Shown: positions 1-64,000, counted from the stretch's first letter. The stretch: 64,000 nt of DNA from Acidobacteriota bacterium (GCA_039683095.1 JBDKSB010000012.1:1055846-1119845), one strand, 5' to 3'. Notes: generated by a model from the sequence alone, not told the origin. Translations and numbers: made by a program.

Positions 1-947
1 ATCGCCGACTTGGACGCCTCGAGATCGGGCCGCCGGGCCACGGCCTTGGCCATGGCGTCCTCGAGGGTTATGGTGAGGGGCTTGAACTCGGGTTTGTCGG
101 CCGGGACCAGGCTCGTGCCCAGCGCCGAAGGGTCGACTTCGATATTGAGGAGCGTCCGGAGCTGGTCCTGGCATCTCTTGACCAGAGCCTCGGCTTGGAG
201 GATGTCGGCCTCGCGGCGGGCCACGGTGGCCTCGGCGTTCAGGACCTCGATGGGCGCCTTGGTGCCGACCTGGACCTCGCGCTTGGTCTTGGCCAGGAGG
301 TCTTTCCCGCTCTCCAGGGACAGCCGCAGGGTTTTGAGGTTCTCGACGCTGTAGACGAGGTTCCAATAGGCCGATTCCACCGAATAGATCGTGTCGATGA
401 GGGTGTTCCGGAACTGGCTGCGGGAGACCTCGAAGTTGTTCTGGGCGACGAGGATCTCCTTGCGGCTGACGGTCCAGCCGAAGTTCTTGAGCAGCGGCTG
501 GGTCAGGACGAAGTTCAGGCGGCTGGTGTATGACGGATTGTAGCTCTGGAAGAGCTGGTTGTTCTTCGAATAGTCGTAGCTCAACGCGGCCTGGAGCGTG
601 CCGCCGAAGGGGATCTTCTGCGTGATCGCGGCGCTGGCGCTGGTCGAGCGATCGATGTAGCTGCCGGCGGACTGGAGGGACCAGGTAGAGAGCTGCTCGT
701 AGTGGTTGCCGCTCAGGCCGACCTCGAAGGTCGGCGCGTACATCTGCCTGGCCTGCGAGACCGTGGCCGAGGCCAGGCTGGGGTTGATGACCTCGGCGGC
801 CACGTTGAGGTTGTTCTTGAGGGCCCGGAGGATCGAGTCCTCGAGGGTCAGGCTGAGTTCCTTCTTTTCCTGGGCGAAGCCGGTGCCGCAGGCCAGGGCC
901 AGCGCGGCCAGCGCAAAGAACGCGCCGGGGATCCGTCTCTTGATCAT
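1..947 (-). CDS. TolC-family outer membrane efflux protein (partial, C-terminus outside window)
   Basis: The reading frame enters from the left edge and starts at an ATG (945-947) preceded by GGAGG. The product begins with a signal peptide (MIKRRIPGAFFALAALALAC, then GTGFAQ) and continues with the alternating helix/strand pattern of TolC-type channels, including an early S-L-T-L-E-D-S-I-x-x-A-L-K-N-N motif and later coiled stretches around KTKREVQVGTKAPIEVLNAE. Such proteins form outer membrane ducts for ABC or RND exporters. It lies just downstream of a sigma-54 promoter and of the sigma-54 activator gene, so signal-controlled export is inferred. The C-terminal part is not visible. Family call is confident; substrate unknown. 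Confidence 0.9.
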   Translation of the reverse strand, partial: MIKRRIPGAFFALAALALACGTGFAQEKKELSLTLEDSILRALKNNLNVAAEVINPSLASATVSQARQMYAPTFEVGLSGNHYEQLSTWSLQSAGSYIDRSTSASAAITQKIPFGGTLQAALSYDYSKNNQLFQSYNPSYTSRLNFVLTQPLLKNFGWTVSRKEILVAQNNFEVSRSQFRNTLIDTIYSVESAYWNLVYSVENLKTLRLSLESGKDLLAKTKREVQVGTKAPIEVLNAEATVARREADILQAEALVKRCQDQLRTLLNIEVDPSALGTSLVPADKPEFKPLTITLEDAMAKAVARRPDLEASKSA

Positions 948-990
948 GGTCGTCCTCCGATCAACGAGATATCTTCGAAAGAATCCTGTT

Positions 991-1007
991 TGCAAAAACG
1001 ATGCCAA
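991..1007 (-). promoter_or_regulatory. sigma-54 promoter for the tolC-like gene
   Basis: Read on the minus strand the site is TTGGCATCGTTTTTGCA: GG and GC dinucleotides exactly 10 nt apart inside a YTGGCA...TTGCW frame, the strict -24/-12 geometry of sigma-54. It lies 44 nt upstream of the tolC-like ATG, leaving room for a short leader with the GGAGG. It nearly matches the site at 3888-3904 and shares its deviation from consensus (TC instead of CG after TGGCA). Confidence 0.85.
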
Positions 1008-1053
1008 AATGCAAGATCGCTTATAAATAGATACGCAGCCGGCGGCTTTTCGT

Positions 1054-2445
1054 TCACTCCGGCCAGCGGATCCCCAGCGCCGTCATCTTGTTGAAAAGGG
1101 TCTTGCGGCTGATCCCCAGGATCCCGGCGGCCCGGGTCCGGTTGCCGCCGGCCTGCCGGAGCGCCTCGAGGATAAGGTCCCGTTCCCGGGCCGCGGCGAC
1201 GTTCTGGACGGCCTCTTTCAGGGGCGCGACCCGGTCCGGGCCGGCCGGCGCTTCGGCCGCCGCGGGGGCCACGGCGAGGCGAAGCCGGACCGGCAGGGCC
1301 GCTTCGGTCAGCCAATCGCCCTCGGCCATGACCATGGCCTCGTAGACCACGTTCTCGAGCTCGCGGACATTGCCCGGCCAGGCGTAGGCGGCCAGCCTAT
1401 GGAGCGCGCCGGGGGTGAAGCCGAACACGTTCTTCTTCAATTCGGCGGCGTACTTGCGGACGAAATGTTCGACCAGGAGCGGGATGTCCTCGGCCCTCTC
1501 ACGGAGCGGCGGCAGGGCGATCGACAGGACGGCCAGGCGGAAATAGAGGTCTTCCCGGAAGTTCCCGCGCCCGACCTCGGCCTCGAGGTCCTTGTTGGTG
1601 GCCGCGATGACGCGGACGTCGACGGGCACCGTCTTCGTCCCGCCGACCCGGGTGATCTCCCTCTCGCCCAGGGCCCGCAGCAGCTTGACCTGGGCGTCCT
1701 GGGAGAGCTCGCCGACCTCGTCGAGGAAGATCGTGCCGCCGTTCGCCTGCTCGAACTTGCCGGTCTTGTCCGAGCGGGCGTCGGTGAAGGCGCCCTTGAC
1801 GTGGCCGAAGAACTCGCTCTCGATGAGGTCGCGCGGCACGGCCCCGCAGTTGACGACGACGAACGGCCCGTCCTTGCGCGGACCGGCGAAATGCACGGCC
1901 CGGGCCGCGAGCTCCTTGCCCGTGCCGCTCTCGCCGGTGATGAGGACGGTCCCGTCGACCCGGCTGATCTTCTCCATCAGCTGGAAGACCGAGTTCATCC
2001 GGGCCGACGTGCCGACGATGTTCGAGAAGCGGTAGCGCGAGACGAGCTCCGTGCGCAAGGCCTCGACCTCGTGGCGGAGGTTGCGGACTTCGAGGATCCG
2101 GGCGATGTCGAGCAGAAGCTCCTCGTTGTCGACGGGCTTTTCCAGATACGCGGAGGCGCCGAGCTTCGTCGCCTCGACGGCGTTGCGGATGGTCCCGAAG
2201 GCCGTGACGATGATGATGCCCGGCTCGGGGCGGGCCTGGCGCAGCCCGGCCAGGACCTCGAGCCCGGGGATGTCGGGCAGGTTCATGTCGAGGATCACGA
2301 CGTCGGGGGCGAAGACGCGCGCCAGCTCCAGGCCGCGCCGGCCATTCTCGGCCGTCTCCACCTGGTAGCCCTTGTCGCCGAGGAGGACGGCGAAGACCTC
2401 GCGGATGCTCCTCTCGTCGTCGATGACCAGGATGCGGGGGTTCAT
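1054..2445 (-). CDS. NtrC-type sigma-54-dependent response regulator
   Basis: A 463-residue activator with all three expected parts. The receiver domain (about 1-120) has acidic residues D9-D10, phospho-acceptor D53 in VVILDMNLPD and K103. The AAA+ domain (about 140-370) has Walker A GESGTGKE (171-178), the sigma-54 contact loop as GAFTDA (218-223, a variant of GAFTGA) and Walker B TIFLDE. The C-terminal Fis-type helix-turn-helix is in QAGGNRTRAAGILGISRKTL. It should drive sigma-54 promoters when phosphorylated. It overlaps the upstream kinase gene by 4 nt (ATGA), so the two form a two-component pair. Sigma-54 promoters flank the pair on both sides and are the obvious targets (inference). Confidence 0.95.
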   Translation of the reverse strand: MNPRILVIDDERSIREVFAVLLGDKGYQVETAENGRRGLELARVFAPDVVILDMNLPDIPGLEVLAGLRQARPEPGIIIVTAFGTIRNAVEATKLGASAYLEKPVDNEELLLDIARILEVRNLRHEVEALRTELVSRYRFSNIVGTSARMNSVFQLMEKISRVDGTVLITGESGTGKELAARAVHFAGPRKDGPFVVVNCGAVPRDLIESEFFGHVKGAFTDARSDKTGKFEQANGGTIFLDEVGELSQDAQVKLLRALGEREITRVGGTKTVPVDVRVIAATNKDLEAEVGRGNFREDLYFRLAVLSIALPPLRERAEDIPLLVEHFVRKYAAELKKNVFGFTPGALHRLAAYAWPGNVRELENVVYEAMVMAEGDWLTEAALPVRLRLAVAPAAAEAPAGPDRVAPLKEAVQNVAAARERDLILEALRQAGGNRTRAAGILGISRKTLFNKMTALGIRWPE

Positions 2446-3698
2446 GCGTGGCTCCTCGCGCCCGCGGGCAGGCTGACCAGGACCGTGGCCCCCTCGCCGG
2501 GGCGGCTGCGCAGCTCGATCTCTCCGCCGTGGGCCTTGACGATGGTGTAGCAGATCGACAGGCCCAGGCCGGTGCCGCCCTTCTTTGTCGTGAAGAAGGG
2601 ATCGAAGACCTTCTCCAGGGTCTCCTCGGGGATGCCGGGCCCGGTGTCGGAGACGCGGACGACGGCCTTCCCGCCCTCGGGGGGCGGGACCTCGACGGTC
2701 AGCCGGCCGCCGGCCGCCATGGCCTGGACGGCGTTGAGGAAGACGTTGAGGAAGACCTGCTTGAGCTGGGACGCGTCGGCCTCGACGACGATCGGGCGCG
2801 GCGGGAAGGCCGTCCGGACCTCGATCCCGCCGGCCCGGGCCTGGATGGCGACGAGCGCCGCGCTCTCATCGACCAGGGCCAGGAGGTCGCAGGGTTCCTT
2901 GCGGATCTCGGAGGGCCGGGAGAAGGACAGCAGGGCGGACAGGATCTCGTCGATGCGGTCGGTCTCCCGCAGGGCGACGCCCAGGAGCTTCCGCTCGTTC
3001 TCCTCGCGGCAGCGCGACTCCACGTACTGGAGCGAGGAGCGGATCGAGGTCAGCGGGTTCCTGATCTCGTGGGCGGCCCCGGCGGCCAGCTCGCCGATCG
3101 TGGCCAGCCGGTCGGCCCGGAGCATGCGGCGGAAACGCTCCTTCTGCTCCTTGTAGAGGAGCGCGTTCTCGAGGGCGATCCCGGCCTGGGGCATCAGCGA
3201 GTCGATGAAGGCCGACTCCTCGGCGGAAGGCCGCCCACCCTCGCTCCTGCGGCCGACGCCGAGGATGCCGATGAGCCGGTTCATCGAGAGGACGGGGTAG
3301 AGCAGGGCCAGCCCCAGCCGCGCGATGACGGCCTTCTCGGCCTCGCCCAGGAAGCCCATGACCCCGGGGCGGGCGTCGATCTCGAGGAAGGTCTTGTTGA
3401 CCTTGAGCCAGCGGGCCAGCCGGTCCTCTCCGGAGAGGAAGACGCCGCGCAGATCGGCCGGATCGCAGCCGCAGGAGGCGCCGACCCGGAACTGGGCGAG
3501 GTCGGCGTCATGGACGAAGAGCACCAGGCGTTCGACCTTGGCGGCCTCCCGGATCGTGCCCAGGAGGTTCATGGCGATCTGATCGAAATCCTCGATCAGG
3601 TTGAGGCTCTCGTTGAATTCCCGGAGGATCGTCCAGGGAGGGGCGTTCCGGCGCCGGGCGCCCCGGACGGCCTTCCCGACGCGGCCGAAGATCGTCAC
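2442..3698 (-). CDS. GAF-domain sensor histidine kinase
   Basis: A 418-residue protein with no transmembrane segment, so a cytoplasmic sensor. Residues about 30-180 look like a GAF domain. The HisKA dimerisation helix contains H210 in AAHEIRNPLTSIRSSL, followed by a HATPase_c domain with N-box NVFLNAVQAM and the G-boxes DTGPGIP and GTGLGLSI. It starts with GTG (3696-3698) after GGGAG. It belongs to the NtrB-like group that pairs with NtrC-type regulators and overlaps the regulator gene by 4 nt. The GAF ligand is not apparent; a small molecule or redox signal is possible. Confidence 0.93.
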   Translation of the reverse strand: MTIFGRVGKAVRGARRRNAPPWTILREFNESLNLIEDFDQIAMNLLGTIREAAKVERLVLFVHDADLAQFRVGASCGCDPADLRGVFLSGEDRLARWLKVNKTFLEIDARPGVMGFLGEAEKAVIARLGLALLYPVLSMNRLIGILGVGRRSEGGRPSAEESAFIDSLMPQAGIALENALLYKEQKERFRRMLRADRLATIGELAAGAAHEIRNPLTSIRSSLQYVESRCREENERKLLGVALRETDRIDEILSALLSFSRPSEIRKEPCDLLALVDESAALVAIQARAGGIEVRTAFPPRPIVVEADASQLKQVFLNVFLNAVQAMAAGGRLTVEVPPPEGGKAVVRVSDTGPGIPEETLEKVFDPFFTTKKGGTGLGLSICYTIVKAHGGEIELRSRPGEGATVLVSLPAGARSHA

Positions 3699-3718
3699 CT
3701 CAAAACTCCCTTAAAACG

Positions 3719-3747
3719 AGGATAGCGCATTTTCCGTTTAAAGTAAA
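3719..3747 (-). promoter_or_regulatory. probable sigma-70-type promoter of the kinase-regulator operon
   Basis: Minus strand reads TTTACT, a 17-nt spacer, then TATCCT, each 4/6 matches to consensus. It ends about 20 nt before the GTG start of the kinase. Moderate confidence because both boxes are imperfect. Confidence 0.5.
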
Positions 3748-3758
3748 AACGTCCGAAA

Positions 3759-3774
3759 GTGTAAAAAGGTGTAA
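3759..3774. promoter_or_regulatory. possible activator-binding direct repeat (GTGTAA x2, 10 bp apart)
   Basis: GTGTAA occurs at 3759-3764 and again at 3769-3774, exactly one helical turn apart, about 115-130 bp upstream of the sigma-54 promoter at 3888. That is a usual distance for an enhancer site bound by an NtrC-type activator. No second copy was noted elsewhere, so this is a suggestion only. Confidence 0.3.
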
Positions 3775-3887
3775 CTGATTTCCCAGATATGGGTAAAATA
3801 GGTAACATTGTTGATGCGACAGCTCTCTTTCGGTCCTCACGGCCGGGACGGCGACAGGGGCTGATCGCGCCGAGTTCAAATTCCATG

Positions 3888-3904
3888 TTGGCATCTTCTT
3901 TGCA
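3888..3904 (+). promoter_or_regulatory. sigma-54 promoter of the NEW3-ABC operon
   Basis: TTGGCATCTTCTTTGCA has GG and GC 10 nt apart and TTGGCA/TTGCA boxes, matching sigma-54 -24/-12 geometry. The expected transcript start is near 3915; GGAGG (3924-3928) and the ATG at 3936 follow. The adjacent NtrC-type regulator gene supports the call. Confidence 0.87.
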
Positions 3905-3935
3905 ATATTCAGGCCGAATAGACGGAGGCATCATC

Positions 3936-5423
3936 ATGAAGCTGACCAAGGCCATCGCCATCGCGGCCGCGACGCTCGTCCTGGCCGTCGCCCTGCACCC
4001 GCAGGCCCAGGAATCCCAGAACATGAAGCTCCTGCGCCTGAAGAGCGCCCAGCTCTCGCTCGAGCTCAAGAAGTCCGACTATGAACGTTATCTCAAGCTC
4101 CGGGAGGACGGCCTGGCCGCCGAGGCTGATTTCGCCCAGCGCCAGACGGCCTACCTCCAGGCCCAGGTCGACTACCAGCAGGCCCTGATCAGCTTCATGG
4201 GCAGCGAAGCCCGCATCTCTGTCGCCAGCGCGGTCAAGTACCAGGACCGCAGCGGCAAGAAATTCGTCCGGGTCTCCCTGCGCTACGTTTCGAAGGAGCT
4301 CAAGGAGCTGGCCAACCTCAAGATCAGCGCCGAGGACCTCTTCCCGCTCGACTTCATGAAGGAGATCAAGGACGTCTACGTCTCGCTCCTCTCGGAGGGC
4401 AAGATCATCTCCGACCCCTATGAGAAGTCGATCCCGGCCATGCCCATCGAGACCGAACGGGAGGTCACCTTCCAGCTCCTCAAGGACGTCGAGAACCTCG
4501 ATATCAGCGTCTCTTATTCCGGCAAGGCGGAGACGACCTCCGTCTTCCTCCAGAAAGGCGTCAGCGCCAACATGGTCACGGTCAACTCGGCCCAGTTCTC
4601 GCAGGAGGCCGACCTCGAGAGCACCGCGACCTACGACCTGTCGCTGGAGAAGTTCAGCGGCGAGGCCAACGTCTTCAAGCTCGAGACCGTCAACCTGCCG
4701 GCGCAGATCACGTACGAGTTCAGCGACCCGACGACGAGCGCCCGCCTGTCGCAGATCAAGTTCAGCGAGGGCGTCACGAGCCTCAAGCTCCAGCTGAAGC
4801 TCTTCCTGCCAAAGAACCCGGACGAGCGGGTCGTCCTGGACAAGCCCCTCGAGTTCTTCGTCCTGGCCCTCGACAACGACCAAACGGACAAGCTCCGCGG
4901 CCTCGAGACGGCGGCCGGCGGGACCGGGCTCGGCGCCGCGGCCATCGACGGCCTCAAGGCCGGCTACGTCAAGCTCGAGCTCATCCCCCGGGGCGTGCCC
5001 AAGGTCGAGGTCCAGGCCGTCAACCTCTACCACGAGATCAAGGTCGGCGACACGATCGGCATGGACGTGACCATCCGGAACACGGGCACGCGCCGGCTCA
5101 ACAACGTCCGCGTCTTCTGCGACCTGCCGCTCAACTGGCGGGCCGAGATCGCGCCCGACCTGATCGGGACGCTCGAGCAGAACAAGGACCAGGTCGTCCG
5201 GATCAAGTTCCTGCCGCCGGACGGCGTCTCGGTCGGCGACTACGAGCCGAAGATCCGGACCGACGCCCTGGCCGACAACCGCCGGGTCGAGTCCGAGGAC
5301 AAGATCGTGCGCATCCATATCTCGTCGAAGGCCAACGTGCTCGGCATCGGCGCCCTGGTGCTGCTGCTCATCGGCCTGCTCGTCGGCATCGTCGTCTTCG
5401 GCATCAAGCTGACGCGGCGGTAA
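3936..5423 (+). CDS. exported, membrane-anchored NEW3-type protein of the ABC operon
   Basis: A 495-residue protein starting at ATG 3936, seven nt after GGAGG; a longer upstream frame would start before the predicted transcript start. It has a signal peptide (MKLTKAIAIAAATLVLAVAL), a helical, probably coiled-coil segment (about 25-90), a beta-rich middle, and a C-terminal Ig-like region around VGDTIGMDVTIRNTGTRRL resembling NEW3 / NPCBM-associated domains. It ends with one transmembrane helix (VLGIGALVLLLIGLLVGIVV) and a short basic tail. So most of it should be periplasmic, tethered to the inner membrane. It precedes an ABC ATPase and three permeases and is the first gene after the sigma-54 promoter. 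A role as accessory or substrate-handling subunit is inferred. Confidence 0.8.
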   Translation: MKLTKAIAIAAATLVLAVALHPQAQESQNMKLLRLKSAQLSLELKKSDYERYLKLREDGLAAEADFAQRQTAYLQAQVDYQQALISFMGSEARISVASAVKYQDRSGKKFVRVSLRYVSKELKELANLKISAEDLFPLDFMKEIKDVYVSLLSEGKIISDPYEKSIPAMPIETEREVTFQLLKDVENLDISVSYSGKAETTSVFLQKGVSANMVTVNSAQFSQEADLESTATYDLSLEKFSGEANVFKLETVNLPAQITYEFSDPTTSARLSQIKFSEGVTSLKLQLKLFLPKNPDERVVLDKPLEFFVLALDNDQTDKLRGLETAAGGTGLGAAAIDGLKAGYVKLELIPRGVPKVEVQAVNLYHEIKVGDTIGMDVTIRNTGTRRLNNVRVFCDLPLNWRAEIAPDLIGTLEQNKDQVVRIKFLPPDGVSVGDYEPKIRTDALADNRRVESEDKIVRIHISSKANVLGIGALVLLLIGLLVGIVVFGIKLTRR

Positions 5424-5450
5424 GCCGGGTACGAAGAAGAGGAGGATCCG

Positions 5451-6194
5451 ATGATCGACACGCTTCCGATCCTGAAAGCCGACGATCTGTCCAAGCGCTA
5501 CGAGGACGGGGTCCTGGCCCTGGACCACCTCAACCTGGAGGTCCGCCCGGGCGAGGTCTACTGCCTGCTCGGCGCCAACGGCGCCGGCAAGACGACGGCG
5601 ATCAACCTCTTCCTGGGCTTCATCCCGCCGACGACGGGGACCTGCGCCATCAGGGGCATCGACGTCAACCGGGACCCGCTCGAGGCCAAGAGGCACGTCG
5701 CCTTCGTCTCCGAGAACGTCATGCTCTACGGAAACTTCACGGCCCGCCAGAACCTCGACTTCTTCGCCAAGCTCGGCGGCCGGGCCGGCCTGGGCAAAGA
5801 CGACTATTACCAGGTCATGCGCCGGGTCTCGCTCCAGGAGAAGGCCTTCGAGCAGCGGGTCAAGAACTTCTCCAAGGGCATGCGGCAGAAGCTCGGCATC
5901 TCCATCGCCATCATCAAGGACGCGCCGGGCATCCTGCTCGACGAGCCGACCTCGGGCCTCGACCCCAAGGCGGCCGAGGAGTTCCAGGAGATCCTGGCCG
6001 AGCTCAAGCAGGAAGGCAAGGCCATCCTGATGTCGACCCACGACATCTTCCGGGCCAAGGAGATCGGCGACCGGGTCGGCATCATGAAGGAAGGCCGCCT
6101 GGTCATGGAGCGGACGCGCCAGGAGCTGCAGTACGAGGACCTGGTCAAGATCTACATCGACTACATGAAGTCCGAGCCGCTGGCTCTCCCATGA
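5451..6194 (+). CDS. ABC transporter ATP-binding protein
   Basis: A 247-residue ATPase with Walker A GANGAGKT (41-48), an ABC signature written FSKGMRQK, Walker B GILLDEP followed by the D-loop SGLDP, and a switch histidine in MSTHD. It is of the CcmA / ABC-2 exporter type. ATG 5451 follows GAGGAGG. It is the only ATPase in front of three permease genes, so it probably energises all of them as an inner-membrane exporter. Confidence 0.95.
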   Translation: MIDTLPILKADDLSKRYEDGVLALDHLNLEVRPGEVYCLLGANGAGKTTAINLFLGFIPPTTGTCAIRGIDVNRDPLEAKRHVAFVSENVMLYGNFTARQNLDFFAKLGGRAGLGKDDYYQVMRRVSLQEKAFEQRVKNFSKGMRQKLGISIAIIKDAPGILLDEPTSGLDPKAAEEFQEILAELKQEGKAILMSTHDIFRAKEIGDRVGIMKEGRLVMERTRQELQYEDLVKIYIDYMKSEPLALP

Positions 6195-6228
6195 ACGCCC
6201 GCGCCGGCCGCGCCAGGAGGCTGCCGCC

Positions 6229-7671
6229 ATGTTGAGAACGATCGTCAAGAAGGAAGTGCTGGAGACCGTCTTCAGCTACCGCTTTCCGCTTTTCGCCGTC
6301 ATCTCTCTCCTCCTCATCCCGCTCGGCCTGGCCGTCAACCAGGCGAATTACGCCAAGCGGGTGCGTGATTACAGCGACCAGGTCCGGCTGGCCGACGAGG
6401 CCGCGGCGGCCATCAAGATCCAGGACGTCATGGCCGGGACGGTGACCATCAAGGGCTTTCGGCCGCCCGCGCCTCTCTCGGTCTTCACCCAGGGCTTCGA
6501 GAGCGCGCTTCCCCGCTACTACGAGTTCACCCAGGACGGCTTCAGGCCGGGCGAATCGGCGAGCGACGACGAGACCATCCTCTCGGTCCAGGGCAAGGTC
6601 GATTTCATCTTCATCGTCCAGATGGTCATCAGCCTCATCTCCATGCTCTTCGCGTCGGACATGATCTCGGGGGAGAAGGAATCGGGGACGCTGCGGGCCA
6701 TGCTGGCCAACAGCCTGCCGCGGGACACCCTCCTCGCCGGCAAGATCGGCGGCGGCTTTCTGGCCCTCTGGGCGCCGTTCCTCCTGTCCTTCCTGATCGG
6801 CGCGGCCGTCCTCATGCTCGGGACCTTCCCCCTGGCCGGCGCCGGGACGGCGGCCCGCGTCCTTGTCGTCCTGCTCGCGACGTCCCTTTTCGTCCTGACC
6901 TACTTCACGATCGGCGTCGCCGTCTCGGCCAGCACGTCCAAGGCCCGGACCTCGCTCGTCGCCATCCTTATCGTCTGGGCCGCCTTCCAGCTGATCGTGC
7001 CGCGTCTCGGCGACATGGTCGCCCGCCTCATCCATCCGGTCCCGACGGAAACGCAGATCTCCCTGCAGAAATCGCTCCTTGTCCGCGCCCTCGACCTCGA
7101 GACGGCCAAGGACCTCGGCCATCAGTGGGACCTCATCTTCGCCTCCGCGGCCCCGGAGGCCCGGGACAACCAGGATTCCGCTGAGAACAAGAAATGGGGC
7201 CCGATCCGGGACGGCATCCAGCAGCGGACCAGGGAGCGCAAGTCTCAGCAGCTCTCGGCCATCGACGAGACCTATCTCCAGGAGCGGCGGCGGCAGCTCA
7301 GCCTGGCCGTCAGCCTGTCGGTGCTGTCGCCGAGCGCCGCCTTCGCCCGCTTCATCGCCGACGTCTGCGGCACGGGCGAGCTCGAGCGGGCCCGTTACCT
7401 CGAGGCCGTCCGGGCCCACCAGAAGGCCCTTGACGGCGAGCTCTTCAGCAAGGTCAAGCGGACCCTCATGATCCATGACGGCGGCCGGATGTCGATGGGC
7501 TTCCAGGCCCTGCCCGTCGACGTCTCGAAGCTGCCCCGGTTCTCGATCACGCCGGCGTCGACGGCCGAGGCGTTCCAGGCGAACACGGGCAGCCTCCTTT
7601 CGCTCCTCTTCTGGCTCATCGCGCCCTTCGCCTACGCTTACGCTAAGTTCATCAGGTACGACGTGAGGTGA
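6229..7671 (+). CDS. ABC-2 type permease subunit (first of three)
   Basis: A 480-residue membrane protein. One helix lies near the N-terminus (FPLFAVISLLLIPLGLAV), then a long extracytoplasmic stretch, then a bundle starting at FIFIVQMVISLISMLFA followed by GEKESGTLRAMLANSLPR, the coupling region typical of ABC-2 permeases. A second extracytoplasmic domain with charged helices follows, and a final helix ends in KFIRYDVR. The next two genes end in nearly the same motif, which points to gene triplication. ATG 6229 has AGGAGG upstream. Substrate unknown. Confidence 0.9.
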   Translation: MLRTIVKKEVLETVFSYRFPLFAVISLLLIPLGLAVNQANYAKRVRDYSDQVRLADEAAAAIKIQDVMAGTVTIKGFRPPAPLSVFTQGFESALPRYYEFTQDGFRPGESASDDETILSVQGKVDFIFIVQMVISLISMLFASDMISGEKESGTLRAMLANSLPRDTLLAGKIGGGFLALWAPFLLSFLIGAAVLMLGTFPLAGAGTAARVLVVLLATSLFVLTYFTIGVAVSASTSKARTSLVAILIVWAAFQLIVPRLGDMVARLIHPVPTETQISLQKSLLVRALDLETAKDLGHQWDLIFASAAPEARDNQDSAENKKWGPIRDGIQQRTRERKSQQLSAIDETYLQERRRQLSLAVSLSVLSPSAAFARFIADVCGTGELERARYLEAVRAHQKALDGELFSKVKRTLMIHDGGRMSMGFQALPVDVSKLPRFSITPASTAEAFQANTGSLLSLLFWLIAPFAYAYAKFIRYDVR

Positions 7672-7714
7672 GACGGGAATGCGCGTGGGATCACCGATTC
7701 AGAGGGAGAGGAGC

Positions 7715-8965
7715 ATGATCGGCACCATCGCCCGCAAGGAGATCGCCTCCAACCTCCTCAGCTACAAGTTCCTCGTCGTCCTCCTGCTCATGGTCCTGCT
7801 CGTGGCCACGAGCCTGTTCGTCATGCACCGCGATTTCGCCGAGCGCATGGCCGATTACCAGGTCATCCGCCCGAAGCCCGGCGCGCCCATCGCCGTCGTC
7901 CCGCCCAACCCGCTGTCGATCTTCGCCAAGGGCCTGGAGAACGCCATGACCCGGTCTTTCGAGGTCGAGGTCATCGGTGTCACCGTCCGGGCCGGCCAGT
8001 CGTCCGGGAACATCGTCTATTCGTTCTTCCCCGCCCCGGATTTCCTCTACGTCGTCCGGGTCGTCCTGTCGCTCGTCGCCCTGCTCTTCGGCTTCGACCA
8101 GGTCAGCCGGGAGCGCGAGCAGGGGACGCTGAAGCTCGTCCTCGGCAACTCCGTCTCCCGGGCCGGGGTCCTGGCCGGCAAGTGGCTCGGCAACTTTCTC
8201 AGCCTGGCCGCGCCCTTCCTTCTCGTGACGGTCCTGGGGACGGCCATGCTGCTCCTCGACCCGAACGTCCGCTTCTCGGCCGGCCAGCTCGGGCGTCTCG
8301 GCCTCATCCTGGCCCTTTCCCTCCTCTACCTGGCCTTCTTCCTGAGCCTGGGCATGCTCGTCTCGGCCATGACCAGGCGGGCGGCCACCTCGATCATCGT
8401 CCTCCTGTTCGCCTGGGCGCTCCTGGTGTTCGTCCTGCCCAACCTGGGCACGCTCGCGGCCCGCCAGTTCGTCCGCGTCCCCTCGGTCCAGGCCCTGAGC
8501 GAGAAGCGGGAGCAGACCTGGACGCGCGAGATCCTGCTCGGGATCTCCGGGAAGGCCGACATCGGCGAGCACTGGCGGACGATCGGCCGGGAGAACGACC
8601 GCATGGAGGAGGACTACCGGCGCAGGTTCGAGCGCCTGGTCCGCCTCTCCCGCAACATCAACCGCCTCTCGCCGGCGGCCAGCCTCCTCGACGCCGCGAC
8701 CGGGATCGCCGGCACGGGCATCGACGAGGAGATCCGCCTCAAGACGGAGGTCGTCCGCTACAAGAACTCGATCATCGACCCGGTCATCGACGACATGCTC
8801 GCCGGCCGCCGCGACGGCCTGTATCCGGCCTTCGCCTACCGGCCGAGGGCTGTCGGCGAGGTCTTCGCCGCGGGGGCCTGGTTCGACGCGGCCTGGCTCG
8901 CTGTCTTCAACATCCTGGCCTACGCCCTGGCGTTCGTCGCATTCGTCCGCTACGACGTGAGGTGA
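7715..8965 (+). CDS. ABC-2 type permease subunit (second of three)
   Basis: A 416-residue permease. I chose ATG 7715 because GGAGAGGAG precedes it directly; an upstream in-frame ATG at 7679 would add 12 polar residues without such a site. Same layout as its neighbours: N-terminal helix (FLVVLLLMVLLVATSLFV), the motif NPLSIFAKGLE in the first outer domain, REREQGTLKLVLGNSVSR at the coupling region, and a C-terminus in FVRYDVR. It lies between two paralogues in the sigma-54-driven operon and probably forms a mixed permease complex with them (inference). Confidence 0.9.
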   Translation: MIGTIARKEIASNLLSYKFLVVLLLMVLLVATSLFVMHRDFAERMADYQVIRPKPGAPIAVVPPNPLSIFAKGLENAMTRSFEVEVIGVTVRAGQSSGNIVYSFFPAPDFLYVVRVVLSLVALLFGFDQVSREREQGTLKLVLGNSVSRAGVLAGKWLGNFLSLAAPFLLVTVLGTAMLLLDPNVRFSAGQLGRLGLILALSLLYLAFFLSLGMLVSAMTRRAATSIIVLLFAWALLVFVLPNLGTLAARQFVRVPSVQALSEKREQTWTREILLGISGKADIGEHWRTIGRENDRMEEDYRRRFERLVRLSRNINRLSPAASLLDAATGIAGTGIDEEIRLKTEVVRYKNSIIDPVIDDMLAGRRDGLYPAFAYRPRAVGEVFAAGAWFDAAWLAVFNILAYALAFVAFVRYDVR

Positions 8966-8969
8966 GACG

Positions 8970-10400
8970 ATGGGAAAAACGCTCGTCCTCAAGGAGCTCC
9001 GGTCCCACCTCGTCTCTTTCCGCTTCCTGGCGGGGTTCGTCCTGCTGTTCGTCCTCGTCGTCGTCACCGCCGTCGTCCTGACGAATGATTACGTCCGCAA
9101 GCTCGACGAGTACTCGGCCCGGCAGGCGGAGATCGACCGCTACCTCAGCCAGTACGCCCACTTCAACCGGATCGGCGCGGTCCTGCGGCCGAGCCAGCCG
9201 CCCATCCCCTTCTGGGCCCTCGTCCGCGGCCTGTCGGCCGACGTCAACAGGGACGGCTTCGACGACGATCCGCTGCCGGTCATGTTCCCGCTCATCGACC
9301 TGACCTTCATCGTCGGCGTCCTGATCAGCCTGCTGGCCCTCATCCTGACCTACGACGCCGTCTGCGGCGAGAAGGAGGACGGGACCCTGAAGCTCATGCT
9401 GGCCAACGGACTGCCGCGCTCGAAGATCATCCTGGCCAAGGCCGCCGGCGCCGGCCTGACCCTGGCCGGCCCGCTCGTTGTCTCGCTCGCCGCCGGCATG
9501 CTGGTCATCCTGCTCCACCCGAAGGTCGACTGGAGCGGGATCGACTGGGCCGCGCTCGGCCTGATCGTCGCCGGGGCGGCGATCTACGGCGGCGTCTTCC
9601 TGCTCGTCGGCATCCTGGTCTCGTCCGTCCACCGGTCGAGCGCGTCGTCGATCATGACCTCGCTCTTCATCTGGACGCTCCTGGTCCTGGTCGTGCCCAA
9701 CCTCAGCCCCTATGTGGCATCGTTCCTCTCGCCGGCCCCGTCGCGGATCATGGTGGCCCGGGAGACGGAGCGCCTGGGCGACACCGACCGGGACGATCTC
9801 GGCAACAAGCTCCAGGCCCGGTACCGGGCGGAGGTCCTCCAGGAATATCCCGTGCTGGCCGAGCGGCTGTCCGAGGCCGAGGTCAAGAGGCGCGTCGCCG
9901 AAGACCCCCTCTACCGGAAGGCGTACGAGGCCAGGCGGGCCGCCGCGGAAAGGGCCTGGAACGAGGCCAACCGGATCCAAAGCGCCAAGATCGACGAGAT
10001 CCGGGACGACCTGAGGCGGAAGGAAGAGGCCCAGACGGGCCTGGCCCGGGCGATCTCGATGATCTCACCGCTGGCCGATTTCAGCTACCTGGCCACGGAC
10101 CTGTCGTCGACGGGGACCCGGAACCAGGTCCATTTCGGCCGGCTGGCCAGGCTCTGGAGCCGGAGCTTCGATGACGATTACCGGCCGAAGAAGGTCGCGG
10201 CGATGAGGGCCAAGGACCCCACGGTGGATACCTGGAACACGGCCGTGGACATGTCCGACGCGCCCCGGTTCCGCTACGCCGAGGAGGGGCTGGGAGGGAG
10301 GATCCAGGCCGCCCTGCCGCCCTTCGGCGTCCTCGCCGGCTGCTGCGTCGTCCTGTTCGCCGCGGCATACGCGGCCTTCATCCGTTACGACGCCCGCTGA
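8970..10400 (+). CDS. ABC-2 type permease subunit (third of three)
   Basis: A 476-residue permease starting 4 nt after the previous stop codon. The N-terminal helix is FLAGFVLLFVLVVVTAVVL; the coupling region reads GEKEDGTLKLMLANGLPR; the C-terminus is FIRYDAR. Between them is a highly charged extracytoplasmic domain (about 250-370) rich in E, R and K helices. It shares the general plan of the preceding two permeases but has its own outer domain, so the three copies have diverged in the part most likely to face substrate or partners. Last gene of the operon, followed by the palindromic element. Confidence 0.9.
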   Translation: MGKTLVLKELRSHLVSFRFLAGFVLLFVLVVVTAVVLTNDYVRKLDEYSARQAEIDRYLSQYAHFNRIGAVLRPSQPPIPFWALVRGLSADVNRDGFDDDPLPVMFPLIDLTFIVGVLISLLALILTYDAVCGEKEDGTLKLMLANGLPRSKIILAKAAGAGLTLAGPLVVSLAAGMLVILLHPKVDWSGIDWAALGLIVAGAAIYGGVFLLVGILVSSVHRSSASSIMTSLFIWTLLVLVVPNLSPYVASFLSPAPSRIMVARETERLGDTDRDDLGNKLQARYRAEVLQEYPVLAERLSEAEVKRRVAEDPLYRKAYEARRAAAERAWNEANRIQSAKIDEIRDDLRRKEEAQTGLARAISMISPLADFSYLATDLSSTGTRNQVHFGRLARLWSRSFDDDYRPKKVAAMRAKDPTVDTWNTAVDMSDAPRFRYAEEGLGGRIQAALPPFGVLAGCCVVLFAAAYAAFIRYDAR

Positions 10401-10407
10401 AATTGGC

Positions 10408-10608
10408 TGAAATTGGGGGACACAATACCCGTTTCCTATTTTTCCCGCCTGAAATAAAAGCGGGACACGACCCCTCATGGGGTCAATGGATCATGTCCCC
10501 CAGCTTTCCCAGCTTTTGCGCGCTCTCCCCAGGATCGGAAATAGGTACATGTCCCTGCTTTCCCGCCCCTGGGAAAATAGGAAACGGGTATTGTGTCCCC
10601 CATTTTCA
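10408..10608. repeat. nested palindromic repeat element (REP/BIME-like)
   Basis: Two outer arms (10408-10446 and 10571-10608) are near-perfect inverted copies containing GGGGGACACAATACCC and its complement, differing by one T and one base near the end. Inside lie a perfect hairpin GACCCC-TCAT-GGGGTC (10469-10484), a flanking pair GGGACACGA / TCATGTCCC with one mismatch, and a further TGTCCC-type half. The element fills the gap between two convergent genes. The GGGGACAC...GTGTCCCC ends resemble REP-type elements mobilised by IS200-like tyrosine transposases (inference). No such transposase is in the window. It may also stop transcription from both sides. Confidence 0.75.
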
Positions 10609-11703
10609 ACGGGCGAAGGCGTCGAGGTCGAGGTCCATCGCAAGACCGGGCGAGCGGGCGAATCTCTTGAGGGCGACGGCGCCGATCATGGCCGCGTTGT
10701 CCGTGCACAGCTTCGGCGACGGGACGTAAGCCTCGATGCCGCATTCCCGGGCCAGCTGCCGGAAGCTGGTCCGCAGGCGCGTGTTGCGGGCGACGCCGCC
10801 GCAAAGGATGAGCGAGCGCGGCTGGACCTGGTCGGCCGCCGCCCTCATGTGTTCGATCAGCGTCCGGGCCACGATCTCCTCGAAGCTGGCCAGGAAATCA
10901 GCCAGGCGCGGGCTGTCCTTGGCGATGCCGTTCTCGCGGATGACCTTGAGAGCCGCGGTCTTCAGCCCGCTGAAGCTGAAGTCCAGGCTGCGATCCTTCG
11001 TCCGCGGCACGGCGAAGCGGAAGGCCCTGGGGTCTCCCGTCTTGCCCATCTTCTCGATGACCGGGCCGCCGGGATAGCCGAGGCCGATGAACTTCGCGAT
11101 CTTGTCCAGGGCCTCCCCGGCCGCGTCGTCGCGCGTCTTGCCGAGGAGCCGGTACGACAGCGGCTCTTCCATCAGGTAGAGGGCCGTGTGCCCGCCCGAG
11201 ACGAGGAGCCCCAGCACCGGGTAGGCGATCCCGGGATTCTCGAGGAAGCAAGCCTCGAGATGGCCTTCGAGATGGTCGATGCCGATGAGCGGCTTCCTGT
11301 GGTAATAAGCCAGCCCCTTGGCGAACGACAGGCCGACGAGAAGCGAGCCGATGAGGCCCGGGCCCTGGGTCACTCCATAAAGGTCGATCTCTTCGAGCCC
11401 GACCCCCGCCCGGTCCAGGGCTTCGCCGACGATCGGCGTGATCGACTTGATGTGCTGGCGCGAGGCCAGCTCGGGCACGACCCCGCCGTAGGGCGCATGG
11501 ACCTCGTCCTGGGACAGGACGACGTTGCTGAGGACTTCGGGGGCGGCCTCCGGCGACGGGGCAGCGACCGGAGGCGGAAAGCCGGCGCCGGGAGCAGGCA
11601 TCCCGGTGTCCGGGGCGTCAGAGGCCCGAGCCCCCCGATCGGGCGCGCGCAGCACGGCCGCCGACGTTTCGTCGCACGAGCTTTCGATGGCCAGAACGAG
11701 CAC
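10606..11703 (-). CDS. tsaD: tRNA N6-adenosine threonylcarbamoyltransferase (TsaD/Kae1)
   Basis: The product has the ASKHA-fold motifs of TsaD: LAIESSCDETSAAVL at the start, metal-binding HAPYGGVVPELASRQH, GPGLIGSLLVGLSFAKG, the second metal motif GIDHLEGH, and late CGGVARN. It makes t6A37 in tRNAs reading ANN codons together with TsaB, TsaE and TsaC, none of which is here. I place the start at GTG 11703, which aligns with the usual MxVLGIETS start and has GGAGGAAGG upstream; the longer ATG at 11727 overlaps a -10 box. About 25 extra Ala/Pro-rich residues sit after DETSAAVL, an unusual insertion. Confidence 0.95.
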   Translation of the reverse strand: MLVLAIESSCDETSAAVLRAPDRGARASDAPDTGMPAPGAGFPPPVAAPSPEAAPEVLSNVVLSQDEVHAPYGGVVPELASRQHIKSITPIVGEALDRAGVGLEEIDLYGVTQGPGLIGSLLVGLSFAKGLAYYHRKPLIGIDHLEGHLEACFLENPGIAYPVLGLLVSGGHTALYLMEEPLSYRLLGKTRDDAAGEALDKIAKFIGLGYPGGPVIEKMGKTGDPRAFRFAVPRTKDRSLDFSFSGLKTAALKVIRENGIAKDSPRLADFLASFEEIVARTLIEHMRAAADQVQPRSLILCGGVARNTRLRTSFRQLARECGIEAYVPSPKLCTDNAAMIGAVALKRFARSPGLAMDLDLDAFAR

Positions 11704-11725
11704 TCGATGTCCGCCTTCCTCCGCC

Positions 11726-11755
11726 ATATTACCAGAAAAGCCGGCATGGCGTCAG
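11726..11755 (-). promoter_or_regulatory. tsaD promoter (extended -10)
   Basis: Minus strand reads CTGACG, an 18-nt spacer ending in TGG, then TAATAT (11726-11731). The -10 box overlaps the upstream ATG at 11727, so transcription probably begins near 11719 and the GTG at 11703 is the real start. Confidence 0.55.
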
Positions 11756-11915
11756 GGGCACCCGTCCCCGGCTCAGTCCCTCAAAAGTGCTAATATTTTC
11801 GCATCTTCCGCAACGCCCGGTCCGCCCCGGACGTAATTATTTCGAACGCCATGGGAACTTCAGGCCCCCGCGGCTGTCTTTATTGATTGAAGGGGCATCC
11901 TATCTTGCCCGAAAG

Positions 11916-11944
11916 TTGCTTATTTCATGGCCGTTAAGTAAAAT
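11916..11944 (+). promoter_or_regulatory. probable promoter of the RND operon
   Basis: TTGCTT, 17-nt spacer, TAAAAT (5/6 to TATAAT), 65 nt upstream of the adaptor ATG. The rest of the 11756-12009 gap shows no gene. Confidence 0.5.
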
Positions 11945-12009
11945 CGGCGAAACTGTTCCTCCACTGCGGCGGATGCTCTCTTCTGTTCCGATAAACCAGG
12001 AGGTGGCTG

Positions 12010-13290
12010 ATGCGCGTTCCCAGGTCGGTGCTGGGCGGATTCCTGATCGTCGTCCTCGTCGCCGCAGGCGTCCACTTCCTCGTCCTCCGCAAGGACCCTG
12101 CCGCCGCTGAAAGCCGGTCGGGAGCCGACTCTCCCGCGTCTTCTTCCGCGTCCTCCGCTCCAGCCGCAGGCCAGAAGGCCGAGGCCGCGCCGCTTCCGGT
12201 CAAGGTCAGCAAGGCCTTCGTCGGCGACCTGGTCATGACCCTCAAGTCGCCGGGCGAAGCCTACACCGAGAAGCGCGTCGTCCTCAAGGCCGAGGTCGGC
12301 GGCACCGTCAAGAGCCTCCTGGCCGCCGAGGGGCGCCACGTCCGCCAGGGCGACCTGCTGGTCGAGATCGACGACCGCGAGTTCCGTCTCAACCTCGAGC
12401 GGCTCGAGGCCCAGCGCCTGCGCTATCTCTCCGAGCTTTTCCTGGAGCGGCAGTTCTCCATCGCCGAGGAGCCGCTCGCCCAGTCCGTCGTGGACAAGCT
12501 GGCCGGGGCCCAGGCCGATTACGACCGCGTATCCGAGGGCTTCAAGAGCGGCGTGGCCTCCCAGGCGGACCTGGAGAAGGCCCAGGCCGCGCTCGAGCTG
12601 GCCCTGATCGAGGCCGGCCGCAAGAAAGAGGAGGTCCAGGCCGCCACCAAGGGCCTGACCCAGGCCGAGGTCGACGTCAAGATCGCCCGCCTGGCGCTCG
12701 AGAAGACCCGCGTCCGGGCCCCCTTCGCCGGCATCGTCACCGACCTCAAGCTCTCCCCCAACGAGCGCCTCGACGCCGGCCGCGAGCTTTTCACCCTGGT
12801 CGACATCAGCCGCATCAAGGTCAAGGCCAAGGTCCTGGAGAGCGAGGTCGGCAAGGTCGTGGCCGGCCGCAACGTCGATCTTCGCTTCAGCGCCTTTCCC
12901 GGCCGGACCTTCCGCGGCCGCATCGAGGCCGTCAGCCCGATCGTGAACACCGAAGACAAGACCTGCGCCGTCTACGTGGCCATGGACAATCCGTCCGAGG
13001 AGATCAAGCCGGGCATGCACGCCGAGGTCGAGTTCCCGACCGAGATCTTCGCCGGCCGGCTCCTCGTCCCCCAGCAGGCCATTCTGGTCCGGGGCGGCCG
13101 CAAGCTCGTTTTCGCCGTCGAGGGCGACACGGCCAAGTGGCGCTACGTCGAAGTCGGCCTGGAGAACGAGCGCTTCGCCGAGGTCCTGCCGGGGAGGGAG
13201 CCGGGCTGGGGCGTCGCCGCGGGCGACGCCGTCATCGTCGAAGGGCACGTCACGCTGGCCCACGACACCAGGGTCACCGTCGCGCAGTAG
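12010..13290 (+). CDS. RND efflux periplasmic adaptor (HlyD/AcrA family)
   Basis: A 426-residue protein starting after a strong AGGAGGTG. An uncleaved or signal-anchor helix (SVLGGFLIVVLVAAGVHFLVL) is followed by an Ala/Ser/Pro linker, then the barrel/lipoyl half motif LKAEVGGTVKSLLAAEGRHVRQGDLLVEIDD, a long alpha-hairpin, the second lipoyl half VRAPFAGIVTDLKLSPNERLDAGREL, a beta-barrel and a membrane-proximal domain. It should bridge the two RND permeases downstream to an outer membrane channel. No outer membrane channel gene is in this operon. A propeller protein gene is placed between adaptor and permeases. Confidence 0.93.
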   Translation: MRVPRSVLGGFLIVVLVAAGVHFLVLRKDPAAAESRSGADSPASSSASSAPAAGQKAEAAPLPVKVSKAFVGDLVMTLKSPGEAYTEKRVVLKAEVGGTVKSLLAAEGRHVRQGDLLVEIDDREFRLNLERLEAQRLRYLSELFLERQFSIAEEPLAQSVVDKLAGAQADYDRVSEGFKSGVASQADLEKAQAALELALIEAGRKKEEVQAATKGLTQAEVDVKIARLALEKTRVRAPFAGIVTDLKLSPNERLDAGRELFTLVDISRIKVKAKVLESEVGKVVAGRNVDLRFSAFPGRTFRGRIEAVSPIVNTEDKTCAVYVAMDNPSEEIKPGMHAEVEFPTEIFAGRLLVPQQAILVRGGRKLVFAVEGDTAKWRYVEVGLENERFAEVLPGREPGWGVAAGDAVIVEGHVTLAHDTRVTVAQ

Positions 13291-13314
13291 CCGCCGGATC
13301 CACAAGGGGGCCGC

Positions 13315-14535
13315 ATGAAAAAGGCACTGTCCAGGACCGTTACCGCGATCATCATCCTCCTATTCGGCCTCGCGGCCGCCGCGCCGGCGGCGCCGCAGAA
13401 GATCGAGACCGTCGACGGAGTCCGCATCGTCCACAACAATCCGGGCGGCGTGTGGGGGAAGACCCCCAAGGTCGCCCTCGAGCTCGTCCGCAAGATCGGC
13501 GACATAGACACCGAGGACGAACATCTGGCCTTCAACTTCCCCTCCGACGTCGCCGTGGACAAGGACGGCAACATCTACATCCTGGATTCCGCCAACGCCC
13601 GCGTTCAAGAATTCGGCCCCGATGGCCGGTACCTGGCCACTATCGGCCGCAAGGGCCAGGGGCCGGGCGAGTTCATCATGCCGGATTCTCTCGATTTTGA
13701 CAAGGACGGGAACCTCGTCGTGGCCGACTCGTTCCAGAATCGCGTCCAGGTCGTCATCGGCGGCGGCCGGGACGTCCGGTCCATCGTCATCAAAGAGGGG
13801 ATGATCAGCGGCGTTCGTCCCCTGGCGTCCGGGGATCTCGCGGGCAAGGCTTCGACCTATTCCTTCCCCCGGCAAGGCCAGCCGGCCAAGACCGCCGGCG
13901 AGATGCGCCTGTTCCGGCGGATCGCGCCGGACGGCCGGATCGCCGCCTCGTTCGGCCTTCTGACCGATTTCGGAGAGCCCATGACCAACGCCATGGGGAA
14001 CGCCGCTCAATACGCTATCGACGGGCAGGGCGCCTTCGCCGTCAGCTTCAACGCCCAGAACAGGGTCGAGAAGTACGCTCCGGACGGGACGCTCCTCTGG
14101 CGGGCCGACCGCCCGCTCGGCTATGACACCGCGGTCCGGAAGAAAGGCAAGATCGAGCAGACCGGCCAGGGCATCTCGATGTCCGCGCCGGAGATGAACC
14201 GCTGCTCCGCGGGCGTCGCCGTCGACGGCCGGGGGCGGATCTGGGTCCTGACCTGCGCCCGCCAGCTCAGGAAAGAGGAAGAGGTCCGGACCTCGATGAC
14301 GAGCGTCGGCGGCCGCGCCGGCGTCAGCAGCGTCTCCGTCAAGACCGAAGGCAACACGGACCTCCGGACGACGGACGCCTTCCGGCTCGACGTCTTTGCC
14401 CCGGACGGCGTCCTCCTCGGCCAGGTCCCGCTCGCCCATTTCGCCGACGTCATCCGCATCGCCGGCGACAGCCTGTTCCTCATCGACCGCGAGCGCGGCG
14501 TCACGGTCTACCAGTACCGGATCGTGGAGAAATGA
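13315..14535 (+). CDS. exported 6-bladed beta-propeller (NHL-like) protein
   Basis: A 406-residue protein with signal peptide (MKKALSRTVTAIIILLFGLA) and repeated blade motifs such as FPSDVAVDKDGNIYILDSANARVQEF, FDKDGNLVVADSFQNRVQVV and AVDGRGRIWVLT, spaced about 45-60 residues apart as in NHL/6-bladed propellers. It should act in the periplasm or at the surface. It sits 24 nt after the adaptor gene and about 80 nt before the first RND permease, so co-transcription is likely. No enzymatic motif was seen. A binding or scaffold role for the pump is possible but unproven; it could also be a passenger gene. Confidence 0.8.
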   Translation: MKKALSRTVTAIIILLFGLAAAAPAAPQKIETVDGVRIVHNNPGGVWGKTPKVALELVRKIGDIDTEDEHLAFNFPSDVAVDKDGNIYILDSANARVQEFGPDGRYLATIGRKGQGPGEFIMPDSLDFDKDGNLVVADSFQNRVQVVIGGGRDVRSIVIKEGMISGVRPLASGDLAGKASTYSFPRQGQPAKTAGEMRLFRRIAPDGRIAASFGLLTDFGEPMTNAMGNAAQYAIDGQGAFAVSFNAQNRVEKYAPDGTLLWRADRPLGYDTAVRKKGKIEQTGQGISMSAPEMNRCSAGVAVDGRGRIWVLTCARQLRKEEEVRTSMTSVGGRAGVSSVSVKTEGNTDLRTTDAFRLDVFAPDGVLLGQVPLAHFADVIRIAGDSLFLIDRERGVTVYQYRIVEK

Positions 14536-14614
14536 GCCAGGCGTCATTCGCGGCGGCCGGCACGAGGCGCGGGGAAGAGGAGGACGACATGACATCGAGC
14601 CCGGGGAGGCCGTC

Positions 14615-17600
14615 ATGAAGCTCGCCAAGCTGGCCGTCGACCGGCCGGTGACGATGTACATGTTCTACTTCGCCGTCATCCTCCTCGGCGCCGTCTCGCT
14701 CCGGGAGCTCTCGGTCGACCTCCTGCCCGACATCAGCTATCCGCGGCTTTCGGTCATCACCAACTACCCCGGCGTCGCGCCCGAGGAGGTCGAGACGCTC
14801 ATCACCGCGCCGCTCGAGTCGGCCGTCAGCCGCGTCCCCGGCCTGCGCCGCGTCGAGTCGGTCTCCAAGGAGGGCGTTTCGCTCCTGACCCTCGAGTTCG
14901 ACTGGGGCACGGACATGGACTTCACCATGCTCCACACCCGCGAGCAGCTCGACAACGCCAAGGACCGCTTCCCCGAGGACGCGGAGAGCCCGACGATCAT
15001 CCCGCTCGACCCGCAGAGCCGGCCGATCATGACCCTGGCCCTGTCCGGCGACAGGACGCTCCTCGAGCTCAAGGAGCTGGCCGAGGAGCTCATCAAGCCC
15101 CGCCTCGAGCAGATCGAGGGCGTCGGCTCGGCCGAGATCACCGGCGGCGTCGAGCGCGAGATCCAGATCGAGGCCGATCCCGCCAAGCTGGCCCTCTACG
15201 CCCTGACCATCGAGGACATAGCCGCGCGCGTCGACGCCTTCAACCGCAACCTCCAGGGCGGGACCATCCGCAAGGGGACGTTCAAGTACGCCCTCCGCGT
15301 CGTCGGCGAGTTCGAGTCGCTCGACGAGATCGCCGAGATCGGCCTCCTCGTCACCAAGGAGGGCGGCGTCGTCCGCCTCCGCGACGTGGCCCGGGTCCTG
15401 GACTCGGTCAAGGAGCGCCAGGGCATGACCCGCCTGGACGGCGCCGAGAGCATCGGCCTCCTCGTCCGCAAGGAGTCCGGGGCCAACACGGTCAAGGTTA
15501 CCAGGCTCGTCCGCGAGGCCATCGGCCAGATCCGCCGGGAGAACCCCGGCATCGCGCTGAGCGTCGTCAGCGAGCAGGCCCGGACGATCGAGGGGGCCAT
15601 CGGGGCCGTCAAGAGCGAGCTCTGGCAGGGCGCCGTGCTGGCCTTCCTGACCCTGCTCATCTTCCTTCAGGAATGGAAGACGCCGCTCATAATCGGCACG
15701 GTCATCCCGGTCTCGATCATCGGGGCCTTCAGCTTGCTCTTCTTCGGCCACATCACCCTCAACATCATGTCTCTCGGCGGCCTGGCCCTGGCGGTGGGCA
15801 TGCTCGACGACTGCTCCGTCGTCGTCTCGGAGAACATCTTCCGGCACCGCAGCCTCGGCAAGGGGCTGAAGGAGGCGGCCTACGTCGGGACCAGGGAGGT
15901 CGGCCCGGCGGTCATCTCGACGGCCCTGACGACCATCGTCGTCTTCCTGCCGGTCATCTACGTTCACGGCGTGGCCGGCCAGCTCTTCAAGGACACGGCC
16001 CTGACCGTCACCTTCGCCCTGCTGGCCTCGCTCCTCGTCTCCCTGACCCTGATCGCGACGCTCGAATCGCGCGAATTCGATTTCGGCATGGGCCGGGAGC
16101 GGCGCTGGCGCTTCACCTGGGGCCTGGGCCGGATCTGGAAGCCGCGGCGAGCGGCGGCCGCCGCCCCCGCCGGCGACTGCCCGGGCGATCCGGCCGACCC
16201 GTCCGGCCCGGCCGCGGGCCCGCCCGCGAAGACGCGATCGCGCCGGCCCGCTTTTCTGGTCTACCCCGTCCGGGCCGTCCGCGTGGCCGTCTACGCGGTC
16301 TTCAAGGCCGCCGGCTTCGCCCTCAACGTCCTTGTGAGCTTCGTCGTCCAGCTGGCCGCGTTCGCCGGGCACTATCTTGCCCTGCCCTTCCGCCCGCTCC
16401 TCAAGCTGGCCTACGGGGCCTTCAACGCCGTCTACAACCGGTTCATCGACGGCTACCAGCGCTTCCTCGGCTGGAGCCTCGACCACAAGGGCCGGGTCAT
16501 GGCCTGGACGGTCGTCTTCTTCGTCATCGTCTTCGCCCTGGGCGGCCTCATCCGCCGCGAGCTCATGCCGCCGATGGAGACGACGACGTTCGAGCTCGAC
16601 CTGAAGATGCCCGTCGATTTTTCCTTCGAGCAGACGACCGAGATGTCCGTGATGCTCGAGTCGCACCTGCGGCGCCTCGCCCCGGTCAAGACCGTCCTGT
16701 CGCAGGTCGGGATCGTCAGCGGCATGGAGAGCGCCGATCCCTCGATCTCCGTCAACTCGGCCCGCCTCTACGTCGAGGTCCGCAGGCCCAGGGACCTCGG
16801 GGGCGTCCTCGACGCCGCCCGCGACCGGCTGGCCCGCTTCCCCGACATCGCCTATACCGTCGTCCGCGAGGATTCGACGTTCAGTCAGTTCCTGGCCCTG
16901 TCGGGGGCCGAGATCGGCCTCCAGGTCAAGGGCAAGGACCTCGACCGCCTCAAGGCGATCGCGGCCGACCTGACGTCGCGGCTGGCCGCCATCCCCGGCA
17001 TCGCCGACGTGACGACGAATATCGGCGAGGGCAAGCCCGAGTTCAAGGTCACGGTCAACAAGGAGGCCCTCGGGAGGTACCCGGGCCTCTCGCCCGCGAC
17101 GATCGGCGATTTCCTCGTCAGCGCCGTGCGCGGCCGGGTGGCCACCCAGTTCCGGGAGATGGAGAAGAAATACGATATCCTCGTCCGCCTCGACGACGCC
17201 TCGCGCGAGAACATCGAGACCCTGCTCGGCGAGACCCTGCCCTTCGAGGGCCGGGCCGTCCCGCTCCGCGATCTCGTGTCCTACGAGATCGTCCGCGGCC
17301 CCCGCGAGATCCGCCGCGAGAACCAGCAGCGCGAGGTCCTCGTCTCGGCCAACCTCAGGGGCCGCAAGCTCAGCGAGGTGACGCCGGCCGTCGACAAGGC
17401 CATCGCCGGCCTGCGCCTGCCGACCGACTACCGCGTCGCCTGGAGCGGCGAGCGCGAGGAGATGTCGCGCTCCTTCAAGTCGCTCGTCCTGGCCCTGCTC
17501 CTCGCGGCGCTCCTGACCTACATGATCATGGCCGCCCAGTTCGAATCCCTCGTCCATCCCTTCATCGTCATGCTCACCCTGCCCATGGGCGCGGCCGGGG

Positions 17601-17968
17601 CCATCGTCGCCCTGCTCCTGACGGGCGGGACTTACAACGTCATCTCGATCATCGGCCTGGTCGTCCTGGTCGGCATCGTCGTCGACAACGCCACGGTCAA
17701 GATCGACTACACCAACCAGCTCCGGCGCGGCGGGATGCCCCTGCGGCAGGCCGTCGAGGAGGGCAGCCACGTCCGGTTGCGGCCGATCCTCATGTCCACG
17801 GGCAGCACGCTCGTCGGCCTCATCCCCATGGCCCTGGCCATGGAGCGCGGGGCCGAGCTCATGCAGCCGCTGGCCGTCGTCGTCATCGGCGGCCTGACCT
17901 TCTCGACCTTCATGACCCTGATCCTGATCCCCGTGGCCTATGAGTGGGTGGAGAGCCGCAAGCGATGA
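14615..17968 (+). CDS. RND efflux inner membrane permease (first of tandem pair)
   Basis: A 1117-residue AcrB/MdtB-type pump. I use ATG 14615 (MKLAKLAVDRPVTMYMFYFAVILLGAVSL) preceded by GGGGAGG; the frame is open further upstream but that part overlaps the propeller gene. It has two repeats, each with a large periplasmic loop, and TM4-type motif LGGLALAVGMLDDCSVVVSENI. An unusual insertion of about 110 residues (about 510-625) between the halves is Ala/Pro-rich and then amphipathic/hydrophobic (FALNVLVSFVVQLAAFAGHYLALPF), so the topology may have extra membrane-associated helices. It overlaps the next permease by ATGA. Confidence 0.93.
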   Translation: MKLAKLAVDRPVTMYMFYFAVILLGAVSLRELSVDLLPDISYPRLSVITNYPGVAPEEVETLITAPLESAVSRVPGLRRVESVSKEGVSLLTLEFDWGTDMDFTMLHTREQLDNAKDRFPEDAESPTIIPLDPQSRPIMTLALSGDRTLLELKELAEELIKPRLEQIEGVGSAEITGGVEREIQIEADPAKLALYALTIEDIAARVDAFNRNLQGGTIRKGTFKYALRVVGEFESLDEIAEIGLLVTKEGGVVRLRDVARVLDSVKERQGMTRLDGAESIGLLVRKESGANTVKVTRLVREAIGQIRRENPGIALSVVSEQARTIEGAIGAVKSELWQGAVLAFLTLLIFLQEWKTPLIIGTVIPVSIIGAFSLLFFGHITLNIMSLGGLALAVGMLDDCSVVVSENIFRHRSLGKGLKEAAYVGTREVGPAVISTALTTIVVFLPVIYVHGVAGQLFKDTALTVTFALLASLLVSLTLIATLESREFDFGMGRERRWRFTWGLGRIWKPRRAAAAAPAGDCPGDPADPSGPAAGPPAKTRSRRPAFLVYPVRAVRVAVYAVFKAAGFALNVLVSFVVQLAAFAGHYLALPFRPLLKLAYGAFNAVYNRFIDGYQRFLGWSLDHKGRVMAWTVVFFVIVFALGGLIRRELMPPMETTTFELDLKMPVDFSFEQTTEMSVMLESHLRRLAPVKTVLSQVGIVSGMESADPSISVNSARLYVEVRRPRDLGGVLDAARDRLARFPDIAYTVVREDSTFSQFLALSGAEIGLQVKGKDLDRLKAIAADLTSRLAAIPGIADVTTNIGEGKPEFKVTVNKEALGRYPGLSPATIGDFLVSAVRGRVATQFREMEKKYDILVRLDDASRENIETLLGETLPFEGRAVPLRDLVSYEIVRGPREIRRENQQREVLVSANLRGRKLSEVTPAVDKAIAGLRLPTDYRVAWSGEREEMSRSFKSLVLALLLAALLTYMIMAAQFESLVHPFIVMLTLPMGAAGAIVALLLTGGTYNVISIIGLVVLVGIVVDNATVKIDYTNQLRRGGMPLRQAVEEGSHVRLRPILMSTGSTLVGLIPMALAMERGAELMQPLAVVVIGGLTFSTFMTLILIPVAYEWVESRKR

Positions 17969-20900
17969 AGTTCCTGATCGACCGGCCCATCGCCACGGCC
18001 ATGGTCTTCCTGGCCCTGCTGGCCACCGGCGTCTATTCGTTCCTGAACACGCCGATCGAGCTGGCGCCCAAGGAGACGTTCCCCCAGCTCAGCATCATCA
18101 CCAGCTGGCCCGGCGTGCCGCCCGAGGTCATCCAGGCCCAGGTGACGGCCCCGCTCGAAGAGGCCTGCGCGGCGGTCAAGGGCATCACCAGGATGAGCTC
18201 GGCGTCCGAGATCGGCGCTTCCCGGATCACGCTCGAATTCGGCCCCAAGACGGACATGGAGTTCGCGACGCTGGCCCTGCGCGAAGAGCTGACCAAGGCC
18301 CGCCCGCTCCTGCCGGCCCGGGTCCGGCCCTATGTCCAGCCCTACGTACCGGAGGATTTCCGGGTCCGGCCGTTCCTCTCCTACACGGTCTCGGGCCCCT
18401 ACGCTCTCCAGGAGCTCCAGGAGGTCGTGAAAGAGAAGCTCGAGATCGGCCTGGGCGCCGTCCGGGGCGTCTCCGGCGTCGAGGTCGCCGGCGGCGCGGA
18501 GCCGGAGATCCGGGTGACGCTCGACGAGGACCGGGTCAGGGCCCTCGGGCTCCACCCCTATACGGTCAACTCGGCCATCGGGGCCCGGCTGGGCACCTAC
18601 CCGACGGGCCGGGTCCGGCGCGGCAGCCAGGAGTTCCTGTTCAAGTTCGCCGACCGCATCGACGGCCTGGACGAGCTCCGCCGGACGGTCGTCGCCCACT
18701 CCGGCCAGAACCCGATCCTCGTCCAGGACCTGGCCAGGGTCGAGGTGACCTACGCCGAGATCCTGCAGATCCACCGCATCAACGGCCAGCCCACGGTCAG
18801 CCTGACCGTCTCCAAGGAGCGCGGGGCCAACACCCTGCGCGTGGCCGCCGCCGTCAAGAAGAGGCTCGAGACCGTCAGGGCGGATCTCCCGCCCAACCTC
18901 GTCTTCAAGCAGGTCGACGACGAGAGCGACGATATCCGCAAGAACCTCAACGACCTCTACCTCCTGGCCGGGCTGATCACGGTCATCGTCTTCGTCATGA
19001 TCTTCGTCGTCCTGCGGCGGTTCACGCCCTCGCTGCTCATCCTGTCCTCGATCGCCTTCTCGGTCGTCATCACCTTCAACCTTCTCTACGCCTTCGGCAT
19101 CTCGCTCAACATGCTGACCCTCGGGGCCCTGGCCCTCGGCTTCGGCATGTTCGTCGACAACTCCATCGTCGTCTTCGAGAACGCGCTGCGCCTGCGCGAG
19201 GGCGGCATGGACCCGCGCCAGGCGGCCGTGGAAGGGCCCCGGCAGGTGTTCGTCGCCGTGCTGGCCTCGACGCTGACGACCATGGCCGTCTTCTTCAGCT
19301 TCCCCTTCTTCCAGGGCAAGCTCAAGCTCTATTACCAGCCGCTGGCCATCGTCGTCGCCTCGTCCATCGCGGCCTCGCTCCTCGTCTCGTACACGCTGGT
19401 GCCGGCCCTGAGCCCGCTCGTGCTCAAGAAAAGAAGAGGGGCGGCCGCCGGGGCCGAGAGGAGAAGCCCCCGCTTCGAGAAGGCCCTGGCCGCCCTCGTC
19501 CGCCATCCCCTCGAGGTCCTGCTCGTCGTCGCGGCCCTCCTCGCCGGGTCCTACAAGTGGTTCCGGGCCGAGGTGCCGACGGGCCGCTGGGGGTCCTGGT
19601 ATTCGAAGGAATATCTCTACGTCCACGTCGGCATGCCGCCCGGCACCGACATCGCCCGCACCGACGAGACCATCCGGGCCTTCGAGGACAAGGTCATGGC
19701 CCAGGGCTATGAGAAGGAGATGAACGTAGACGTCGCCCCGGAAAGCGCCTACGCCCGCATCGGGTTCCCGCCCGGGATCGAGAGGTCCTACCGGCCGTAC
19801 GCGCTGAAGGAGGAGCTCATCCAGCTGGCCACCCAGTTCGCCGGCATCGACATCAGCGTCTCCGGCTTCGACCCGCAGTACTACTCCTCGAGCATGGGCG
19901 CGGGCACCTATTACAGCTCGCGGATCAAGTTCTTCGGCTACAACCTCAAGAAGCTCAAGGAGATCACGGGAGACCTGGAGAAGACCCTGCGCCGCAATCC
20001 CCGGATCAAGGAGGTCCGGACGGTCTCCAGCCGCTACGGCTGGTGGCGCGGAGACACGTTCGAGGACGTCCTCAAGATCGACAAGACGGCCCTCAAGAGC
20101 TACGACGTCGATCCCGCCTATCTCTACTTCGCCCTGCAGACCATGATCCAGGGGACGTTCGGCCAGCCGGCCCGGATCCGCACTGAGGGCCGGGACATCA
20201 CCGTCTCGGTCAAGTACCCCGACGCGGCGACGCTCGACATGCGGACCCTGTCCGAATCCCTCTTCCGGACGCGGGGCGGGGAGTATCTGCGGCTCGGCCA
20301 GATCGCCTCCTTCGTCGAGTCGCCCATCCCCGGCTCCATCGACCGCGAGAACCAGCAGTTCCAGCAGACCATCATGTGGGAGTTCCGCGGCCCGTCCAAG
20401 GCGGAGGAGCGCTACCGCAAGGCCGTCTTCAACTCGCTCCAGCTGCCGCCCGGCTTCTCGGCCAGCCTCGAAGAAAGCTGGGCCGTGACCAGGGAGGAGC
20501 AGAAGCAGATCAACTTCGCCATCGCCGCGGCCCTGGTCATCATCTTCATGATCCTGGCCGCGCTCTACGAGTCGTTCATCCTGCCGTTCCTCATCATGCT
20601 GGCCGTGCCGCTCTCGCTCATCGGCGTCTTCGCGGCCTTCGTCGTGGCCAGGGAGCCGTTCGACCCGACGGCCTACATCGGCGTCATCCTGCTCTCGGGC
20701 ATCGTCGTCAACAACGCCATCCTGCTCGTCGACCACATCAACGCCAGGCGCCGGGAGGGGCTGGGCCTCATCGAGGCCGTGGTCCGCGGCACGAAGGACC
20801 GCGTCCGGCCGATCTTCATGACCACGATGACGACCGTCTTCGGCATGCTGCCGATGCTCCTGATCAGCGCCCAGGAGAACAAGCGCCAGATCTGGACGTC

Positions 20901-21102
20901 GCTGGCCCTGTGCACGGTCGGGGGGATGACGTCATCGACGCTGCTCATCCTCATCGTCATCCCGGTCCTTTACTATCACTGGGACGGCCTGCGGGCCTGG
21001 GGCGCCGAGAAGGCCCGCGAAGCCCGGGACCTTTTCGGGCCCCGGAGGGCCGGCGGAGCGGCGCCGCGGGAGAACGACCCGTTCGCCGACCGGCGGGGCT
21101 AG
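17965..21102 (+). CDS. RND efflux inner membrane permease (second of tandem pair)
   Basis: A 1045-residue RND permease starting at ATG 17965, overlapping the previous stop by 4 nt. The N-terminus MKFLIDRPIATAMVFLALLATGVYSF is the classic first helix; TM4 motif LGALALGFGMFVDNSIVVFENALRLREG and the second-half counterpart VILLSGIVVNNAILLVDHINARRREG are clear. It is diverged from its neighbour and lacks the large central insertion. Two different RND permeases with one adaptor recall heteromeric pumps such as MdtBC. Substrate cannot be read from sequence; the classic heavy-metal pattern was not checked residue by residue. Confidence 0.94.
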   Translation: MKFLIDRPIATAMVFLALLATGVYSFLNTPIELAPKETFPQLSIITSWPGVPPEVIQAQVTAPLEEACAAVKGITRMSSASEIGASRITLEFGPKTDMEFATLALREELTKARPLLPARVRPYVQPYVPEDFRVRPFLSYTVSGPYALQELQEVVKEKLEIGLGAVRGVSGVEVAGGAEPEIRVTLDEDRVRALGLHPYTVNSAIGARLGTYPTGRVRRGSQEFLFKFADRIDGLDELRRTVVAHSGQNPILVQDLARVEVTYAEILQIHRINGQPTVSLTVSKERGANTLRVAAAVKKRLETVRADLPPNLVFKQVDDESDDIRKNLNDLYLLAGLITVIVFVMIFVVLRRFTPSLLILSSIAFSVVITFNLLYAFGISLNMLTLGALALGFGMFVDNSIVVFENALRLREGGMDPRQAAVEGPRQVFVAVLASTLTTMAVFFSFPFFQGKLKLYYQPLAIVVASSIAASLLVSYTLVPALSPLVLKKRRGAAAGAERRSPRFEKALAALVRHPLEVLLVVAALLAGSYKWFRAEVPTGRWGSWYSKEYLYVHVGMPPGTDIARTDETIRAFEDKVMAQGYEKEMNVDVAPESAYARIGFPPGIERSYRPYALKEELIQLATQFAGIDISVSGFDPQYYSSSMGAGTYYSSRIKFFGYNLKKLKEITGDLEKTLRRNPRIKEVRTVSSRYGWWRGDTFEDVLKIDKTALKSYDVDPAYLYFALQTMIQGTFGQPARIRTEGRDITVSVKYPDAATLDMRTLSESLFRTRGGEYLRLGQIASFVESPIPGSIDRENQQFQQTIMWEFRGPSKAEERYRKAVFNSLQLPPGFSASLEESWAVTREEQKQINFAIAAALVIIFMILAALYESFILPFLIMLAVPLSLIGVFAAFVVAREPFDPTAYIGVILLSGIVVNNAILLVDHINARRREGLGLIEAVVRGTKDRVRPIFMTTMTTVFGMLPMLLISAQENKRQIWTSLALCTVGGMTSSTLLILIVIPVLYYHWDGLRAWGAEKAREARDLFGPRRAGGAAPRENDPFADRRG

Positions 21103-21163
21103 GTTCCGGCGCCGCGGGAAGGCGAACGCGGCGCAGGGCCGGGGCCCGTCCGCCCGCCCGGCG

Positions 21164-22192
21164 TCAGCGCCCGCGCAGGCTGGTTTCGTAGGGCGGGCGA
21201 TGGACGCCGCGCTCGGTGACGATGGCCGTGATGTATTTGGCCGGCGTGACGTCGAAGGCGGGGTTGCGGACCTCGGCGTAGGGCAAGGTCAGCAGGCGGC
21301 CGCCGACCTGGCGGACCTCGTCCGGGTTCCGCTCCTCGATGGGGATGCCGCCGCCGTCCGGGAGGGTCCGGTCGATGGTGCTCTCGGGGGCCGCGACGTA
21401 GAACGGCAGGCCGTTCTCCCTGGCCAGCACGGCCGCGGAATAGGTGCCGATCTTGTTGGCCGTGTCGCCGTTGCGGGCGATGCGGTCGGCCCCGACCACG
21501 ACCGCCTGGATCTCGCCCCGGCGCATGAACCAGCCGGCCATGCCGTCGGTGATGAGGACGACGGGGATGCCGTCCCGGTCGAGCTCCCAGACGGTCAGCC
21601 GGGCGCCCTGGAGGAAGGGCCGCGTCTCGTCGGCGAAAACCCGGATGCGCTTGCCCTCGGCCGCGGCGGCCCGGATGATGCCCAGGGCGGTGCCGTACTC
21701 GGCCGTGGCCAGGGCCCCGGCGTTACAGTGGGTCAGCACGGTCATGCCGTCGCGGAGAAGCGCCTGGCCGTGATGCCCGATGGCCCGGTTCGTCTCGGCG
21801 TCCTCGCGCTCGATGGCCCTGGCCTCCCCGAGGAGCGCGGCCCGGATGGCCCGCAGCCCTTCGGTCCGCGTCCGCTCATAGACGGCCTTCATCCGTTCGA
21901 GGGCCCAGAACAGGTTCCGGGCCGTCGGCCGGGTCCGCTCGAGGCGCCTGTAGACCTTCTCGAAATCGCGCTCGATCGACCGCCCCGTCTCGGCGTTCGC
22001 GGCCATCATCCCCAGGACCAGCCCGTAGGCGGCCGCGATGCCGATGGCCGGCGCCCCCCGGACGACCATCTTCTCGATGGCCTGGGCCACCTGGATGTAG
22101 GTGCGGCAGCGGACGTAGGTCTCCTGCCCGGGCAGCTTGCGCTGGTCGATCATGATGACGGAACGGCCCCGCCAGGCGATCGTCGGCAGCAT
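21164..22192 (-). CDS. mtnA: S-methyl-5-thioribose-1-phosphate isomerase (MtnA / eIF2B-like)
   Basis: A 342-residue protein with family motifs: [19 protein letters not shown] near the N-terminus, catalytic Cys in [19 protein letters not shown], and catalytic Asp in [18 protein letters not shown]. MtnA converts 5-methylthioribose-1-phosphate to the ribulose form in methionine salvage. It could also act on related pentose-1-phosphates, as eIF2B-like isomerases do. It follows the lipoprotein gene by 3 nt with AAGGAG overlapping that gene's end, so it is the last gene of a leftward operon. No other methionine salvage gene is near. Confidence 0.93.
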
Positions 22193-22195
22193 CGG

Positions 22196-23026
22196 TCACT
22201 CCTTCTTCCAGGCCGGCGTCCGGTCGTCGCGCCAGCCCCACTTCGCGGTCCAGCGCGCCTGGGCCGCCGCCAGCTCCTCCCGCTCGGCCGGGGCCAGCGA
22301 ATCCATCAGCCGGACATAACAATACACGAGCTGGTTGTCGTTGTCTCGCCCGATCTTTTCGCCGGGCAGGCCGAGCTCGCGGGCCATGACCGCCTCCTCG
22401 TAGGCCCGGCGGAGGTCGCCCAGGTGGCCGTCGACCTGGGCGTGAAGGTAATGATAGAGGCCGCAGGCGAAATCGCGGTCGAGCAGGCGGTCGAGGGTCT
22501 TGACGAGGGCGGCCAGGGTCCGGTCCCTCTCGCCGGGTTCGAGTCCCGCGGCCCGGGCCAGGACGAGGTTCGTCCGCCGCTCGGCCGCGAGCATGAGCGC
22601 CGGCTCGAACTCCGAGCCGTCCACGAGCCGGGCATAGACGCGCAGGGCCGGCGCCTCGAGCCCCAGCTCCTCGAATGACGCAGCCAGGCCGGCCAGGGCC
22701 GAGTCGGAAGCCCAGGATTTCCCGTCCCCGAAGCCGAGGGCGAAGGCCCGCAGGAACGAGGCCTCGGCTTCGCGCCAGCGGCCGAGGTTCGCTTCCGCCA
22801 GGCCCTTGACCATGAAGGCCTGGGCCGATGGCCGGCGGCGGCAGGCCCGGTCAGCCTCGTCCAGGGCCTTCTTCCAACAGGCGACGGCCTGCTCCGTCCG
22901 GTACGCGCGGGCACGGTCCTGCCCCTCGGCGTAATAGCGCTTGGCCCGGCGCAGTGGAGCCAGGCAGGAGACCGAGAGGCCGACGGCGAGGAAGAGGGCC
23001 AGGAGGCGGGCGGGCCGGATTCTCAT
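22196..23026 (-). CDS. TPR-like putative lipoprotein
   Basis: A 276-residue protein beginning MRIRPARLLALFLAVGLSVSC, a lipoprotein-like signal with Cys21 (box imperfect). The rest is helical, with repeats resembling TPR units (YYAEGQDRARAYRTEQAVACWKKAL; AFMVKGLAEANLGRWREAEASFLRAF). Its ATG overlaps the stop of the upstream gene (ATGA), which fixes the start; a longer open frame upstream is a shadow of that gene. Function unknown; probably an envelope scaffold. Confidence 0.7.
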   Translation of the reverse strand: MRIRPARLLALFLAVGLSVSCLAPLRRAKRYYAEGQDRARAYRTEQAVACWKKALDEADRACRRRPSAQAFMVKGLAEANLGRWREAEASFLRAFALGFGDGKSWASDSALAGLAASFEELGLEAPALRVYARLVDGSEFEPALMLAAERRTNLVLARAAGLEPGERDRTLAALVKTLDRLLDRDFACGLYHYLHAQVDGHLGDLRRAYEEAVMARELGLPGEKIGRDNDNQLVYCYVRLMDSLAPAEREELAAAQARWTAKWGWRDDRTPAWKKE

Positions 23027-23625
23027 GCTTCGGGCGGCACGGGCAGGCCCAGGGCCGCCGGCCCCTTGATCAAGCCGACGATCAGGTCCTGGACCTCCTC
23101 GTCCCTGAGGAGATGAAGACCGAGCGAAGCCGCCTCGCGGCCGATCCGCTCGAGGGCGGCCCAGAAGGCCGGGTCGGCCGCGGCCGGCCGGATGTCCTCG
23201 CGGGCCTTGGCCGTCCGGGCGGCGAACTCGACGACGATGGCCCGGTGGTCGGCGGCGTCCAGCTCGGGCTTGAACAGCGCCTTCAGGAAGGCGTCCTCGA
23301 GGCCGATCACGGTGTAGAGGGCCGGGAAAGCCGTCCGCAGGACGCGGACATCGCCTCGGGCGATCTCGCCGGCGTACTCGCGGGCGAGGGCGGGCTGGCC
23401 GCGGAAGAAATCGAGGACGAAGCCGTCGGGCTTGGTCCGGACGAAATCGGGATCGAGCCAGACCTGCCAGGCCAGGATCCGCTCGCGGTAATCGAAGACC
23501 CGCCGGACGGCCCAGACGCAAGCCGCGTAGAGGATGGGGAAATAGAGCCAGGTCTTGAGCGGCAGAAGCTCGTCGAGAATCTCGACGCCCCTGGCCAGGG
23601 CCGCCTCGACGCCTTTCCGGCTCAT
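23023..23625 (-). CDS. hypothetical protein, about 200 aa
   Basis: I do not recognise this protein. ATG 23625 has GGAGG six nt upstream. One likely transmembrane segment lies near the N-terminus (LKTWLYFPILYAACVWAVRRVF), followed by a charged, mostly helical domain (DFFRGQPALAREYAGEIARG; AFWAALERIGREAASLGLHLLRDEEVQDLIVGLI). It overlaps the next gene by 4 nt and lies 46 nt after the small exported protein gene. A membrane-anchored cytoplasmic or periplasmic helical domain is all that can be said. Confidence 0.6.
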   Translation of the reverse strand: MSRKGVEAALARGVEILDELLPLKTWLYFPILYAACVWAVRRVFDYRERILAWQVWLDPDFVRTKPDGFVLDFFRGQPALAREYAGEIARGDVRVLRTAFPALYTVIGLEDAFLKALFKPELDAADHRAIVVEFAARTAKAREDIRPAAADPAFWAALERIGREAASLGLHLLRDEEVQDLIVGLIKGPAALGLPVPPEA

Positions 23626-23671
23626 GGCCAACCTCCGTCAGCCGCCCCCGATCAAGGGCCCGGGCCGGCTC

Positions 23672-24070
23672 CTACTGCTTCTCGACGGAGAACGTGCCGG
23701 CGTACCCGCTCTGGGTGAAATCGCCGGTCATCTTCTTGCCGGTCTCGTCGACCGTCGCCTTGAACGCCGGCGAGCCGGGGACGTTCGGATTGTCGATGAC
23801 GAAGGTCATGGCCCTGCCCTTGATCTCGAATTTCCCCAGCTCGATGCCCATCGCGTTCTGGGTGATGGAATCGAAGGTGCCCTTGATATTCTTGGCCTCG
23901 TCCAGCGAGAAGTTGAGGCCGATCTCGAGCTCGGCCCCGGCGATGCTCAGCGTGCCCTTCCAGTTCCCCAGGAACGGCTTCGGGTCGGCCGGCGCGGCGG
24001 ACGCGGCCACGGCGGCGAAAACGAGGATCCCGAGGGCGGCCGCGATCGTCGACAGGTGTCTCTTGGTCAT
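23672..24070 (-). CDS. small exported beta-rich protein
   Basis: A 132-residue protein starting at ATG 24070 after AAGGAG. The signal peptide ends near AAVAASAAPA. The mature part (GNWKGTLSIAGAELEIGLNF, IKGTFDSITQNAMGIELGKFEIKG, MTFVIDNP, KMTGDFTQSGYAGTFSVEK) is a series of short strands like a small beta-barrel. It resembles the lipocalin-like N-terminal module often fused to esterases or beta-lactamase-like hydrolases, here alone. First gene of the leftward group ending at mtnA. Function unknown. Confidence 0.7.
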   Translation of the reverse strand: MTKRHLSTIAAALGILVFAAVAASAAPADPKPFLGNWKGTLSIAGAELEIGLNFSLDEAKNIKGTFDSITQNAMGIELGKFEIKGRAMTFVIDNPNVPGSPAFKATVDETGKKMTGDFTQSGYAGTFSVEKQ

Positions 24071-24099
24071 GAACAACTCCTTATGAAATTCGACGCCCC

Positions 24100-24121
24100 A
24101 TTATATACGACTTTCGTCGTC
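24100..24121 (-). promoter_or_regulatory. -10 box TATAAT with adjacent hairpin ACGAC-GAAA-GTCGT
   Basis: Minus strand has TATAAT at 24100-24105, 30 nt upstream of the small exported gene. A perfect 5-bp inverted repeat ACGAC/GTCGT with loop GAAA (24108-24121) fills the spacer. The -35 is weak. The palindrome could be an operator. Confidence 0.45.
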
Positions 24122-24159
24122 GCTCAGTTCAGTCGCCCGTCAGGAAAGGGAGCTCGAGT

Positions 24160-24456
24160 AAGAATCATTTTTTGGCCGATCATGCAGACCCTTCTCAAAG
24201 GATCTTCTTGACAGGTACAAAAAAGGAATACGGAGAAAATAAGGTGGGCAGGTTGTTGGCGGGGAAGGCAAAAGGGCTCCTTTTCGTTAACACAATACTC
24301 CTAATATGTGTCCTATCTGTTTTGTATCTGAAGTTCAACAAAAAGAACATCTTTATAGACGCAGAGAGAAGGCGTTCCCCGAAAGAGCTACTCAAAGCCC
24401 TCGAAAGCAAGAATCTCCATATAGTTAAAGATCTCCGGGTCTTCTTCCTTTTAGGC
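24160..24456. other. AT-rich patch with no assignable gene
   Basis: Roughly 300 bp are visibly richer in A/T than the rest of the window and use codons unlike the neighbours. A plus frame from 24172 reads a Lys-rich stretch with one hydrophobic segment (GLLFVNTILLICVLSVLYLKF) but runs on into the shadow of lepA. A minus frame (24195-24410) gives 71 residues without a recognisable domain. It could be a remnant of a transferred gene or non-coding DNA. It starts right after the lepA stop codon. Confidence 0.5.
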
Positions 24457-26247
24457 CTATTTGACTTCCAGGATGGCCAGGAAGGCCTCCTGGGGGATAT
24501 CCACCTTGCCGACGCGCCGCATCCGCTTTTTGCCGGCTTTCTGCTTCTCCAGCACCTTCATCTTGCGGGTATAATCGCCGCCGTAGAGCTTGGCCAGGAC
24601 GTCCTTGCGGAAAGGCTTGACCGTCTCCCGGGCGATGACCCGCTTGCCGACGGCGGCCTGGAGGGCGACCTCGTACTGCTGCCGCGGGATGACCTTGCGC
24701 ATGCGCTCGACGAGCGCCCGGCCGATCGTCACGGCCTTGTCCTCGTGGACGATGAGCGAGAGCGCGTCGACGGCATCGCCGTTGATGAGGATGTCGAGCT
24801 TGACCAGCGGCCCCTCGCGATAGCCGGCGAACTCGTAGTCGAGCGAGGCGTAGCCCTGCGACAGCTGCTTGAGCTGGTTGTAGAAGTCGAAGACGACCTC
24901 GTTGAGCGGCAGGGCGTAGGTCAGCAGCACGCGCCCCGGACCGATGTACTCCATCTTCTTCTGGACGCCCCGCCGTTCCTCGAGGAGCTTGAACAGGTTG
25001 CCGAGGTAGCGGTCGGGCGTCAGGATGACGGCCTCGATGATCGGCTCCTCGATCCGGGCGACCTCGGTCGGCTCGGGCATCTCCGAGGGGTTGTGGATCT
25101 CGAAAGTCTCCCCTTTGCGGTCGGTCACGCGGTAGCCGACGCTCGGGGCGGTCGTGATCAGGGTCAGGCCGTAGTCGCGCTCGAGCCGCTCCTGGACGAT
25201 CTCCCGGTGGAGGAGGCCCAGGAAGCCGGCCCGGAAGCCCAGTCCCAGCGCCGGCGAGTTCTCCGGCACGTACTGGAACGAGGCGTCGTTGAGGCGGAGC
25301 TTCTCCATGGCGTCGCGGAGCTCCTCGATGTTGCTCTCGCCGGCCGGGAAGACGCCGCAGAAAACCATGGGCTTGGCCTCTTTGAAGCCGGGCAGGGCCC
25401 GGGCGGCCGGGCGGTCCCGGCGCGTGACCGTGTCGCCGACCCGGGCGTCGCTGAGCTTCTTGATCCCGGCGACGAGATAGCCGACCTCGCCCGTCCTCAG
25501 GACGCCGGACTTGACCGGCTTGGGCGTGAGGTAGCCGACCTCCTCGGCCTCGTACTCCGCGCCCGAGGCCATGAGGACGATCCGGTCGCCGGCCCGCAGC
25601 TCGCCGTCGACGATCCGGACGAGGACGACGACGCCGCGGTAGACGTCGAACCAGGAATCGAAGAGCAGGGCCTGGAGGGGCGCATCGGGGTCGCCTTTCG
25701 GCGGCGGGATGCGCTGGACCACGGCCTCGAAGAGCTCGGGCAGGCCCTGGCCCGTCTTGGCGCTGACGAGCAGGGCCTCCGACCGGGGCAGGCCGAGGAT
25801 GTGCTCCATCTGCTCGAGGGAGTCCTCGATCTGGATCTGGGGCAGGTCGATCTTGTTGATGACCGGGACGAGGACCAGGTCGTTCTGGATGGCCAGGTAG
25901 GTGTTGGCCAGGGTCTGGGCCTCGACCCCCTGGGAGGCGTCGATGACGAGGAGGGCCCCGTCGCAGGCGCTCAGGCTCCGCGAGACCTCGTAGGAGAAAT
26001 CGACATGGCCGGGGGTGTCGATTAGGTCGAAGACGAATTCCTCCCCGGAGCGGCTGCGGTAATTCAGGCGGACGGTCTGGGCCTTGATGGTGATGCCGCG
26101 CTCCCGCTCGAGGTCCATGGTGTCCAGGACCTGCTCCTTGAGCTCCCGGGCGGACAGGGCCCCGGTCAGCTCGATGAACCGGTCGGCCAGGGTCGACTTG
26201 CCGTGGTCGACGTGGGCGATGATGGAGAAGTTCCTGATGTTCTTCAT
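24457..26247 (-). CDS. lepA: elongation factor 4 (LepA/EF4)
   Basis: A 596-residue translational GTPase starting [25 protein letters not shown]1 [10 protein letters not shown]3 DTPGHVD and G4 NKID are present, followed by domain II, the EF-G-like III and V domains, and the LepA-specific C-terminal domain ([21 protein letters not shown]). It back-translocates or remodels ribosomes under ionic stress. The ATG at 26247 has no Shine-Dalgarno; a -10 box lies just upstream, suggesting a nearly leaderless message. Length is normal for the family. Confidence 0.97.
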
Positions 26248-26257
26248 GGAATCAGCT

Positions 26258-26266
26258 ATTATCGCA
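26258..26266 (-). promoter_or_regulatory. extended -10 promoter of lepA
   Basis: Minus strand reads TGC-GATAAT with its last base 11 nt before the A of the lepA ATG, leaving a leader of only about 3-4 nt. No good -35 was found; the TGn extension may compensate. Confidence 0.5.
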
Positions 26267-26310
26267 GATTCCGGCGAAAAAGTCCCCGGCCGGCCCCCGC
26301 ACGGCAAAAA

Positions 26311-26339
26311 TTGACATTTGGGGGGTGCGGGGGTATCTT
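26311..26339 (+). promoter_or_regulatory. sigma-70-type promoter of tatA
   Basis: Perfect TTGACA, 17-nt G-rich spacer, TATCTT. Predicted start near 26346, followed by AAGGAG and the tatA ATG. Confidence 0.75.
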
Positions 26340-26377
26340 CTAGGGGAGAAAATCAGCCTGGAATCAAGGAGATTCGC

Positions 26378-26557
26378 ATGTTTGGATCCCTCGGAGCGCC
26401 CGAACTGATCCTGATCCTGCTCATCGTGGTCATCATCTTCGGCGCACGCAAGCTCCCGGACCTCGGCAAGTCCATCGGCGAAGGCATCCGTAATTTCAAG
26501 AAGTCGATCAAGGACGAGCACGAAGGCCCCAAGCCCCCCGAGTCCCCAAAGAACTGA
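26378..26557 (+). CDS. tatA: twin-arginine translocase subunit TatA
   Basis: A 59-residue protein: short N-terminus MFGSLGAPE, one transmembrane helix ([14 protein letters not shown]), the hinge [22 protein letters not shown] and a short charged tail. This is the TatA/E pattern. ATG 26378 follows AAGGAG by 6 nt; an upstream in-frame ATG would start before the promoter's -10. It forms the Tat translocation pore with TatC, which is not in the window. Confidence 0.93.
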
Positions 26558-26614
26558 CGCCTTGTCCCTGAGCCCGCCGGGGCCTTCCGGCCGGGCAGGC
26601 CCCGAGAGCTCTTC

Positions 26615-27538
26615 ATGACATCCTCGTACAACGCCGGCTTCGACATCGGCGGCACGCAGATCAAGTATGGGTTGGTCGACCCCGAAGGCCGGCTGGCCGT
26701 AAAGGGAAAGGTCCGGAGCCCCGAGAGCATGGCCGGGATCCTGGCCGTCCTCGGGGAGACCTGGACCGGCCTCAAGAAGAAGTCCCCCGGGCCCATCCGC
26801 GCCTGCGGCTTCGGCATCGCCGGCTTCTACAGCACGAAAGACCGCAAGATCCTCCAGTCGCCCAACTATCCCAGCCTCGACGGATACCCCATCCTGCCGG
26901 CCCTGCGCCGGGTCATCGATGTCCCGGTCCGGATCGGCAACGACGCCAACCTGGCCGCCTACGGCGAGTTCCGGCACGGCTCCGGCCGGGGCGCCCGCAG
27001 CCTGGTCCTCCTGACCGTCGGCACGGGCATCGGCGGCGGCATCATCCTCGACGGCCGGCTCTGGGAAGGAGAGGGCGGCTACGCCGGGGAGCTCGGCCAC
27101 ATCACGGTCAACCCCGACGGCGAAACATGCGGCTGCGGCCGGCGCGGCTGCCTCGAAACCGAGGCCTCGGCCCCCCGGCTGGTCCGCAACTACCGGGCCC
27201 TTTCGGGCCGGACCGACGTCACGGATTCCAAAGAGGTCTATCTCCGGGCCAAGGCCGGCGACCCGGCCGCCCTGGAGAGCTTCCGCAAGCTCGCCCACTG
27301 GCTGGGCATCGGCATCGGCATCATCGTCACGGCCCTCGACCCCGAGAAGGTCCTGATCGGCGGCGGCGTCGTTTCGGCCGGCCGGCTCCTGCTCGACCCG
27401 GTCGTCGAGGAAGCCCGCCGCTGGTCCCATCCCATCCCGTTCGCCGGCTGCCGCGTCGAGAAAGCGGCCCTGGGCAACGACGCCGGCCTCGTCGGCGCGG
27501 CCGCCTGGGCCGGCCTCAAGGCGGGACGGCGGGGATGA
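26615..27538 (+). CDS. ROK-family sugar kinase (glucokinase-like)
   Basis: A 307-residue protein with phosphate-binding DIGGTQIKYG at the start, IGNDANLAAYGE with the catalytic Asp, LTVGTGIGGGII, and the ROK zinc motif CGCGRRGCLE preceded by GHITV. ROK proteins phosphorylate glucose, N-acetyl sugars or fructose; no fused DNA-binding domain is present, so it is an enzyme rather than a repressor. It lies 57 nt after tatA and probably shares its transcript. The exact sugar cannot be read. Confidence 0.9.
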   Translation: MTSSYNAGFDIGGTQIKYGLVDPEGRLAVKGKVRSPESMAGILAVLGETWTGLKKKSPGPIRACGFGIAGFYSTKDRKILQSPNYPSLDGYPILPALRRVIDVPVRIGNDANLAAYGEFRHGSGRGARSLVLLTVGTGIGGGIILDGRLWEGEGGYAGELGHITVNPDGETCGCGRRGCLETEASAPRLVRNYRALSGRTDVTDSKEVYLRAKAGDPAALESFRKLAHWLGIGIGIIVTALDPEKVLIGGGVVSAGRLLLDPVVEEARRWSHPIPFAGCRVEKAALGNDAGLVGAAAWAGLKAGRRG

Positions 27539-27598
27539 GCCGCCCCGGACGCCGCTCGGCCGTCTGTAACCAACCCGCCCGGCGGGGAGTTAATTGTT

Positions 27599-27627
27599 TT
27601 GACATCCCGGGTAGAAAAAAATATAAA
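27599..27627 (+). promoter_or_regulatory. near-consensus promoter of the TonB-dependent receptor gene
   Basis: TTGACA, 17-nt spacer, TATAAA in an AT-rich pocket. Predicted start near 27634 places a GTG at 27634 at the transcript end, so the TTG at 27661 after GGAGG is preferred as start codon. Confidence 0.8.
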
Positions 27628-27660
27628 AATACGGTGGAACCCAGGACCAAGGAGGCCGCG

Positions 27661-30600
27661 TTGACCAGAAAATCCGTCGTTTCACTGGCCTTCTGCGCGA
27701 TCCTCCTGGGCCTCGTCCTCCCCGTCGGCGCGGCCGGCCCGACGGGCGCCCTCAAGGGCCGGGTCATGGACGGGAAAGGCAAGCCCCTCAACGGCGCCTA
27801 CCTCTACGTGACCTCCCCCACCGCCCTCGGCATGGCCAATTACACGATCACGAAATCGGGACGCTTCGCCATCGTCGGCCTGGCGCCCGGCAAGTACAAG
27901 GTCGTCGCCGAGATGCCGGGCTTCAAGACGGTCACGATCGACGGCGTCGTCGTTTCGTCCGGGGCGACCGCCACCGTGGATTTCCGCCTGCCCCCCGCCG
28001 AGGTCGAGGAAGAGGCGGCGACGGCCAGGCCCGGATCGACCCTCGACCGGGACTCGGCCCGCGCCGCCGTGGTCATCGACCGGCCGCTCATCGAACGCCT
28101 GCCTCTCCGCCGCGACCTGACGGACCTCCTGGGGATCGTCCCCGGGCTGATCTTCGAGACCGTCCCGAACCAGGGGCGGATGTCGCTCGACGGCTCGCCC
28201 CTGACGGAGGCGGTCGTCGTCCAGGACGGCGTCATCGTCACCCACCCGACCGACGGCCGGGTCATGGACCGGATCAACACCGATCTCATCCAGGAGGTCG
28301 TGGTCGAATCGGCCGGCCATTCGGCCGAGACCGGGCCGGGCCAGGGGGCCTATATCAATATCGCCCATAAGATCGGGGCGGCCAAAACGGAAGGGCTCGT
28401 TTCCTACAGCGTCTCCGGCAAGGGCCTGACCCATTCGCTCTGGACGGCCGACGAGCTGGCGGGGATGCCCCAGGCCACACCGACGGCCCTCCGGCGCGAG
28501 AACGACCTGTCGCTCACCCTGGGCGCCCCCGTCCTCCGGGACATGGCCTGGATGTTCGCCAATTTCCGGTACGACAGCCTCGGCCGCCGGGCCCCCTTCA
28601 CCTACTGGACCGATCCGCTCGGCCTCCGTCACTTCGTCTACGACTACAAGCAGCGGGACCTCTCCGGGATGTTCAAACTGTCGATGGACGTCCTGGACAA
28701 GTTCAAGGGCGTCCTGGAGTTCGGCTACACGCGCCACTACGAGCCGGCCTACGGGGCCGACATCGGCACCCTGACTCCGGAATCGTCCACCCGCGACCTC
28801 GAGGGCGAGGGGACCTTCCTGGCCCGGATCGGCGGCAGCTACGTCTCCGGACAGAGCACGCGCATCGACATCAACATCGGCTATGCCAAGTACGAGCAGC
28901 CGCTCCGCCTCAACTCGGCGGCCAGCGACAAGCCCCAGTACGCGGACCTGATCTCGGGGCGCGCGTGGGGCAGCGGCTCGCTCAACGACCGCGAAGCCGC
29001 CAGCCGGATGCGGGGCGCCGCGGCCCTGACCCGGCTCGAGGACGGCCTCCTCGGGGCCTTCCACGAGTTCGTCGTCGGCGCCGAGTACGAGACGACCGCC
29101 TCGCGGTCATCGACCTGGAAAGCCGACAACCTGATCTACAACTACGTTTCCGGCAGCCCCTACACCTTCGGGACGGCCACGTCGCCCACGTCCGGCGACG
29201 AGGTCGGCTACGGCCTCATCGGCTTCTACATCGCCCCGAAGGCCGAGGGCGGCATGTCGCTCAAGCGCGAGCTCAAGCGGGTCGGCTTCTTCGCCCAGGA
29301 CACGATCAAGGTCGGCGGGCGCCTGTCCCTGTCCGCCGGGCTGCGGTTCGACCGGTCCGAGACCCGGTTCAACTCCTTCTCCAAGAGCGCGAGCGGCAAC
29401 AGCGTGAGCGTCACGCTCGGCACCGACCTCATCAAGCCGCTCCTCGGCTACAGCATCTTCAGCTCGCTCAGCCTCGCGAGCTGGGACAAGGCCATCGTCT
29501 GGAACTCCCTCTCGCCCCGCTTCGGCCTGAGCTTCGACCTCCTGGGCAACGGCCGGACCGTCATCAAGGGCACCTGGGCCCGGCTCCCGGAATACCTCGG
29601 GCTGGGTTACTCCCAGGACCTGGCCCAGGTCGACCCGACCGCATCCCACGACTTTTTCTGGTACGACGAGGACGGGGACGGCCTGGTCGGCGACGACGAC
29701 TCGTACGCCATAGTCCCCTATGATTACCGGGTCTACAGCAGCACCTACTTCCGCCAGGCCGTCGACCCCGACCTGTCCGCCCCCGTGACCGAGGAATGGA
29801 CGGCCGGCCTGGAGCAGTCGGCCGGGGCCGATCTCGTCCTGGCCGCCCGCTACATCGACCGCCGCAAGACCAATCTCATCGGCCAGGTCGTCTTCGATCC
29901 TTCGACCGGGGCCGAATGGTGGCGGGCCGAGGACGCGCCCGAGGGTTGGTGGGTTCCCTTCTCGACCGTCGTCCCGGGGACCGGCGGCTACCCCGACGTG
30001 GCCCTGAACCTCTACCTCCCGGCGACCCAGGCCCCGGATTATTTCAAGCGGATCGAGAACGTCCCGGAGCTCGAAGCCCGGTACCGGAGCGTCGAGTTCT
30101 CATTCCACAAGAGGATGTCCCATAACTGGCAGGCCTTCGGCTCCATCGCCTGGAACCGGGCCACGGGCACGACCAGCGTGGCCTCCCGTTGGGGCGCCGG
30201 CAACTCCCCCGTCCTGCTGACCCCGAACTCCTTCACCAACATCGCCGCGACCGACCGGCTCCTGCAGGACCGGCCGCTCGTCCTGAAGCTGGCCGGGACC
30301 TTCCGCTTCCCGCTGGACATCTACGCCAGCGCGCTCTTCAAGATGCAGAGCGGCGGCACCTGGGCCCGGACGGTGACCATCATCCCGCCGGCCGCGTGGG
30401 CCGCGGCCAACGGCGCCAAGGTGACCCCCATCACGGTCTACCTGGAGAACCCTGGCTCGCGGCGCTACGACGCCTGGAAGACCCTGGACCTCCGGCTGGA
30501 AAAGGACTTCCTGCGGGCCGGGCTCAGCCGCTTCTCCCTGTCGGTGGACGTCTTCAACCTGCTCGGCGAGAAATACCGGACGCTCGATCTCAACGACGGC

Positions 30601-30726
30601 GGGACCTGGGCCCCGGACGGCGCGGGCGCCAGCGCGGGCACGCGGATCCTCAGCGGCACCTACGGGACCCTGACGCCGTATATCGGCACGCGGACGATCC
30701 GGCTGAACCTCAATCTAAAATTTTAG
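27661..30726 (+). CDS. TonB-dependent receptor with N-terminal carboxypeptidase-regulatory-like domain
   Basis: About 1021 residues, starting at TTG 27661 five nt after GGAGG. Signal peptide (TRKSVVSLAFCAILLGLVLP) is followed by a CarboxypepD_reg-like beta-sandwich (GALKGRVMDGKGKPLNGAYLYV), a plug-like domain (VVIDRPLIERLPLRRDLTDLLGIVPG) and a long beta-barrel of amphipathic strands. The C-terminus is Phe, as usual for Bam-assembled barrels. It would import a large ligand across the outer membrane; I found no clear TonB box. The 3' end overlaps the convergent GWxTD gene by 12 nt. Confidence 0.88.
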   Translation: MTRKSVVSLAFCAILLGLVLPVGAAGPTGALKGRVMDGKGKPLNGAYLYVTSPTALGMANYTITKSGRFAIVGLAPGKYKVVAEMPGFKTVTIDGVVVSSGATATVDFRLPPAEVEEEAATARPGSTLDRDSARAAVVIDRPLIERLPLRRDLTDLLGIVPGLIFETVPNQGRMSLDGSPLTEAVVVQDGVIVTHPTDGRVMDRINTDLIQEVVVESAGHSAETGPGQGAYINIAHKIGAAKTEGLVSYSVSGKGLTHSLWTADELAGMPQATPTALRRENDLSLTLGAPVLRDMAWMFANFRYDSLGRRAPFTYWTDPLGLRHFVYDYKQRDLSGMFKLSMDVLDKFKGVLEFGYTRHYEPAYGADIGTLTPESSTRDLEGEGTFLARIGGSYVSGQSTRIDINIGYAKYEQPLRLNSAASDKPQYADLISGRAWGSGSLNDREAASRMRGAAALTRLEDGLLGAFHEFVVGAEYETTASRSSTWKADNLIYNYVSGSPYTFGTATSPTSGDEVGYGLIGFYIAPKAEGGMSLKRELKRVGFFAQDTIKVGGRLSLSAGLRFDRSETRFNSFSKSASGNSVSVTLGTDLIKPLLGYSIFSSLSLASWDKAIVWNSLSPRFGLSFDLLGNGRTVIKGTWARLPEYLGLGYSQDLAQVDPTASHDFFWYDEDGDGLVGDDDSYAIVPYDYRVYSSTYFRQAVDPDLSAPVTEEWTAGLEQSAGADLVLAARYIDRRKTNLIGQVVFDPSTGAEWWRAEDAPEGWWVPFSTVVPGTGGYPDVALNLYLPATQAPDYFKRIENVPELEARYRSVEFSFHKRMSHNWQAFGSIAWNRATGTTSVASRWGAGNSPVLLTPNSFTNIAATDRLLQDRPLVLKLAGTFRFPLDIYASALFKMQSGGTWARTVTIIPPAAWAAANGAKVTPITVYLENPGSRRYDAWKTLDLRLEKDFLRAGLSRFSLSVDVFNLLGEKYRTLDLNDGGTWAPDGAGASAGTRILSGTYGTLTPYIGTRTIRLNLNLKF

Positions 30727-31698
30727 CTGGAAGGCCACGGCCTTCTTCAGCTCCTCGCCCTCGGACGTGCTCCGGACCGAGACGTCCAGCCGCAGCTTCT
30801 GGGACTTCAGCCGATCCAGGTCCTTGTCGAGGAGCAGGGGGAATTCCATGCGGAAGCGGCTCTTGCGGTTCTCGGTCAGGTCCTTTTCCTCGAGCGTCAG
30901 CGGGAACGTGTTCTCGGCCTGCCAGAGGATCGTCCCGGAATTGTCCGAGATCTCGAGATGCGCTTCGAAGGCCGTCTCCAGGCGTCCGCCCTTGAAATTG
31001 AACCAGATCGTGTCGTAGGGGACGTCGACGAAGACCCGGCCTTCGTAGACCCCGCCCTCGGCCCGGGTCTTCTGCATCGAGACCTCGTAATCGAAGAACT
31101 TCTTCTCCTGCGAGAAGGTCTTCTGGAAGTAGCCCTGGGCGATGTTGAGCTCCTGGAGATGCTCCAGGTTGATGGCCCGCATGACGAAGTAGCCGGAGCA
31201 GTGCTCGTCGATGAAGACGACCGGGAAGGCGCCGTAATACCAGATCTCCCGGCAGTAGCCGGAGGCGTCCATGGGATAGGTCAGGCGCTCCGACGGCGGC
31301 CCGAACAGGATGAAGATGCGGCCCCGGTCGGTCCGCCAGCCCGGCCGCCCCTCGCCGAGGAACAGGGTCGCGGCCTTGGCCACCCGGTTCTCATATTCGA
31401 TCTTGAACTCGTTGCGCTCGGAATCGGGGCTGGGATCGCGCCGCTTCCAGAACTCGGCGATGAAATCGTCCCGGCCGCTCTCCGGGAGCTCGCGGAAGAT
31501 CTTGCGCTCGTCCTTGGTGATGATGTAATCGACCTTGTCCAGCCACTCGGCGTGGGCCTTGCTCATCTTGGTGCGCGCCGCGCCCATGGCCCCGGAGGCG
31601 GGACCGGCGGCCAGGCCGGCGGCGAGCACGACCGCGGCCAGCCCGAAGATGGCGGTACGCGCGCTGGCGTTGACCTTGAGGCGAGGTAAGGCTCTCAT
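30715..31698 (-). CDS. exported GWxTD-domain protein
   Basis: A 327-residue protein starting at ATG 31698 after GGAG. Signal peptide ends around AAGPASGA. The GWxTD region is clear: KVDYIITKDERKIFRELPESGRDDFIAEFWKRRDPSP then GRPGWRTDRGRIFILFGPP. The second half is beta-rich (VDVPYDTIWFNFKGGRLETAFEAHLEISD). GWxTD proteins are exported and of unknown function, common in Acidobacteriota and relatives. It converges on the receptor gene; both proteins end in LKF from a shared palindrome. Confidence 0.88.
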   Translation of the reverse strand: MRALPRLKVNASARTAIFGLAAVVLAAGLAAGPASGAMGAARTKMSKAHAEWLDKVDYIITKDERKIFRELPESGRDDFIAEFWKRRDPSPDSERNEFKIEYENRVAKAATLFLGEGRPGWRTDRGRIFILFGPPSERLTYPMDASGYCREIWYYGAFPVVFIDEHCSGYFVMRAINLEHLQELNIAQGYFQKTFSQEKKFFDYEVSMQKTRAEGGVYEGRVFVDVPYDTIWFNFKGGRLETAFEAHLEISDNSGTILWQAENTFPLTLEEKDLTENRKSRFRMEFPLLLDKDLDRLKSQKLRLDVSVRSTSEGEELKKAVAFQLKF

Positions 31699-31722
31699 GA
31701 ACACTCCATCCTTTCCGGCTCT

Positions 31723-31751
31723 AAGGTAGTCCTTGGCGGGCGAATTATCAA
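31723..31751 (-). promoter_or_regulatory. probable promoter of the GWxTD gene
   Basis: Minus strand TTGATA, 17-nt spacer, TACCTT, 24 nt upstream of the ATG. It lies between the tRNA-Leu 3' end and the gene, so the gene can also be read from the tRNA transcript. Confidence 0.5.
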
Positions 31752-31769
31752 GCGGGGGGAAAGAAGGGG

Positions 31770-31856
31770 TGGTGCGGAAGGAGGGACTCGAACCCTCACA
31801 GCCTTACGGCCATAAACTCCTGAGGCTTACGCGTCTGCCAATTCCGCCACTTCCGC
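31770..31856 (-). tRNA. tRNA-Leu (anticodon CAG)
   Basis: 87 nt including an encoded CCA. Acceptor stem GCGGAAG pairs CTTCCGC; D-arm contains GGCGGAATTGGCAGACGC; the anticodon stem TAAGC/GTTTA encloses loop CTCAGGA, giving CAG (reads CUG). The long variable arm (TGGCCGTAAGGCTGT) fits class II tRNA-Leu, and the T-loop is GGTTCGAGTCC. Confidence 0.95.
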
Positions 31857-31871
31857 ACTCAGGGAGCCCCT

Positions 31872-31900
31872 ATTATAGCGATTTTTTCGCCCCGCGCAAA
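31872..31900 (-). promoter_or_regulatory. tRNA-Leu promoter
   Basis: Minus strand TTTGCG (weak -35), 17-nt spacer, perfect TATAAT, 15 nt upstream of the tRNA 5' end. Confidence 0.65.
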
Positions 31901-32018
31901 TAGGAAATGCCGGCGGCCGCGGGCCCGGCTTCCCGGCGGAGGAACGACCGGGAAAGACGCCGGGGGAGGGCGAGATCCGGGCCCGGCAGCCGCCCGGGCA
32001 GGATGCCCGGGGGTCAAC

Positions 32019-32047
32019 TTGACAAAACGGGGGTGGCCGCCTATTGT
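32019..32047 (+). promoter_or_regulatory. promoter of the eRF1-like gene
   Basis: Perfect TTGACA, 17-nt spacer, TATTGT. The untranslated leader to 32125 is about 70 nt and ends with AAGGAGG. A perfect hairpin CCCGGGCA/TGCCCGGG (31993-32011) lies just upstream of the promoter. Confidence 0.75.
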
Positions 32048-32125
32048 TGAGGTGTTGATGATCCCCCTCATTGATCGGCGCCCGCGTCGGACGTTATCCC
32101 TCGCATTCATTGCCAAGGAGGATCC

Positions 32126-33277
32126 ATGAAATTCGTCGGCCGTTCCCAGATCGAGGACCTGGCCAAGTTCAGGGGCCAGGGCGACCTCGTGACCTCGTTC
32201 TACCTGGATGCGGACAAGGGCCAAATGAGCCGCAAGGAGATCCATCTGGCCTTGAAGAACCTGCTCAACGAGGCCAGGGAACGGGCCTGCGGCCTGCCCG
32301 CGGGCAAGGACAGGATAGAATCGCTTCTCCAGGATCTCGACCGCATCGCCGAGTACGGCGGCCAGGCCCTCGCGTCCTCGAACGCCGCCGGACTGGCGGC
32401 CTTCTCGGCCAGCAGGCAAGGCTTCTGGCAGGCCCTGGAGCTGCCGCACGGCCCCCGCAACCGCCTGGTTTTCGACGCCAACTTCTACGTCCGCCCCCTG
32501 GCGGCCATCTCGGACAGGTACAGCCCGATCTGCGCCCTCATCGCCGGCTACCGCAAGTCCGTCTGGTACGGCGTGTCCATGGGGGAGATCCGGCTCCTCG
32601 ACAAGATCGAAAGCGACGTGCCGGGCCGCGTCCGCGACGGCGGTTTCGAGGGCACCGCGGCCAAGAGGATCGAGCGCCGCGTCGACGCCCGCGTCCAGGA
32701 GCACCTCAAGCGGACGGCCCAAAAGACCTTCGAGATCAGCAAGAAGTACCCCTTCGACTGGCTCTTCATCGGCACCGAGGAAAGCCACGACAACGACTTC
32801 GATCCCTGCCTGCACAGCTATCTCCGCGGCAAGATCAAGGGCCGCCTGCGCGCCCATGTGACCGATCCGCCCGACAAGGTCCTGGCCGAGGTCCTCGGGC
32901 TGGAAGCCCGGCTGAAAAGAGCCGAGCAGGAGGAGATCGTCCAGAAGCTCATCGCCGAGCTCGAGCGCGGCGGCCTGGCCGTCTCGGGCCTGCGCGAGAC
33001 CCTGCGCCGCCTGAACCAGTTCGAGGTCCAGACGCTCGTAGTCGCCCACAATTTCGCCCAGGCCGGGCGGGTCTGCCCGACCCACAAGTTCCTCTACATC
33101 GACGAGCTCAAGTGCCCGGTCGACGGCAAGAAGACCGACCCCGTCCCGGACATCGTCGACGAGGCCATCGAAACGGTGCTCAGGCGCGGCGGAACGGCCA
33201 AGCAGGTCGATCCGCCGTCCAGGTTAGACAGCTACGGCGGGATCGGCGCTCTCCTGAAATACAAGGCCGGAGCCTGA
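32126..33277 (+). CDS. bacterial eRF1/Vms1-like (baeRF-type) protein
   Basis: A 383-residue protein with the architecture of bacterial homologues of archaeo-eukaryotic release factors. An N-terminal segment (DLVTSFYLDADKG) is followed by a central eRF1-like domain (YSPICALIAGYRKSVWYGVSMGEIRLL) and a long helix ERRVDARVQEHLKRT. A C-terminal domain has a repeated CP motif (C317-P-T-H, C330-P-V-D-G-K) that could hold zinc. Eukaryotic relatives (eRF1, Vms1/ANKZF1) cleave peptidyl-tRNA. Where related proteins carry a GG..Q-like loop, this one has GGFEG (172-176) with no glutamine, so hydrolase activity is uncertain. Own promoter, single gene. Confidence 0.75.
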   Translation: MKFVGRSQIEDLAKFRGQGDLVTSFYLDADKGQMSRKEIHLALKNLLNEARERACGLPAGKDRIESLLQDLDRIAEYGGQALASSNAAGLAAFSASRQGFWQALELPHGPRNRLVFDANFYVRPLAAISDRYSPICALIAGYRKSVWYGVSMGEIRLLDKIESDVPGRVRDGGFEGTAAKRIERRVDARVQEHLKRTAQKTFEISKKYPFDWLFIGTEESHDNDFDPCLHSYLRGKIKGRLRAHVTDPPDKVLAEVLGLEARLKRAEQEEIVQKLIAELERGGLAVSGLRETLRRLNQFEVQTLVVAHNFAQAGRVCPTHKFLYIDELKCPVDGKKTDPVPDIVDEAIETVLRRGGTAKQVDPPSRLDSYGGIGALLKYKAGA

Positions 33278-33302
33278 AAAAAAGGGGCCGGCCCTGCCGG
33301 CC
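33277..33302 (-). terminator. rho-independent terminator of the TetR-RND operon
   Basis: Minus strand: perfect 7-bp stem GGCCGGC-AGG-GCCGGCC followed by CC and seven T. It lies 41 nt after the RND permease stop and abuts the end of the eRF1-like gene. Confidence 0.8.
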
Positions 33303-33343
33303 AGGACAGGCCCGTTCCGTCGTGATCCTTCTCGGAGACCCGC

Positions 33344-36300
33344 TCAGGCTTGGACGGGCTTCTTCTCCTTGAATCTTATCTTATTGACCACGCTGTAGAT
33401 AACGGGGATGACAAAGAGCGTCAGCACGGTCGTCGCCGTCAGGCCGAAGGCGATGGCGATGCCCAGCGGGGCCCGGAATTCCGATCCCGAGGACCGGGAG
33501 AAGGCCATCGGCAGGGCGCCGAGGACGGTCGTCAGGGCCGTCAGCAGGACGGCCCGCAGCCGCGTCGTCGAACCCAGGAGGATGGCCTCCCGCTTGTCGA
33601 CGCCCTTCTTGATGAGCTGGTTGATGTAGTCGATCATGACGATGCCGTTGTTGACGGCTATGCCCATGAGCAGGATGACCCCGACCAGGACCGCCATGTT
33701 CAGCGTCTCGCCGGTGACGAGCAGGCCGATGATGACGCCGATGACGCCGAGCGGCACGGTGAACATGATGATGAACGGGTGGACGAAGTGCTCGAACTGG
33801 GAGGCCATGACCATGTAGACGAGCAGGGCAGCCAAGGCGAAGGCGGCGGCCAGGATGACAAAGGCGTCCCGCATGTCTTCGTAGGAGCCGCCGTACTCGA
33901 CGAAGTAGCCTGGCGGCAGCGTCTTCTCGAAACCGGCCAGCCGGGCCTTGATGTCCTTGACGACGCTGCCGAGGTCGCGGCCGGAGATATTGGCCGTGAT
34001 CGAGACGCGCCGGGCCTGGTTCTCGCGGTCGATCTTCAGCGGCCCGGTGCCGGTCGAGATGTCGGCCAGCTGCTCGAGGTAGACCGTCCGGCCGGCGGCC
34101 GTCCGGAGCGGAATGCTGCGGACCTCGTCCAGGCTGTCGCGGTACCGCTCCTTGAAGCGGAGCCGGACGTCGATCTCGTCGGTGCCCTCGCGGTAGCGCG
34201 TGGCGACCTTGCCGAGGGTGGCGGTCTGGACGGTGTTGGCCACCTGATAGACGGACAGGCCGAGCCGGTAGGCCCGCTCGCGGTCGATCTTGATCTGGAC
34301 CTCGGGCTTGCCCGCGGCCAGCGTATGGGTGACGTCGCGGATGCCCTGGACGTCCGAGATCAGCCGGACTACCTGGTCGGCCTGGTTCTTGAGGGCCGGC
34401 AGGTCCGTGCCGAAGAGCTTGATCTCGACCGGGGCCGCCGAGCCGCCGAGCATCATCTGGCTCATGTCGATGGCCTCAAACTTGACCCCGCGAAGGTTCG
34501 GCAGCTGCTTCCGGATCCGCTCCAGGAGCTGCAGGTCGGATTCCTTCCGCAGGTCGCGCTTGACCAGCCCGACCCAGAGCAGGCCCTCGTGCGTGCCCTG
34601 GTTGGAGAACGTCGAGGCAGCGTCGCTGGCGTCCTGCTCGGCCTGGGAGCCGGTCTGGGCCGAGATCATCGTGATCTCCGGCATCTTGGCCATGATGTTC
34701 TCGACCAGGCGGACGACGCGGTCGGTCTCTTCGAGGGCCGTGCCGACCGGCAGGCGGACCTTGAGCAGGATCATGTCCCGGTCCTGGGCCGGGATGAACT
34801 CCATCGGCAAGAAGGGGACGATGGCCATCGACAGGGCGAAGGCCCCGAGGGCCCCGAACAGGACCGCCCGCCGGTGGTGGAGGGCCCAATCGAGCCGTTT
34901 CCTGTACCAGGCTTTGGCCCTGGCGAACTGCCGCTCCTCGGGCGCCTTGACGATGGCCCGGAGGCTTTTCTTCGACCGGAAGAGCAGCGACGTGGACAGG
35001 GGCACGACCGTCAGGGCGACGAAGAGCGAGGCCAGGAGCGAGAAGGCGATGGACAGGCCCAGGGCCTGGGTCAGCTTGCCGGTGATGCCCGAGGCGAAGA
35101 TCATGGGGAAGAAGACGGCGATCGTCGTCAGGGTCGAGGCGGTGATGGCCATGCCGACTTCGGCCGCGCCGGCGATGGACGCCCGGTCGGCCGGTTCACC
35201 CTCCTCGAGATGCCGGTAAACGTTCTCGATTACGACGATGGCATTGTCGACAAGCATGCCGATGCCCAGGGCCAGGCCGCCGAGGGTCAGCAGGTTGAGG
35301 GTGTAGCCGGCGGCGTAAAGCGCGATGAACGTGGTGATGATCGACAGGGGGATGGCCAGGCTGATGACGAACGTCGGCCGCCAGTTGCGGAGGAACAGGA
35401 AGATGAGCAGGATGGCCAGCAGGCCGCCCTGCCAGGCGTTGGTGACGGTGTTCGAGGTCACCTGCTCGATCATGTCGCCCTGGTCCATGGCCACATGAAA
35501 GACAGGGTTGCCGGGGATGGTCCCGACGAGCTTCTTGAGCTCGGCCTTGACGTTCTTGCTGGCGATCTGGGTGTTGGCGCCGGAGCGCTTGCTGACCATG
35601 ATGTAGACGCCGTTCTGGCCCTGGATGCGGGCCGTGTAGCGGACGTCCCGGAGCGTGTCCTTGACCTCGGCGACGTCGGAGACATAGACGGGCTCGCCCG
35701 CCGCGGTCATGCCGATGACGGTCCGGCGGATGTCGCCCAGGTCCTTGTACTCGCCCATGGTGCGGACGAGGACCTCCGTGTAGCGCTCGACGAGGTTCCC
35801 GGCCGGCAGGTTGAGGTTCTCGGCCCCCAGGGCCAGACGGAGCTGGTCGAGGGTCAGGCCCCGGCTCTCCAGGGCGGCCCGGTCGACATCGACCAGGATC
35901 TCGCGCTCATCCATGGAGAAGACGCGGGCCGAGGCGACCCCGTCGATCCGTTCCAGGCGCGGCGCGATCTCGTCCTCCATGATCGTCTTGAGCCGCATGG
36001 GCGGAAGATCGCTGGTGACGCCGTAGAAGATGACCGGGAACTGGCTGAAGCTGAACTTCATGACCAGCGGCTCGCCGGCCTCCTCGGGCAGATACTGCTT
36101 GTAAAGGCCGATCTGGTCGCGGATGTCCTGGGCGGCGAAATCGAGGTTGGTGCCCCACTCGAACTCGACGCTGATGACCGAGACGCCCTCCGAGGTTTGC
36201 GAGGTGACCTTCTTGACCCGGTTGACCGAGCTGACCATCTGCTCCAGCGGCCGGGTCAGGACGTTCTCGATGTCCTCGGACGAGGCCCCGGAATAGCTCG

Positions 36301-36445
36301 TGATGACCGAGACGGTAGGGAACTCGAGGTCGGGGAAGAAATCGAGCCCCAGCCGGAAGAAGGAGATGGTGCCCAGGACGACGAGGATCATCGCCATCAT
36401 GGACGTCGTGACTTTCTTGTTGACCGAGAATTCGGGGAGCTTCAT
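33344..36445 (-). CDS. RND efflux inner membrane permease (AcrB-like)
   Basis: A 1033-residue permease of normal family length. First helix MKLPEFSVNKKVTTSMMAMILVVLGTISFF; TM4 motif GGLALGIGMLVDNAIVVIENVYRH; second-half counterpart VGVILLMGIAVNNGIVMIDYINQLIKKG. Last gene of the leftward tetR-tolC-adaptor-permease operon, overlapping the adaptor by 4 nt. The complete set makes a tripartite drug or lipid exporter under TetR control. Confidence 0.95.
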   Translation of the reverse strand: MKLPEFSVNKKVTTSMMAMILVVLGTISFFRLGLDFFPDLEFPTVSVITSYSGASSEDIENVLTRPLEQMVSSVNRVKKVTSQTSEGVSVISVEFEWGTNLDFAAQDIRDQIGLYKQYLPEEAGEPLVMKFSFSQFPVIFYGVTSDLPPMRLKTIMEDEIAPRLERIDGVASARVFSMDEREILVDVDRAALESRGLTLDQLRLALGAENLNLPAGNLVERYTEVLVRTMGEYKDLGDIRRTVIGMTAAGEPVYVSDVAEVKDTLRDVRYTARIQGQNGVYIMVSKRSGANTQIASKNVKAELKKLVGTIPGNPVFHVAMDQGDMIEQVTSNTVTNAWQGGLLAILLIFLFLRNWRPTFVISLAIPLSIITTFIALYAAGYTLNLLTLGGLALGIGMLVDNAIVVIENVYRHLEEGEPADRASIAGAAEVGMAITASTLTTIAVFFPMIFASGITGKLTQALGLSIAFSLLASLFVALTVVPLSTSLLFRSKKSLRAIVKAPEERQFARAKAWYRKRLDWALHHRRAVLFGALGAFALSMAIVPFLPMEFIPAQDRDMILLKVRLPVGTALEETDRVVRLVENIMAKMPEITMISAQTGSQAEQDASDAASTFSNQGTHEGLLWVGLVKRDLRKESDLQLLERIRKQLPNLRGVKFEAIDMSQMMLGGSAAPVEIKLFGTDLPALKNQADQVVRLISDVQGIRDVTHTLAAGKPEVQIKIDRERAYRLGLSVYQVANTVQTATLGKVATRYREGTDEIDVRLRFKERYRDSLDEVRSIPLRTAAGRTVYLEQLADISTGTGPLKIDRENQARRVSITANISGRDLGSVVKDIKARLAGFEKTLPPGYFVEYGGSYEDMRDAFVILAAAFALAALLVYMVMASQFEHFVHPFIIMFTVPLGVIGVIIGLLVTGETLNMAVLVGVILLMGIAVNNGIVMIDYINQLIKKGVDKREAILLGSTTRLRAVLLTALTTVLGALPMAFSRSSGSEFRAPLGIAIAFGLTATTVLTLFVIPVIYSVVNKIRFKEKKPVQA

Positions 36446-37572
36446 GATCTCACCTCCTCGAGGACCAGGACCGGCGCGCCCTCTTCGAGCCCGTAGTTGC
36501 CCTCGACGACCACTGCTTCGCCGCCGGCGAGCCCGGACAGGACCTCGATCATGGTCGTGTCCTGGAGGCCGAGCTTGACGGTCTTGCGCACGGCCTTGCC
36601 GCCCTCGACGACGAAGACATAAGAGTTCTCCAGGATGGCCGTCTGGGGCACGACCAGGGCGTTGTCGTGGGACTCGAGCTCGAAGACCAGGTCGCCGAAG
36701 GTGCCGGGCCGGAGGGCGGAGTCGGGATTGGGTACGTGGACCTCGACGCCGAACTTCTTGGTCTGCGGGTCGGCGGTCAGGTTGACGACGCGGACGACGC
36801 CCCGGAACTCGCGGCCGGGCAGGGCGCCGGCCTTCAGGACGGCCTCCTGGTCCTTGCGGATGCGGCCGATGTCCTCGGAGGTGACGGCCACGGCCAGCTT
36901 GATCGTCGAGTAATCCATGAGCGTCAGCACGCCGCCGGCGCCGCCGCCGAAGCCGCCCATCATGGGGTTGATGACGTCGCCGACCTCGGCGTTCTTGGAA
37001 GCGACGACGCCGGCGAAGGGGGCCTTCATGAGCGAGACGTCCAGGGCGTGCCGGGCCAGGTTGAGGGCGGCCTGGGCCTGCTCGAGCTGGGCGGCGGCGG
37101 CGTCGAAGGCCAGCTGGACCTTCTCCCGCTGCTGCTCGGAGACGGCCTGCTCCCGGATCAGCCGGTCCATGCGCTCCTTGTTCTTGAGGGCGTCGGCGTA
37201 GGCCGCCTCGGCCACGGCCACCCCGGCCTCGGCCTGCTTGAGCTGGAGCCGGATGGATTCGGTCTCGAGCTCGGCCAGGAGCCGGCCCCGGGCCACGCGG
37301 TCGCCGGCCTCGACGTAGATGCGGGCGATCTTGCCGCCGGTCTCGGGGGTGATGTTGATCTTGTTCAGGGCCTCGAGCGTCCCGGTGTAGGTGATCTTCT
37401 CGGTGATCCGCTCGCGGGCGGCCTTGAAGATCTTGACCGGCGCCGCGCCGAAGGCCTGGGCCGCCGGCCCGTCGGCCTTGGCGGCCGTCTTCCTGCAGGC
37501 GCCGCCGGTTGCGATCACGGCCGCGGCCAGGGCGGCCAGGGCGAGCTTCTTGGCGATCTGGGGCGTGTTCAT
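36442..37572 (-). CDS. RND efflux periplasmic adaptor lipoprotein
   Basis: A 376-residue adaptor. ATG 37572 follows GGAGG by 6 nt; a longer open frame upstream overlaps the tolC-like gene and is not used. The signal peptide ends in a lipobox-like ATGGAC, so the protein is probably anchored by its Cys. Lipoyl halves (INITPETGGKIARIYVEAGDRVARGRLLAELET and MKAPFAGVVASKNAEVGDVINP) flank an alpha-hairpin with many Ala/Glu/Gln. It couples the permease encoded downstream with the TolC-type channel encoded upstream. Confidence 0.94.
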   Translation of the reverse strand: MNTPQIAKKLALAALAAAVIATGGACRKTAAKADGPAAQAFGAAPVKIFKAARERITEKITYTGTLEALNKINITPETGGKIARIYVEAGDRVARGRLLAELETESIRLQLKQAEAGVAVAEAAYADALKNKERMDRLIREQAVSEQQREKVQLAFDAAAAQLEQAQAALNLARHALDVSLMKAPFAGVVASKNAEVGDVINPMMGGFGGGAGGVLTLMDYSTIKLAVAVTSEDIGRIRKDQEAVLKAGALPGREFRGVVRVVNLTADPQTKKFGVEVHVPNPDSALRPGTFGDLVFELESHDNALVVPQTAILENSYVFVVEGGKAVRKTVKLGLQDTTMIEVLSGLAGGEAVVVEGNYGLEEGAPVLVLEEVRS

Positions 37573-37583
37573 GGGTTCCTCCG

Positions 37584-38933
37584 TTAGTTCGAGCGGTTCT
37601 CGGACCGGCTCCGGCCGACGGCCTTTTCGAGCTGGGCCTGCGAGATGACGCAATCGTAGAGCGCCTGGGAATAGTTGGTCCGGGCCTGGCTCAGGGCCAC
37701 CTGGGCCGTCGAGACGTCCAGGTTGGTGGCCAGTCCTTCGGCGTAGTTCAGCTCCGCGATGCGGACGGCCTCGCGGGCCTGTTCTACGTTCTTCTCCTGG
37801 GAGACCAGCGTCTCACTGGCCTGGGTGATGTTCAGGACGGCCTGGCGGACCTCGAAGGCGATCGCGTCCGACATCCCCTTGCGGGTCCATTCGAGCTCGC
37901 GGATCGCGGCCTTGGCCTGGCCGGCCTGGGCCCGCGACTGGAAGCCGTCGAAGATCGACATCGACAGGGACAGGTTGATCGAATAGAAGTTCTGCCAGGT
38001 ACCCCGGTGGAGGTTCATGTTGTCGGCCCAGAGGCTGTAGCTCCCGCCGACGGCCAGCGTCGGCAACTGCGAGCCGCGGGCGATCTTGAGCATCTCCCCG
38101 GCCATGCGGCGCTGGTAATCGAGCTGGCGGAGCTCCGGCCGCTGGGCCATGGCCTCCTCGACGATCCCCGCCGTCCCGGGCTCGAGGGCCGGGGCGGCCA
38201 GCTCGCCGCGTACCTCGATCGGCGCGTCGAGCCCGAGGCCGAGGACGGTCTTCAGGCCGAGCGCGGCCACGTCGATGCCGTTCCGGGCCCGGATGGCCTG
38301 GGGCTTGAGGTTGGCCACCTGGACCTCCGAGCGGAGGAGATCGAACTTCGAGGCCATGCCGACGGCGTGGAGGTTCTTGACGTTCTCCCGGAACTTTTCC
38401 GCCAGGGCCAGGGCCTCGTCGGCGACCGAAGAGAATTCCCTGGCCAGCAGATAGCCGTAGAAGGCCCGCTTGGCCTCGAAGACCGTCTCCTGCTCGGACA
38501 GGCGGACCGCTTCCTGGCTGGCCCTGAGCCCGTACTGGGCCTGCTTGTACCCGGCCGTGAGGCGCCCGCCGGCGAAAAGGGGCAGCGAGAACGCCAGGGC
38601 CATCTGGTAGTCCTTGGTGAAGTCGATGGTGATCCGCTGCGGCGCGCCCCCGGTCAGGGACGGGAACTCCAGGACGAAGAGCTTCTCGTCCAGGGTGTCG
38701 GTGCCCTGGGCGCTCAGGGAGGGCAGGAACCCCGACACTGCCTGGCGGACGCCGGCCCGGGCCTGGGCGACCTTTTCCTGGGAGGCCATGTGGAACGGGT
38801 TCTGGCGGAGGGCCATGGCCACTGCCTCGTCGAGCGTCAGGACGACCGGGGGCTTGGGCTCCTGGGCGGACAGGACGCCGGGCCCGAGGATGGCGAGCGC
38901 CAGGGCGAACAGCGCGACGGCGGATCTTCTCAT
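37584..38933 (-). CDS. TolC-family outer membrane channel of the TetR operon
   Basis: A 449-residue protein. ATG 38933 starts one nt after the tetR stop and uses AAGGAG inside the tetR end. Signal peptide MRRSAVALFALALAILGPGVLSAQ, then VVLTLDEAVAMALRQNP, the standard start of the first TolC repeat, and long coiled helices (KAAIRELEWTRKGMSDAIAFEVRQAVLNITQASETL). It should form the outer membrane duct for the adaptor/permease pair encoded downstream. Normal family length. Confidence 0.94.
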   Translation of the reverse strand: MRRSAVALFALALAILGPGVLSAQEPKPPVVLTLDEAVAMALRQNPFHMASQEKVAQARAGVRQAVSGFLPSLSAQGTDTLDEKLFVLEFPSLTGGAPQRITIDFTKDYQMALAFSLPLFAGGRLTAGYKQAQYGLRASQEAVRLSEQETVFEAKRAFYGYLLAREFSSVADEALALAEKFRENVKNLHAVGMASKFDLLRSEVQVANLKPQAIRARNGIDVAALGLKTVLGLGLDAPIEVRGELAAPALEPGTAGIVEEAMAQRPELRQLDYQRRMAGEMLKIARGSQLPTLAVGGSYSLWADNMNLHRGTWQNFYSINLSLSMSIFDGFQSRAQAGQAKAAIRELEWTRKGMSDAIAFEVRQAVLNITQASETLVSQEKNVEQAREAVRIAELNYAEGLATNLDVSTAQVALSQARTNYSQALYDCVISQAQLEKAVGRSRSENRSN

Positions 38934-38934
38934 G

Positions 38935-39627
38935 TCATATCTCCTTCCCGGCATGTTCGGGGTTCTGGATGCCCTCGAGGATGAATTGGGCCAGGGTGTC
39001 CGCTGTATCGGCCGAAACCTGGCCGCCCCCTCCCCAGAACCGGAAGTGGGCGAAGCCCTCCACGACGGCCTGGATGTAGGCGGAAGCCCGTCCGGGGTCC
39101 AGGGTCCGGAACTCCCCCGAGGCGACGCCCTGTTCGAAGATGCGGGCGCCCTTGGCCGCGATGCGCTCCATCTTTCCCTGGAGAACGGCGATCCGCTTCC
39201 TGTCGGCGGACGGCATGGAGCCGGGCTTTCCGCCGGCCTCGACGTAGACGCGCATGAGCTTCAGCATGGCCCTGTCCATCCACATGATCTCGGTCAGATA
39301 CCTTTTATCTTCCTGTTCCTGGATGATCAGCCGGACGGCCAGCCGGAGCTTCTCGACGGCGGTCCCGGGGCCGGCCAGGACCTCGTCCAGCCGGCCGCCC
39401 ATGTCGTCGAAATAATGCGCGACGATCTCGAAGAGCAGGTTCCCCTTGCCGGCGATGTATTTATAGACCGTGGCCTTGGAGAGCTGGGCCTCCCTGGCGA
39501 CGTCGTCCATCGTCAGGGCGCCGTAGCCCTTGCGGCCGATGACCCGCTCCGCGGCGTGGAGGATCACCTCCCGGTAGCCCTCGCGCCGGCGGGCCTCGCG
39601 CGAGCGGCGGACGTCATTGTCTCTCAT
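38935..39627 (-). CDS. TetR/AcrR-family repressor
   Basis: A 230-residue regulator: N-terminal helix-turn-helix (REVILHAAERVIGRKGYGALTMDDVAREAQLSKATVYKYIAGKGNLL) and a helical ligand-binding domain. It is the first gene of the efflux operon and its start codon sits next to three phased palindromes, so autorepression released by a pump substrate is expected. Ligand unknown. Confidence 0.95.
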   Translation of the reverse strand: MRDNDVRRSREARRREGYREVILHAAERVIGRKGYGALTMDDVAREAQLSKATVYKYIAGKGNLLFEIVAHYFDDMGGRLDEVLAGPGTAVEKLRLAVRLIIQEQEDKRYLTEIMWMDRAMLKLMRVYVEAGGKPGSMPSADRKRIAVLQGKMERIAAKGARIFEQGVASGEFRTLDPGRASAYIQAVVEGFAHFRFWGGGGQVSADTADTLAQFILEGIQNPEHAGKEI

Positions 39628-39631
39628 GGAT

Positions 39632-39691
39632 TTGAACCTTCCGGTTTATTAGCTGAACTCCTGAGTTCAATTATTGAACGAATAAGTTCAA
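39632..39691. promoter_or_regulatory. three phased TetR operator-like palindromes (TGAAC-N6-GTTCA)
   Basis: Palindromes centred at 39640.5, 39661.5 and 39682.5 are exactly 21 bp apart (two helical turns). The middle site is TGAACTC-CT-GAGTTCA, perfect; the outer one is TTGAAC-GAATAA-GTTCAA, perfect; the one nearest the gene is TTGAAC-CTTCCG-GTTTAT with mismatches in the right half. They fill the gap upstream of tetR and should be bound by its product. The promoter at 39716 for the divergent gene lies just beyond. Confidence 0.8.
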
Positions 39692-39715
39692 ACAAGATAC
39701 GCTCCCGGCCGCCGT

Positions 39716-39744
39716 TTGTCAAGCGCGGGGACCCGCGGTAGAAT
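39716..39744 (+). promoter_or_regulatory. promoter of the divergent 235-aa exported protein gene
   Basis: TTGTCA, 17-nt spacer, TAGAAT, predicted start near 39751. The outermost TetR-like palindrome ends 24 bp upstream, so repression here is possible too. Confidence 0.65.
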
Positions 39745-39773
39745 AAGGCTGTCTTTTCATTATACGGGAAGGG

Positions 39774-40481
39774 ATGGAAAAAGGCTTCCTGGAACGTCCT
39801 GTCGTGGTCCTGGCCGCGGCCTGGCTCCTGGCCGGCCTGGCGGCTGGACCGGTCCCTGCGTCCCTGCCCTCCGCGGGCGGCCCGGCCGCCCGCGCGGAGT
39901 CGTGGGAGGTCCGCCTGGACATCTCGGCCGAGGGCGGGTACTCCGTCCGGGGCGGCGGCGGGGCCCCCGTCGCGGGCGAATACGCCTGCCGGGCCCGCTG
40001 GGAAGGCCGGCTGGAGCAGGACGGCGATGACTTCCTGCTCGTGCACCTCAAGACCGAGATCCTCGATTGGCGGCTCCGCGAGCGCTCCGGTCCGGCCGGA
40101 CGCGAGGACATCATCGAGGCCCCGGCCGGGGTCCGCCCGGAGCTGCGCATGTGCTACGTCCTGCGGGACGGCGGGGAGGCCGAGTTCGTCTTCGAGCTCG
40201 GGGGCGTCACCATCCCTCTGCACGCGTCGCCGCTGAACATCCCCCTGGATCTGCCCCGCGCCTCGGGCCAGTCGCCCGGCGAGCCGGGACAGCGCTACGG
40301 GGATTTCGTCTGCCGCGGCTCGAGCCGGGTCGCCATCCCCGAGACCGATCTGCGGGGCCGGTCCCGGCGCCATTTTTCCTGGGACTGGCGGCGGGAGAGA
40401 CGGCCCCTCAAGGGCGGCGTCGAATTCGCCGTGACTCAAAGCCACGCGGTCAAGGTCGTCGTGGCCGTGGTCGCCCGCTGA
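39774..40481 (+). CDS. hypothetical exported protein, 235 aa
   Basis: I do not recognise this family. The N-terminus (RPVVVLAAAWLLAGLAAGPVPASL) looks like a signal peptide or anchor. The rest is beta-rich with alternating charged and hydrophobic residues (SWEVRLDISAEGGYSV; YACRARWEGRLEQDGDDFLLVHLKTEILDW; FVFELGGVTIPLHASPLNIPLDLPR). ATG 39774 follows GGGAAGGG. It is divergent from the TetR efflux operon and convergent with the recombinase. An envelope protein linked to efflux is possible. Confidence 0.6.
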   Translation: MEKGFLERPVVVLAAAWLLAGLAAGPVPASLPSAGGPAARAESWEVRLDISAEGGYSVRGGGGAPVAGEYACRARWEGRLEQDGDDFLLVHLKTEILDWRLRERSGPAGREDIIEAPAGVRPELRMCYVLRDGGEAEFVFELGGVTIPLHASPLNIPLDLPRASGQSPGEPGQRYGDFVCRGSSRVAIPETDLRGRSRRHFSWDWRRERRPLKGGVEFAVTQSHAVKVVVAVVAR

Positions 40482-40490
40482 CCGCGGCCG

Positions 40491-41390
40491 TCAGGCCCGC
40501 GGGTGGAAGTTGTCGTAAACCCGGCGCAGCCGCTCGCGGCTGACGTGGGTGTAGATCTGGGTCGTCGTGATCTGGCTGTGGCCGAGCATGAGCTGGACCG
40601 AGCGCAGGTCCGCCCCGCGCTCGAGCATGTGCGTGGCGAAGGAATGACGGAGCACGTGGGGGCTGATCTTCGAGGCCAGTCCGGCCCGGCCGGCGTGCGC
40701 GCGGAGCATCTTCCAGATCCCCTGCCGCGTGAACGGCCGGCCGCGGCGGGACAGGAACAGCTCCTCGCGCTTGTCCGGATCGTCGAGCGGCCGGAGCCCG
40801 GCCAGATAGCGCTTGACCGCCTCGCAGGCCGAGCGGCCGAGCGGCACGATCCTCTCCTTGCCGCCCTTGCCCCGGCAGACGAGGAAGCCGTCCTCGAGGT
40901 TGACCTCGGCCCGCTTGAGCCCGGCCAGCTCCGAGACCCGGAGCCCTGAGCCGTAGAGGACCTCGAGCATGGCCCGGTCCCTGACGCCGCGGGGCTTCGA
41001 CTCGTCCGGGGCCTTGAGGAGATCTTCGGTCTCGCCGACCGTCAGGAACTTGGGCAGGGCCAGCCAGGTCGAGGGCGTGGCCAGCCGGGCCGTGGGGTCC
41101 TGCTTGACGAAGCCGCTGAGGACGCAGAAGCGGAAGAACGACCGGAGGGCCGAGATCAGGCGGGCCCTGGACCTGGCGGACAGGCCGGCCCGGCTCTCCC
41201 CCTGGACGAAAGCGACCAGGGTCTCCTCGGAGACGCGCGCCAGGGCGACGCGGCGGGACTCGAGAAAATCCACGAGCTTCCGGACATCCCGGGCGTACGA
41301 TTGGATGGTATTGGCCGACAGGCCTTTCTCGACGGCCAGGTATTCGAGGAACAGGCGCAGGGCGGCCCCGGGCTTGGCGGGGGGGTTCAT
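40491..41390 (-). CDS. tyrosine recombinase XerC/XerD
   Basis: A 299-residue recombinase. The N-terminal SAM-like core-binding domain (LRLFLEYLAVEKGLSANTIQSYARDVRKLVDFL) is followed by the catalytic domain with Arg in YGSGLRVSELAGL, HVLRHSFATHML, the His in LGHSQITTTQIYTHV and the nucleophile Tyr in the same motif. It resolves chromosome dimers at dif. XerC and XerD cannot be told apart here. The start overlaps the MBL hydrolase stop by 4 nt. No dif-like site was found next to it. Confidence 0.95.
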   Translation of the reverse strand: MNPPAKPGAALRLFLEYLAVEKGLSANTIQSYARDVRKLVDFLESRRVALARVSEETLVAFVQGESRAGLSARSRARLISALRSFFRFCVLSGFVKQDPTARLATPSTWLALPKFLTVGETEDLLKAPDESKPRGVRDRAMLEVLYGSGLRVSELAGLKRAEVNLEDGFLVCRGKGGKERIVPLGRSACEAVKRYLAGLRPLDDPDKREELFLSRRGRPFTRQGIWKMLRAHAGRAGLASKISPHVLRHSFATHMLERGADLRSVQLMLGHSQITTTQIYTHVSRERLRRVYDNFHPRA

Positions 41391-42007
41391 GTCAGGACGG
41401 GATTGGAGTCGCGCTCCTGGCCGACCGTCGTCCAGGGACCGTGCCCGGGCAGGATGACGGTCTCCTCGGGCAGCGTGAGGATGCGCTCCCGGATCGACCG
41501 CTCGAGGTCCTTCCAGGAGCCGCCGGGAAGGTCGGTCCGGCCGACGCCGCCGCAGAAGATCGTGTCGCCGGAGAAGAGGTAGCCGCCGTGAACGAAGCCG
41601 ATGCTGCCCGGCGTGTGGCCCGGGACGTGGATGACCCGGAGCGAGGTCTGGCCGAAAGCGACCTCGTCTCCGTCGGCCAGAAGGCGGTCCGGGGCGGGCG
41701 AGTTCCGGGCCCCGAGCAGCAGGCTGAGCTCGATGTAATCGGAAACCTGGAGCATGCCGGTGTCGGCGGCGTGCATGGCCAGAGGGGCGCCGTAGTGCTT
41801 GACGATCTCGCTGTTGGCGCCGATGTGATCGACGTGGCCGTGGGTGTTGAGGACGATGACCGGCTTGAGCTCGAGGTCGGCGATGGCCGCCTCGATCTTC
41901 TCGGGATCGGCCCCGGGATCGATCACGGCGCAGTCGCGGGTCTTATCGCAATAAACGAGGTAGCAGTTGGTCTCGAGCGCCCCGACCACCACCAACTCGT
42001 ACTTCAC
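41387..42007 (-). CDS. MBL-fold metallo-hydrolase (glyoxalase II-like)
   Basis: A 206-residue enzyme with metal motif THGHVDH, a downstream HVPGHTPGSIGF, and FSGDTIFCGGVGRTDLPGG, the glyoxalase II / YcbL-type pattern. I choose GTG 42007 (MKYELVVVGALETNCYLV), six nt after GGGAG; the ATG at 42025 lies inside a -10 box. It probably hydrolyses a thioester such as S-lactoylglutathione or a related compound. It is transcribed with the recombinase gene. Confidence 0.9.
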   Translation of the reverse strand: MKYELVVVGALETNCYLVYCDKTRDCAVIDPGADPEKIEAAIADLELKPVIVLNTHGHVDHIGANSEIVKHYGAPLAMHAADTGMLQVSDYIELSLLLGARNSPAPDRLLADGDEVAFGQTSLRVIHVPGHTPGSIGFVHGGYLFSGDTIFCGGVGRTDLPGGSWKDLERSIRERILTLPEETVILPGHGPWTTVGQERDSNPVLT

Positions 42008-42023
42008 GGCCGACTCCCGGTCC

Positions 42024-42053
42024 ATATTAATGCGAACCGCGCCCGCGAGTCAA
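42024..42053 (-). promoter_or_regulatory. promoter of the MBL-recombinase operon
   Basis: Minus strand TTGACT, 18-nt spacer, TAATAT. The -10 overlaps the alternative ATG at 42025, which supports the GTG start at 42007. Confidence 0.65.
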
Positions 42054-42077
42054 CCCGGCGGGAAAGGGGGGCCTTTC

Positions 42078-42086
42078 TGATATAAT
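42078..42086 (+). promoter_or_regulatory. extended -10 promoter, probably giving a leaderless mRNA
   Basis: TGA-TATAAT (perfect -10 with TGn). The GTG start at 42093 lies 7 nt after the last base of the box, at the expected transcript start. There is no Shine-Dalgarno. Confidence 0.65.
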
Positions 42087-42092
42087 CGGGGC

Positions 42093-42500
42093 GTGGACGT
42101 GCTGATCACGGCGGAAGCGAAGAGGGAGATCGAGGCGCTCGCGGCTTTCCGGCCGAGGGCGGGCGCGTGGGGCGTCCTGGTCGGCCACCGGCGGGGGCCG
42201 CTGGTCATCGTCGAGAAGATCGCCGCCGGCGGCGGCCCGGAGACGGCGCCCGACGCCGGGGCGCTCGCGGCATTCGACGGGATCTGGCCCGGCCGGATCG
42301 TCGGGCTCGCGGCCGTGCGTCCGGGCGCCGCGTTCAGGCGGGCCGTGCTGGGCCCGGCCTGGTACGGCAAGGCCGTCCTGGTCCTGGAGGGCCGGAGCCG
42401 GACGCCGGCCCTTAGCCCGCGCGTCGTCGAGTTCGAGCGGAGGTTTTTCCTCGGCCCGGCCCGCCTGGCGCCGGCCGGGAAGGAGAAGACCCATGAGTGA
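42093..42500 (+). CDS. hypothetical protein, 135 aa (possibly degenerate JAB/MPN-like)
   Basis: Not recognised with confidence. The opening (AEAKREIEALAAFRPRAGAWGVLVGHRRGPLVIVEKI) resembles the first strands of JAB/MPN domains, where a Glu precedes GGxLxG, but the JAMM metal motif HxH...D is absent. So it is at best a non-catalytic relative. It starts with GTG 7 nt after a -10 box (probable leaderless start) and overlaps the AMMECR1 gene by 8 nt, implying translational coupling. Confidence 0.55.
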   Translation: MDVLITAEAKREIEALAAFRPRAGAWGVLVGHRRGPLVIVEKIAAGGGPETAPDAGALAAFDGIWPGRIVGLAAVRPGAAFRRAVLGPAWYGKAVLVLEGRSRTPALSPRVVEFERRFFLGPARLAPAGKEKTHE

Positions 42501-43035
42501 GCCCCTGACCCCCGAGGAGGAGCGGACCTGCCTGAAGCTGGCCCGGCAGGCGCTCGAGCATTACTTCGAGACGGGAAGCGACCTCCGCTCGCCCGTCAGA
42601 TCCGGGGTCCTCAAAGAGAAGAGGGGGGCCTTCGTCACCCTGACCGTTAACGGCGAGCTGCGCGGCTGCATCGGCTATCCCCTGCCGGTGAAGCCGCTCG
42701 ACGAGACCATCATCGAGATGGCCGTCGCGGCGGCCACCCAGGACACGCGGTTCGATCCGCTGGCGCCAGCCGAATTGGAGAGGCTGAAGATCGAGATCTC
42801 CGTCCTGGGCCTGCCCGAGCCCGCCGATCCCGGCCGGGTCGAGGTCGGCCGGCACGGGATCATCGTCTCCAAGGGCTACCACAGGGGCCTGCTCCTGCCC
42901 CAGGTCCCGGGCGAGTACGGCTGGGACCGGGAGACGTTCCTGAGCCACGGCTGTCTCAAGGCCGGGCTGCCCCCCGACGAATGGAGGAAGGGGGCGGCGA
43001 TCGAGGTCTTCACCGCCCAGGTTTTTTCGGAATAG
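42493..43035 (+). CDS. AMMECR1-domain protein (AmmeMemoRadiSam protein A-like)
   Basis: A 180-residue protein with AMMECR1 signatures: GAFVTLTVNGELRGCIGYP, AVAAATQDTRF, and GIIVSKGYHRGLLLPQVPGEYGWDRETFLSHGCLKAGLP. In many bacteria it is encoded with a Memo-like protein and a radical SAM enzyme; neither is here. The conserved LRGCIG cysteine is present. Activity is unknown. Coupled to the preceding gene by an 8-nt overlap. Confidence 0.92.
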   Translation: MSEPLTPEEERTCLKLARQALEHYFETGSDLRSPVRSGVLKEKRGAFVTLTVNGELRGCIGYPLPVKPLDETIIEMAVAAATQDTRFDPLAPAELERLKIEISVLGLPEPADPGRVEVGRHGIIVSKGYHRGLLLPQVPGEYGWDRETFLSHGCLKAGLPPDEWRKGAAIEVFTAQVFSE

Positions 43036-43063
43036 CGGCCGGCGACCTGCCCGCGGCCTGCTC

Positions 43064-43840
43064 CTATTTCTTCTTCAGCTTGTCGAGTTCCGCCTGCGCC
43101 TCGCCCTTCAGGAAATCGTCCTTGGAGGTCGTCTTGGGCAGCTCGATGGCCTTCTCGAAGCACTGCCTGGCTTCGTCGGTCCTCTTGAGCTCGAGGAGTG
43201 TCAGGCCGAGCTCGTAGTAATGGTTGACGTAGCCGGGCTGGAGCTCGATGGCCTTGCGCAGCCACTTCTCCGATTCCGCGAACGATCCCTTCGGGATCGA
43301 GCCGTAGATGATGCTGCCGAAGAAGCGCTTGGCCCCGCTGATCTCGGCGATCCTCCTGTGCCAGCGTCCCAGGGCATGATAGGCGAGGTGGTTCGACGGA
43401 TCGATCTCGATGGCCTTGTCGATCTCGGCCCGGACCTCCTTCGAGGCCGCGATCTGTTCCTTGTTGCCGAGCATCAGGAGCCGCTTGCCGTTGGCCGCGG
43501 CCAGCTGGAAATGGCCCCAGGCGTCCTTCGGGTCGGCGGCCACGGCCTTCCGGGCCAGGGCGGTGGCGTCGGCATAGAGCTTGGACTGCCGGGCCTTGAT
43601 GTCCTTGTCCGTGCCCGGGATGACGTCGGCGATGTCGACCATGGCCCGCGAGGCTTTCCACAGGGCCTGGTAATTCGCGGGCTCCAGGGCCAGCGCCGCC
43701 TGATAGTGCTCGAGGGCCTTGGCATCGTCGAACACGGCATAGGCCGCGTCGCCCTCGCGGATGTGGTCGGCGGCGGTCTGGGCCAGGGCCGGGACGGCCA
43801 GAAGGGCCGCGGCGGCAAGAACGAACAGGATCTTCTTCAT
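43064..43840 (-). CDS. exported TPR protein
   Basis: A 258-residue protein with signal peptide (MKKILFVLAAAALLAVPALAQ) and TPR-like helices through the whole length (ALEHYQAALALEPANYQALWKASRAMVD; HLAYHALGRWHRRIAEISGAKRFFGSIIYG; YVNHYYELGLTLLELKRTDEARQCFEKAIELP). The middle resembles the RMDN-type TPR fold. It should work in the periplasm as a scaffold. Start follows GGAGGG. No partner can be named. Confidence 0.8.
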   Translation of the reverse strand: MKKILFVLAAAALLAVPALAQTAADHIREGDAAYAVFDDAKALEHYQAALALEPANYQALWKASRAMVDIADVIPGTDKDIKARQSKLYADATALARKAVAADPKDAWGHFQLAAANGKRLLMLGNKEQIAASKEVRAEIDKAIEIDPSNHLAYHALGRWHRRIAEISGAKRFFGSIIYGSIPKGSFAESEKWLRKAIELQPGYVNHYYELGLTLLELKRTDEARQCFEKAIELPKTTSKDDFLKGEAQAELDKLKKK

Positions 43841-43857
43841 TTTTCCCTCCGTGCCCT

Positions 43858-45324
43858 CTACCTTCTATTGATTTCTGGGGAAATGTCAAGCGGCGGGGCA
43901 CCGGGGCCTGGCCGCGGCCGGCGCCGGCGCTCGAGGGCCAGGCCGGCCAGGAAGCCCGCCGCGCCCAGGGCGACGCCCAGGGGGAGCGACCGCGGCCAGG
44001 CGGGCAGAGGGATGATCCGCAGGCCCGAGTCGGCCAGGAACGACAGGACCGCGTAGCCGCCTCCCAGGGTCAGGCCCAGGAGGCCGGCCAGGGGGGCCCG
44101 TCTCTTGAGGAACAGGGCCGCCAGCCCGGGGACAAGCAGGCCTTCGGCCATGATCGTCGAGGCCAGGCCCAGGGTCCGCAGGATATCGTTCAGGCGGGCG
44201 GCGATGATCAGGGCGGCCAGGGCCAGGATCGCCGTGGCCGATCGGGCCAGGGCGAGCGGCCGTCGGCCTTCGGCCAGGGGCCCCGTTCCCGCTCCGGCCC
44301 CCCGGCCCAGGAGGTCCTTGGTCAGGGTGAAGGCGCCGGCGTTGAGGGCTGCGTCCAGGGTCGAGAAGATGGCCGCGAGGACGGTCACGAAGACGAGGCC
44401 GCCCATGAAGGTCCCCGATCCGGCCGAGACGAAGCGGGTGATGAGGGGGACGCCGGAACCGCCGTCCGGCGCGAGCGGCAGGAAAAGCATCCCGGCGGCC
44501 ACGATGCCGGCATAGAAGAACCCGAGGAGGACGGCCGCTCCGGCCGTGCCCGCCCGCGAGGCGGCGTCGCTTCGAGCGGCCTGCATCCTCTGCCAGGCGA
44601 TGGGCGAAATGGTCCAGGCCAGAAGAAATGACAGGGCGATCAGGGCGTTGCGCCCGCCGTCCGCGACAGGATCGAAATAGGCCGTCTTCCCGGCCGCGGC
44701 GGCCGCGGCCCGGACCGCGGCCCACGACGTCTTCGAAGCCAGGGAGGCGATCATGGCCGCGATGCCGGCGACGAGCAGTGCGAACTGGAGGACGTGAGTC
44801 CTGGCCACCGCGCCGAGGCCTCCGGACACGGAATAGGCCATGACGATCCCGGCTGCGACGAGCAGGCTCGGGAAGGGTCCGAGGCCCAGGAACGCCCCCA
44901 GGAAAGGGCCGGCGGCGACCATCTGGGAGGCCGCCAGGACGGTCATGTACCAGACGATGAGGATGGAGGTCAGGATCCCGGCCGTCCGGCCGTAGCGGCC
45001 GCGCATGAGCTCGGCCGGCGTCAGCCCGGAAACCGCCCGTATGGGCCGGGTCAGGGCCGTCAGGACAAGGAGCGTGGCCACGGCCGGCAGGCCGATGATC
45101 CAGATCGCCCTCGCGCCGTCGCGGCAGGCCTCGTCGACGGAAACCAGGAGCGAGGCGGCGCCGATCCAGGAGGCGCAGAGCGAGAAGGCGACCCGGGAGC
45201 CGTCCAGGCGCCGCGAGGCCAGGAAGAATGATTCCAGGGTCCCCGGACGGCGGCGGAGCCCCAGCCCGGCCAGCCAGAGCACGGCGACATAGGCGGCGAC
45301 TGCCGCCAGGAACCCCGTTTTCAT
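43858..45324 (-). CDS. sodium:solute symporter family transporter
   Basis: A 488-residue membrane protein with about 13 helices, of the SSS/SLC5 family: first helix GFLAAVAAYVAVLWLAGLGL, then SFFLASRRLDGSRVAFSLCASWIGAASLL in the core, and a conserved-type stretch ILTSILIVWYMTVLAASQMVA. I start it at ATG 45324; a longer frame upstream lies over lolA and the sigma gene and is a shadow. A TATACT box sits 9 nt before this ATG and there is no Shine-Dalgarno. Substrate not predictable (amino acids, sugars or carboxylates are typical). Confidence 0.88.
   Translation of the reverse strand: MKTGFLAAVAAYVAVLWLAGLGLRRRPGTLESFFLASRRLDGSRVAFSLCASWIGAASLLVSVDEACRDGARAIWIIGLPAVATLLVLTALTRPIRAVSGLTPAELMRGRYGRTAGILTSILIVWYMTVLAASQMVAAGPFLGAFLGLGPFPSLLVAAGIVMAYSVSGGLGAVARTHVLQFALLVAGIAAMIASLASKTSWAAVRAAAAAAGKTAYFDPVADGGRNALIALSFLLAWTISPIAWQRMQAARSDAASRAGTAGAAVLLGFFYAGIVAAGMLFLPLAPDGGSGVPLITRFVSAGSGTFMGGLVFVTVLAAIFSTLDAALNAGAFTLTKDLLGRGAGAGTGPLAEGRRPLALARSATAILALAALIIAARLNDILRTLGLASTIMAEGLLVPGLAALFLKRRAPLAGLLGLTLGGGYAVLSFLADSGLRIIPLPAWPRSLPLGVALGAAGFLAGLALERRRRPRPGPGAPPLDISPEINRR
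43862..43889 (-). promoter_or_regulatory. promoter of the exported TPR gene
   Basis: Minus strand perfect TTGACA, 16-nt spacer, TAGAAG. It lies within the 3' end of the symporter gene. Confidence 0.5.
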
Positions 45325-45332
45325 GCGCCGGG

Positions 45333-45338
45333 AGTATA
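45333..45338 (-). promoter_or_regulatory. -10 box of the symporter gene, near-leaderless start
   Basis: Minus strand TATACT with the ATG beginning 9 nt after its last base. The -35 is not clear. Confidence 0.5.
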
Positions 45339-45419
45339 CACCATCCCGGGGGACGCGTCCTCTCACCTGCCCCCGGCGCATTTTCCCGGCCCATGCCCTT
45401 CCAGGGACGGTCCTGGACC

Positions 45420-45428
45420 TGTTATAAT
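45420..45428 (+). promoter_or_regulatory. extended -10 promoter of lolA, probable leaderless start
   Basis: TGT-TATAAT, perfect with TGn. The ATG at 45427 overlaps the box and cannot be in the transcript; ATG 45436 is 8 nt after its last base, at the expected start point. Confidence 0.65.
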
Positions 45429-45435
45429 GACCGGC

Positions 45436-46134
45436 ATGATGCGCTTGGCGGCCGCTCTGACGGGCTTGGCCCTCATGGCCGGCGTCCCGGGTCCTTCCGC
45501 CGCGGCCTCCTCCGCCTCCGCCGCCGCCCCGGCCGTGACCGCCGAGCAGGCGGTGGCCAACCTGCAGCGGGCCCTCGCGGCCGTCACCACGCTTCAGGCC
45601 CGGTTCGAGCAGCTCCACTACTCCATGACCGTCTCGGAGCCCTTGCGCGAGAAAGGCGAGATCTTCCTCCAGAAGCCCGGCCGCATGCGCTGGGCCTATA
45701 AGGACCCCCAGGACAAGGTCTTCCTCTACAAAGAGGGGGTCGTCGAGATGTACCTGCCCGAAGACAAGCAGCTCACCCGCAGCCCGGTCTCCAAGGAGGC
45801 TTTGGAGTCGGACATCTTCGGCATCTTCCTGGGGACGGTCGGGCTCCGCGACGCCTACACCGTCGAGGACAGCCTTTTCCCGACCAGCGCCGTCCGCGTC
45901 CGCCAGGTCAGGCTGACCCCCAGGACGGAGGGCGAATTCTCCCATATCCTGCTCGAGATCGACGAGTCGACCTGGCTCCTGCGCCGGGCCATCTTCCTCG
46001 AGTGGGCCGGGAACAAGCGCGAGTTCATCTTCAGCCAGGTCCGGACCGGGCTCCGCATCCCGGCCAGGACCTTCATCCTCAGGGTCCCCCCCGGCACCGA
46101 GATCATCGACGACACGGGGAGCGCCAAACATTAG
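45436..46134 (+). CDS. lolA: outer membrane lipoprotein carrier LolA
   Basis: A 232-residue exported protein. After a signal peptide (MMRLAAALTGLALMAGVPG) and Ala/Ser-rich linker comes the LolA pattern: AVANLQRALAAVTTLQARFEQ, then REKGEIFLQKPGRMRWAYKDPQDKVFLYKEGVVEMYLPEDKQL. LolA carries lipoproteins through the periplasm to LolB or the outer membrane, fitting the many lipoproteins here. Start chosen from the promoter position. Probably ends before the ECF sigma operon, which has its own promoter. Confidence 0.92.
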   Translation: MMRLAAALTGLALMAGVPGPSAAASSASAAAPAVTAEQAVANLQRALAAVTTLQARFEQLHYSMTVSEPLREKGEIFLQKPGRMRWAYKDPQDKVFLYKEGVVEMYLPEDKQLTRSPVSKEALESDIFGIFLGTVGLRDAYTVEDSLFPTSAVRVRQVRLTPRTEGEFSHILLEIDESTWLLRRAIFLEWAGNKREFIFSQVRTGLRIPARTFILRVPPGTEIIDDTGSAKH

Positions 46135-46142
46135 GGGCGAAA

Positions 46143-46165
46143 AACCTTTCGGCCGGGAATCCGTA
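46143..46165 (+). promoter_or_regulatory. ECF-type promoter (AAC-N16-CGTA), probable autoregulation
   Basis: AAC (46143-46145), exactly 16 nt, then CGTA (46162-46165), the pattern used by SigW/RpoE-type ECF factors. It lies immediately upstream of an ECF sigma gene, so self-activation is likely. Confidence 0.7.
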
Positions 46166-46194
46166 TGAACAACCGAGGGCAGGACGCTCTCTCG

Positions 46195-46755
46195 ATGACA
46201 GAAGACCGCCAGCTTGTGTCCCGGGCCCTCAGAGGAGACCGCAGGGCATATGAGATGATCGTCCGAAAGTACGAGCAGCCCCTCACGAGCTACATCCACC
46301 GGATGACCGGGGAGCGCGAGGCGGCTCTCGATTTCGCGCAGGAAGTCTTCCTCAAGGCCTACTGCTCGCTGGCCTCCTACCGTCCCGCCTACAAGTTCTC
46401 GACCTGGCTGTTCAAGATCGCCTCGAACCACCTCATCGACCACTGGCGGAAGAAGAGGGTCGCCACCGTCTCGATCGACCAGCCGATCGACGGCGACGAC
46501 GACAGCCCGACGCCCCAGATCGCGGATCCCGGGCCGTCGGTAGCCCGCAGGTTCGAGCTGGCCGAGATCCGGGAGAAGATCGAGCGGGCCCTCGAGTCTG
46601 TGCCGGAGGCGCTCCGGGAGCTGTTCATCCTCCGCCATATCAACGAGTTCTCCTACGAGGAGATCGCCGACATCAAGGGGCTGCCCGTCGGCACGGTCAA
46701 GAACCGCGTCTTCCAGGCCAAGGAGCTGCTGCGAAAACGAATGGAGGGATCGTGA
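46195..46755 (+). CDS. ECF RNA polymerase sigma factor (RpoE-like)
   Basis: A 186-residue sigma factor. Region 2 (AYEMIVRKYEQPLTSYIHRMTGEREAALDFAQEVFLKAY...STWLFKIASNHLIDHWRKKR) and region 4 (VPEALRELFILRHINEFSYEEIADIKGLPVGTVKNRVFQAKELLRKRM) are intact. An ATG at 46165 overlaps the -10 of the ECF-type promoter, so I prefer ATG 46195. It overlaps the anti-sigma gene by GTGA, typical of a sigma / anti-sigma pair responding to envelope stress. Confidence 0.94.
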   Translation: MTEDRQLVSRALRGDRRAYEMIVRKYEQPLTSYIHRMTGEREAALDFAQEVFLKAYCSLASYRPAYKFSTWLFKIASNHLIDHWRKKRVATVSIDQPIDGDDDSPTPQIADPGPSVARRFELAEIREKIERALESVPEALRELFILRHINEFSYEEIADIKGLPVGTVKNRVFQAKELLRKRMEGS

Positions 46756-47336
46756 CGGACCACATCCGCCCCGAAGACCTCTACCTTTATCTCGAGGGCG
46801 AGCTGGGCGCCTTCGAAGCCGAGCACCTCGAGGAGCATCTCGAGGAATGTCCGGCCTGCCGCGAGGCCCTGGCCGGGCGCCGCGCCCTCCACGAGGCCTT
46901 CACCAGCCTGCCGCCGTTCGATGTGCCGTCCGGCTTCGCCGCCTCGGTCATGGACAGCCTGCCCGAGCCGGAGGTCCGGAAGGCCGCCTGGCTCGCGCCC
47001 TTGATCGCCGGCGCGGCCGCCCTGGGCATCGGCCTGGCCGGCTTCTACGCCTTCACCGGCACGGGCCTGGTCGACCTGCTCGTCGCCTTCAACCGCTTCT
47101 GGAGCGCGATCCTCGGCCAGGTCCTGCCCCTGGCCGTCAAGACGTTCAAGCTCGGCGGCGTTCTGGCGAGGGTGGTCGGCGACCTGCTGAGCATGGGCCT
47201 GCAGGGGCTGGCGACCTTCAGCCGCGTCCTGGGCCCGGCGGGCACGATCATCGTGCTCGGCCTGGTCCTCCTCGTCATATCGTTCCTCGTCCTCCTGGGG
47301 GCGAGGCGAGTCCCCGGCCAGGGAGAAGAAGAATGA
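46752..47336 (+). CDS. membrane-anchored zinc-finger anti-sigma factor
   Basis: A 194-residue protein starting with GTG inside the sigma stop. The N-terminal ZAS/zf-HC2 motif is visible: EAEHLEEHLEECPACREAL, with His-x3-Cys-x2-Cys. Transmembrane helices follow (WLAPLIAGAAALGIGLAGFYAF; IIVLGLVLLVISFLVLL), with a Leu/Val-rich segment between. It should hold the sigma factor at the membrane. Coupled by ATGA to the next gene. Confidence 0.92.
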   Translation: MTDHIRPEDLYLYLEGELGAFEAEHLEEHLEECPACREALAGRRALHEAFTSLPPFDVPSGFAASVMDSLPEPEVRKAAWLAPLIAGAAALGIGLAGFYAFTGTGLVDLLVAFNRFWSAILGQVLPLAVKTFKLGGVLARVVGDLLSMGLQGLATFSRVLGPAGTIIVLGLVLLVISFLVLLGARRVPGQGEEE

Positions 47337-48262
47337 AAAAGGTCCTCGCTGCGGCCCTGCTGGGCCTGCTTGTTCTAGCCCCGCTGGCGGCGCCGGCGGC
47401 GGCCCGGGCCGAGATCAGCTCCCGGAAAGAGATCCGCGTCGCGCCCGGCGAGACGCAGGAAGAGATCGTCAGCTTCGGCGGCCACGTCCTCATCGAGGGC
47501 AAGGTCAAGGGCGATGTCGTCGTCTTCGGCGGCTCGATCACCATCAGCGGCGAGGTCGGCCAGTCGGTCGTCGGCGTCGGTTCGCGCATCCAGGTCAAGT
47601 CCACGGCCTCGGTGGCCAAGGACCTGGCCGCCCTCGGCGGGACGCTGGAAAAGGAGCCCGGCTGCGCCATCGGCGGCGATACCATCTATTTCCAGACCCG
47701 CGAGATCGGCGACCGGCTGTTCCGGGAAGGCCACGTGTTCGACGGCGTCTTCTCGCTCTCGATCATCCCGATCATCGTCGCGGCCAAGCTGGTCATGATC
47801 GTCCTCTGGCTCATCATCGCCCTGATGGGCGCCGGCCTGCTGCCCCGGCAGATCGCCTACGCCGGCGGCGAGATCCGGAAGCGCTTCTGGCCCGACCTGG
47901 GGATCGGCCTGCTGGCCATCATCGTCTTCCTGATGGTCATGTTCTTCGCCGGCATGCTCTGCTTCATCCTCGTCGGCATCCCCATCGCCATGGCCCTAGG
48001 CGTGGGCGGCTTCATCATCTGGGTCTTCGGCCGCCTGGCCGTCCTCTACTTCCTCGGCGAGAGCGCCCTGCGGGGCTTCCGCTCGACGAATATCACCGCC
48101 ATGAGCGCGGTCCTGATGGGGCTGCTGGTCTTCAGCCTGGCCGGGTTCGTGCCCGTCCTCGGCCTCCTGTTCACCCTGGCGATGAACGCCGTCGGCTGGG
48201 GCGTCGCCCTGCGGACGAAGTTCGGCACGCGGGAGAACTGGTTCGTGAAGAAGCCGGCCTGA
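47333..48262 (+). CDS. bactofilin-like polymer-forming domain fused to a membrane domain
   Basis: A 309-residue protein. Signal peptide (MKKVLAAALLGLLVLAPLAAPAAA), then a short beta-helix region of bactofilin type (HVLIEGKVKGDVVVFGGSITISGEVGQSVVGVGSRIQV...VAKDLAALGG), then about four to five transmembrane helices (IIPIIVAAKLVMIVLWLIIALMGAGLL; LGIGLLAIIVFLMVMFFAGMLCFILVGIPIAMALG). The signal sequence puts the polymer-like part outside the cytoplasm, unlike classic bactofilins. Third gene of the ECF operon, so perhaps the envelope sensor or effector. Confidence 0.82.
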   Translation: MKKVLAAALLGLLVLAPLAAPAAARAEISSRKEIRVAPGETQEEIVSFGGHVLIEGKVKGDVVVFGGSITISGEVGQSVVGVGSRIQVKSTASVAKDLAALGGTLEKEPGCAIGGDTIYFQTREIGDRLFREGHVFDGVFSLSIIPIIVAAKLVMIVLWLIIALMGAGLLPRQIAYAGGEIRKRFWPDLGIGLLAIIVFLMVMFFAGMLCFILVGIPIAMALGVGGFIIWVFGRLAVLYFLGESALRGFRSTNITAMSAVLMGLLVFSLAGFVPVLGLLFTLAMNAVGWGVALRTKFGTRENWFVKKPA

Positions 48263-48359
48263 CACGGAGCTGATTCCCGGGAGCGGAGGGCCGGATACGC
48301 GGCGGAGTCGCTCGGAGCCGTGCCGCCGGGAAACATCCCGATAAAGCCCGATCCGCAAA

Positions 48360-48388
48360 GGGGACACGTGCCGTCGGCACTTGTCCCC
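48360..48388. repeat. imperfect hairpin with GGGGACA/TGTCCCC ends
   Basis: Arms GGGGACAcGTGCC and GGCACtTGTCCCC enclose a 3-nt loop with one mismatch. It lies between two convergent genes and shares its end sequence with the element at 10408-10608. No T-run follows, so a REP-like element or a structured transcript end is more likely than a classic terminator. Confidence 0.6.
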
Positions 48389-48398
48389 GGGATCGAGC

Positions 48399-48956
48399 TC
48401 AGCCTTCCAGGATTTCCCTTTCTTTCGCCTTGGCCAGCTCCTCGGCCTTGACGATCATCTCGTCCAGTAGCTTCTGGAGCTGCTCGAGACCGGAGAACTT
48501 ATCGTCCTCGGTGATCTCCTTCTCCTTCTCCAGCTCCTCGATGAACTCCTTGGACTCGCGGCGCATGTTGCGCAGGGCCGTCTTCTCGTCCTCGAGCATC
48601 TTGCCGATCTTCTTGGCCATCTCCCGGCGCCGCTCCTCGTCGAGGGGCGGGATGGGGACGCGCAGGAGCTTGCCGTCGTTGAGGGGGTTGAGGCCGAGGT
48701 CGGCCCCGCGGATGGCCTTGTCGACCGGCTCGAGCATGGACGGGTCGTAGGGCTGGACGACGATGAGTGTCGGCTCCGGCACCTTGATGGTGGCCACCTG
48801 GTTGACCGGCGTGGCCGCGCCGTAGTAGCTGACCTTGATGTCCTCGAAAATGCTGATGTTGGCCCGGCCGGTCCGGAGCATGCCAATCTCCTTGCGGAAA
48901 TGCTCGGCCGAGGCCTTCATCTTCTTGGCCGTATCGTTGAGCGCGTCTTTGACCAT
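48399..48956 (-). CDS. frr: ribosome recycling factor
   Basis: A 185-residue protein of normal RRF length, starting MVKDALNDTAKKMKASAEHFRKEI with RGRANISIFEDIKVSYYG variants (here LRTGRANISIFEDIKV), the conserved middle TPVNQVATIKVPEPTLIVVQPYDPSMLEPVDKAI and C-terminal PIPPLDEERRREMAKKIGKM. It splits post-termination ribosomes with EF-G. ATG 48956 has GAGAGGA upstream. It has its own promoter besides possible read-through from pyrH. Confidence 0.97.
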   Translation of the reverse strand: MVKDALNDTAKKMKASAEHFRKEIGMLRTGRANISIFEDIKVSYYGAATPVNQVATIKVPEPTLIVVQPYDPSMLEPVDKAIRGADLGLNPLNDGKLLRVPIPPLDEERRREMAKKIGKMLEDEKTALRNMRRESKEFIEELEKEKEITEDDKFSGLEQLQKLLDEMIVKAEELAKAKEREILEG

Positions 48957-49023
48957 GGCGATCCTCTCGGAGTCAGGTATTAGGAGCCGTCGCCGCGGGG
49001 CGGCCCCGCCGGCGACCGAAGCG

Positions 49024-49052
49024 ATGATAGAATACGCGCTCCGGCCTGTCAA
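49024..49052 (-). promoter_or_regulatory. frr promoter
   Basis: Minus strand perfect TTGACA, 17-nt spacer, TATCAT, about 70 nt upstream of frr, in the pyrH-frr gap. The leader contains a strong GC hairpin (near 48990-49015). Confidence 0.7.
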
Positions 49053-49097
49053 GGAAGAGCGTGCACGTCAGGAAGGGGCCTGGTTCCTTCTTCTCCC

Positions 49098-49817
49098 TCA
49101 ATAGACGCGGGTGCCGATGGCCTCGCCCAGCACCGCCCGCATGATGTTGCCGCCCTTGCCCAGGGCGAAGACGAGGATGGGCATGCCGTTGTCGCTGCAG
49201 AGCGAGATGGCCGTGGCGTCCATGACCCTGAGGTTCTTCTTCAGGACGTCGATGTAGCGGATGGCCTTGAACTTCTTGGCCGTCTTGTCGGTCACCGGGT
49301 CGGACGAATAGACCCCGTCCACCTTGGTGGCCTTGAAGATGATGTCGGCCCCGATCTCGAGGGCCCGCTGGGCGGCGGCCGTGTCGGTCGTGAAGAAGGG
49401 GCAGCCGATGCCGGCCGAGAAGATGATGATCCGGCCCTTCTCCATGTGGCGGATGACCCGCCGGCGGATGAACGGTTCGGCCACGGACTTGATCTCGATC
49501 GCCGAGACGTGGCGGGTGTCGGCCCCGGCCTTGTCCAGCGCCGCCTGCAGGGCGACGCCGTTGATGACCGTGGCCAGCATGCCCATCTGGTCGGCCGAGC
49601 CCTGGTCGATGCCCTCCTTGACCCCCTTGGCCCCGCGGAACAGGTTGCCGCCGCCGATCATGACCGCCATGTCGACCCCGAGGTCGTGGACTTCCTTGAT
49701 CTCCCGGGCGACGGCCAGGGCCCGGTCGAAATCGATCCCGGTGGCGATGTCGCCGAGGAACGATTCGCCGGACAGCTTGAGCAGGACGCGCTTGTAGGCG
49801 GGTTGGGGTGCGGGCAT
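49098..49817 (-). CDS. pyrH: UMP kinase
   Basis: A 239-residue amino-acid-kinase-fold enzyme: [47 protein letters not shown], and [28 protein letters not shown] (FTTDTAA here). It makes UDP from UMP. It sits between tsf and frr in the usual translation operon, 44 nt after tsf. Confidence 0.97.
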
Positions 49818-49861
49818 TGTTCAGGCTCCGGCCGGAATTCTACACCGGTCGGGCCCGGACT

Positions 49862-50458
49862 TCAATCCTGGCCGATCTCGAAGCGCGCGAACCGTCCGAC
49901 CTTGATGTTCTCGCCCATCTTGGCGACGAGCTGGGTGATCAGGTCGCGGACCTTGAGCTTGTCCTCGCGGATGTAGGGCTGGTCGAGGAGGCAGACCTCC
50001 TCGAAGAACTTCCCCAGCTTGCCCTCGACGATCTTCTCCATGATCTGGGGCGGCTTCTTCATGTCGCCGAGTTGGGCCAGGATGATCTCCTTCTCCTTGG
50101 CCACGATGTCGGCGGGGACGTCGGCCGGGGCGATCCACTTCGGCTTGGAGGCCGCGATCTGCAGGCCCAGCTCCTTGACCAGCTCCTGGAACTCGCAGTT
50201 CCGGGCCACGAAATCGGATTCGCAGTTGACCTCGACCAGGACGCCGATGCGGCCGTTCATGTGGATGTAGGACCCGACCAGGCCTTCCTTGGCCGCGCGG
50301 CTGGACTTGGCCTCGGCCCGGGCGTAGCCCTTCTTGCGCAGGATCTCGACGGCCTTGTCCATGTCGCAATCGCACTCGGCCAGGGCAGCCTTGCACTCCA
50401 TCATGCCGATGCCGGTCCGCTCGCGCAGTTCTTTGACCTTTTCCGCTGTGATTTCCAT
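49862..50458 (-). CDS. tsf: elongation factor Ts (short form)
   Basis: A 198-residue EF-Ts with the N-terminal UBA-like domain (VKELRERTGIGMMECKAALAECDCDMDKAVEILRKKG) and one core domain (VNCESDFVARNCEFQELVKELG), then the C-terminal module. It is much shorter than the E. coli protein and similar in size to the Thermus type with a single core subdomain. It recharges EF-Tu with GTP. Downstream of rpsB as usual. Confidence 0.96.
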   Translation of the reverse strand: MEITAEKVKELRERTGIGMMECKAALAECDCDMDKAVEILRKKGYARAEAKSSRAAKEGLVGSYIHMNGRIGVLVEVNCESDFVARNCEFQELVKELGLQIAASKPKWIAPADVPADIVAKEKEIILAQLGDMKKPPQIMEKIVEGKLGKFFEEVCLLDQPYIREDKLKVRDLITQLVAKMGENIKVGRFARFEIGQD

Positions 50459-50482
50459 GATCAGCTTCTCTCTTCCGTCCGC

Positions 50483-51280
50483 TCAGCGTTCCCCGGGGGT
50501 GCCGTCCCCGGACGTCTCGCCGCCGTCCCCGGACGCGGGCATGGCGGCGGCGGCGGCCTCTTCGGCCGCCTTCTCCTCGAGGAGCTCCTTGCTGATGCGG
50601 TTCTTCTTGCCTTCGATGATCGATTCGGCGGCCTTCGAGGCGAACAGCTCGATGGCCCGCACGGCGTCGTCGTTGCCGGGGATGGGATAGTCGATGGTCT
50701 CGGGGTCGCCGTTCGTGTCGACGACGGCCACGATGGGGATGCGCATCTTCCGCGCCTCCTCGATGGCGATCGTCTCCTTCGACGAGTCGATGATGAAGAT
50801 GACCCCGGGCAGCCCGCCCATGGTCTTCAGCCCGCCCAGGTTCTTCTGGAGCTTGCGGTAGACCTTCTCGAGCTTGGACTGCTCCTTCTTGGACAGGATC
50901 TCCCAGCGGCCGTCCTCCTTCATCTCCTCGAGCTCTTTGAGCTTGTCGACGCTCGTCCGGACGACGCCGAAGTTGGTCAGGAGGCCGCCCAGCCAGCGCT
51001 GGTTGACGTAGGCCGACTCGCACTTGGAGGCGTAATCCCGGACGATGTCCTGGGCCTGCTTCTTGGTGCCGACGAAGAGGATCATCTTGCCCTCCTCGGC
51101 GACGCCGCGGAGGAAGTTCAGGGCTTCCTTGAAGTTCTTGATCGTCTTCTGCAGGTCGACGATGTAGATGCCGTTCCTCTGGCCGAAGATGTATTCCTTC
51201 ATCTTCGGGTTCCAGCGCTTGGTCTGGTGCCCGAAGTGGACGCCCGCTTCCAACAGTTCTTTCATAGTGACGGAAACCAA
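50483..51280 (-). CDS. rpsB: 30S ribosomal protein S2
   Basis: A 265-residue S2: [43 protein letters not shown], the Walker-like region [12 protein letters not shown], and [10 protein letters not shown]. The start is TTG 51280, six nt after GGAGG; an ATG at 51265 lacks a binding site and would cut the N-terminus. The C-terminal tail is Ala/Glu-rich and longer than the minimal S2. Confidence 0.97.
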
Positions 51281-51294
51281 GATGAGCCTCCTCT

Positions 51295-51699
51295 TTAGCG
51301 CTTGTGATACTGAGGAGCCTTGCGGGCGCCCAGCAATCCGTATTTCTTCCGCTCTTTGACCCGCGCGTCGCGCGTCAGCAGGCTGGCCGCCTTGAGCACG
51401 GGCTTGAGTTCCCGGTTGAACTCGACCAGGGCCCGGGCGATGCCGAGCCGGATGGCCTCGGCCTGGGCCTTGGCGCCGCCGCCGCTGATCCGGAGGAACA
51501 TGTCGAACTTGTCCTCGGTCTCGGTCAGCTGGAGCGGCTGGCGAATGATGGTCTTATAGGCGTCGAGCCGGAAATAATCAGCGTAGGGCCGCGGCCTCTT
51601 GTTGACGAACAGCGTGATGTCGCCCTTGCCCGAGCGCAGGAAGACGCGGGCGATGGCCGATTTCCTCTTCCCCGTTCCGTAGTACTGGATCAGACTCAA
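51295..51699 (-). CDS. rpsI: 30S ribosomal protein S9
   Basis: A 134-residue S9: [42 protein letters not shown] and the basic C-terminus [24 protein letters not shown], whose tail reaches the P site. The start codon is TTG after GGAGG. Standard partner of rplM just upstream. Confidence 0.97.
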
Positions 51700-51708
51700 A
51701 GGGGCCTC

Positions 51709-52137
51709 CTAAAACTTGTATTCCTGGGGGTTCTGGGCTTCGTGGGGGTGGGAAGGTCCGCGATAGACCTTGAGCTTCTTGTACAGGGCCCGGCCGAGCT
51801 TTCCCTTGGGAACCATGCCCCAGACGGCCTTCTTGATGACCTCCTCCGGCTTCCGGGCCAGGAGGTCCTTGAGGGTCTCCTCCTTGATGCCGCCCGGATA
51901 GAGGGAGTGGGTGTAGTACTTCTTCTGGTCGAGCTTGCGCCCGGTGACCTTGATCTTCTCGGCGTTGATGACCACGACGAAGTCCCCGGTGTCCAGGTGG
52001 CTGGTGAACTGGGGCTTCTTCTTGCCGCGGATCAGGTCGGCCACCTCGGTCGCCAGCCGGCCGAGGATCCGGCCGTCGGCGTCGATGAGCCACCACTTCT
52101 GTTCGATCTCATTCGATTTTGGAATATACGTCCTCAT
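51709..52137 (-). CDS. rplM: 50S ribosomal protein L13
   Basis: A 142-residue L13: WWLIDADGRILGRLATEVADLIRGKKKPQF, GDFVVVINAEKIKVTGRKLDQKKYYTHSLYPGG and VWGMVPKGKLGRALYKKLKVYRGPSHPHEAQ. First gene of the leftward rplM-rpsI-rpsB-tsf-pyrH-frr operon, with a promoter overlapping the 3' end of the rhomboid gene. Confidence 0.97.
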   Translation of the reverse strand: MRTYIPKSNEIEQKWWLIDADGRILGRLATEVADLIRGKKKPQFTSHLDTGDFVVVINAEKIKVTGRKLDQKKYYTHSLYPGGIKEETLKDLLARKPEEVIKKAVWGMVPKGKLGRALYKKLKVYRGPSHPHEAQNPQEYKF

Positions 52138-52175
52138 GAGCTTCTAACCTTAAACAAGAGATAGAAAGACGCCCT

Positions 52176-52204
52176 AAAATACTAAAAAATCTGGAAAAAG
52201 TCAA
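52176..52204 (-). promoter_or_regulatory. promoter of the rplM operon
   Basis: Minus strand TTGACT, 17-nt spacer, TATTTT. The -35 overlaps the stop codon of the rhomboid gene. An AT-rich leader of about 30 nt leads to rplM. Confidence 0.7.
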
Positions 52205-52881
52205 CTTTCTTGCCAAGACGCCCGGCCGAACCTCTTCCCCAGGGCCAGCCGGGCCAGGGCGATGCCGGCCAGGAAGCCCCCGACGTGGGCGAACCAGGCC
52301 ACGCCGCCGCCCATGCCCACGTTGAGGACCTGGAGCAGGAACCAGAGCCCGAGGATGACCGCGGCCGGGACCGGCACGACGTCGATGTAGAAGATGAGGA
52401 AGACGAAGGTCCTGATCCGGGCCCGGGGGAAGATCACGGCGTAGGCCCCCAGGACGCCGGCGATGGCCCCGGAGGCGCCGATCATGGGCACATGCGAGCC
52501 CGCCTGGAAAAGGACCTGGGTCAGGCCGGCGGCCAGGCCGCAGGCGAGATAGAACAGGAGAAAGCGGACGTGGCCCAGCCGGTCCTCGACGTTGTCGCCG
52601 AAGATCCAGAGGTAGAGCATGTTGCCGAGGAGGTGGAACAGGCCGCCGTGGAGGAACATGCTCGTCAGCAGGGTCAGGAGCGGCGGGACCGGGGCGGGCT
52701 CGGCGAGCGAGCGGAAGTGGATGACGTCGTAGGGCACGGCGCCGAAGCGCCCCGACGCGGCTTCCAGGCCGTCCGGGGAGGCGGCGCAGAAGATGAGGAT
52801 GGCCGTGTTCAGCGCGATCAGGGCGACCGTGACGACTGGGAAGCGCGAGGTCCGGTTCTCGTCGCTGATCGGGATGAACAT
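52201..52881 (-). CDS. rhomboid-family intramembrane serine protease
   Basis: A 226-residue membrane protein with about six helices. TM1 is VVTVALIALNTAILIFCA; SMFLHGGLFHLLGNMLYLWIFGDNVEDRLG holds the conserved H and N residues; the catalytic Ser is in MIGASGAIAGVLGAY, and the partner His in WFAHVGGFLAGI. Rhomboids cleave proteins within the membrane. The gene starts 10 nt after a terminator and ends inside the rplM promoter. Confidence 0.93.
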   Translation of the reverse strand: MFIPISDENRTSRFPVVTVALIALNTAILIFCAASPDGLEAASGRFGAVPYDVIHFRSLAEPAPVPPLLTLLTSMFLHGGLFHLLGNMLYLWIFGDNVEDRLGHVRFLLFYLACGLAAGLTQVLFQAGSHVPMIGASGAIAGVLGAYAVIFPRARIRTFVFLIFYIDVVPVPAAVILGLWFLLQVLNVGMGGGVAWFAHVGGFLAGIALARLALGKRFGRASWQES

Positions 52882-52890
52882 GGCCTAGAT

Positions 52891-52928
52891 AAAAAAAGCG
52901 CTCCCCCCGTCTCCGGGCGGAGCGCTTT
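52891..52928 (-). terminator. rho-independent terminator after the TPR lipoprotein gene
   Basis: Minus strand stem AAAGCGCTCC / GGAGCGCTTT (10 bp) with a GC-rich loop, followed by seven T. It lies 28 nt after the stop codon of the TPR gene. The rhomboid gene begins right behind it and needs read-through or its own, unseen promoter. Confidence 0.85.
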
Positions 52929-52955
52929 CCAACGTTTTCTGGGTCAGGATCGGAG

Positions 52956-53951
52956 CTACTTCTTCAGCTCTTCCTCGAGCTTCTTGCGCTCGGCGGCCCG
53001 CTTGCGGAGCTCCTGGAACTTCTCGAGGTAGCGGTCGCCCTCGGCGTTGTAGCGGGCTTCCTTCTCGGGCTCGAGCTTGGCCAGAACGGACTTGTACAGG
53101 GGGCCCATCCAGGCGTACGGCTCGGGGTAGTTGGCGTCGAGCTCGATGGCCTTGTTGATGGACGTGAGCGCGGCCTGGCCCATTTTCAGCCTTTCCGCGG
53201 TGCTCAGGAACTGGAAGCGATAGGCCCGCGACCACTGGTTGACGCCCAGGGCCAGCCAGGCTTCGGCGGATTCGGGCTGGAGGGAGATCCTCTTCTGCCA
53301 GAATTCGGCCGCCTTTTCGTAGGACTTCAGCATCTCCTCGGGCGTGCCGGCGGATTCCTGATAGTACTGGGCCATGTAGGCGTAGCCCTGCGGATTTTCC
53401 GGATCGGTCTCGATGCGCCGCAGGTACATGGACTCGGCCTTCTTGGCGACGGCCTTGTTGTCGGCGGAATAGCGCTTGTAGAACTCGGCCACGACGTAGT
53501 AGTTGCTCATGTTCTCGGGCTGGAGCTCGATGATGCGGAGATAGAGCTTCTCGGCCTCGGGGAACTTCTTGAGCTTGTCGTACATATCGCCCAGGGAGTA
53601 GATGATGTCTTTGTTGTTGGGCTCGATCTCGAGGGCCTTGGTGAGGGCGCCCAGTGTCTTCTTCTCGAGCTCCTTATTGAGCGGCGTGTCGACGCCGGGC
53701 TTGTAGAGCTGCTTGTAGCTCTCGCCGAGGAAGCGGTAGGCCTGGGTCAGGCTGGGGTTGTACTTGAGCGTCGCTTCGTACTCGGTGATGGCCTTGCGGT
53801 ACTGGTTCTCCCGGAAGAAGCTGTTGGCCTTGCTGAAATGGTAATTGGCGGCAAGCTTGCTGTAAGAGATGTTCTGGCAGGCCGTGGACGCGACGATGAG
53901 CGCCACCGCGGCTGCGACGAACATGATTCGCTGGGTCGTCCTGCGAGACAT
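52956..53951 (-). CDS. TPR-repeat lipoprotein
   Basis: A 331-residue protein with lipoprotein-like signal (FVAAAVALIVASTAC, Cys25) and tandem TPR units (ANYHFSKANSFFRENQYRKAITEYEATLKYNPSLTQAYRFLGESYKQL; ALTKALEIEPNNKDIIYSLGDMYDKLKKFPEAEKLYLRIIELQP). The last 30 residues are a charged coiled helix. Strong TTGACT/TATAAA promoter and AAGGAGG suggest high expression. Probably a surface or periplasmic scaffold; partner unknown. Confidence 0.85.
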   Translation of the reverse strand: MSRRTTQRIMFVAAAVALIVASTACQNISYSKLAANYHFSKANSFFRENQYRKAITEYEATLKYNPSLTQAYRFLGESYKQLYKPGVDTPLNKELEKKTLGALTKALEIEPNNKDIIYSLGDMYDKLKKFPEAEKLYLRIIELQPENMSNYYVVAEFYKRYSADNKAVAKKAESMYLRRIETDPENPQGYAYMAQYYQESAGTPEEMLKSYEKAAEFWQKRISLQPESAEAWLALGVNQWSRAYRFQFLSTAERLKMGQAALTSINKAIELDANYPEPYAWMGPLYKSVLAKLEPEKEARYNAEGDRYLEKFQELRKRAAERKKLEEELKK

Positions 53952-54001
53952 CGTGACCTCCTTAAAATCAAACGCGAGTCACAGAGAGAGACAAGAACCT
54001 A

Positions 54002-54030
54002 TTTATAAACGATGCCTCCCTTAAAGTCAA
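54002..54030 (-). promoter_or_regulatory. promoter of the TPR lipoprotein gene
   Basis: Minus strand TTGACT, 17-nt spacer, TATAAA. It directly follows the der terminator, giving the gene an independent transcript. Confidence 0.8.
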
Positions 54031-54032
54031 GG

Positions 54033-54051
54033 AAAAAGCCCCGCTTGGGGC
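54033..54051 (-). terminator. rho-independent terminator after der
   Basis: Minus strand stem GCCCC-AAGC-GGGGC followed by TTTTT, 5 nt after the der stop codon. Confidence 0.75.
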
Positions 54052-54055
54052 CGGC

Positions 54056-55381
54056 TCAGCTGGTCCTGACGATGAGCCGGATGGGGGTGCCGGCCAGGCC
54101 GAAATCCCGGCGCAGGGCGTCCAGGAAGTACTTCTCATAGGCGGGCGACAGGGGGCCCCGGGAGCCCAGGAAGAGGATGAAAGCCGGGGGCAGGATCCCC
54201 TTCTGGGTCATGTAACGGAGCTTGGCCCGGGCCCCGTTCTTCAGGCGGGGCGGCTGGGCTTCCGTCGTCCGGGCCAGGAATTCGTTCAGCCGGGAGGTCT
54301 CGATCCGGGTCGTGGCGGCCTGGTAGACCTGCTCGGCCGTGTCGAGGATCTTGACGATGCGCTGGCCGGTCCTGGCGGAAACGAAGATGAGGGGGGCGTA
54401 GGCGACGAAGCCGAGCTTGCGGAAGACCCGCTCGCGGACCCCTTCCGGCTCGACGGCGTCCTTGTCGACCAGGTCCCACTTGTTGAGGACGATGACCAGC
54501 GGCCGGCCCGATTCGAGGGCCAGCTGGGCGATCCGGGCGTCCTGGCGGGTCGGGAACTCCTGGACGTCGAGGACCAGGCAGACGACGTCGGCCTGGCGGA
54601 TGTTGGCCTTGGCCCGGATGATGCCGGCCTTCTCCCGGCCGTCCTCGGCGGCGGCCATCCGGCGGATCCCGGCCGTGTCGACCAGGCAGAACGGCTTCCC
54701 GTCGCGGACGAGCAGCGTATCCGTGCTGTCCCGGGTCGTGCCGGGGATCTCGCTGACGATCAGGCGCTCCGCGCCGGCCAGGCGGTTGACCAGGGACGAC
54801 TTGCCGACGTTGGTCCGGCCGACGATGGCGATGCGCAGGGGCTCCGCGGCCGGGGCCTCGTCGGCGGCCGGCCCGCCGGCGGGCAGGGCGGCCGCGATGG
54901 CCTCCTCGAGCGTGGCGATGTTGACCTTGTGCTCGGCCGAGACGAAGAAAACGTTCTTTTCCCCCAGCCGGTAGAATTCGGCCGTCATCGATTCCTCCTG
55001 GGCGGGGGAATCGAACTTGTTGACGACGAGCAGGACCGGCCGGCCGAGCCGCTTGATCCGGAGGTAGAGGTCCTCCTCGGCCGGGGCGACGTCGCGCTTT
55101 CCGTCGAGGACGAACAGGACGAGGTCGGCCTCGGCGGCCTCGGCCAGGGCCCGCTCCCGGACCTTCTCGCTCAGCGGCTCGTCGGCTACGCCGAACAGCC
55201 CGCCCGTGTCGACCAGGGTCAGGCGCCGGTCGTCGATCGCGCCCGCGGCCGCCAGGCTGTCCCGGGTCATGCCCGGGTCGGAGTGGACGAGGGCCTTGCG
55301 CCGTCCCAGGAGGCGGTTGAAAAGGGTGGACTTGCCGACGTTGGGGAAGCCGACGATGACCACGCGGGGGAGCTTCGTCAC
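54056..55381 (-). CDS. der: ribosome biogenesis GTPase Der (EngA)
   Basis: A 441-residue protein with two tandem GTPase domains. The first has G1 GFPNVGKSTL, G3 DTGG and G4 NKFD; the second has G1 GRTNVGKSSL, G3 DTAG and G4 NKWD. A C-terminal KH-like domain follows (NEFLARTTEAQPPRLKNGARAKLRYMTQKGILPPAFILFL). Needed for 50S maturation. Start is GTG. Last gene of the amidase-GerMN-der operon with a terminator behind it. Confidence 0.97.
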   Translation of the reverse strand: MTKLPRVVIVGFPNVGKSTLFNRLLGRRKALVHSDPGMTRDSLAAAGAIDDRRLTLVDTGGLFGVADEPLSEKVRERALAEAAEADLVLFVLDGKRDVAPAEEDLYLRIKRLGRPVLLVVNKFDSPAQEESMTAEFYRLGEKNVFFVSAEHKVNIATLEEAIAAALPAGGPAADEAPAAEPLRIAIVGRTNVGKSSLVNRLAGAERLIVSEIPGTTRDSTDTLLVRDGKPFCLVDTAGIRRMAAAEDGREKAGIIRAKANIRQADVVCLVLDVQEFPTRQDARIAQLALESGRPLVIVLNKWDLVDKDAVEPEGVRERVFRKLGFVAYAPLIFVSARTGQRIVKILDTAEQVYQAATTRIETSRLNEFLARTTEAQPPRLKNGARAKLRYMTQKGILPPAFILFLGSRGPLSPAYEKYFLDALRRDFGLAGTPIRLIVRTS

Positions 55382-55393
55382 GGTCCGCCCCGG

Positions 55394-56008
55394 TTATCTC
55401 GCGACCAGGGAATAGTCCGGGAAGAAGGCCCGCGTCAGGTCGACGTGGCCGCCCAGGGTCTCCCGTTCCGCCCCTTCGACGAGGACGACGACCTTCTTGA
55501 CCGGCTTGAAGTTGTAGACGAGCGTGTTGACGACGGCATAGACCGCGGCCAGCTCGGAGGTCGAGCCGTAGGACCAGCTCTCGGCGACGTCGCGGCTGAG
55601 ATCGACCGTGGCCACGCCGTCCTTGGCGATGAAGACCTGGCGGACCCGGGTCTGGGGCGGCAGCGGCGAGGACAGGCCCTCCGACGAGCCGCGGATGAGC
55701 TCGGCCAGGGCCCGCTCGGCCTCGTCGGCTTCGCTCGGGCCGGCCGCGATCGTCCGCGTCTCCTTGTGGAGGAGATCATCGTCGTCGGCGACGAAGAAGA
55801 GGGTCACGGTCCGGGTCTCGACCGGCCTGGCCGGGGCCTCGGGCTGGGCCTTGGCGGCGGCGGCTTCGGCGCCGCGCTTGACCTTCTCCCCGCTCCGGCC
55901 GTTGAAGAAGATGATGACCAGGACGGCCAGCGCCAGCGTCAGGAGGGTCAGGACCAGCGCGGACCTGGACATCCCGCCGCTCTTTTTTTTCCGTCTTTTC
56001 GCGGCCAT
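55394..56008 (-). CDS. GerMN-domain membrane protein
   Basis: A 204-residue protein with a basic cytoplasmic start (AAKRRKKKSGG), one membrane anchor (ALVLTLLTLALAVLVIIFF) and a periplasmic GerMN-like domain (TVTLFFVADDDDLLHKETRTI...ERALAELIRGSSEGLSSPLPPQTRVRQVFIAKDGVATVDLSRDV). GerMN domains occur in spore and cell wall proteins and may bind wall components. It sits directly after an N-acetylmuramoyl-L-alanine amidase gene, which suits a wall-related role. Confidence 0.85.
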   Translation of the reverse strand: MAAKRRKKKSGGMSRSALVLTLLTLALAVLVIIFFNGRSGEKVKRGAEAAAAKAQPEAPARPVETRTVTLFFVADDDDLLHKETRTIAAGPSEADEAERALAELIRGSSEGLSSPLPPQTRVRQVFIAKDGVATVDLSRDVAESWSYGSTSELAAVYAVVNTLVYNFKPVKKVVVLVEGAERETLGGHVDLTRAFFPDYSLVAR

Positions 56009-56014
56009 GGTCAC

Positions 56015-56788
56015 CTACTCGCCCTTCCGGAGATAGCGGACCAGGCCGCGGTAGATGGCCTCGGCGACCTTGTTCTGGAAATCGTCCGAGGCCAGCTTCT
56101 GCTCCTCGTCCGGGTTGGAGATGAAGGCCGTCTCGACGAGGACGGCCGGGCAGGCGACCCCGGTCAGCACCTTGAAGGGCGCCTGCTTGATGCCGCGGTT
56201 GCGCGTGCCGAGCATGGCATCGAGCTCGCCCTGGATGAGCTCCGCGAGGCGGCTGCTCTCCTTGATGTAGGCGTTCTGGGCCATGTCCCAGAGGATCAGC
56301 ATCAGGTCGTTGTCCGAGGAGGGGTCGATGCGGCTCTGGAGGTCCGAGGAATTGTTCTCGAGGTAGGCCAGGCGGCGCGTCTCCTCGTCGGTCGCGTTCA
56401 GGCTGAGGAAGAAGGTCTCCGAGCCGGAGGCCTTCCTCTGGACGGAGCCGTTGGCGTGGACGCTGATGAACAGGCCGGCCTTGTGGTTGTTGGCGATGGC
56501 CGAGCGGTTCTCGATCGAGACGTCGACGTCCTTGTCCCGGGTCAGGACGACCTCGAAGCCCATGTCCTTCTCGATCAGGGCCTTGAGCTTGAGGCTGACG
56601 GCCAGGGTGATGTCCTTTTCGAGGTTGCCGAAGCGGCCCTTGGCGCCCGTTTCGAGTCCGCCGTGGCCGGGATCGATGACCACGGTCCGCAGGGCCCGCT
56701 CCTGGGCGGAGGCGGCGGCGGGGAAGGCGGCCGGGAGCGCGGCGACGGAAAGAAGAACCGCCGCGGCAAAGGCCATCCGCTTTATCAT
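56015..56788 (-). CDS. N-acetylmuramoyl-L-alanine amidase (Amidase_3)
   Basis: A 257-residue exported amidase. I use ATG 56788 with GGAG six nt upstream; the earlier ATG at 56800 has none. Signal peptide ends near AAASAQ. The zinc-enzyme motifs are VVIDPGHGG (His), the metal Glu in FGNLEKDITLAVS, SVHANG (His) and the catalytic Glu in LVETAFISNPDEE. It cleaves the stem peptide from peptidoglycan during division. It begins 21 nt after the tmRNA 3' end without an obvious terminator between. Confidence 0.94.
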   Translation of the reverse strand: MIKRMAFAAAVLLSVAALPAAFPAAASAQERALRTVVIDPGHGGLETGAKGRFGNLEKDITLAVSLKLKALIEKDMGFEVVLTRDKDVDVSIENRSAIANNHKAGLFISVHANGSVQRKASGSETFFLSLNATDEETRRLAYLENNSSDLQSRIDPSSDNDLMLILWDMAQNAYIKESSRLAELIQGELDAMLGTRNRGIKQAPFKVLTGVACPAVLVETAFISNPDEEQKLASDDFQNKVAEAIYRGLVRYLRKGE

Positions 56789-56809
56789 TAATGACTCCAT
56801 ATTCGGGTG

Positions 56810-57160
56810 TGGTGGAGGCGGCGGGAATCGAACCCGCGTCCGAAAGCATTCAACAGCAGGTCTCTACACGTTTATCCTCTTCATTGTTCTCGCCCGCCGG
56901 CTCTCGAAGAGGAAAAGCGCCGGAAGGCCAGCCCCGAAGTTGTTTCGCTCCCCGGCCTCAGGACCGGACCGGTTCGCTATCCCGCTCGGTCGGCGCTCCG
57001 AAGGTCCTGCGGGAGAGGGCCCCCGGAACGGCGTGCCTTTCTATTAGGCCGCGACTGCTAAAGGTTCGGCAGTTAAAGGTTTCCACCTGTTTAGCGAGGT
57101 GGGTGGGACCTCGGCGTGCAACCTGTGTCTCATTACCTCCGTCGAAACCAGTTCGCCCCC
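56810..57160 (-). ncRNA. ssrA: transfer-messenger RNA (tmRNA)
   Basis: 351 nt on the minus strand. The 5' end GGGGGCGAACTGGTTTCGAC and the 3' end with T-arm GGTTCGATTCC and CGCCTCC-A-CCA form the tRNA-Ala-like part, with 5' GGGGGCG pairing the 3' CGCCTCC. The tag frame ends GCA-GTC-GCG-GCC-TAA. The likely resume codon GCC after the first pseudoknot gives an encoded tag AEPLAVAA, shorter than the E. coli one (resume codon inferred by alignment from memory). It rescues stalled ribosomes with SmpB. Confidence 0.96.
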
Positions 57161-57179
57161 ATACTCCTTTCAGCTATTC

Positions 57180-57208
57180 ATTATAGGGGCGTCCGTCCCC
57201 CTTTTCAA
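57180..57208 (-). promoter_or_regulatory. tmRNA promoter
   Basis: Minus strand TTGAAA, 17-nt spacer, perfect TATAAT, 20 nt upstream of the tmRNA 5' end. Confidence 0.85.
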
Positions 57209-57244
57209 GACATAAGAGGGAACCCGGTCGCTTCTTGCCCTTTA

Positions 57245-57273
57245 TTGACTCGGGAGGGCGGCCGACTTATAGT
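57245..57273 (+). promoter_or_regulatory. promoter of the GH27 gene
   Basis: TTGACT, 17-nt spacer, TATAGT. Predicted start near 57280, then AAGGAG and the ATG at 57309. It stands back to back with the tmRNA promoter. Confidence 0.7.
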
Positions 57274-57308
57274 CCGTCCGTCTCTCGATTTCGTTCAAGG
57301 AGCGCCCC

Positions 57309-58565
57309 ATGCCCGCTTCGATAAGCTCAAAAAAGACCCCCGTCTTCGCGATCGCTCTCGTTCTCGCCCTGGCGGCCCTGGCCGCCTGCGGACCCGGCGG
57401 AACGGACAAGGACCCGGCGGCGGCCGCTCCGGCCGCGACGGACGCGAAGGCCGCCAAGGCCCCCGCCCTGGCGCCCGTGCCGCCCATGGGCTTCAACACC
57501 TGGAACAAGTTCGGCTGCAACGTCGACGAGAAGCTCATCCAAGAGACGGCCGACGCCATGGTCGAGACCGGCATGCTGGACGCCGGCTACAACTGCCTGG
57601 TGATCGACGACTGTTGGCAGGTCGACCGCGCCGCCGACGGCCGGATCATCGCCGACCCCCAGCGGTTCCCCGGCGGGATGAAGGCCCTGGCCGACTACGT
57701 CCACGGCAAGGGCCTCCTCTTCGGCATCTACTCCGACATCGGGCCCAAGACCTGCGCCGGACGGCCGGGCGCGGCCGGCCACTTCGACCTCGACGCGGCG
57801 ACCTACGCCGAGTGGGGCATCGACTACATCAAGGTCGACTGGTGCAACTGCGACGACCTCAACGCGCCGGCCGAATACGCCAGGTACCGCGAGGCCCTGG
57901 ACCGGAGCGGCCGGCCGATCGTTCTGAGCATCTGCGAATGGGGCCGGAACGATCCCTGGAACTGGGCCAAGGGCGTCGGCCAGCTCTGGCGGACGACCGC
58001 CGACATCGGCGACGACTGGGACAGCGTCGTCTGGATCATCGGGGCCAATTCCCGGCACGCCGACGCGGCCGGGCCCGGCGGCTGGAACGACCCCGACATG
58101 CTCGAGGTCGGCAACGGCGGCATGACCTTCGACGAGTACAAGACCCACTTCTCGCTCTGGGCGATCATGGCCGCGCCGCTGATGGCCGGCAACGACCTCC
58201 GGGCGATGAGCGCCGAAACCAGGTCCGTCCTCCTCAACAAGGAGGTCATCGCCGTCGATCAGGACCCGCTCGGCGTCCAGGGACGGGTCGTCATAGAACG
58301 GGGCTACGGCGGCCAGGTCTGGATGAAGCCCCTGGCCGACGGCTCCAAGGCCGTCGCCTTCGTCAACTACACCGGCCGCGAGTTGGCCCAGTACGTCCGC
58401 TGGTCACAGATCGGCATCCCGGCCGGACCGGCCCGGGTCCGCGACCTCTGGGCCCACAAGGACAGGGGCGTCCACGCGGACACCGGGAAACACTACGACG
58501 AGCGGTTCGAGGTCAAGGTCCCGTCCCACGGCGTCGTCATGGTGCGCATCTGGCCCGGCGCATAG
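57309..58565 (+). CDS. GH27 alpha-galactosidase-like lipoprotein
   Basis: A 418-residue glycoside hydrolase. The N-terminus carries a clean lipobox (ALAALAAC, Cys27) and an Ala/Pro linker, so the enzyme is anchored outside the cytoplasm. The GH27 pattern is clear: PPMGFNTWNKFGCNV, YNCLVIDDCWQ, nucleophile Asp177 in YIKVDWCNC, and WNDPDML at 259-265 with the acid/base Asp. A short C-terminal beta domain follows. It should release alpha-galactose or alpha-N-acetylgalactosamine from glycans. Monocistronic by layout. Confidence 0.92.
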   Translation: MPASISSKKTPVFAIALVLALAALAACGPGGTDKDPAAAAPAATDAKAAKAPALAPVPPMGFNTWNKFGCNVDEKLIQETADAMVETGMLDAGYNCLVIDDCWQVDRAADGRIIADPQRFPGGMKALADYVHGKGLLFGIYSDIGPKTCAGRPGAAGHFDLDAATYAEWGIDYIKVDWCNCDDLNAPAEYARYREALDRSGRPIVLSICEWGRNDPWNWAKGVGQLWRTTADIGDDWDSVVWIIGANSRHADAAGPGGWNDPDMLEVGNGGMTFDEYKTHFSLWAIMAAPLMAGNDLRAMSAETRSVLLNKEVIAVDQDPLGVQGRVVIERGYGGQVWMKPLADGSKAVAFVNYTGRELAQYVRWSQIGIPAGPARVRDLWAHKDRGVHADTGKHYDERFEVKVPSHGVVMVRIWPGA

Positions 58566-58586
58566 AAGCAGACCCCTCCCTGGATC

Positions 58587-60389
58587 TCAGCGGATGAACT
58601 GGTAGGCGATGACGCAGTAGGCGTGCCAGGTGAAGGTCCCGTCGGTCTCCTTGACCAGGTGGATCCAGATCTTGACCTTGTCGACCGACGTCGTCAGCAG
58701 GGCCTCCCACTGGGTCGTCGGGACGGGCAGCGTGAACGTCACCAGGTTGGTGTCGGACCTCCAGATGAACGAGCCGACGACCGTCTGCAGGTCGCCCGCC
58801 GTGTCCAGCTTGATGGTCATGGTCTCGGGCGTGGAGGCGTCCCAGCAGTTGTAGGTCGAGACGCCCATGGTCCCCAAGGCCGCCGTGTAGGCGGTCGTGA
58901 TCCTGGTGTGCTCATGGAGCTTCAGGGGGGCCAGGACCAGGTTCTCGACGGCCCACTGCTTGGCGGGCGCGTCCCAGGTCAGGCCGGCCCAGGCGAAGAC
59001 CCAGAGCCGGGCCTGGCCGGCCGCCGCGACCATGTCGATCAGGGCCTGGCGGTCGGTCGAGCGGGCCGAGTCCATCCCGTAATACCACCAGCCGAACTCG
59101 TGGCCCGGTACGGCGCTGTAAGCCATCGTCCGGGTCCGCCAGAACCAGCCCAGCTTGAAGCTGTCGAGGCTGGGCTCGACGACGATCCCCTCGGCGTGGG
59201 CGAACTGGATGTTGACCGACTTGGCGATCTTCGGGGTGACGTTCTCGTCGACGTAGACGACCTCGACGCGGAAGCCCCGCGAGACGCAAGCCAGGCCGTC
59301 CAGCCCGGCGACGCCCATGTCGGTCCCCTGGAAGGCCCAGGCCGTATCGGCGTTGACGAAGACCGTCTCGGCGTCCCAATCGCAGCGATGATGGTGGTCG
59401 CCCGTCGGCATGGCCTCGGTCCGCTTCTTCTGGATGCTCAGCCACGTGTCGCCGACGCGCCGGACCAGGCCCTCGGGCGAGAAGTCCGGCAGCTTGTCGA
59501 TGTTGTCGGCGTACCAGACGCGGCGAGCGTAGAGGCTGCCGTCGGAGTTCATGTTCGAGGCCACCAGCGCGGCGCCCGTCCCGGCCAGGGCCTTGAGGCC
59601 GTCGAAGGTCCCGGCCGCGGCGCTGCCCGACGAGACGTCGGCGTAGATGGTGTTGGCGTTGGCGTTGAACTCGATCTCGGCGCCCTGGAGGTTCTTGATC
59701 TTGAACGTCGCCGTGCCGTCCGTGTTGGCGGCGGCGGCCGTGATGTCGCCCAGCGTCCGGGCGAACTGGAGGCTGCCCAGGTGGCGCGGCAGGGACTTGT
59801 GGCGGATCTTCAGGTCGATGACGACCTTGCCGTCCAGGTTGACGATCGACAGCGGGTGGGCCAGGTCGAAGTCGATGCTGACGATGTTGTTCGTGTCCGC
59901 CTCGACGACCAGGTCCGGTTCGAGGTCGACCTTGATCTCGCCCGTGCCGCCCGGGTCGACGACCGTGATGTTCTCCGGCGCGATGACCGTGCCGTCCGCG
60001 GTGACGAGATGCATCGATTCGGCCGCGGTGCTCGTGTTCAGGACGAGCTTCAGCCGGTCGTAGTCGCCGGCCTGGATCGTGCCGGCGTTCAGGATGTCGG
60101 AGACGCCGCTCAGGTCGACCAGGTTGACCTTGCCGGAGGCCGGGTCGGCGGCGTTCGCCGTCCAGAAGGTCTCCCAGCCCGGCGCGCCCTTGCGGTGCAG
60201 GCTGGCGGACAGGAAATGAACGGTCACCTCCGTCCAGTCGTCGGTCGGGCCGTCGGTCATGAGCATCATCAGGCTGCCCGTCCCGGAGGACGAGTTCCTG
60301 GCGACGGTGCACGACGCGACCAGGCCGAAGCCGGCGACCCCCGCGATCGCCAGCAGCGCGAGAATGAAGCCCCGGATGAAACGACGCAT
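58587..60389 (-). CDS. DUF4382-domain lipoprotein, 600 aa
   Basis: Signal with lipobox (GLVASC, Cys27). Residues about 38-190 match the DUF4382 pattern (GSLMMLMTDGPTDDWTEVTVHFLSASLHRKG...VNLVDLSGVSDILNAGTIQAGDYDRLKLVLN). The rest is beta-rich with DUF5666-like strands (DITAAAANTDGTATFKIKNLQGAEIEFNANANT) and a His-rich GDHHHRCDWD. The last 250 residues are of unknown type with many Trp (FGWWYYGMD, LWVFAWAGLTWDAP). Strong TTGACA/TAACAT promoter. Probably a surface protein; function unknown. Confidence 0.85.
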   Translation of the reverse strand: MRRFIRGFILALLAIAGVAGFGLVASCTVARNSSSGTGSLMMLMTDGPTDDWTEVTVHFLSASLHRKGAPGWETFWTANAADPASGKVNLVDLSGVSDILNAGTIQAGDYDRLKLVLNTSTAAESMHLVTADGTVIAPENITVVDPGGTGEIKVDLEPDLVVEADTNNIVSIDFDLAHPLSIVNLDGKVVIDLKIRHKSLPRHLGSLQFARTLGDITAAAANTDGTATFKIKNLQGAEIEFNANANTIYADVSSGSAAAGTFDGLKALAGTGAALVASNMNSDGSLYARRVWYADNIDKLPDFSPEGLVRRVGDTWLSIQKKRTEAMPTGDHHHRCDWDAETVFVNADTAWAFQGTDMGVAGLDGLACVSRGFRVEVVYVDENVTPKIAKSVNIQFAHAEGIVVEPSLDSFKLGWFWRTRTMAYSAVPGHEFGWWYYGMDSARSTDRQALIDMVAAAGQARLWVFAWAGLTWDAPAKQWAVENLVLAPLKLHEHTRITTAYTAALGTMGVSTYNCWDASTPETMTIKLDTAGDLQTVVGSFIWRSDTNLVTFTLPVPTTQWEALLTTSVDKVKIWIHLVKETDGTFTWHAYCVIAYQFIR

Positions 60390-60437
60390 GCGATCCTCCT
60401 TCAGGCCGGAAAAGCGAGCGAACCCCTTCTTTCCATT

Positions 60438-60466
60438 ATGTTAAACCCTCACTCCATCGCTGTCAA
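60438..60466 (-). promoter_or_regulatory. promoter of the DUF4382 gene
   Basis: Minus strand perfect TTGACA, 17-nt spacer, TAACAT. Confidence 0.75.
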
Positions 60467-60504
60467 GGACGAGTGGATTATCGGCCCGGGGGCGGCCGTC
60501 ATAA

Positions 60505-60539
60505 TCCCCCCGAAGGGGGATATTCCGGGGTATTCCCCC
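60505..60539. repeat. overlapping GC hairpins between the DUF4382 promoter and the BON gene end
   Basis: TCCCCC-cgaa-GGGGGA forms one hairpin; the same G-run can pair with the later TATTCCCCC (60531-60539) instead, so two exclusive structures exist. No T-run follows on either strand. It may end the BON transcript. Nothing else is seen in 60467-60595. Confidence 0.45.
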
Positions 60540-60595
60540 GGTTGCCTGGCTAGCCCTGCCGCCGGCCACGCCGCCTGACGCACCGGCCCCGGCTT

Positions 60596-61246
60596 TCAGA
60601 TGACCAAGATCTCGTTCACCACTTCGTTGACGCCCGGCGCGGACCAGGCGACCCGGCCGGCCTCGTCCCGCTCCGCCCAGGAACGGACGGCCCCCTTCAA
60701 CGTGACCTTGGCGCCTTTCGTCGTCACCTTGATCCCCGAGGCATCGATCATCGCGCTCCTTTCGAGCGCCGCCTCGATCTTCGTTTTGACCTCGACCGGC
60801 GAGACGGCCGGCTTGATCGAGATGTCGTTCGCCAGGCCCCGGACACCCATCAGGTTGCGCACGGCGTCCCCGGCCGCTTCCCTCTGATACCGCCAGTCCA
60901 CTTCGCCGCTCAGGGTCACCCACCCGCCCTGCACCTGCACCTTGACGCGGTCGCGGGGAACGTACGAATTCCAGTCGAGGACGTTCGCCGCCGCCCGGGC
61001 GATGTCCTGGTCCGACCGTTCATAGATCCCGGGCAGCTTGACGTCGATCTCCTCGACCACCGCCTTGACTCCGGAGACCCGCCCGGCCGCCCGCTCAGCC
61101 GCCCATTTCTCCGGGTAGGTGTCGACGTGTCCGCTCAGCGTCACGATGCCGTCCTTAACGGCCACCCCGATCTCCGCCGGATCGACGCGCGGCTCCCAGT
61201 CGAGCTCGTTCATGACGTCCGTCTGCAGTTCCTTGTCGCTTTTCAT
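60596..61246 (-). CDS. protein with three BON domains
   Basis: A 216-residue protein made of three BON repeats, each with a pattern like IGVAVKDGIVTLSGHVDTYPEKWAAERAAGRVSGVKAVVEEI, then VKVQVQGGWVTLSGEVDWRYQREAAGDAVRNLMGVRGLANDI, then IKVTTKGAKVTLKGAVRSWAERDEAGRVAWSAPGVNEVVNEI. No signal peptide is seen, so it may be cytoplasmic, unlike OsmY. ATG 61246 follows a G-rich site. It comes 87 nt after the hsp20 gene and probably shares its promoter, suggesting a stress role. Confidence 0.9.
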   Translation of the reverse strand: MKSDKELQTDVMNELDWEPRVDPAEIGVAVKDGIVTLSGHVDTYPEKWAAERAAGRVSGVKAVVEEIDVKLPGIYERSDQDIARAAANVLDWNSYVPRDRVKVQVQGGWVTLSGEVDWRYQREAAGDAVRNLMGVRGLANDISIKPAVSPVEVKTKIEAALERSAMIDASGIKVTTKGAKVTLKGAVRSWAERDEAGRVAWSAPGVNEVVNEILVI

Positions 61247-61333
61247 ATCCCCCCCTTCGCGCCGTCCCCCGCGTCCGGGAGAGGCGCTCAATCCCGTTTC
61301 ATGGAAGCGCCGCGTTGTTCGCGCGGCGCCGGC

Positions 61334-61807
61334 CTACGGCTTCCCGCCCACGGGGATCTTCTTCTGCTTGACCTCGGCCGACTTCGGCAGGGTGATCTCG
61401 AGGATCCCCTTATCAAAGTTGGCGTCGATCTTGCCGGCGTCCACCGTCGCGGGCAGGGCAATCGACCGGGAGAAGCTGCCGCAGGAGCTCTCGGTGTAAT
61501 GGTATCCCTTCTTGTTGACCTCGGACTCGCCGTGTTTCTCGCCGGAGACGGTCAGGACGTCGCCGGCCACGGAGACATCCACGTCTTCCTTCTTGACGCC
61601 GGGCAGCTCGACCTTGACGACGTACTTGTCGTCCTTTTCCGTCACGTCGAGGACGGGCCACCAGCCTCCCTCCTCCGCCGGAAGGCGCCGCCAGGCCGCC
61701 GGCAGGAACGGCCAGCCGAAGGCATCGTCCAGGCGCCGGCCCAGCTCCTCCACGTCGCCGAACGGCCTCCAAACCGTCAAGCCCTTTTCCGGTTTCCCCC
61801 TGATCAT
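61334..61807 (-). CDS. Hsp20 / alpha-crystallin small heat shock protein
   Basis: A 157-residue small heat shock protein. The N-terminal part (VWRPFGDVEELGRRLDDAFGWPF) is followed by the alpha-crystallin domain: PVLDVTEKDDKYVVKVELPGVKKEDVDVSVAGDVLTVSGEK, GSFSRSIALPATVDAGKIDANFDKGILEITLPK, and the C-terminal I-x-V type motif KKIPVGG. It holds unfolding proteins as a cytoplasmic chaperone. ATG follows GGAGG. Confidence 0.95.
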   Translation of the reverse strand: MIRGKPEKGLTVWRPFGDVEELGRRLDDAFGWPFLPAAWRRLPAEEGGWWPVLDVTEKDDKYVVKVELPGVKKEDVDVSVAGDVLTVSGEKHGESEVNKKGYHYTESSCGSFSRSIALPATVDAGKIDANFDKGILEITLPKSAEVKQKKIPVGGKP

Positions 61808-61916
61808 AGGACTGACCTCCTCTCCAAAGATGCGAACGGCCTTTAGCGGCCGGACTGCGCCCTGGATCTCATTCGCCCTGACCGAGCGGACGGTTAATCC
61901 CCTGATGCCGATTTAA

Positions 61917-61945
61917 GTAATAGGTCTCCGAGGCGGGTTTGTCAA
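61917..61945 (-). promoter_or_regulatory. promoter of the hsp20-BON operon
   Basis: Minus strand perfect TTGACA, 17-nt spacer, TATTAC, with a leader of about 100 nt to hsp20. I saw no CIRCE element. The remainder of the 61808-62028 gap has no gene. Confidence 0.65.
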
Positions 61946-62028
61946 ATGGGGCGGGAACCCTTTCGCCGCATCGCGGCGCCGCGTAGGCCTTCGGGGCCGG
62001 CCCGGCTTTGCGCCCCGAGGCCCCCGCG

Positions 62029-63843
62029 TCACTCCTCGAGAAGGAAAGCGACCGCTACGGTGCCCGCCCCGGCGTTAGTCCCGATCGCCGGGGAGGCGTC
62101 CATGATGAAGGCGGGCGGGCCGCCGAAAACGGCCTCGACCTCCGCGGCGTAAGCGAGGGCGTCTTTCGGGTTGTGGACGTGAAGGATGCAGAAGTCCCGG
62201 ATGCGGCCCGTGCGGGCCTCCGCCCTCAGGCGCCGCAGGATCTTGCGCAGGCTGCCCTTCTGGCTGAAGGCCTTGTCCGAGAGCCTGGCCTCCCCCTCCT
62301 CGTTCAGGGAGACGATCGGCTTGAGGTTCAGGAGCCTGCCGGCCGCGCCGGCCAGCGGACGGACCCGGCCGCTGCGGACCATGGCCTTCAGCGTCCGGAC
62401 GCCGACCAGGAGCCTGGACCCGCGGATCGCCCGCTCGGCGTCGGCCGCGATCTCGTCGTGGGGCCGCCCTTCCTCGATGAGCCTGGCCGTCCGGAGGACC
62501 AGGAGCCCGAGGCCGCCGGACAGGGTCCGCGAGTCGATGACCGTGATGGCCTTGCCCGTTTGCCGGGACACCCGGCGGGCGGCCGTGAGGCTGTTCGAAT
62601 ACGTGCCGCTCAGCTTCTGGGCGATGTGGATGGCGATGATCGAGTCGTAGTGGGCGGCCAGGTTCGCGTACAGGCTTTCGAAGGCCTGGGGCGTCGGCTG
62701 GGCCGTCTTGGGGAGTTCCGGCTCCGTTTCGAGCAGGCCGTAGAACTGGTCCGTGGTGATGGTGACCTTGTCGAGGTAGAAGCTGTCGCCGAAGCTCACA
62801 TGCAGGGGCACCACGTGGACCTGGAAACGATCGAGGATCTCCCGGGGCAGGTCGCAGGTCGAATCGGTCACCAGGGCGATCGGCCACTTCCGGGCGTGGG
62901 CGGCCTCGTACTGCCGGAGCATGTCGTCGGCCTTCTGGAAGGCGATGATCCCGGCGCCGCGGACGCGCTGGAAGAGCTCGGCCGGCCTATCGGTGTGGAC
63001 GTGGAACCGGAGCGCCTCCGGCGAGCCGGCCAGGACGAGCGAGTCGCCGAAGGCCGCGACCTCGCGCTTGAGGGCCTCCGGGTCGAGCGGCCGACCGGGC
63101 CGGGGCTTGATCAGGGCCTCGGTGCAATAGCGGCGGCCGACCGAGCCGGCAGGGACCTCGACCGCCGGCTCGATGACGAGCGCCCCCCGCGCGGCCGAGG
63201 GCAGCTTCTTGTGCGACGGCTTGGCCAGGAAGTCGAGCATGCCCTCGAGGAACAGGACGACGCCCTTGGAGCCGGCGTCGACGACGTTGGCCCGACGCAT
63301 CGCCTCGAGCTTGAGCCGGGTCTCCTGGAGCGCCTCGACAGCCCGGGCCTGGGCCTTGGTCAGGGCCCTGAGGAAGCGGCCGTTTTCCTCGGGCTCGTCC
63401 TTGTGCGAGGCCATGGACTCGGCCCAGCGGCGGATGACCGTGATCATCGTGCCCTCGCGGGGCTCGGCGATGGCCTCGTACATGTAGCGGACGGCGCCGC
63501 GGACGGACTGGCCGAACCGGGCCAGCGACATCTCGGGCGAGTCGGCGGCCTCGGCGGCCATGCCGTAGAGGAACTGGGCGAAGATGACGCCCGAGTTGCC
63601 GCGGGCGCCCTCCAGGGCCGCGGCCGCGATGGCCGTCGACGTCACCTTGAACGACCGGTGCGGCCGGACGCGCTCGATGATGGCCCGGACGGTCGAGGCC
63701 AGGTTGGACCCGGTGTCGGCGTCGGGCACGGGGAAGACGTTGATGCGGTTGAGTTCCTTCTGGTTCTCCAGTATGCGCTTGGCCCCGGCCAGGAAGGCGT
63801 AATAATAGCCTTTCCCGGTCAGGCGCAGACTCGGTTTCTTCAT
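62029..63843 (-). CDS. DhaL/DAK2-DegV fusion protein (FakA-FakB-like)
   Basis: A 604-residue fusion. Residues about 1-215 are a DhaL/FakA-type kinase domain: NRINVFPVPDADTGSNLAST (metal-binding Asp), ALEGARGNSGVIFAQFL and VVDAGSKGVVLFLEG. A middle part (about 220-310) follows, then a DegV/FakB fatty-acid-binding domain (about 320-604): ALVTDSTCDLP, VVPLHVSFGDSFYLD, AQPTPQAFESLY, QKLSGTYSNSLTAA and VIDSRTLSGGLGL. In other bacteria FakA and FakB are separate proteins phosphorylating exogenous fatty acids; here both are in one chain. Confidence 0.9.
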   Translation of the reverse strand: MKKPSLRLTGKGYYYAFLAGAKRILENQKELNRINVFPVPDADTGSNLASTVRAIIERVRPHRSFKVTSTAIAAAALEGARGNSGVIFAQFLYGMAAEAADSPEMSLARFGQSVRGAVRYMYEAIAEPREGTMITVIRRWAESMASHKDEPEENGRFLRALTKAQARAVEALQETRLKLEAMRRANVVDAGSKGVVLFLEGMLDFLAKPSHKKLPSAARGALVIEPAVEVPAGSVGRRYCTEALIKPRPGRPLDPEALKREVAAFGDSLVLAGSPEALRFHVHTDRPAELFQRVRGAGIIAFQKADDMLRQYEAAHARKWPIALVTDSTCDLPREILDRFQVHVVPLHVSFGDSFYLDKVTITTDQFYGLLETEPELPKTAQPTPQAFESLYANLAAHYDSIIAIHIAQKLSGTYSNSLTAARRVSRQTGKAITVIDSRTLSGGLGLLVLRTARLIEEGRPHDEIAADAERAIRGSRLLVGVRTLKAMVRSGRVRPLAGAAGRLLNLKPIVSLNEEGEARLSDKAFSQKGSLRKILRRLRAEARTGRIRDFCILHVHNPKDALAYAAEVEAVFGGPPAFIMDASPAIGTNAGAGTVAVAFLLEE

Positions 63844-63882
63844 GCTTCTCTTGCGACCTTATATCACGCGGATAAAGGCCGT

Positions 63883-63891
63883 ATTATAGCA
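63883..63891 (-). promoter_or_regulatory. extended -10 promoter of the DhaL-DegV gene
   Basis: Minus strand TGC-TATAAT, perfect -10 with TGn, about 40 nt upstream of the ATG. The -35 is weak. Confidence 0.6.
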
Positions 63892-63906
63892 GAGTCCGCC
63901 TTGTCT

Positions 63907-64000
63907 TCAGAGGAACTTGACGTCGAGCGCCGAGTGGGCGTCCTTGGCCACCGAGACGGTCAGCATCAGGGTAGCCTTGTCCGCGGTCGAGGCGACGACC
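63907..64000 (-). CDS. C-terminal end of an unidentified protein (partial)
   Basis: An open minus frame enters from the right edge and stops at TGA (63907-63909). The 30 visible residues (...TLMLTVSVAKDAHSALDVKFL) are too few for a family call. Gene order suggests it may be followed by the DhaL-DegV gene on the same strand. Confidence 0.45.
   Translation of the reverse strand, partial: VVASTADKATLMLTVSVAKDAHSALDVKFL

Follow-up and report, generated by a model that had tools for sequence, protein, structure and literature searches.

Tripartite exporters of the HlyD type, such as MacAB-TolC and HlyBD-TolC, combine an ABC engine, an anchored periplasmic protein with an RLS hairpin, and a TolC/OEP channel, and YbhG-YbhFSR is another tripartite ABC exporter with a HlyD-family adaptor. 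In NosDFY, the NosY permease (276 aa) and the NosF ATPase are joined by the secreted protein NosD, which is a beta-helix. In ECF transporters, which differ in fold and work as importers, one energising module is shared. Here, we analyzed a 64,000-nucleotide stretch of bacterial DNA (the window) which encodes the same three kinds of component as the HlyD-type exporters and which, like NosDFY, pairs a NosY-like permease core and a related ATPase with a co-encoded secreted third protein. Based on the comparison below, the mode of action of the system is closest to that of a tripartite ABC exporter, with a NosY-like engine, and the system fails one defining test each of the HlyD-adaptor family and of NosDFY.

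The window is part of contig C12 in a 3.3-Mb Aminicenantes genome (Acidobacteriota), whose near relatives belong to Candidatus Aminicenantes (Acidobacteriota). A sequence-only reading of this DNA had proposed that an exported NEW3 protein, one ATPase, and three ABC-2 permeases are encoded at 3936-10400, and all five open reading frames were confirmed on the plus strand with Pfam domains that agree. The genes encode the NEW3 protein (3936..5423, 495 aa; assigned by Pfam, a structure model, and comparison with relatives), an ABC ATPase (5451..6194, 247 aa; ABC_tran, 2.3e-26), and the permeases P1 (6229..7671, 480 aa; Pfam, tree, and fold), P2 (7715..8965, 416 aa; Pfam and tree), and P3 (8970..10400, 476 aa; Pfam and tree), which match ABC2_membrane_2 at 1e-28 to 6e-33. 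The start of P2 was set at 7715 as in its relatives, and the reading frame is open from 7679. On the minus strand, open reading frame and domain searches identified a divergent two-component pair, consisting of a GAF-domain histidine kinase (2442..3698) and an NtrC-type sigma-54 activator that serves as the response regulator (1054..2445). Beyond this pair, as seen from the NEW3 gene, lies the 5′ part of a divergent TolC/OEP gene (1..947, minus strand; Pfam OEP, 1.2e-44), which continues to the left of the window (L004:7228-8853). To the right of P3, TsaD is followed by genes for one RND adaptor and two RND pumps.

The expectation that the set would match no characterized transporter was borne out. 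NCBIfam and Pfam yield domain-level names only, with all equivalog scores far under their cut-offs, and no prior description of the gene set was found in the open-access literature. The ATPase is GldA-like, and P2 and P3 have weak similarity to GldF (1.7e-5 and 0.0015, respectively). The GldA-GldF-GldG gliding transporter was nevertheless rejected, as GldF scored 24.9 bits against a cut-off of 288.5 and GldA 139.5 against 402.6; to our knowledge, neither a NEW3 protein nor TolC is part of the described Gld system.

The gene string was then sought across Acidobacteriota and relatives, as the sequence-only reading had suggested, in genomes that are mostly metagenome-assembled; all conclusions drawn here are computational. 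Within the phylum, a sample of 297 genomes yielded 29 matches, two of which (G154 and G194) were set aside, since they lie inside ordinary adaptor genes and match only via the hairpin region (residues 23-95). The other 27 genomes encode NEW3 relatives (29-88% identity). When 84,980 species genomes were scanned, 52 loci were obtained from Aminicenantes, other Acidobacteriota, KSB1, B38, and Bacteroidales. The hosts are uncultured soil and gut bacteria. Among 68 distinct loci, the NEW3 gene shares one gene run with this type of ATPase in 51, many of the others being cut by contig ends. Because the set recurs across phyla, the association is more than chance, and we conclude that it is a real, conserved system which, as far as the open-access literature tells, is undescribed. 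Among clustered unassigned open reading frames near the loci, most of which are shadow ORFs, no further conserved gene hinting at the cargo was found. The same clustering revealed a glycosyltransferase and a mandelate-racemase-like gene near the loci, which only members of Aminicenantes have in common.

An adjacent, sigma-54-driven tolC-like gene had been proposed as part of the machine, and both the gene and a promoter site for it are in place. In a pattern scan, sigma-54-type sites were located 31 bases before the NEW3 start codon (TGGCATCTTCTTTGCA, 3889..3904, plus strand) and just before the TolC gene (TGGCATCGTTTTTGCA, 991..1006, minus strand). These two sites, at 3889 (+) and 1006 (−), rank among the three best of their type in the 64 kb. 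In related loci, the strict pattern is found in 16 of 90 regions upstream of NEW3 and TolC genes, as compared to about one expected, and a looser pattern precedes TolC in L040, L075, L081, L082, and L099, in which the TolC and NEW3 genes have the same orientation. With sites before both genes, NEW3 and TolC of the window are therefore probably switched on jointly by the NtrC-type regulator encoded between them.

TolC linkage was counted in those 49 loci for which 2.5 kb or more of upstream DNA was available. A TolC/OEP gene is present in 24 of these and the kinase/regulator pair in 21. In most Bacteroidales loci and many Aminicenantes loci, TolC is directly upstream of NEW3 and in the same direction, and the two genes overlap by 4 bp in six loci (L040, L075, L080, L081, L082, and L083). 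A local TolC is missing from roughly half of the loci, most of which belong to groups other than Aminicenantes and Bacteroidales, and the window genome contains about a dozen OEP genes, so the TolC partner of NEW3 is not certain.

The NEW3 protein was described previously as a tethered protein with a coiled coil and an Ig-like domain, and the structure model agrees with that description. The protein consists of a signal peptide, an alpha-hairpin, tandem Ig-like domains, and a C-terminal membrane helix. The model, built on 50 relatives, has a mean pLDDT of 84.5 and a pTM of 0.50, the latter of which leaves the arrangement of the domains uncertain. Its first two helices span residues 28-57 and 63-88; beta-strands follow between residues 93 and 463, and then a last helix at 468-494. 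The hairpin (residues 28-88; 4017..4199, plus strand) is thus predicted by the model and by profile similarity to membrane-fusion-protein hairpins. In a fold search, residues 91-466 resemble tandem Ig-like sandwiches, and the last domain is similar to the Ig domains of sialidase and Vpr (Z about 12). The NEW3/NPCBM_assoc Ig-like domain (residues 370-437; 5043..5246, plus strand) is recognized by Pfam at 4.8e-9, and 50 of 50 relatives match NEW3. The C-terminal helix (residues 468-494; 5337..5417, plus strand), placed by alignment and by the model, ends with the conserved tail KLTRR.

The hairpin was assessed by sequence profiles and not by fold comparison; no adaptors are among the top rows of the latter, where Ig-like domains fill the list and the hairpin is thereby not assessed. 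The CzcB adaptor model is matched by 41 of the 50 NEW3 proteins and RND_mfp by 21. The first six PDB matches of the NEW3 family profile are all adaptors, aligned via residues within 18-122 (the hairpin region of the profile), and the best of them are EmrA, an RND membrane fusion protein, MexJ, and ZneB (E 0.006-0.1). In an hhalign comparison of NEW3 with an adaptor alignment, the match is confined to the hairpin, covers 44 columns at its tip, and has a probability of 94.7% (E 6e-8), as compared to 4% for the TolC control and 1% for the permeases. It should be noted that the similarity is short (about 44-70 residues) and that coiled coils draw weak matches.

Alignment placed an RLS motif, R51-xxx-L55-xxxxxx-A62, at the hairpin tip (4086..4121, plus strand). 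The Arg is present in 25 of 26 NEW3 proteins, the Leu in 49 of 50, and Ser at position 62 in 40 of 50; the window protein has Ala at this third position. Every TolC-linked locus encodes Ser or Ala at position 62, while Pro or Arg is found only in loci without a local TolC. The NEW3 proteins of Bacteroidales have Asn in place of the Arg, which, like the Ala of the window protein, counts against the adaptor reading. In AcrA, MacA, and MexA, RxxxLxxxxxxS is the TolC-binding motif, with RxxxLxxxxxxT in HlyD (PMC3391258). The MacA variant S143A, which carries the same change as the window protein, retains some activity (PMC3391258). This tip is the feature that NEW3 shares with the TolC-docking hairpin of HlyD-family adaptors, and its conservation suggests that NEW3 would dock on TolC in a similar manner.

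The remainder of the NEW3 protein differs from that family. HlyD-family adaptors have a lipoyl or barrel-sandwich domain split around the hairpin, whereas NEW3 opens with the hairpin, followed by the Ig-like rod and a C-terminal helix as the anchor. With its hairpin beginning at residue 28, directly after the signal peptide, NEW3 cannot accommodate a first lipoyl half, and neither HlyD_D23 nor Biotin_lipoyl was matched in Pfam by any of the 50 relatives. The beta-barrel and membrane-proximal domains of known adaptors were not recognized either in the fold search over residues 91-466, which returned Ig-like sandwiches, although a missing row in such a search proves nothing. The lipoyl and barrel domains render HlyD-type adaptors hexameric and thereby form their channel, and the failure to find them in NEW3 counts against an adaptor role. 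With no lipoyl half possible and no lipoyl family matched, the NEW3 protein is therefore not a HlyD-family member by definition; it may nevertheless function as HlyD-type adaptors do and is probably an adaptor of new architecture. The sequence-only reading had suggested inspecting the genes to the left of position 1 for an adaptor; no usual HlyD-type gene was found in the stretch that was read, and it is the NEW3 protein itself that is adaptor-like.

The three permeases share the C-termini FIRYDVR, FVRYDVR, and FIRYDAR (P1, P2, and P3, respectively), as described in the sequence-only reading, and have a mutual identity of only 25-29%. The P1 model (pLDDT 85, pTM 0.80) contains six membrane helices and long helical extracytoplasmic insertions. 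Its core superimposes on NosY with a Z score of 26.9 and 2.2 Å over 249 residues, and NosY is the sole credible PDB match of the permease family profile (3.7e-16). A tree of 131 permeases resolved several groups, which are ancient. Several groups are inherited as adjacent pairs in a fixed order: P2-P3 occurs 14 times, Xa-Xb 13, Za-Zb 4, Wa-Wb 2, and Va-Vb 2, with P2-P3 and Xa-Xb both occurring in Acidobacteriota and Bacteroidales (L109). The exceptions are contig ends, L064 (P2 without P3), and L070. Loss of P2 in L070 was rejected, as the coding sequence is present and was missed by ORF calling or is disrupted in frame. The simplest reading is that the paired groups are obligate hetero-pairs and that P1 and C1 are solitary and presumably homodimeric. 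Three permeases are thus not the unit of the system, since NEW3 loci encode one to seven permeases, several as conserved pairs. The three of the window are probably one solitary permease, P1, and the first and second members of a P2-P3 pair, all served by one ATPase.

Another arrangement, which competes only with the shared motor, is that all permeases of a locus form one large hetero-oligomer around one adaptor. The permeases are indeed encoded together, and the P1 and Q groups are mostly seen alongside others; we nevertheless consider this arrangement improbable, as L046, L085, L091, and L095 encode one-permease systems with NEW3 and an ATPase and the permease groups occur in varying combinations from one locus to the next. 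One-permease systems of the C1 type with ATPase and NEW3 are present in L046, L074, L079, L085, and L095. Among the 297 genomes, NEW3 accompanies all 22 strong C1-type matches (E<1e-40) but only 3 of 23 weaker ones, which are therefore probably other permease families. The idea that the permeases do not occur separately with ATPases of their own stood in part: C1 relatives elsewhere sit with NEW3, whereas on another contig of the window genome a C1 permease has its own ATPase and no NEW3 gene beside them.

The closest solved relatives of the ATPase are the ABCA phospholipid transporters (3e-59), followed by NosF (3e-33). In L109, the ATPase gene is doubled between the permease pairs. The kinship to ABCA is a weak hint that the cargo may be lipid-like or amphiphilic. 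It would also suit a machine that extracts lipids or lipoproteins from the inner membrane, in which an amphiphile lifted by the permeases would be carried or guided through the periplasm by the NEW3 rod, with TolC uninvolved. The large helical extracytoplasmic insertions of the permeases and the existence of TolC-free loci agree with such a machine. We regard it as unlikely on the whole, as little can be concluded about the cargo from ATPase similarity, the conserved motif at the hairpin tip would be left without a role, and no lipid-binding fold was recognized by fold search in the NEW3 model.

The NosY-like core raises a further alternative, to which we assign a low probability that is slightly above those of the two preceding ones. 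Here, NEW3, like NosD, would hand the moved substance to a periplasmic or surface client as in NosDFY maturation, and TolC would be an unrelated, co-regulated neighbor. The permease profile and fold, the position of NosF among the closest solved ATPases, the same layout of periplasmic protein, ATPase, and NosY-like permease, and the many loci without TolC are consistent with this alternative. However, NosD is a beta-helix, whereas NEW3 consists of an adaptor-type hairpin, an Ig-like rod, and a membrane helix, and the overlap of the TolC and NEW3 genes in six loci and the shared sigma-54 sites in others argue against an unrelated neighbor. The system differs from NosDFY in other respects as well: its permeases are 140-260 residues longer than NosY, their number varies between loci and they often form fixed pairs, and the system has a linked TolC gene and sigma-54 two-component pair. 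From MacAB-TolC and HlyBD-TolC it differs in that its permeases are NosY-like and one ATPase is present for several of them.

Taken together, TolC, NEW3, the ATPase, and the permeases travel together and the hairpin is of the TolC-docking type, which supports the original suggestion of an undescribed envelope-spanning transport system. Our current hypothesis, which we hold with somewhat more conviction than doubt, is a sigma-54-regulated ABC-2 export system spanning both membranes, with NEW3 as the TolC-docking adaptor and the ATPase as a shared motor. The linkage of the genes, the hairpin with its motif, the inheritance of permeases in pairs, and the promoter sites are shown by sequence, whereas contact with TolC, oligomeric state, use of one ATPase by several permeases, direction of transport, and the nature of the cargo are inferred. 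In this proposal, the NEW3 protein would be anchored in the inner membrane by its single C-terminal helix, with the tandem Ig-like rod reaching outward and the alpha-hairpin at the far end, where the tip (RxxxLxxxxxxS/A) would dock on the TolC-family channel encoded nearby. The ATPase would pair in turn with the permease dimers, which in the window are probably a homodimer of P1 and a heterodimer of P2 and P3, and with more in other genomes. The extracytoplasmic insertion of each dimer would select a cargo and deliver it to the adaptor for export; alternatively, the large insertions could serve to meet the adaptor. The likeness to ECF transporters, one motor for several membrane subunits, is one of logic only.

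More tentatively, and with the balance of our judgement somewhat against it, the system may represent a separate kind of tripartite exporter, with an adaptor that originated outside the HlyD family when an RLS-type hairpin was joined to an Ig-like rod, and with one ABCA/NosF-like ATPase that is shared by a changeable set of NosY-like dimers. If so, one motor and one exit duct would serve several cargoes. The bridge to the outer membrane is probably a kind of protein previously undescribed for such pumps. If the hypothesis is true, two protein architectures have arrived at TolC docking, and opening of TolC would need the hairpin tip and not the lipoyl and barrel domains. An ATPase that serves several interchangeable permease pairs would parallel, on the export side, the importers that share a motor, and it would offer a natural experiment on how permeases select their cargo. 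It would also provide the first testable function for the NEW3 protein family across Acidobacteriota and Bacteroidales genomes.

The window's genome holds a second, minimal cluster on another contig, C1, in which a single C1-type permease is accompanied by its own ATPase (L003:8153-10313). This ATPase shares 65% protein identity with the ATPase of the window. The C1 cluster lacks a NEW3 gene, and its permease and ATPase may borrow the NEW3 protein encoded in the window. Directly ahead of the C1 cluster lies a C-terminal fragment which, judged by eye, is RHS-repeat-like (L003:6677-7477).

In a Bacteroidales genome, the ATPase gene is duplicated between two differing permease pairs (L109:13000-20310). 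At another locus, a one-permease NEW3 cluster is followed downstream by a gene that by eye resembles FtsX/MacB-type ABC permeases (L088:11653-14058). Two genes were repeatedly found near Aminicenantes clusters, one for a GT4 glycosyltransferase and the other mandelate-racemase-like (L107:2847-5082; L004:5955-7052, the latter on the left flank of the window); a clear operon of these genes with the transporter was not seen.

The genome encodes about a dozen OEP/TolC-family proteins, and a further such gene is located inside the window (37614-38834, minus strand). At 12010-21102, the gene for an RND adaptor stands in one row with those for a secreted protein of the repeat type and for two RND pumps; this row has no TolC gene of its own alongside. 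Within the genus, the RND adaptor and RND genes remain close to the NEW3 cluster, so the left-hand TolC might serve both the NEW3 cluster and the RND row.
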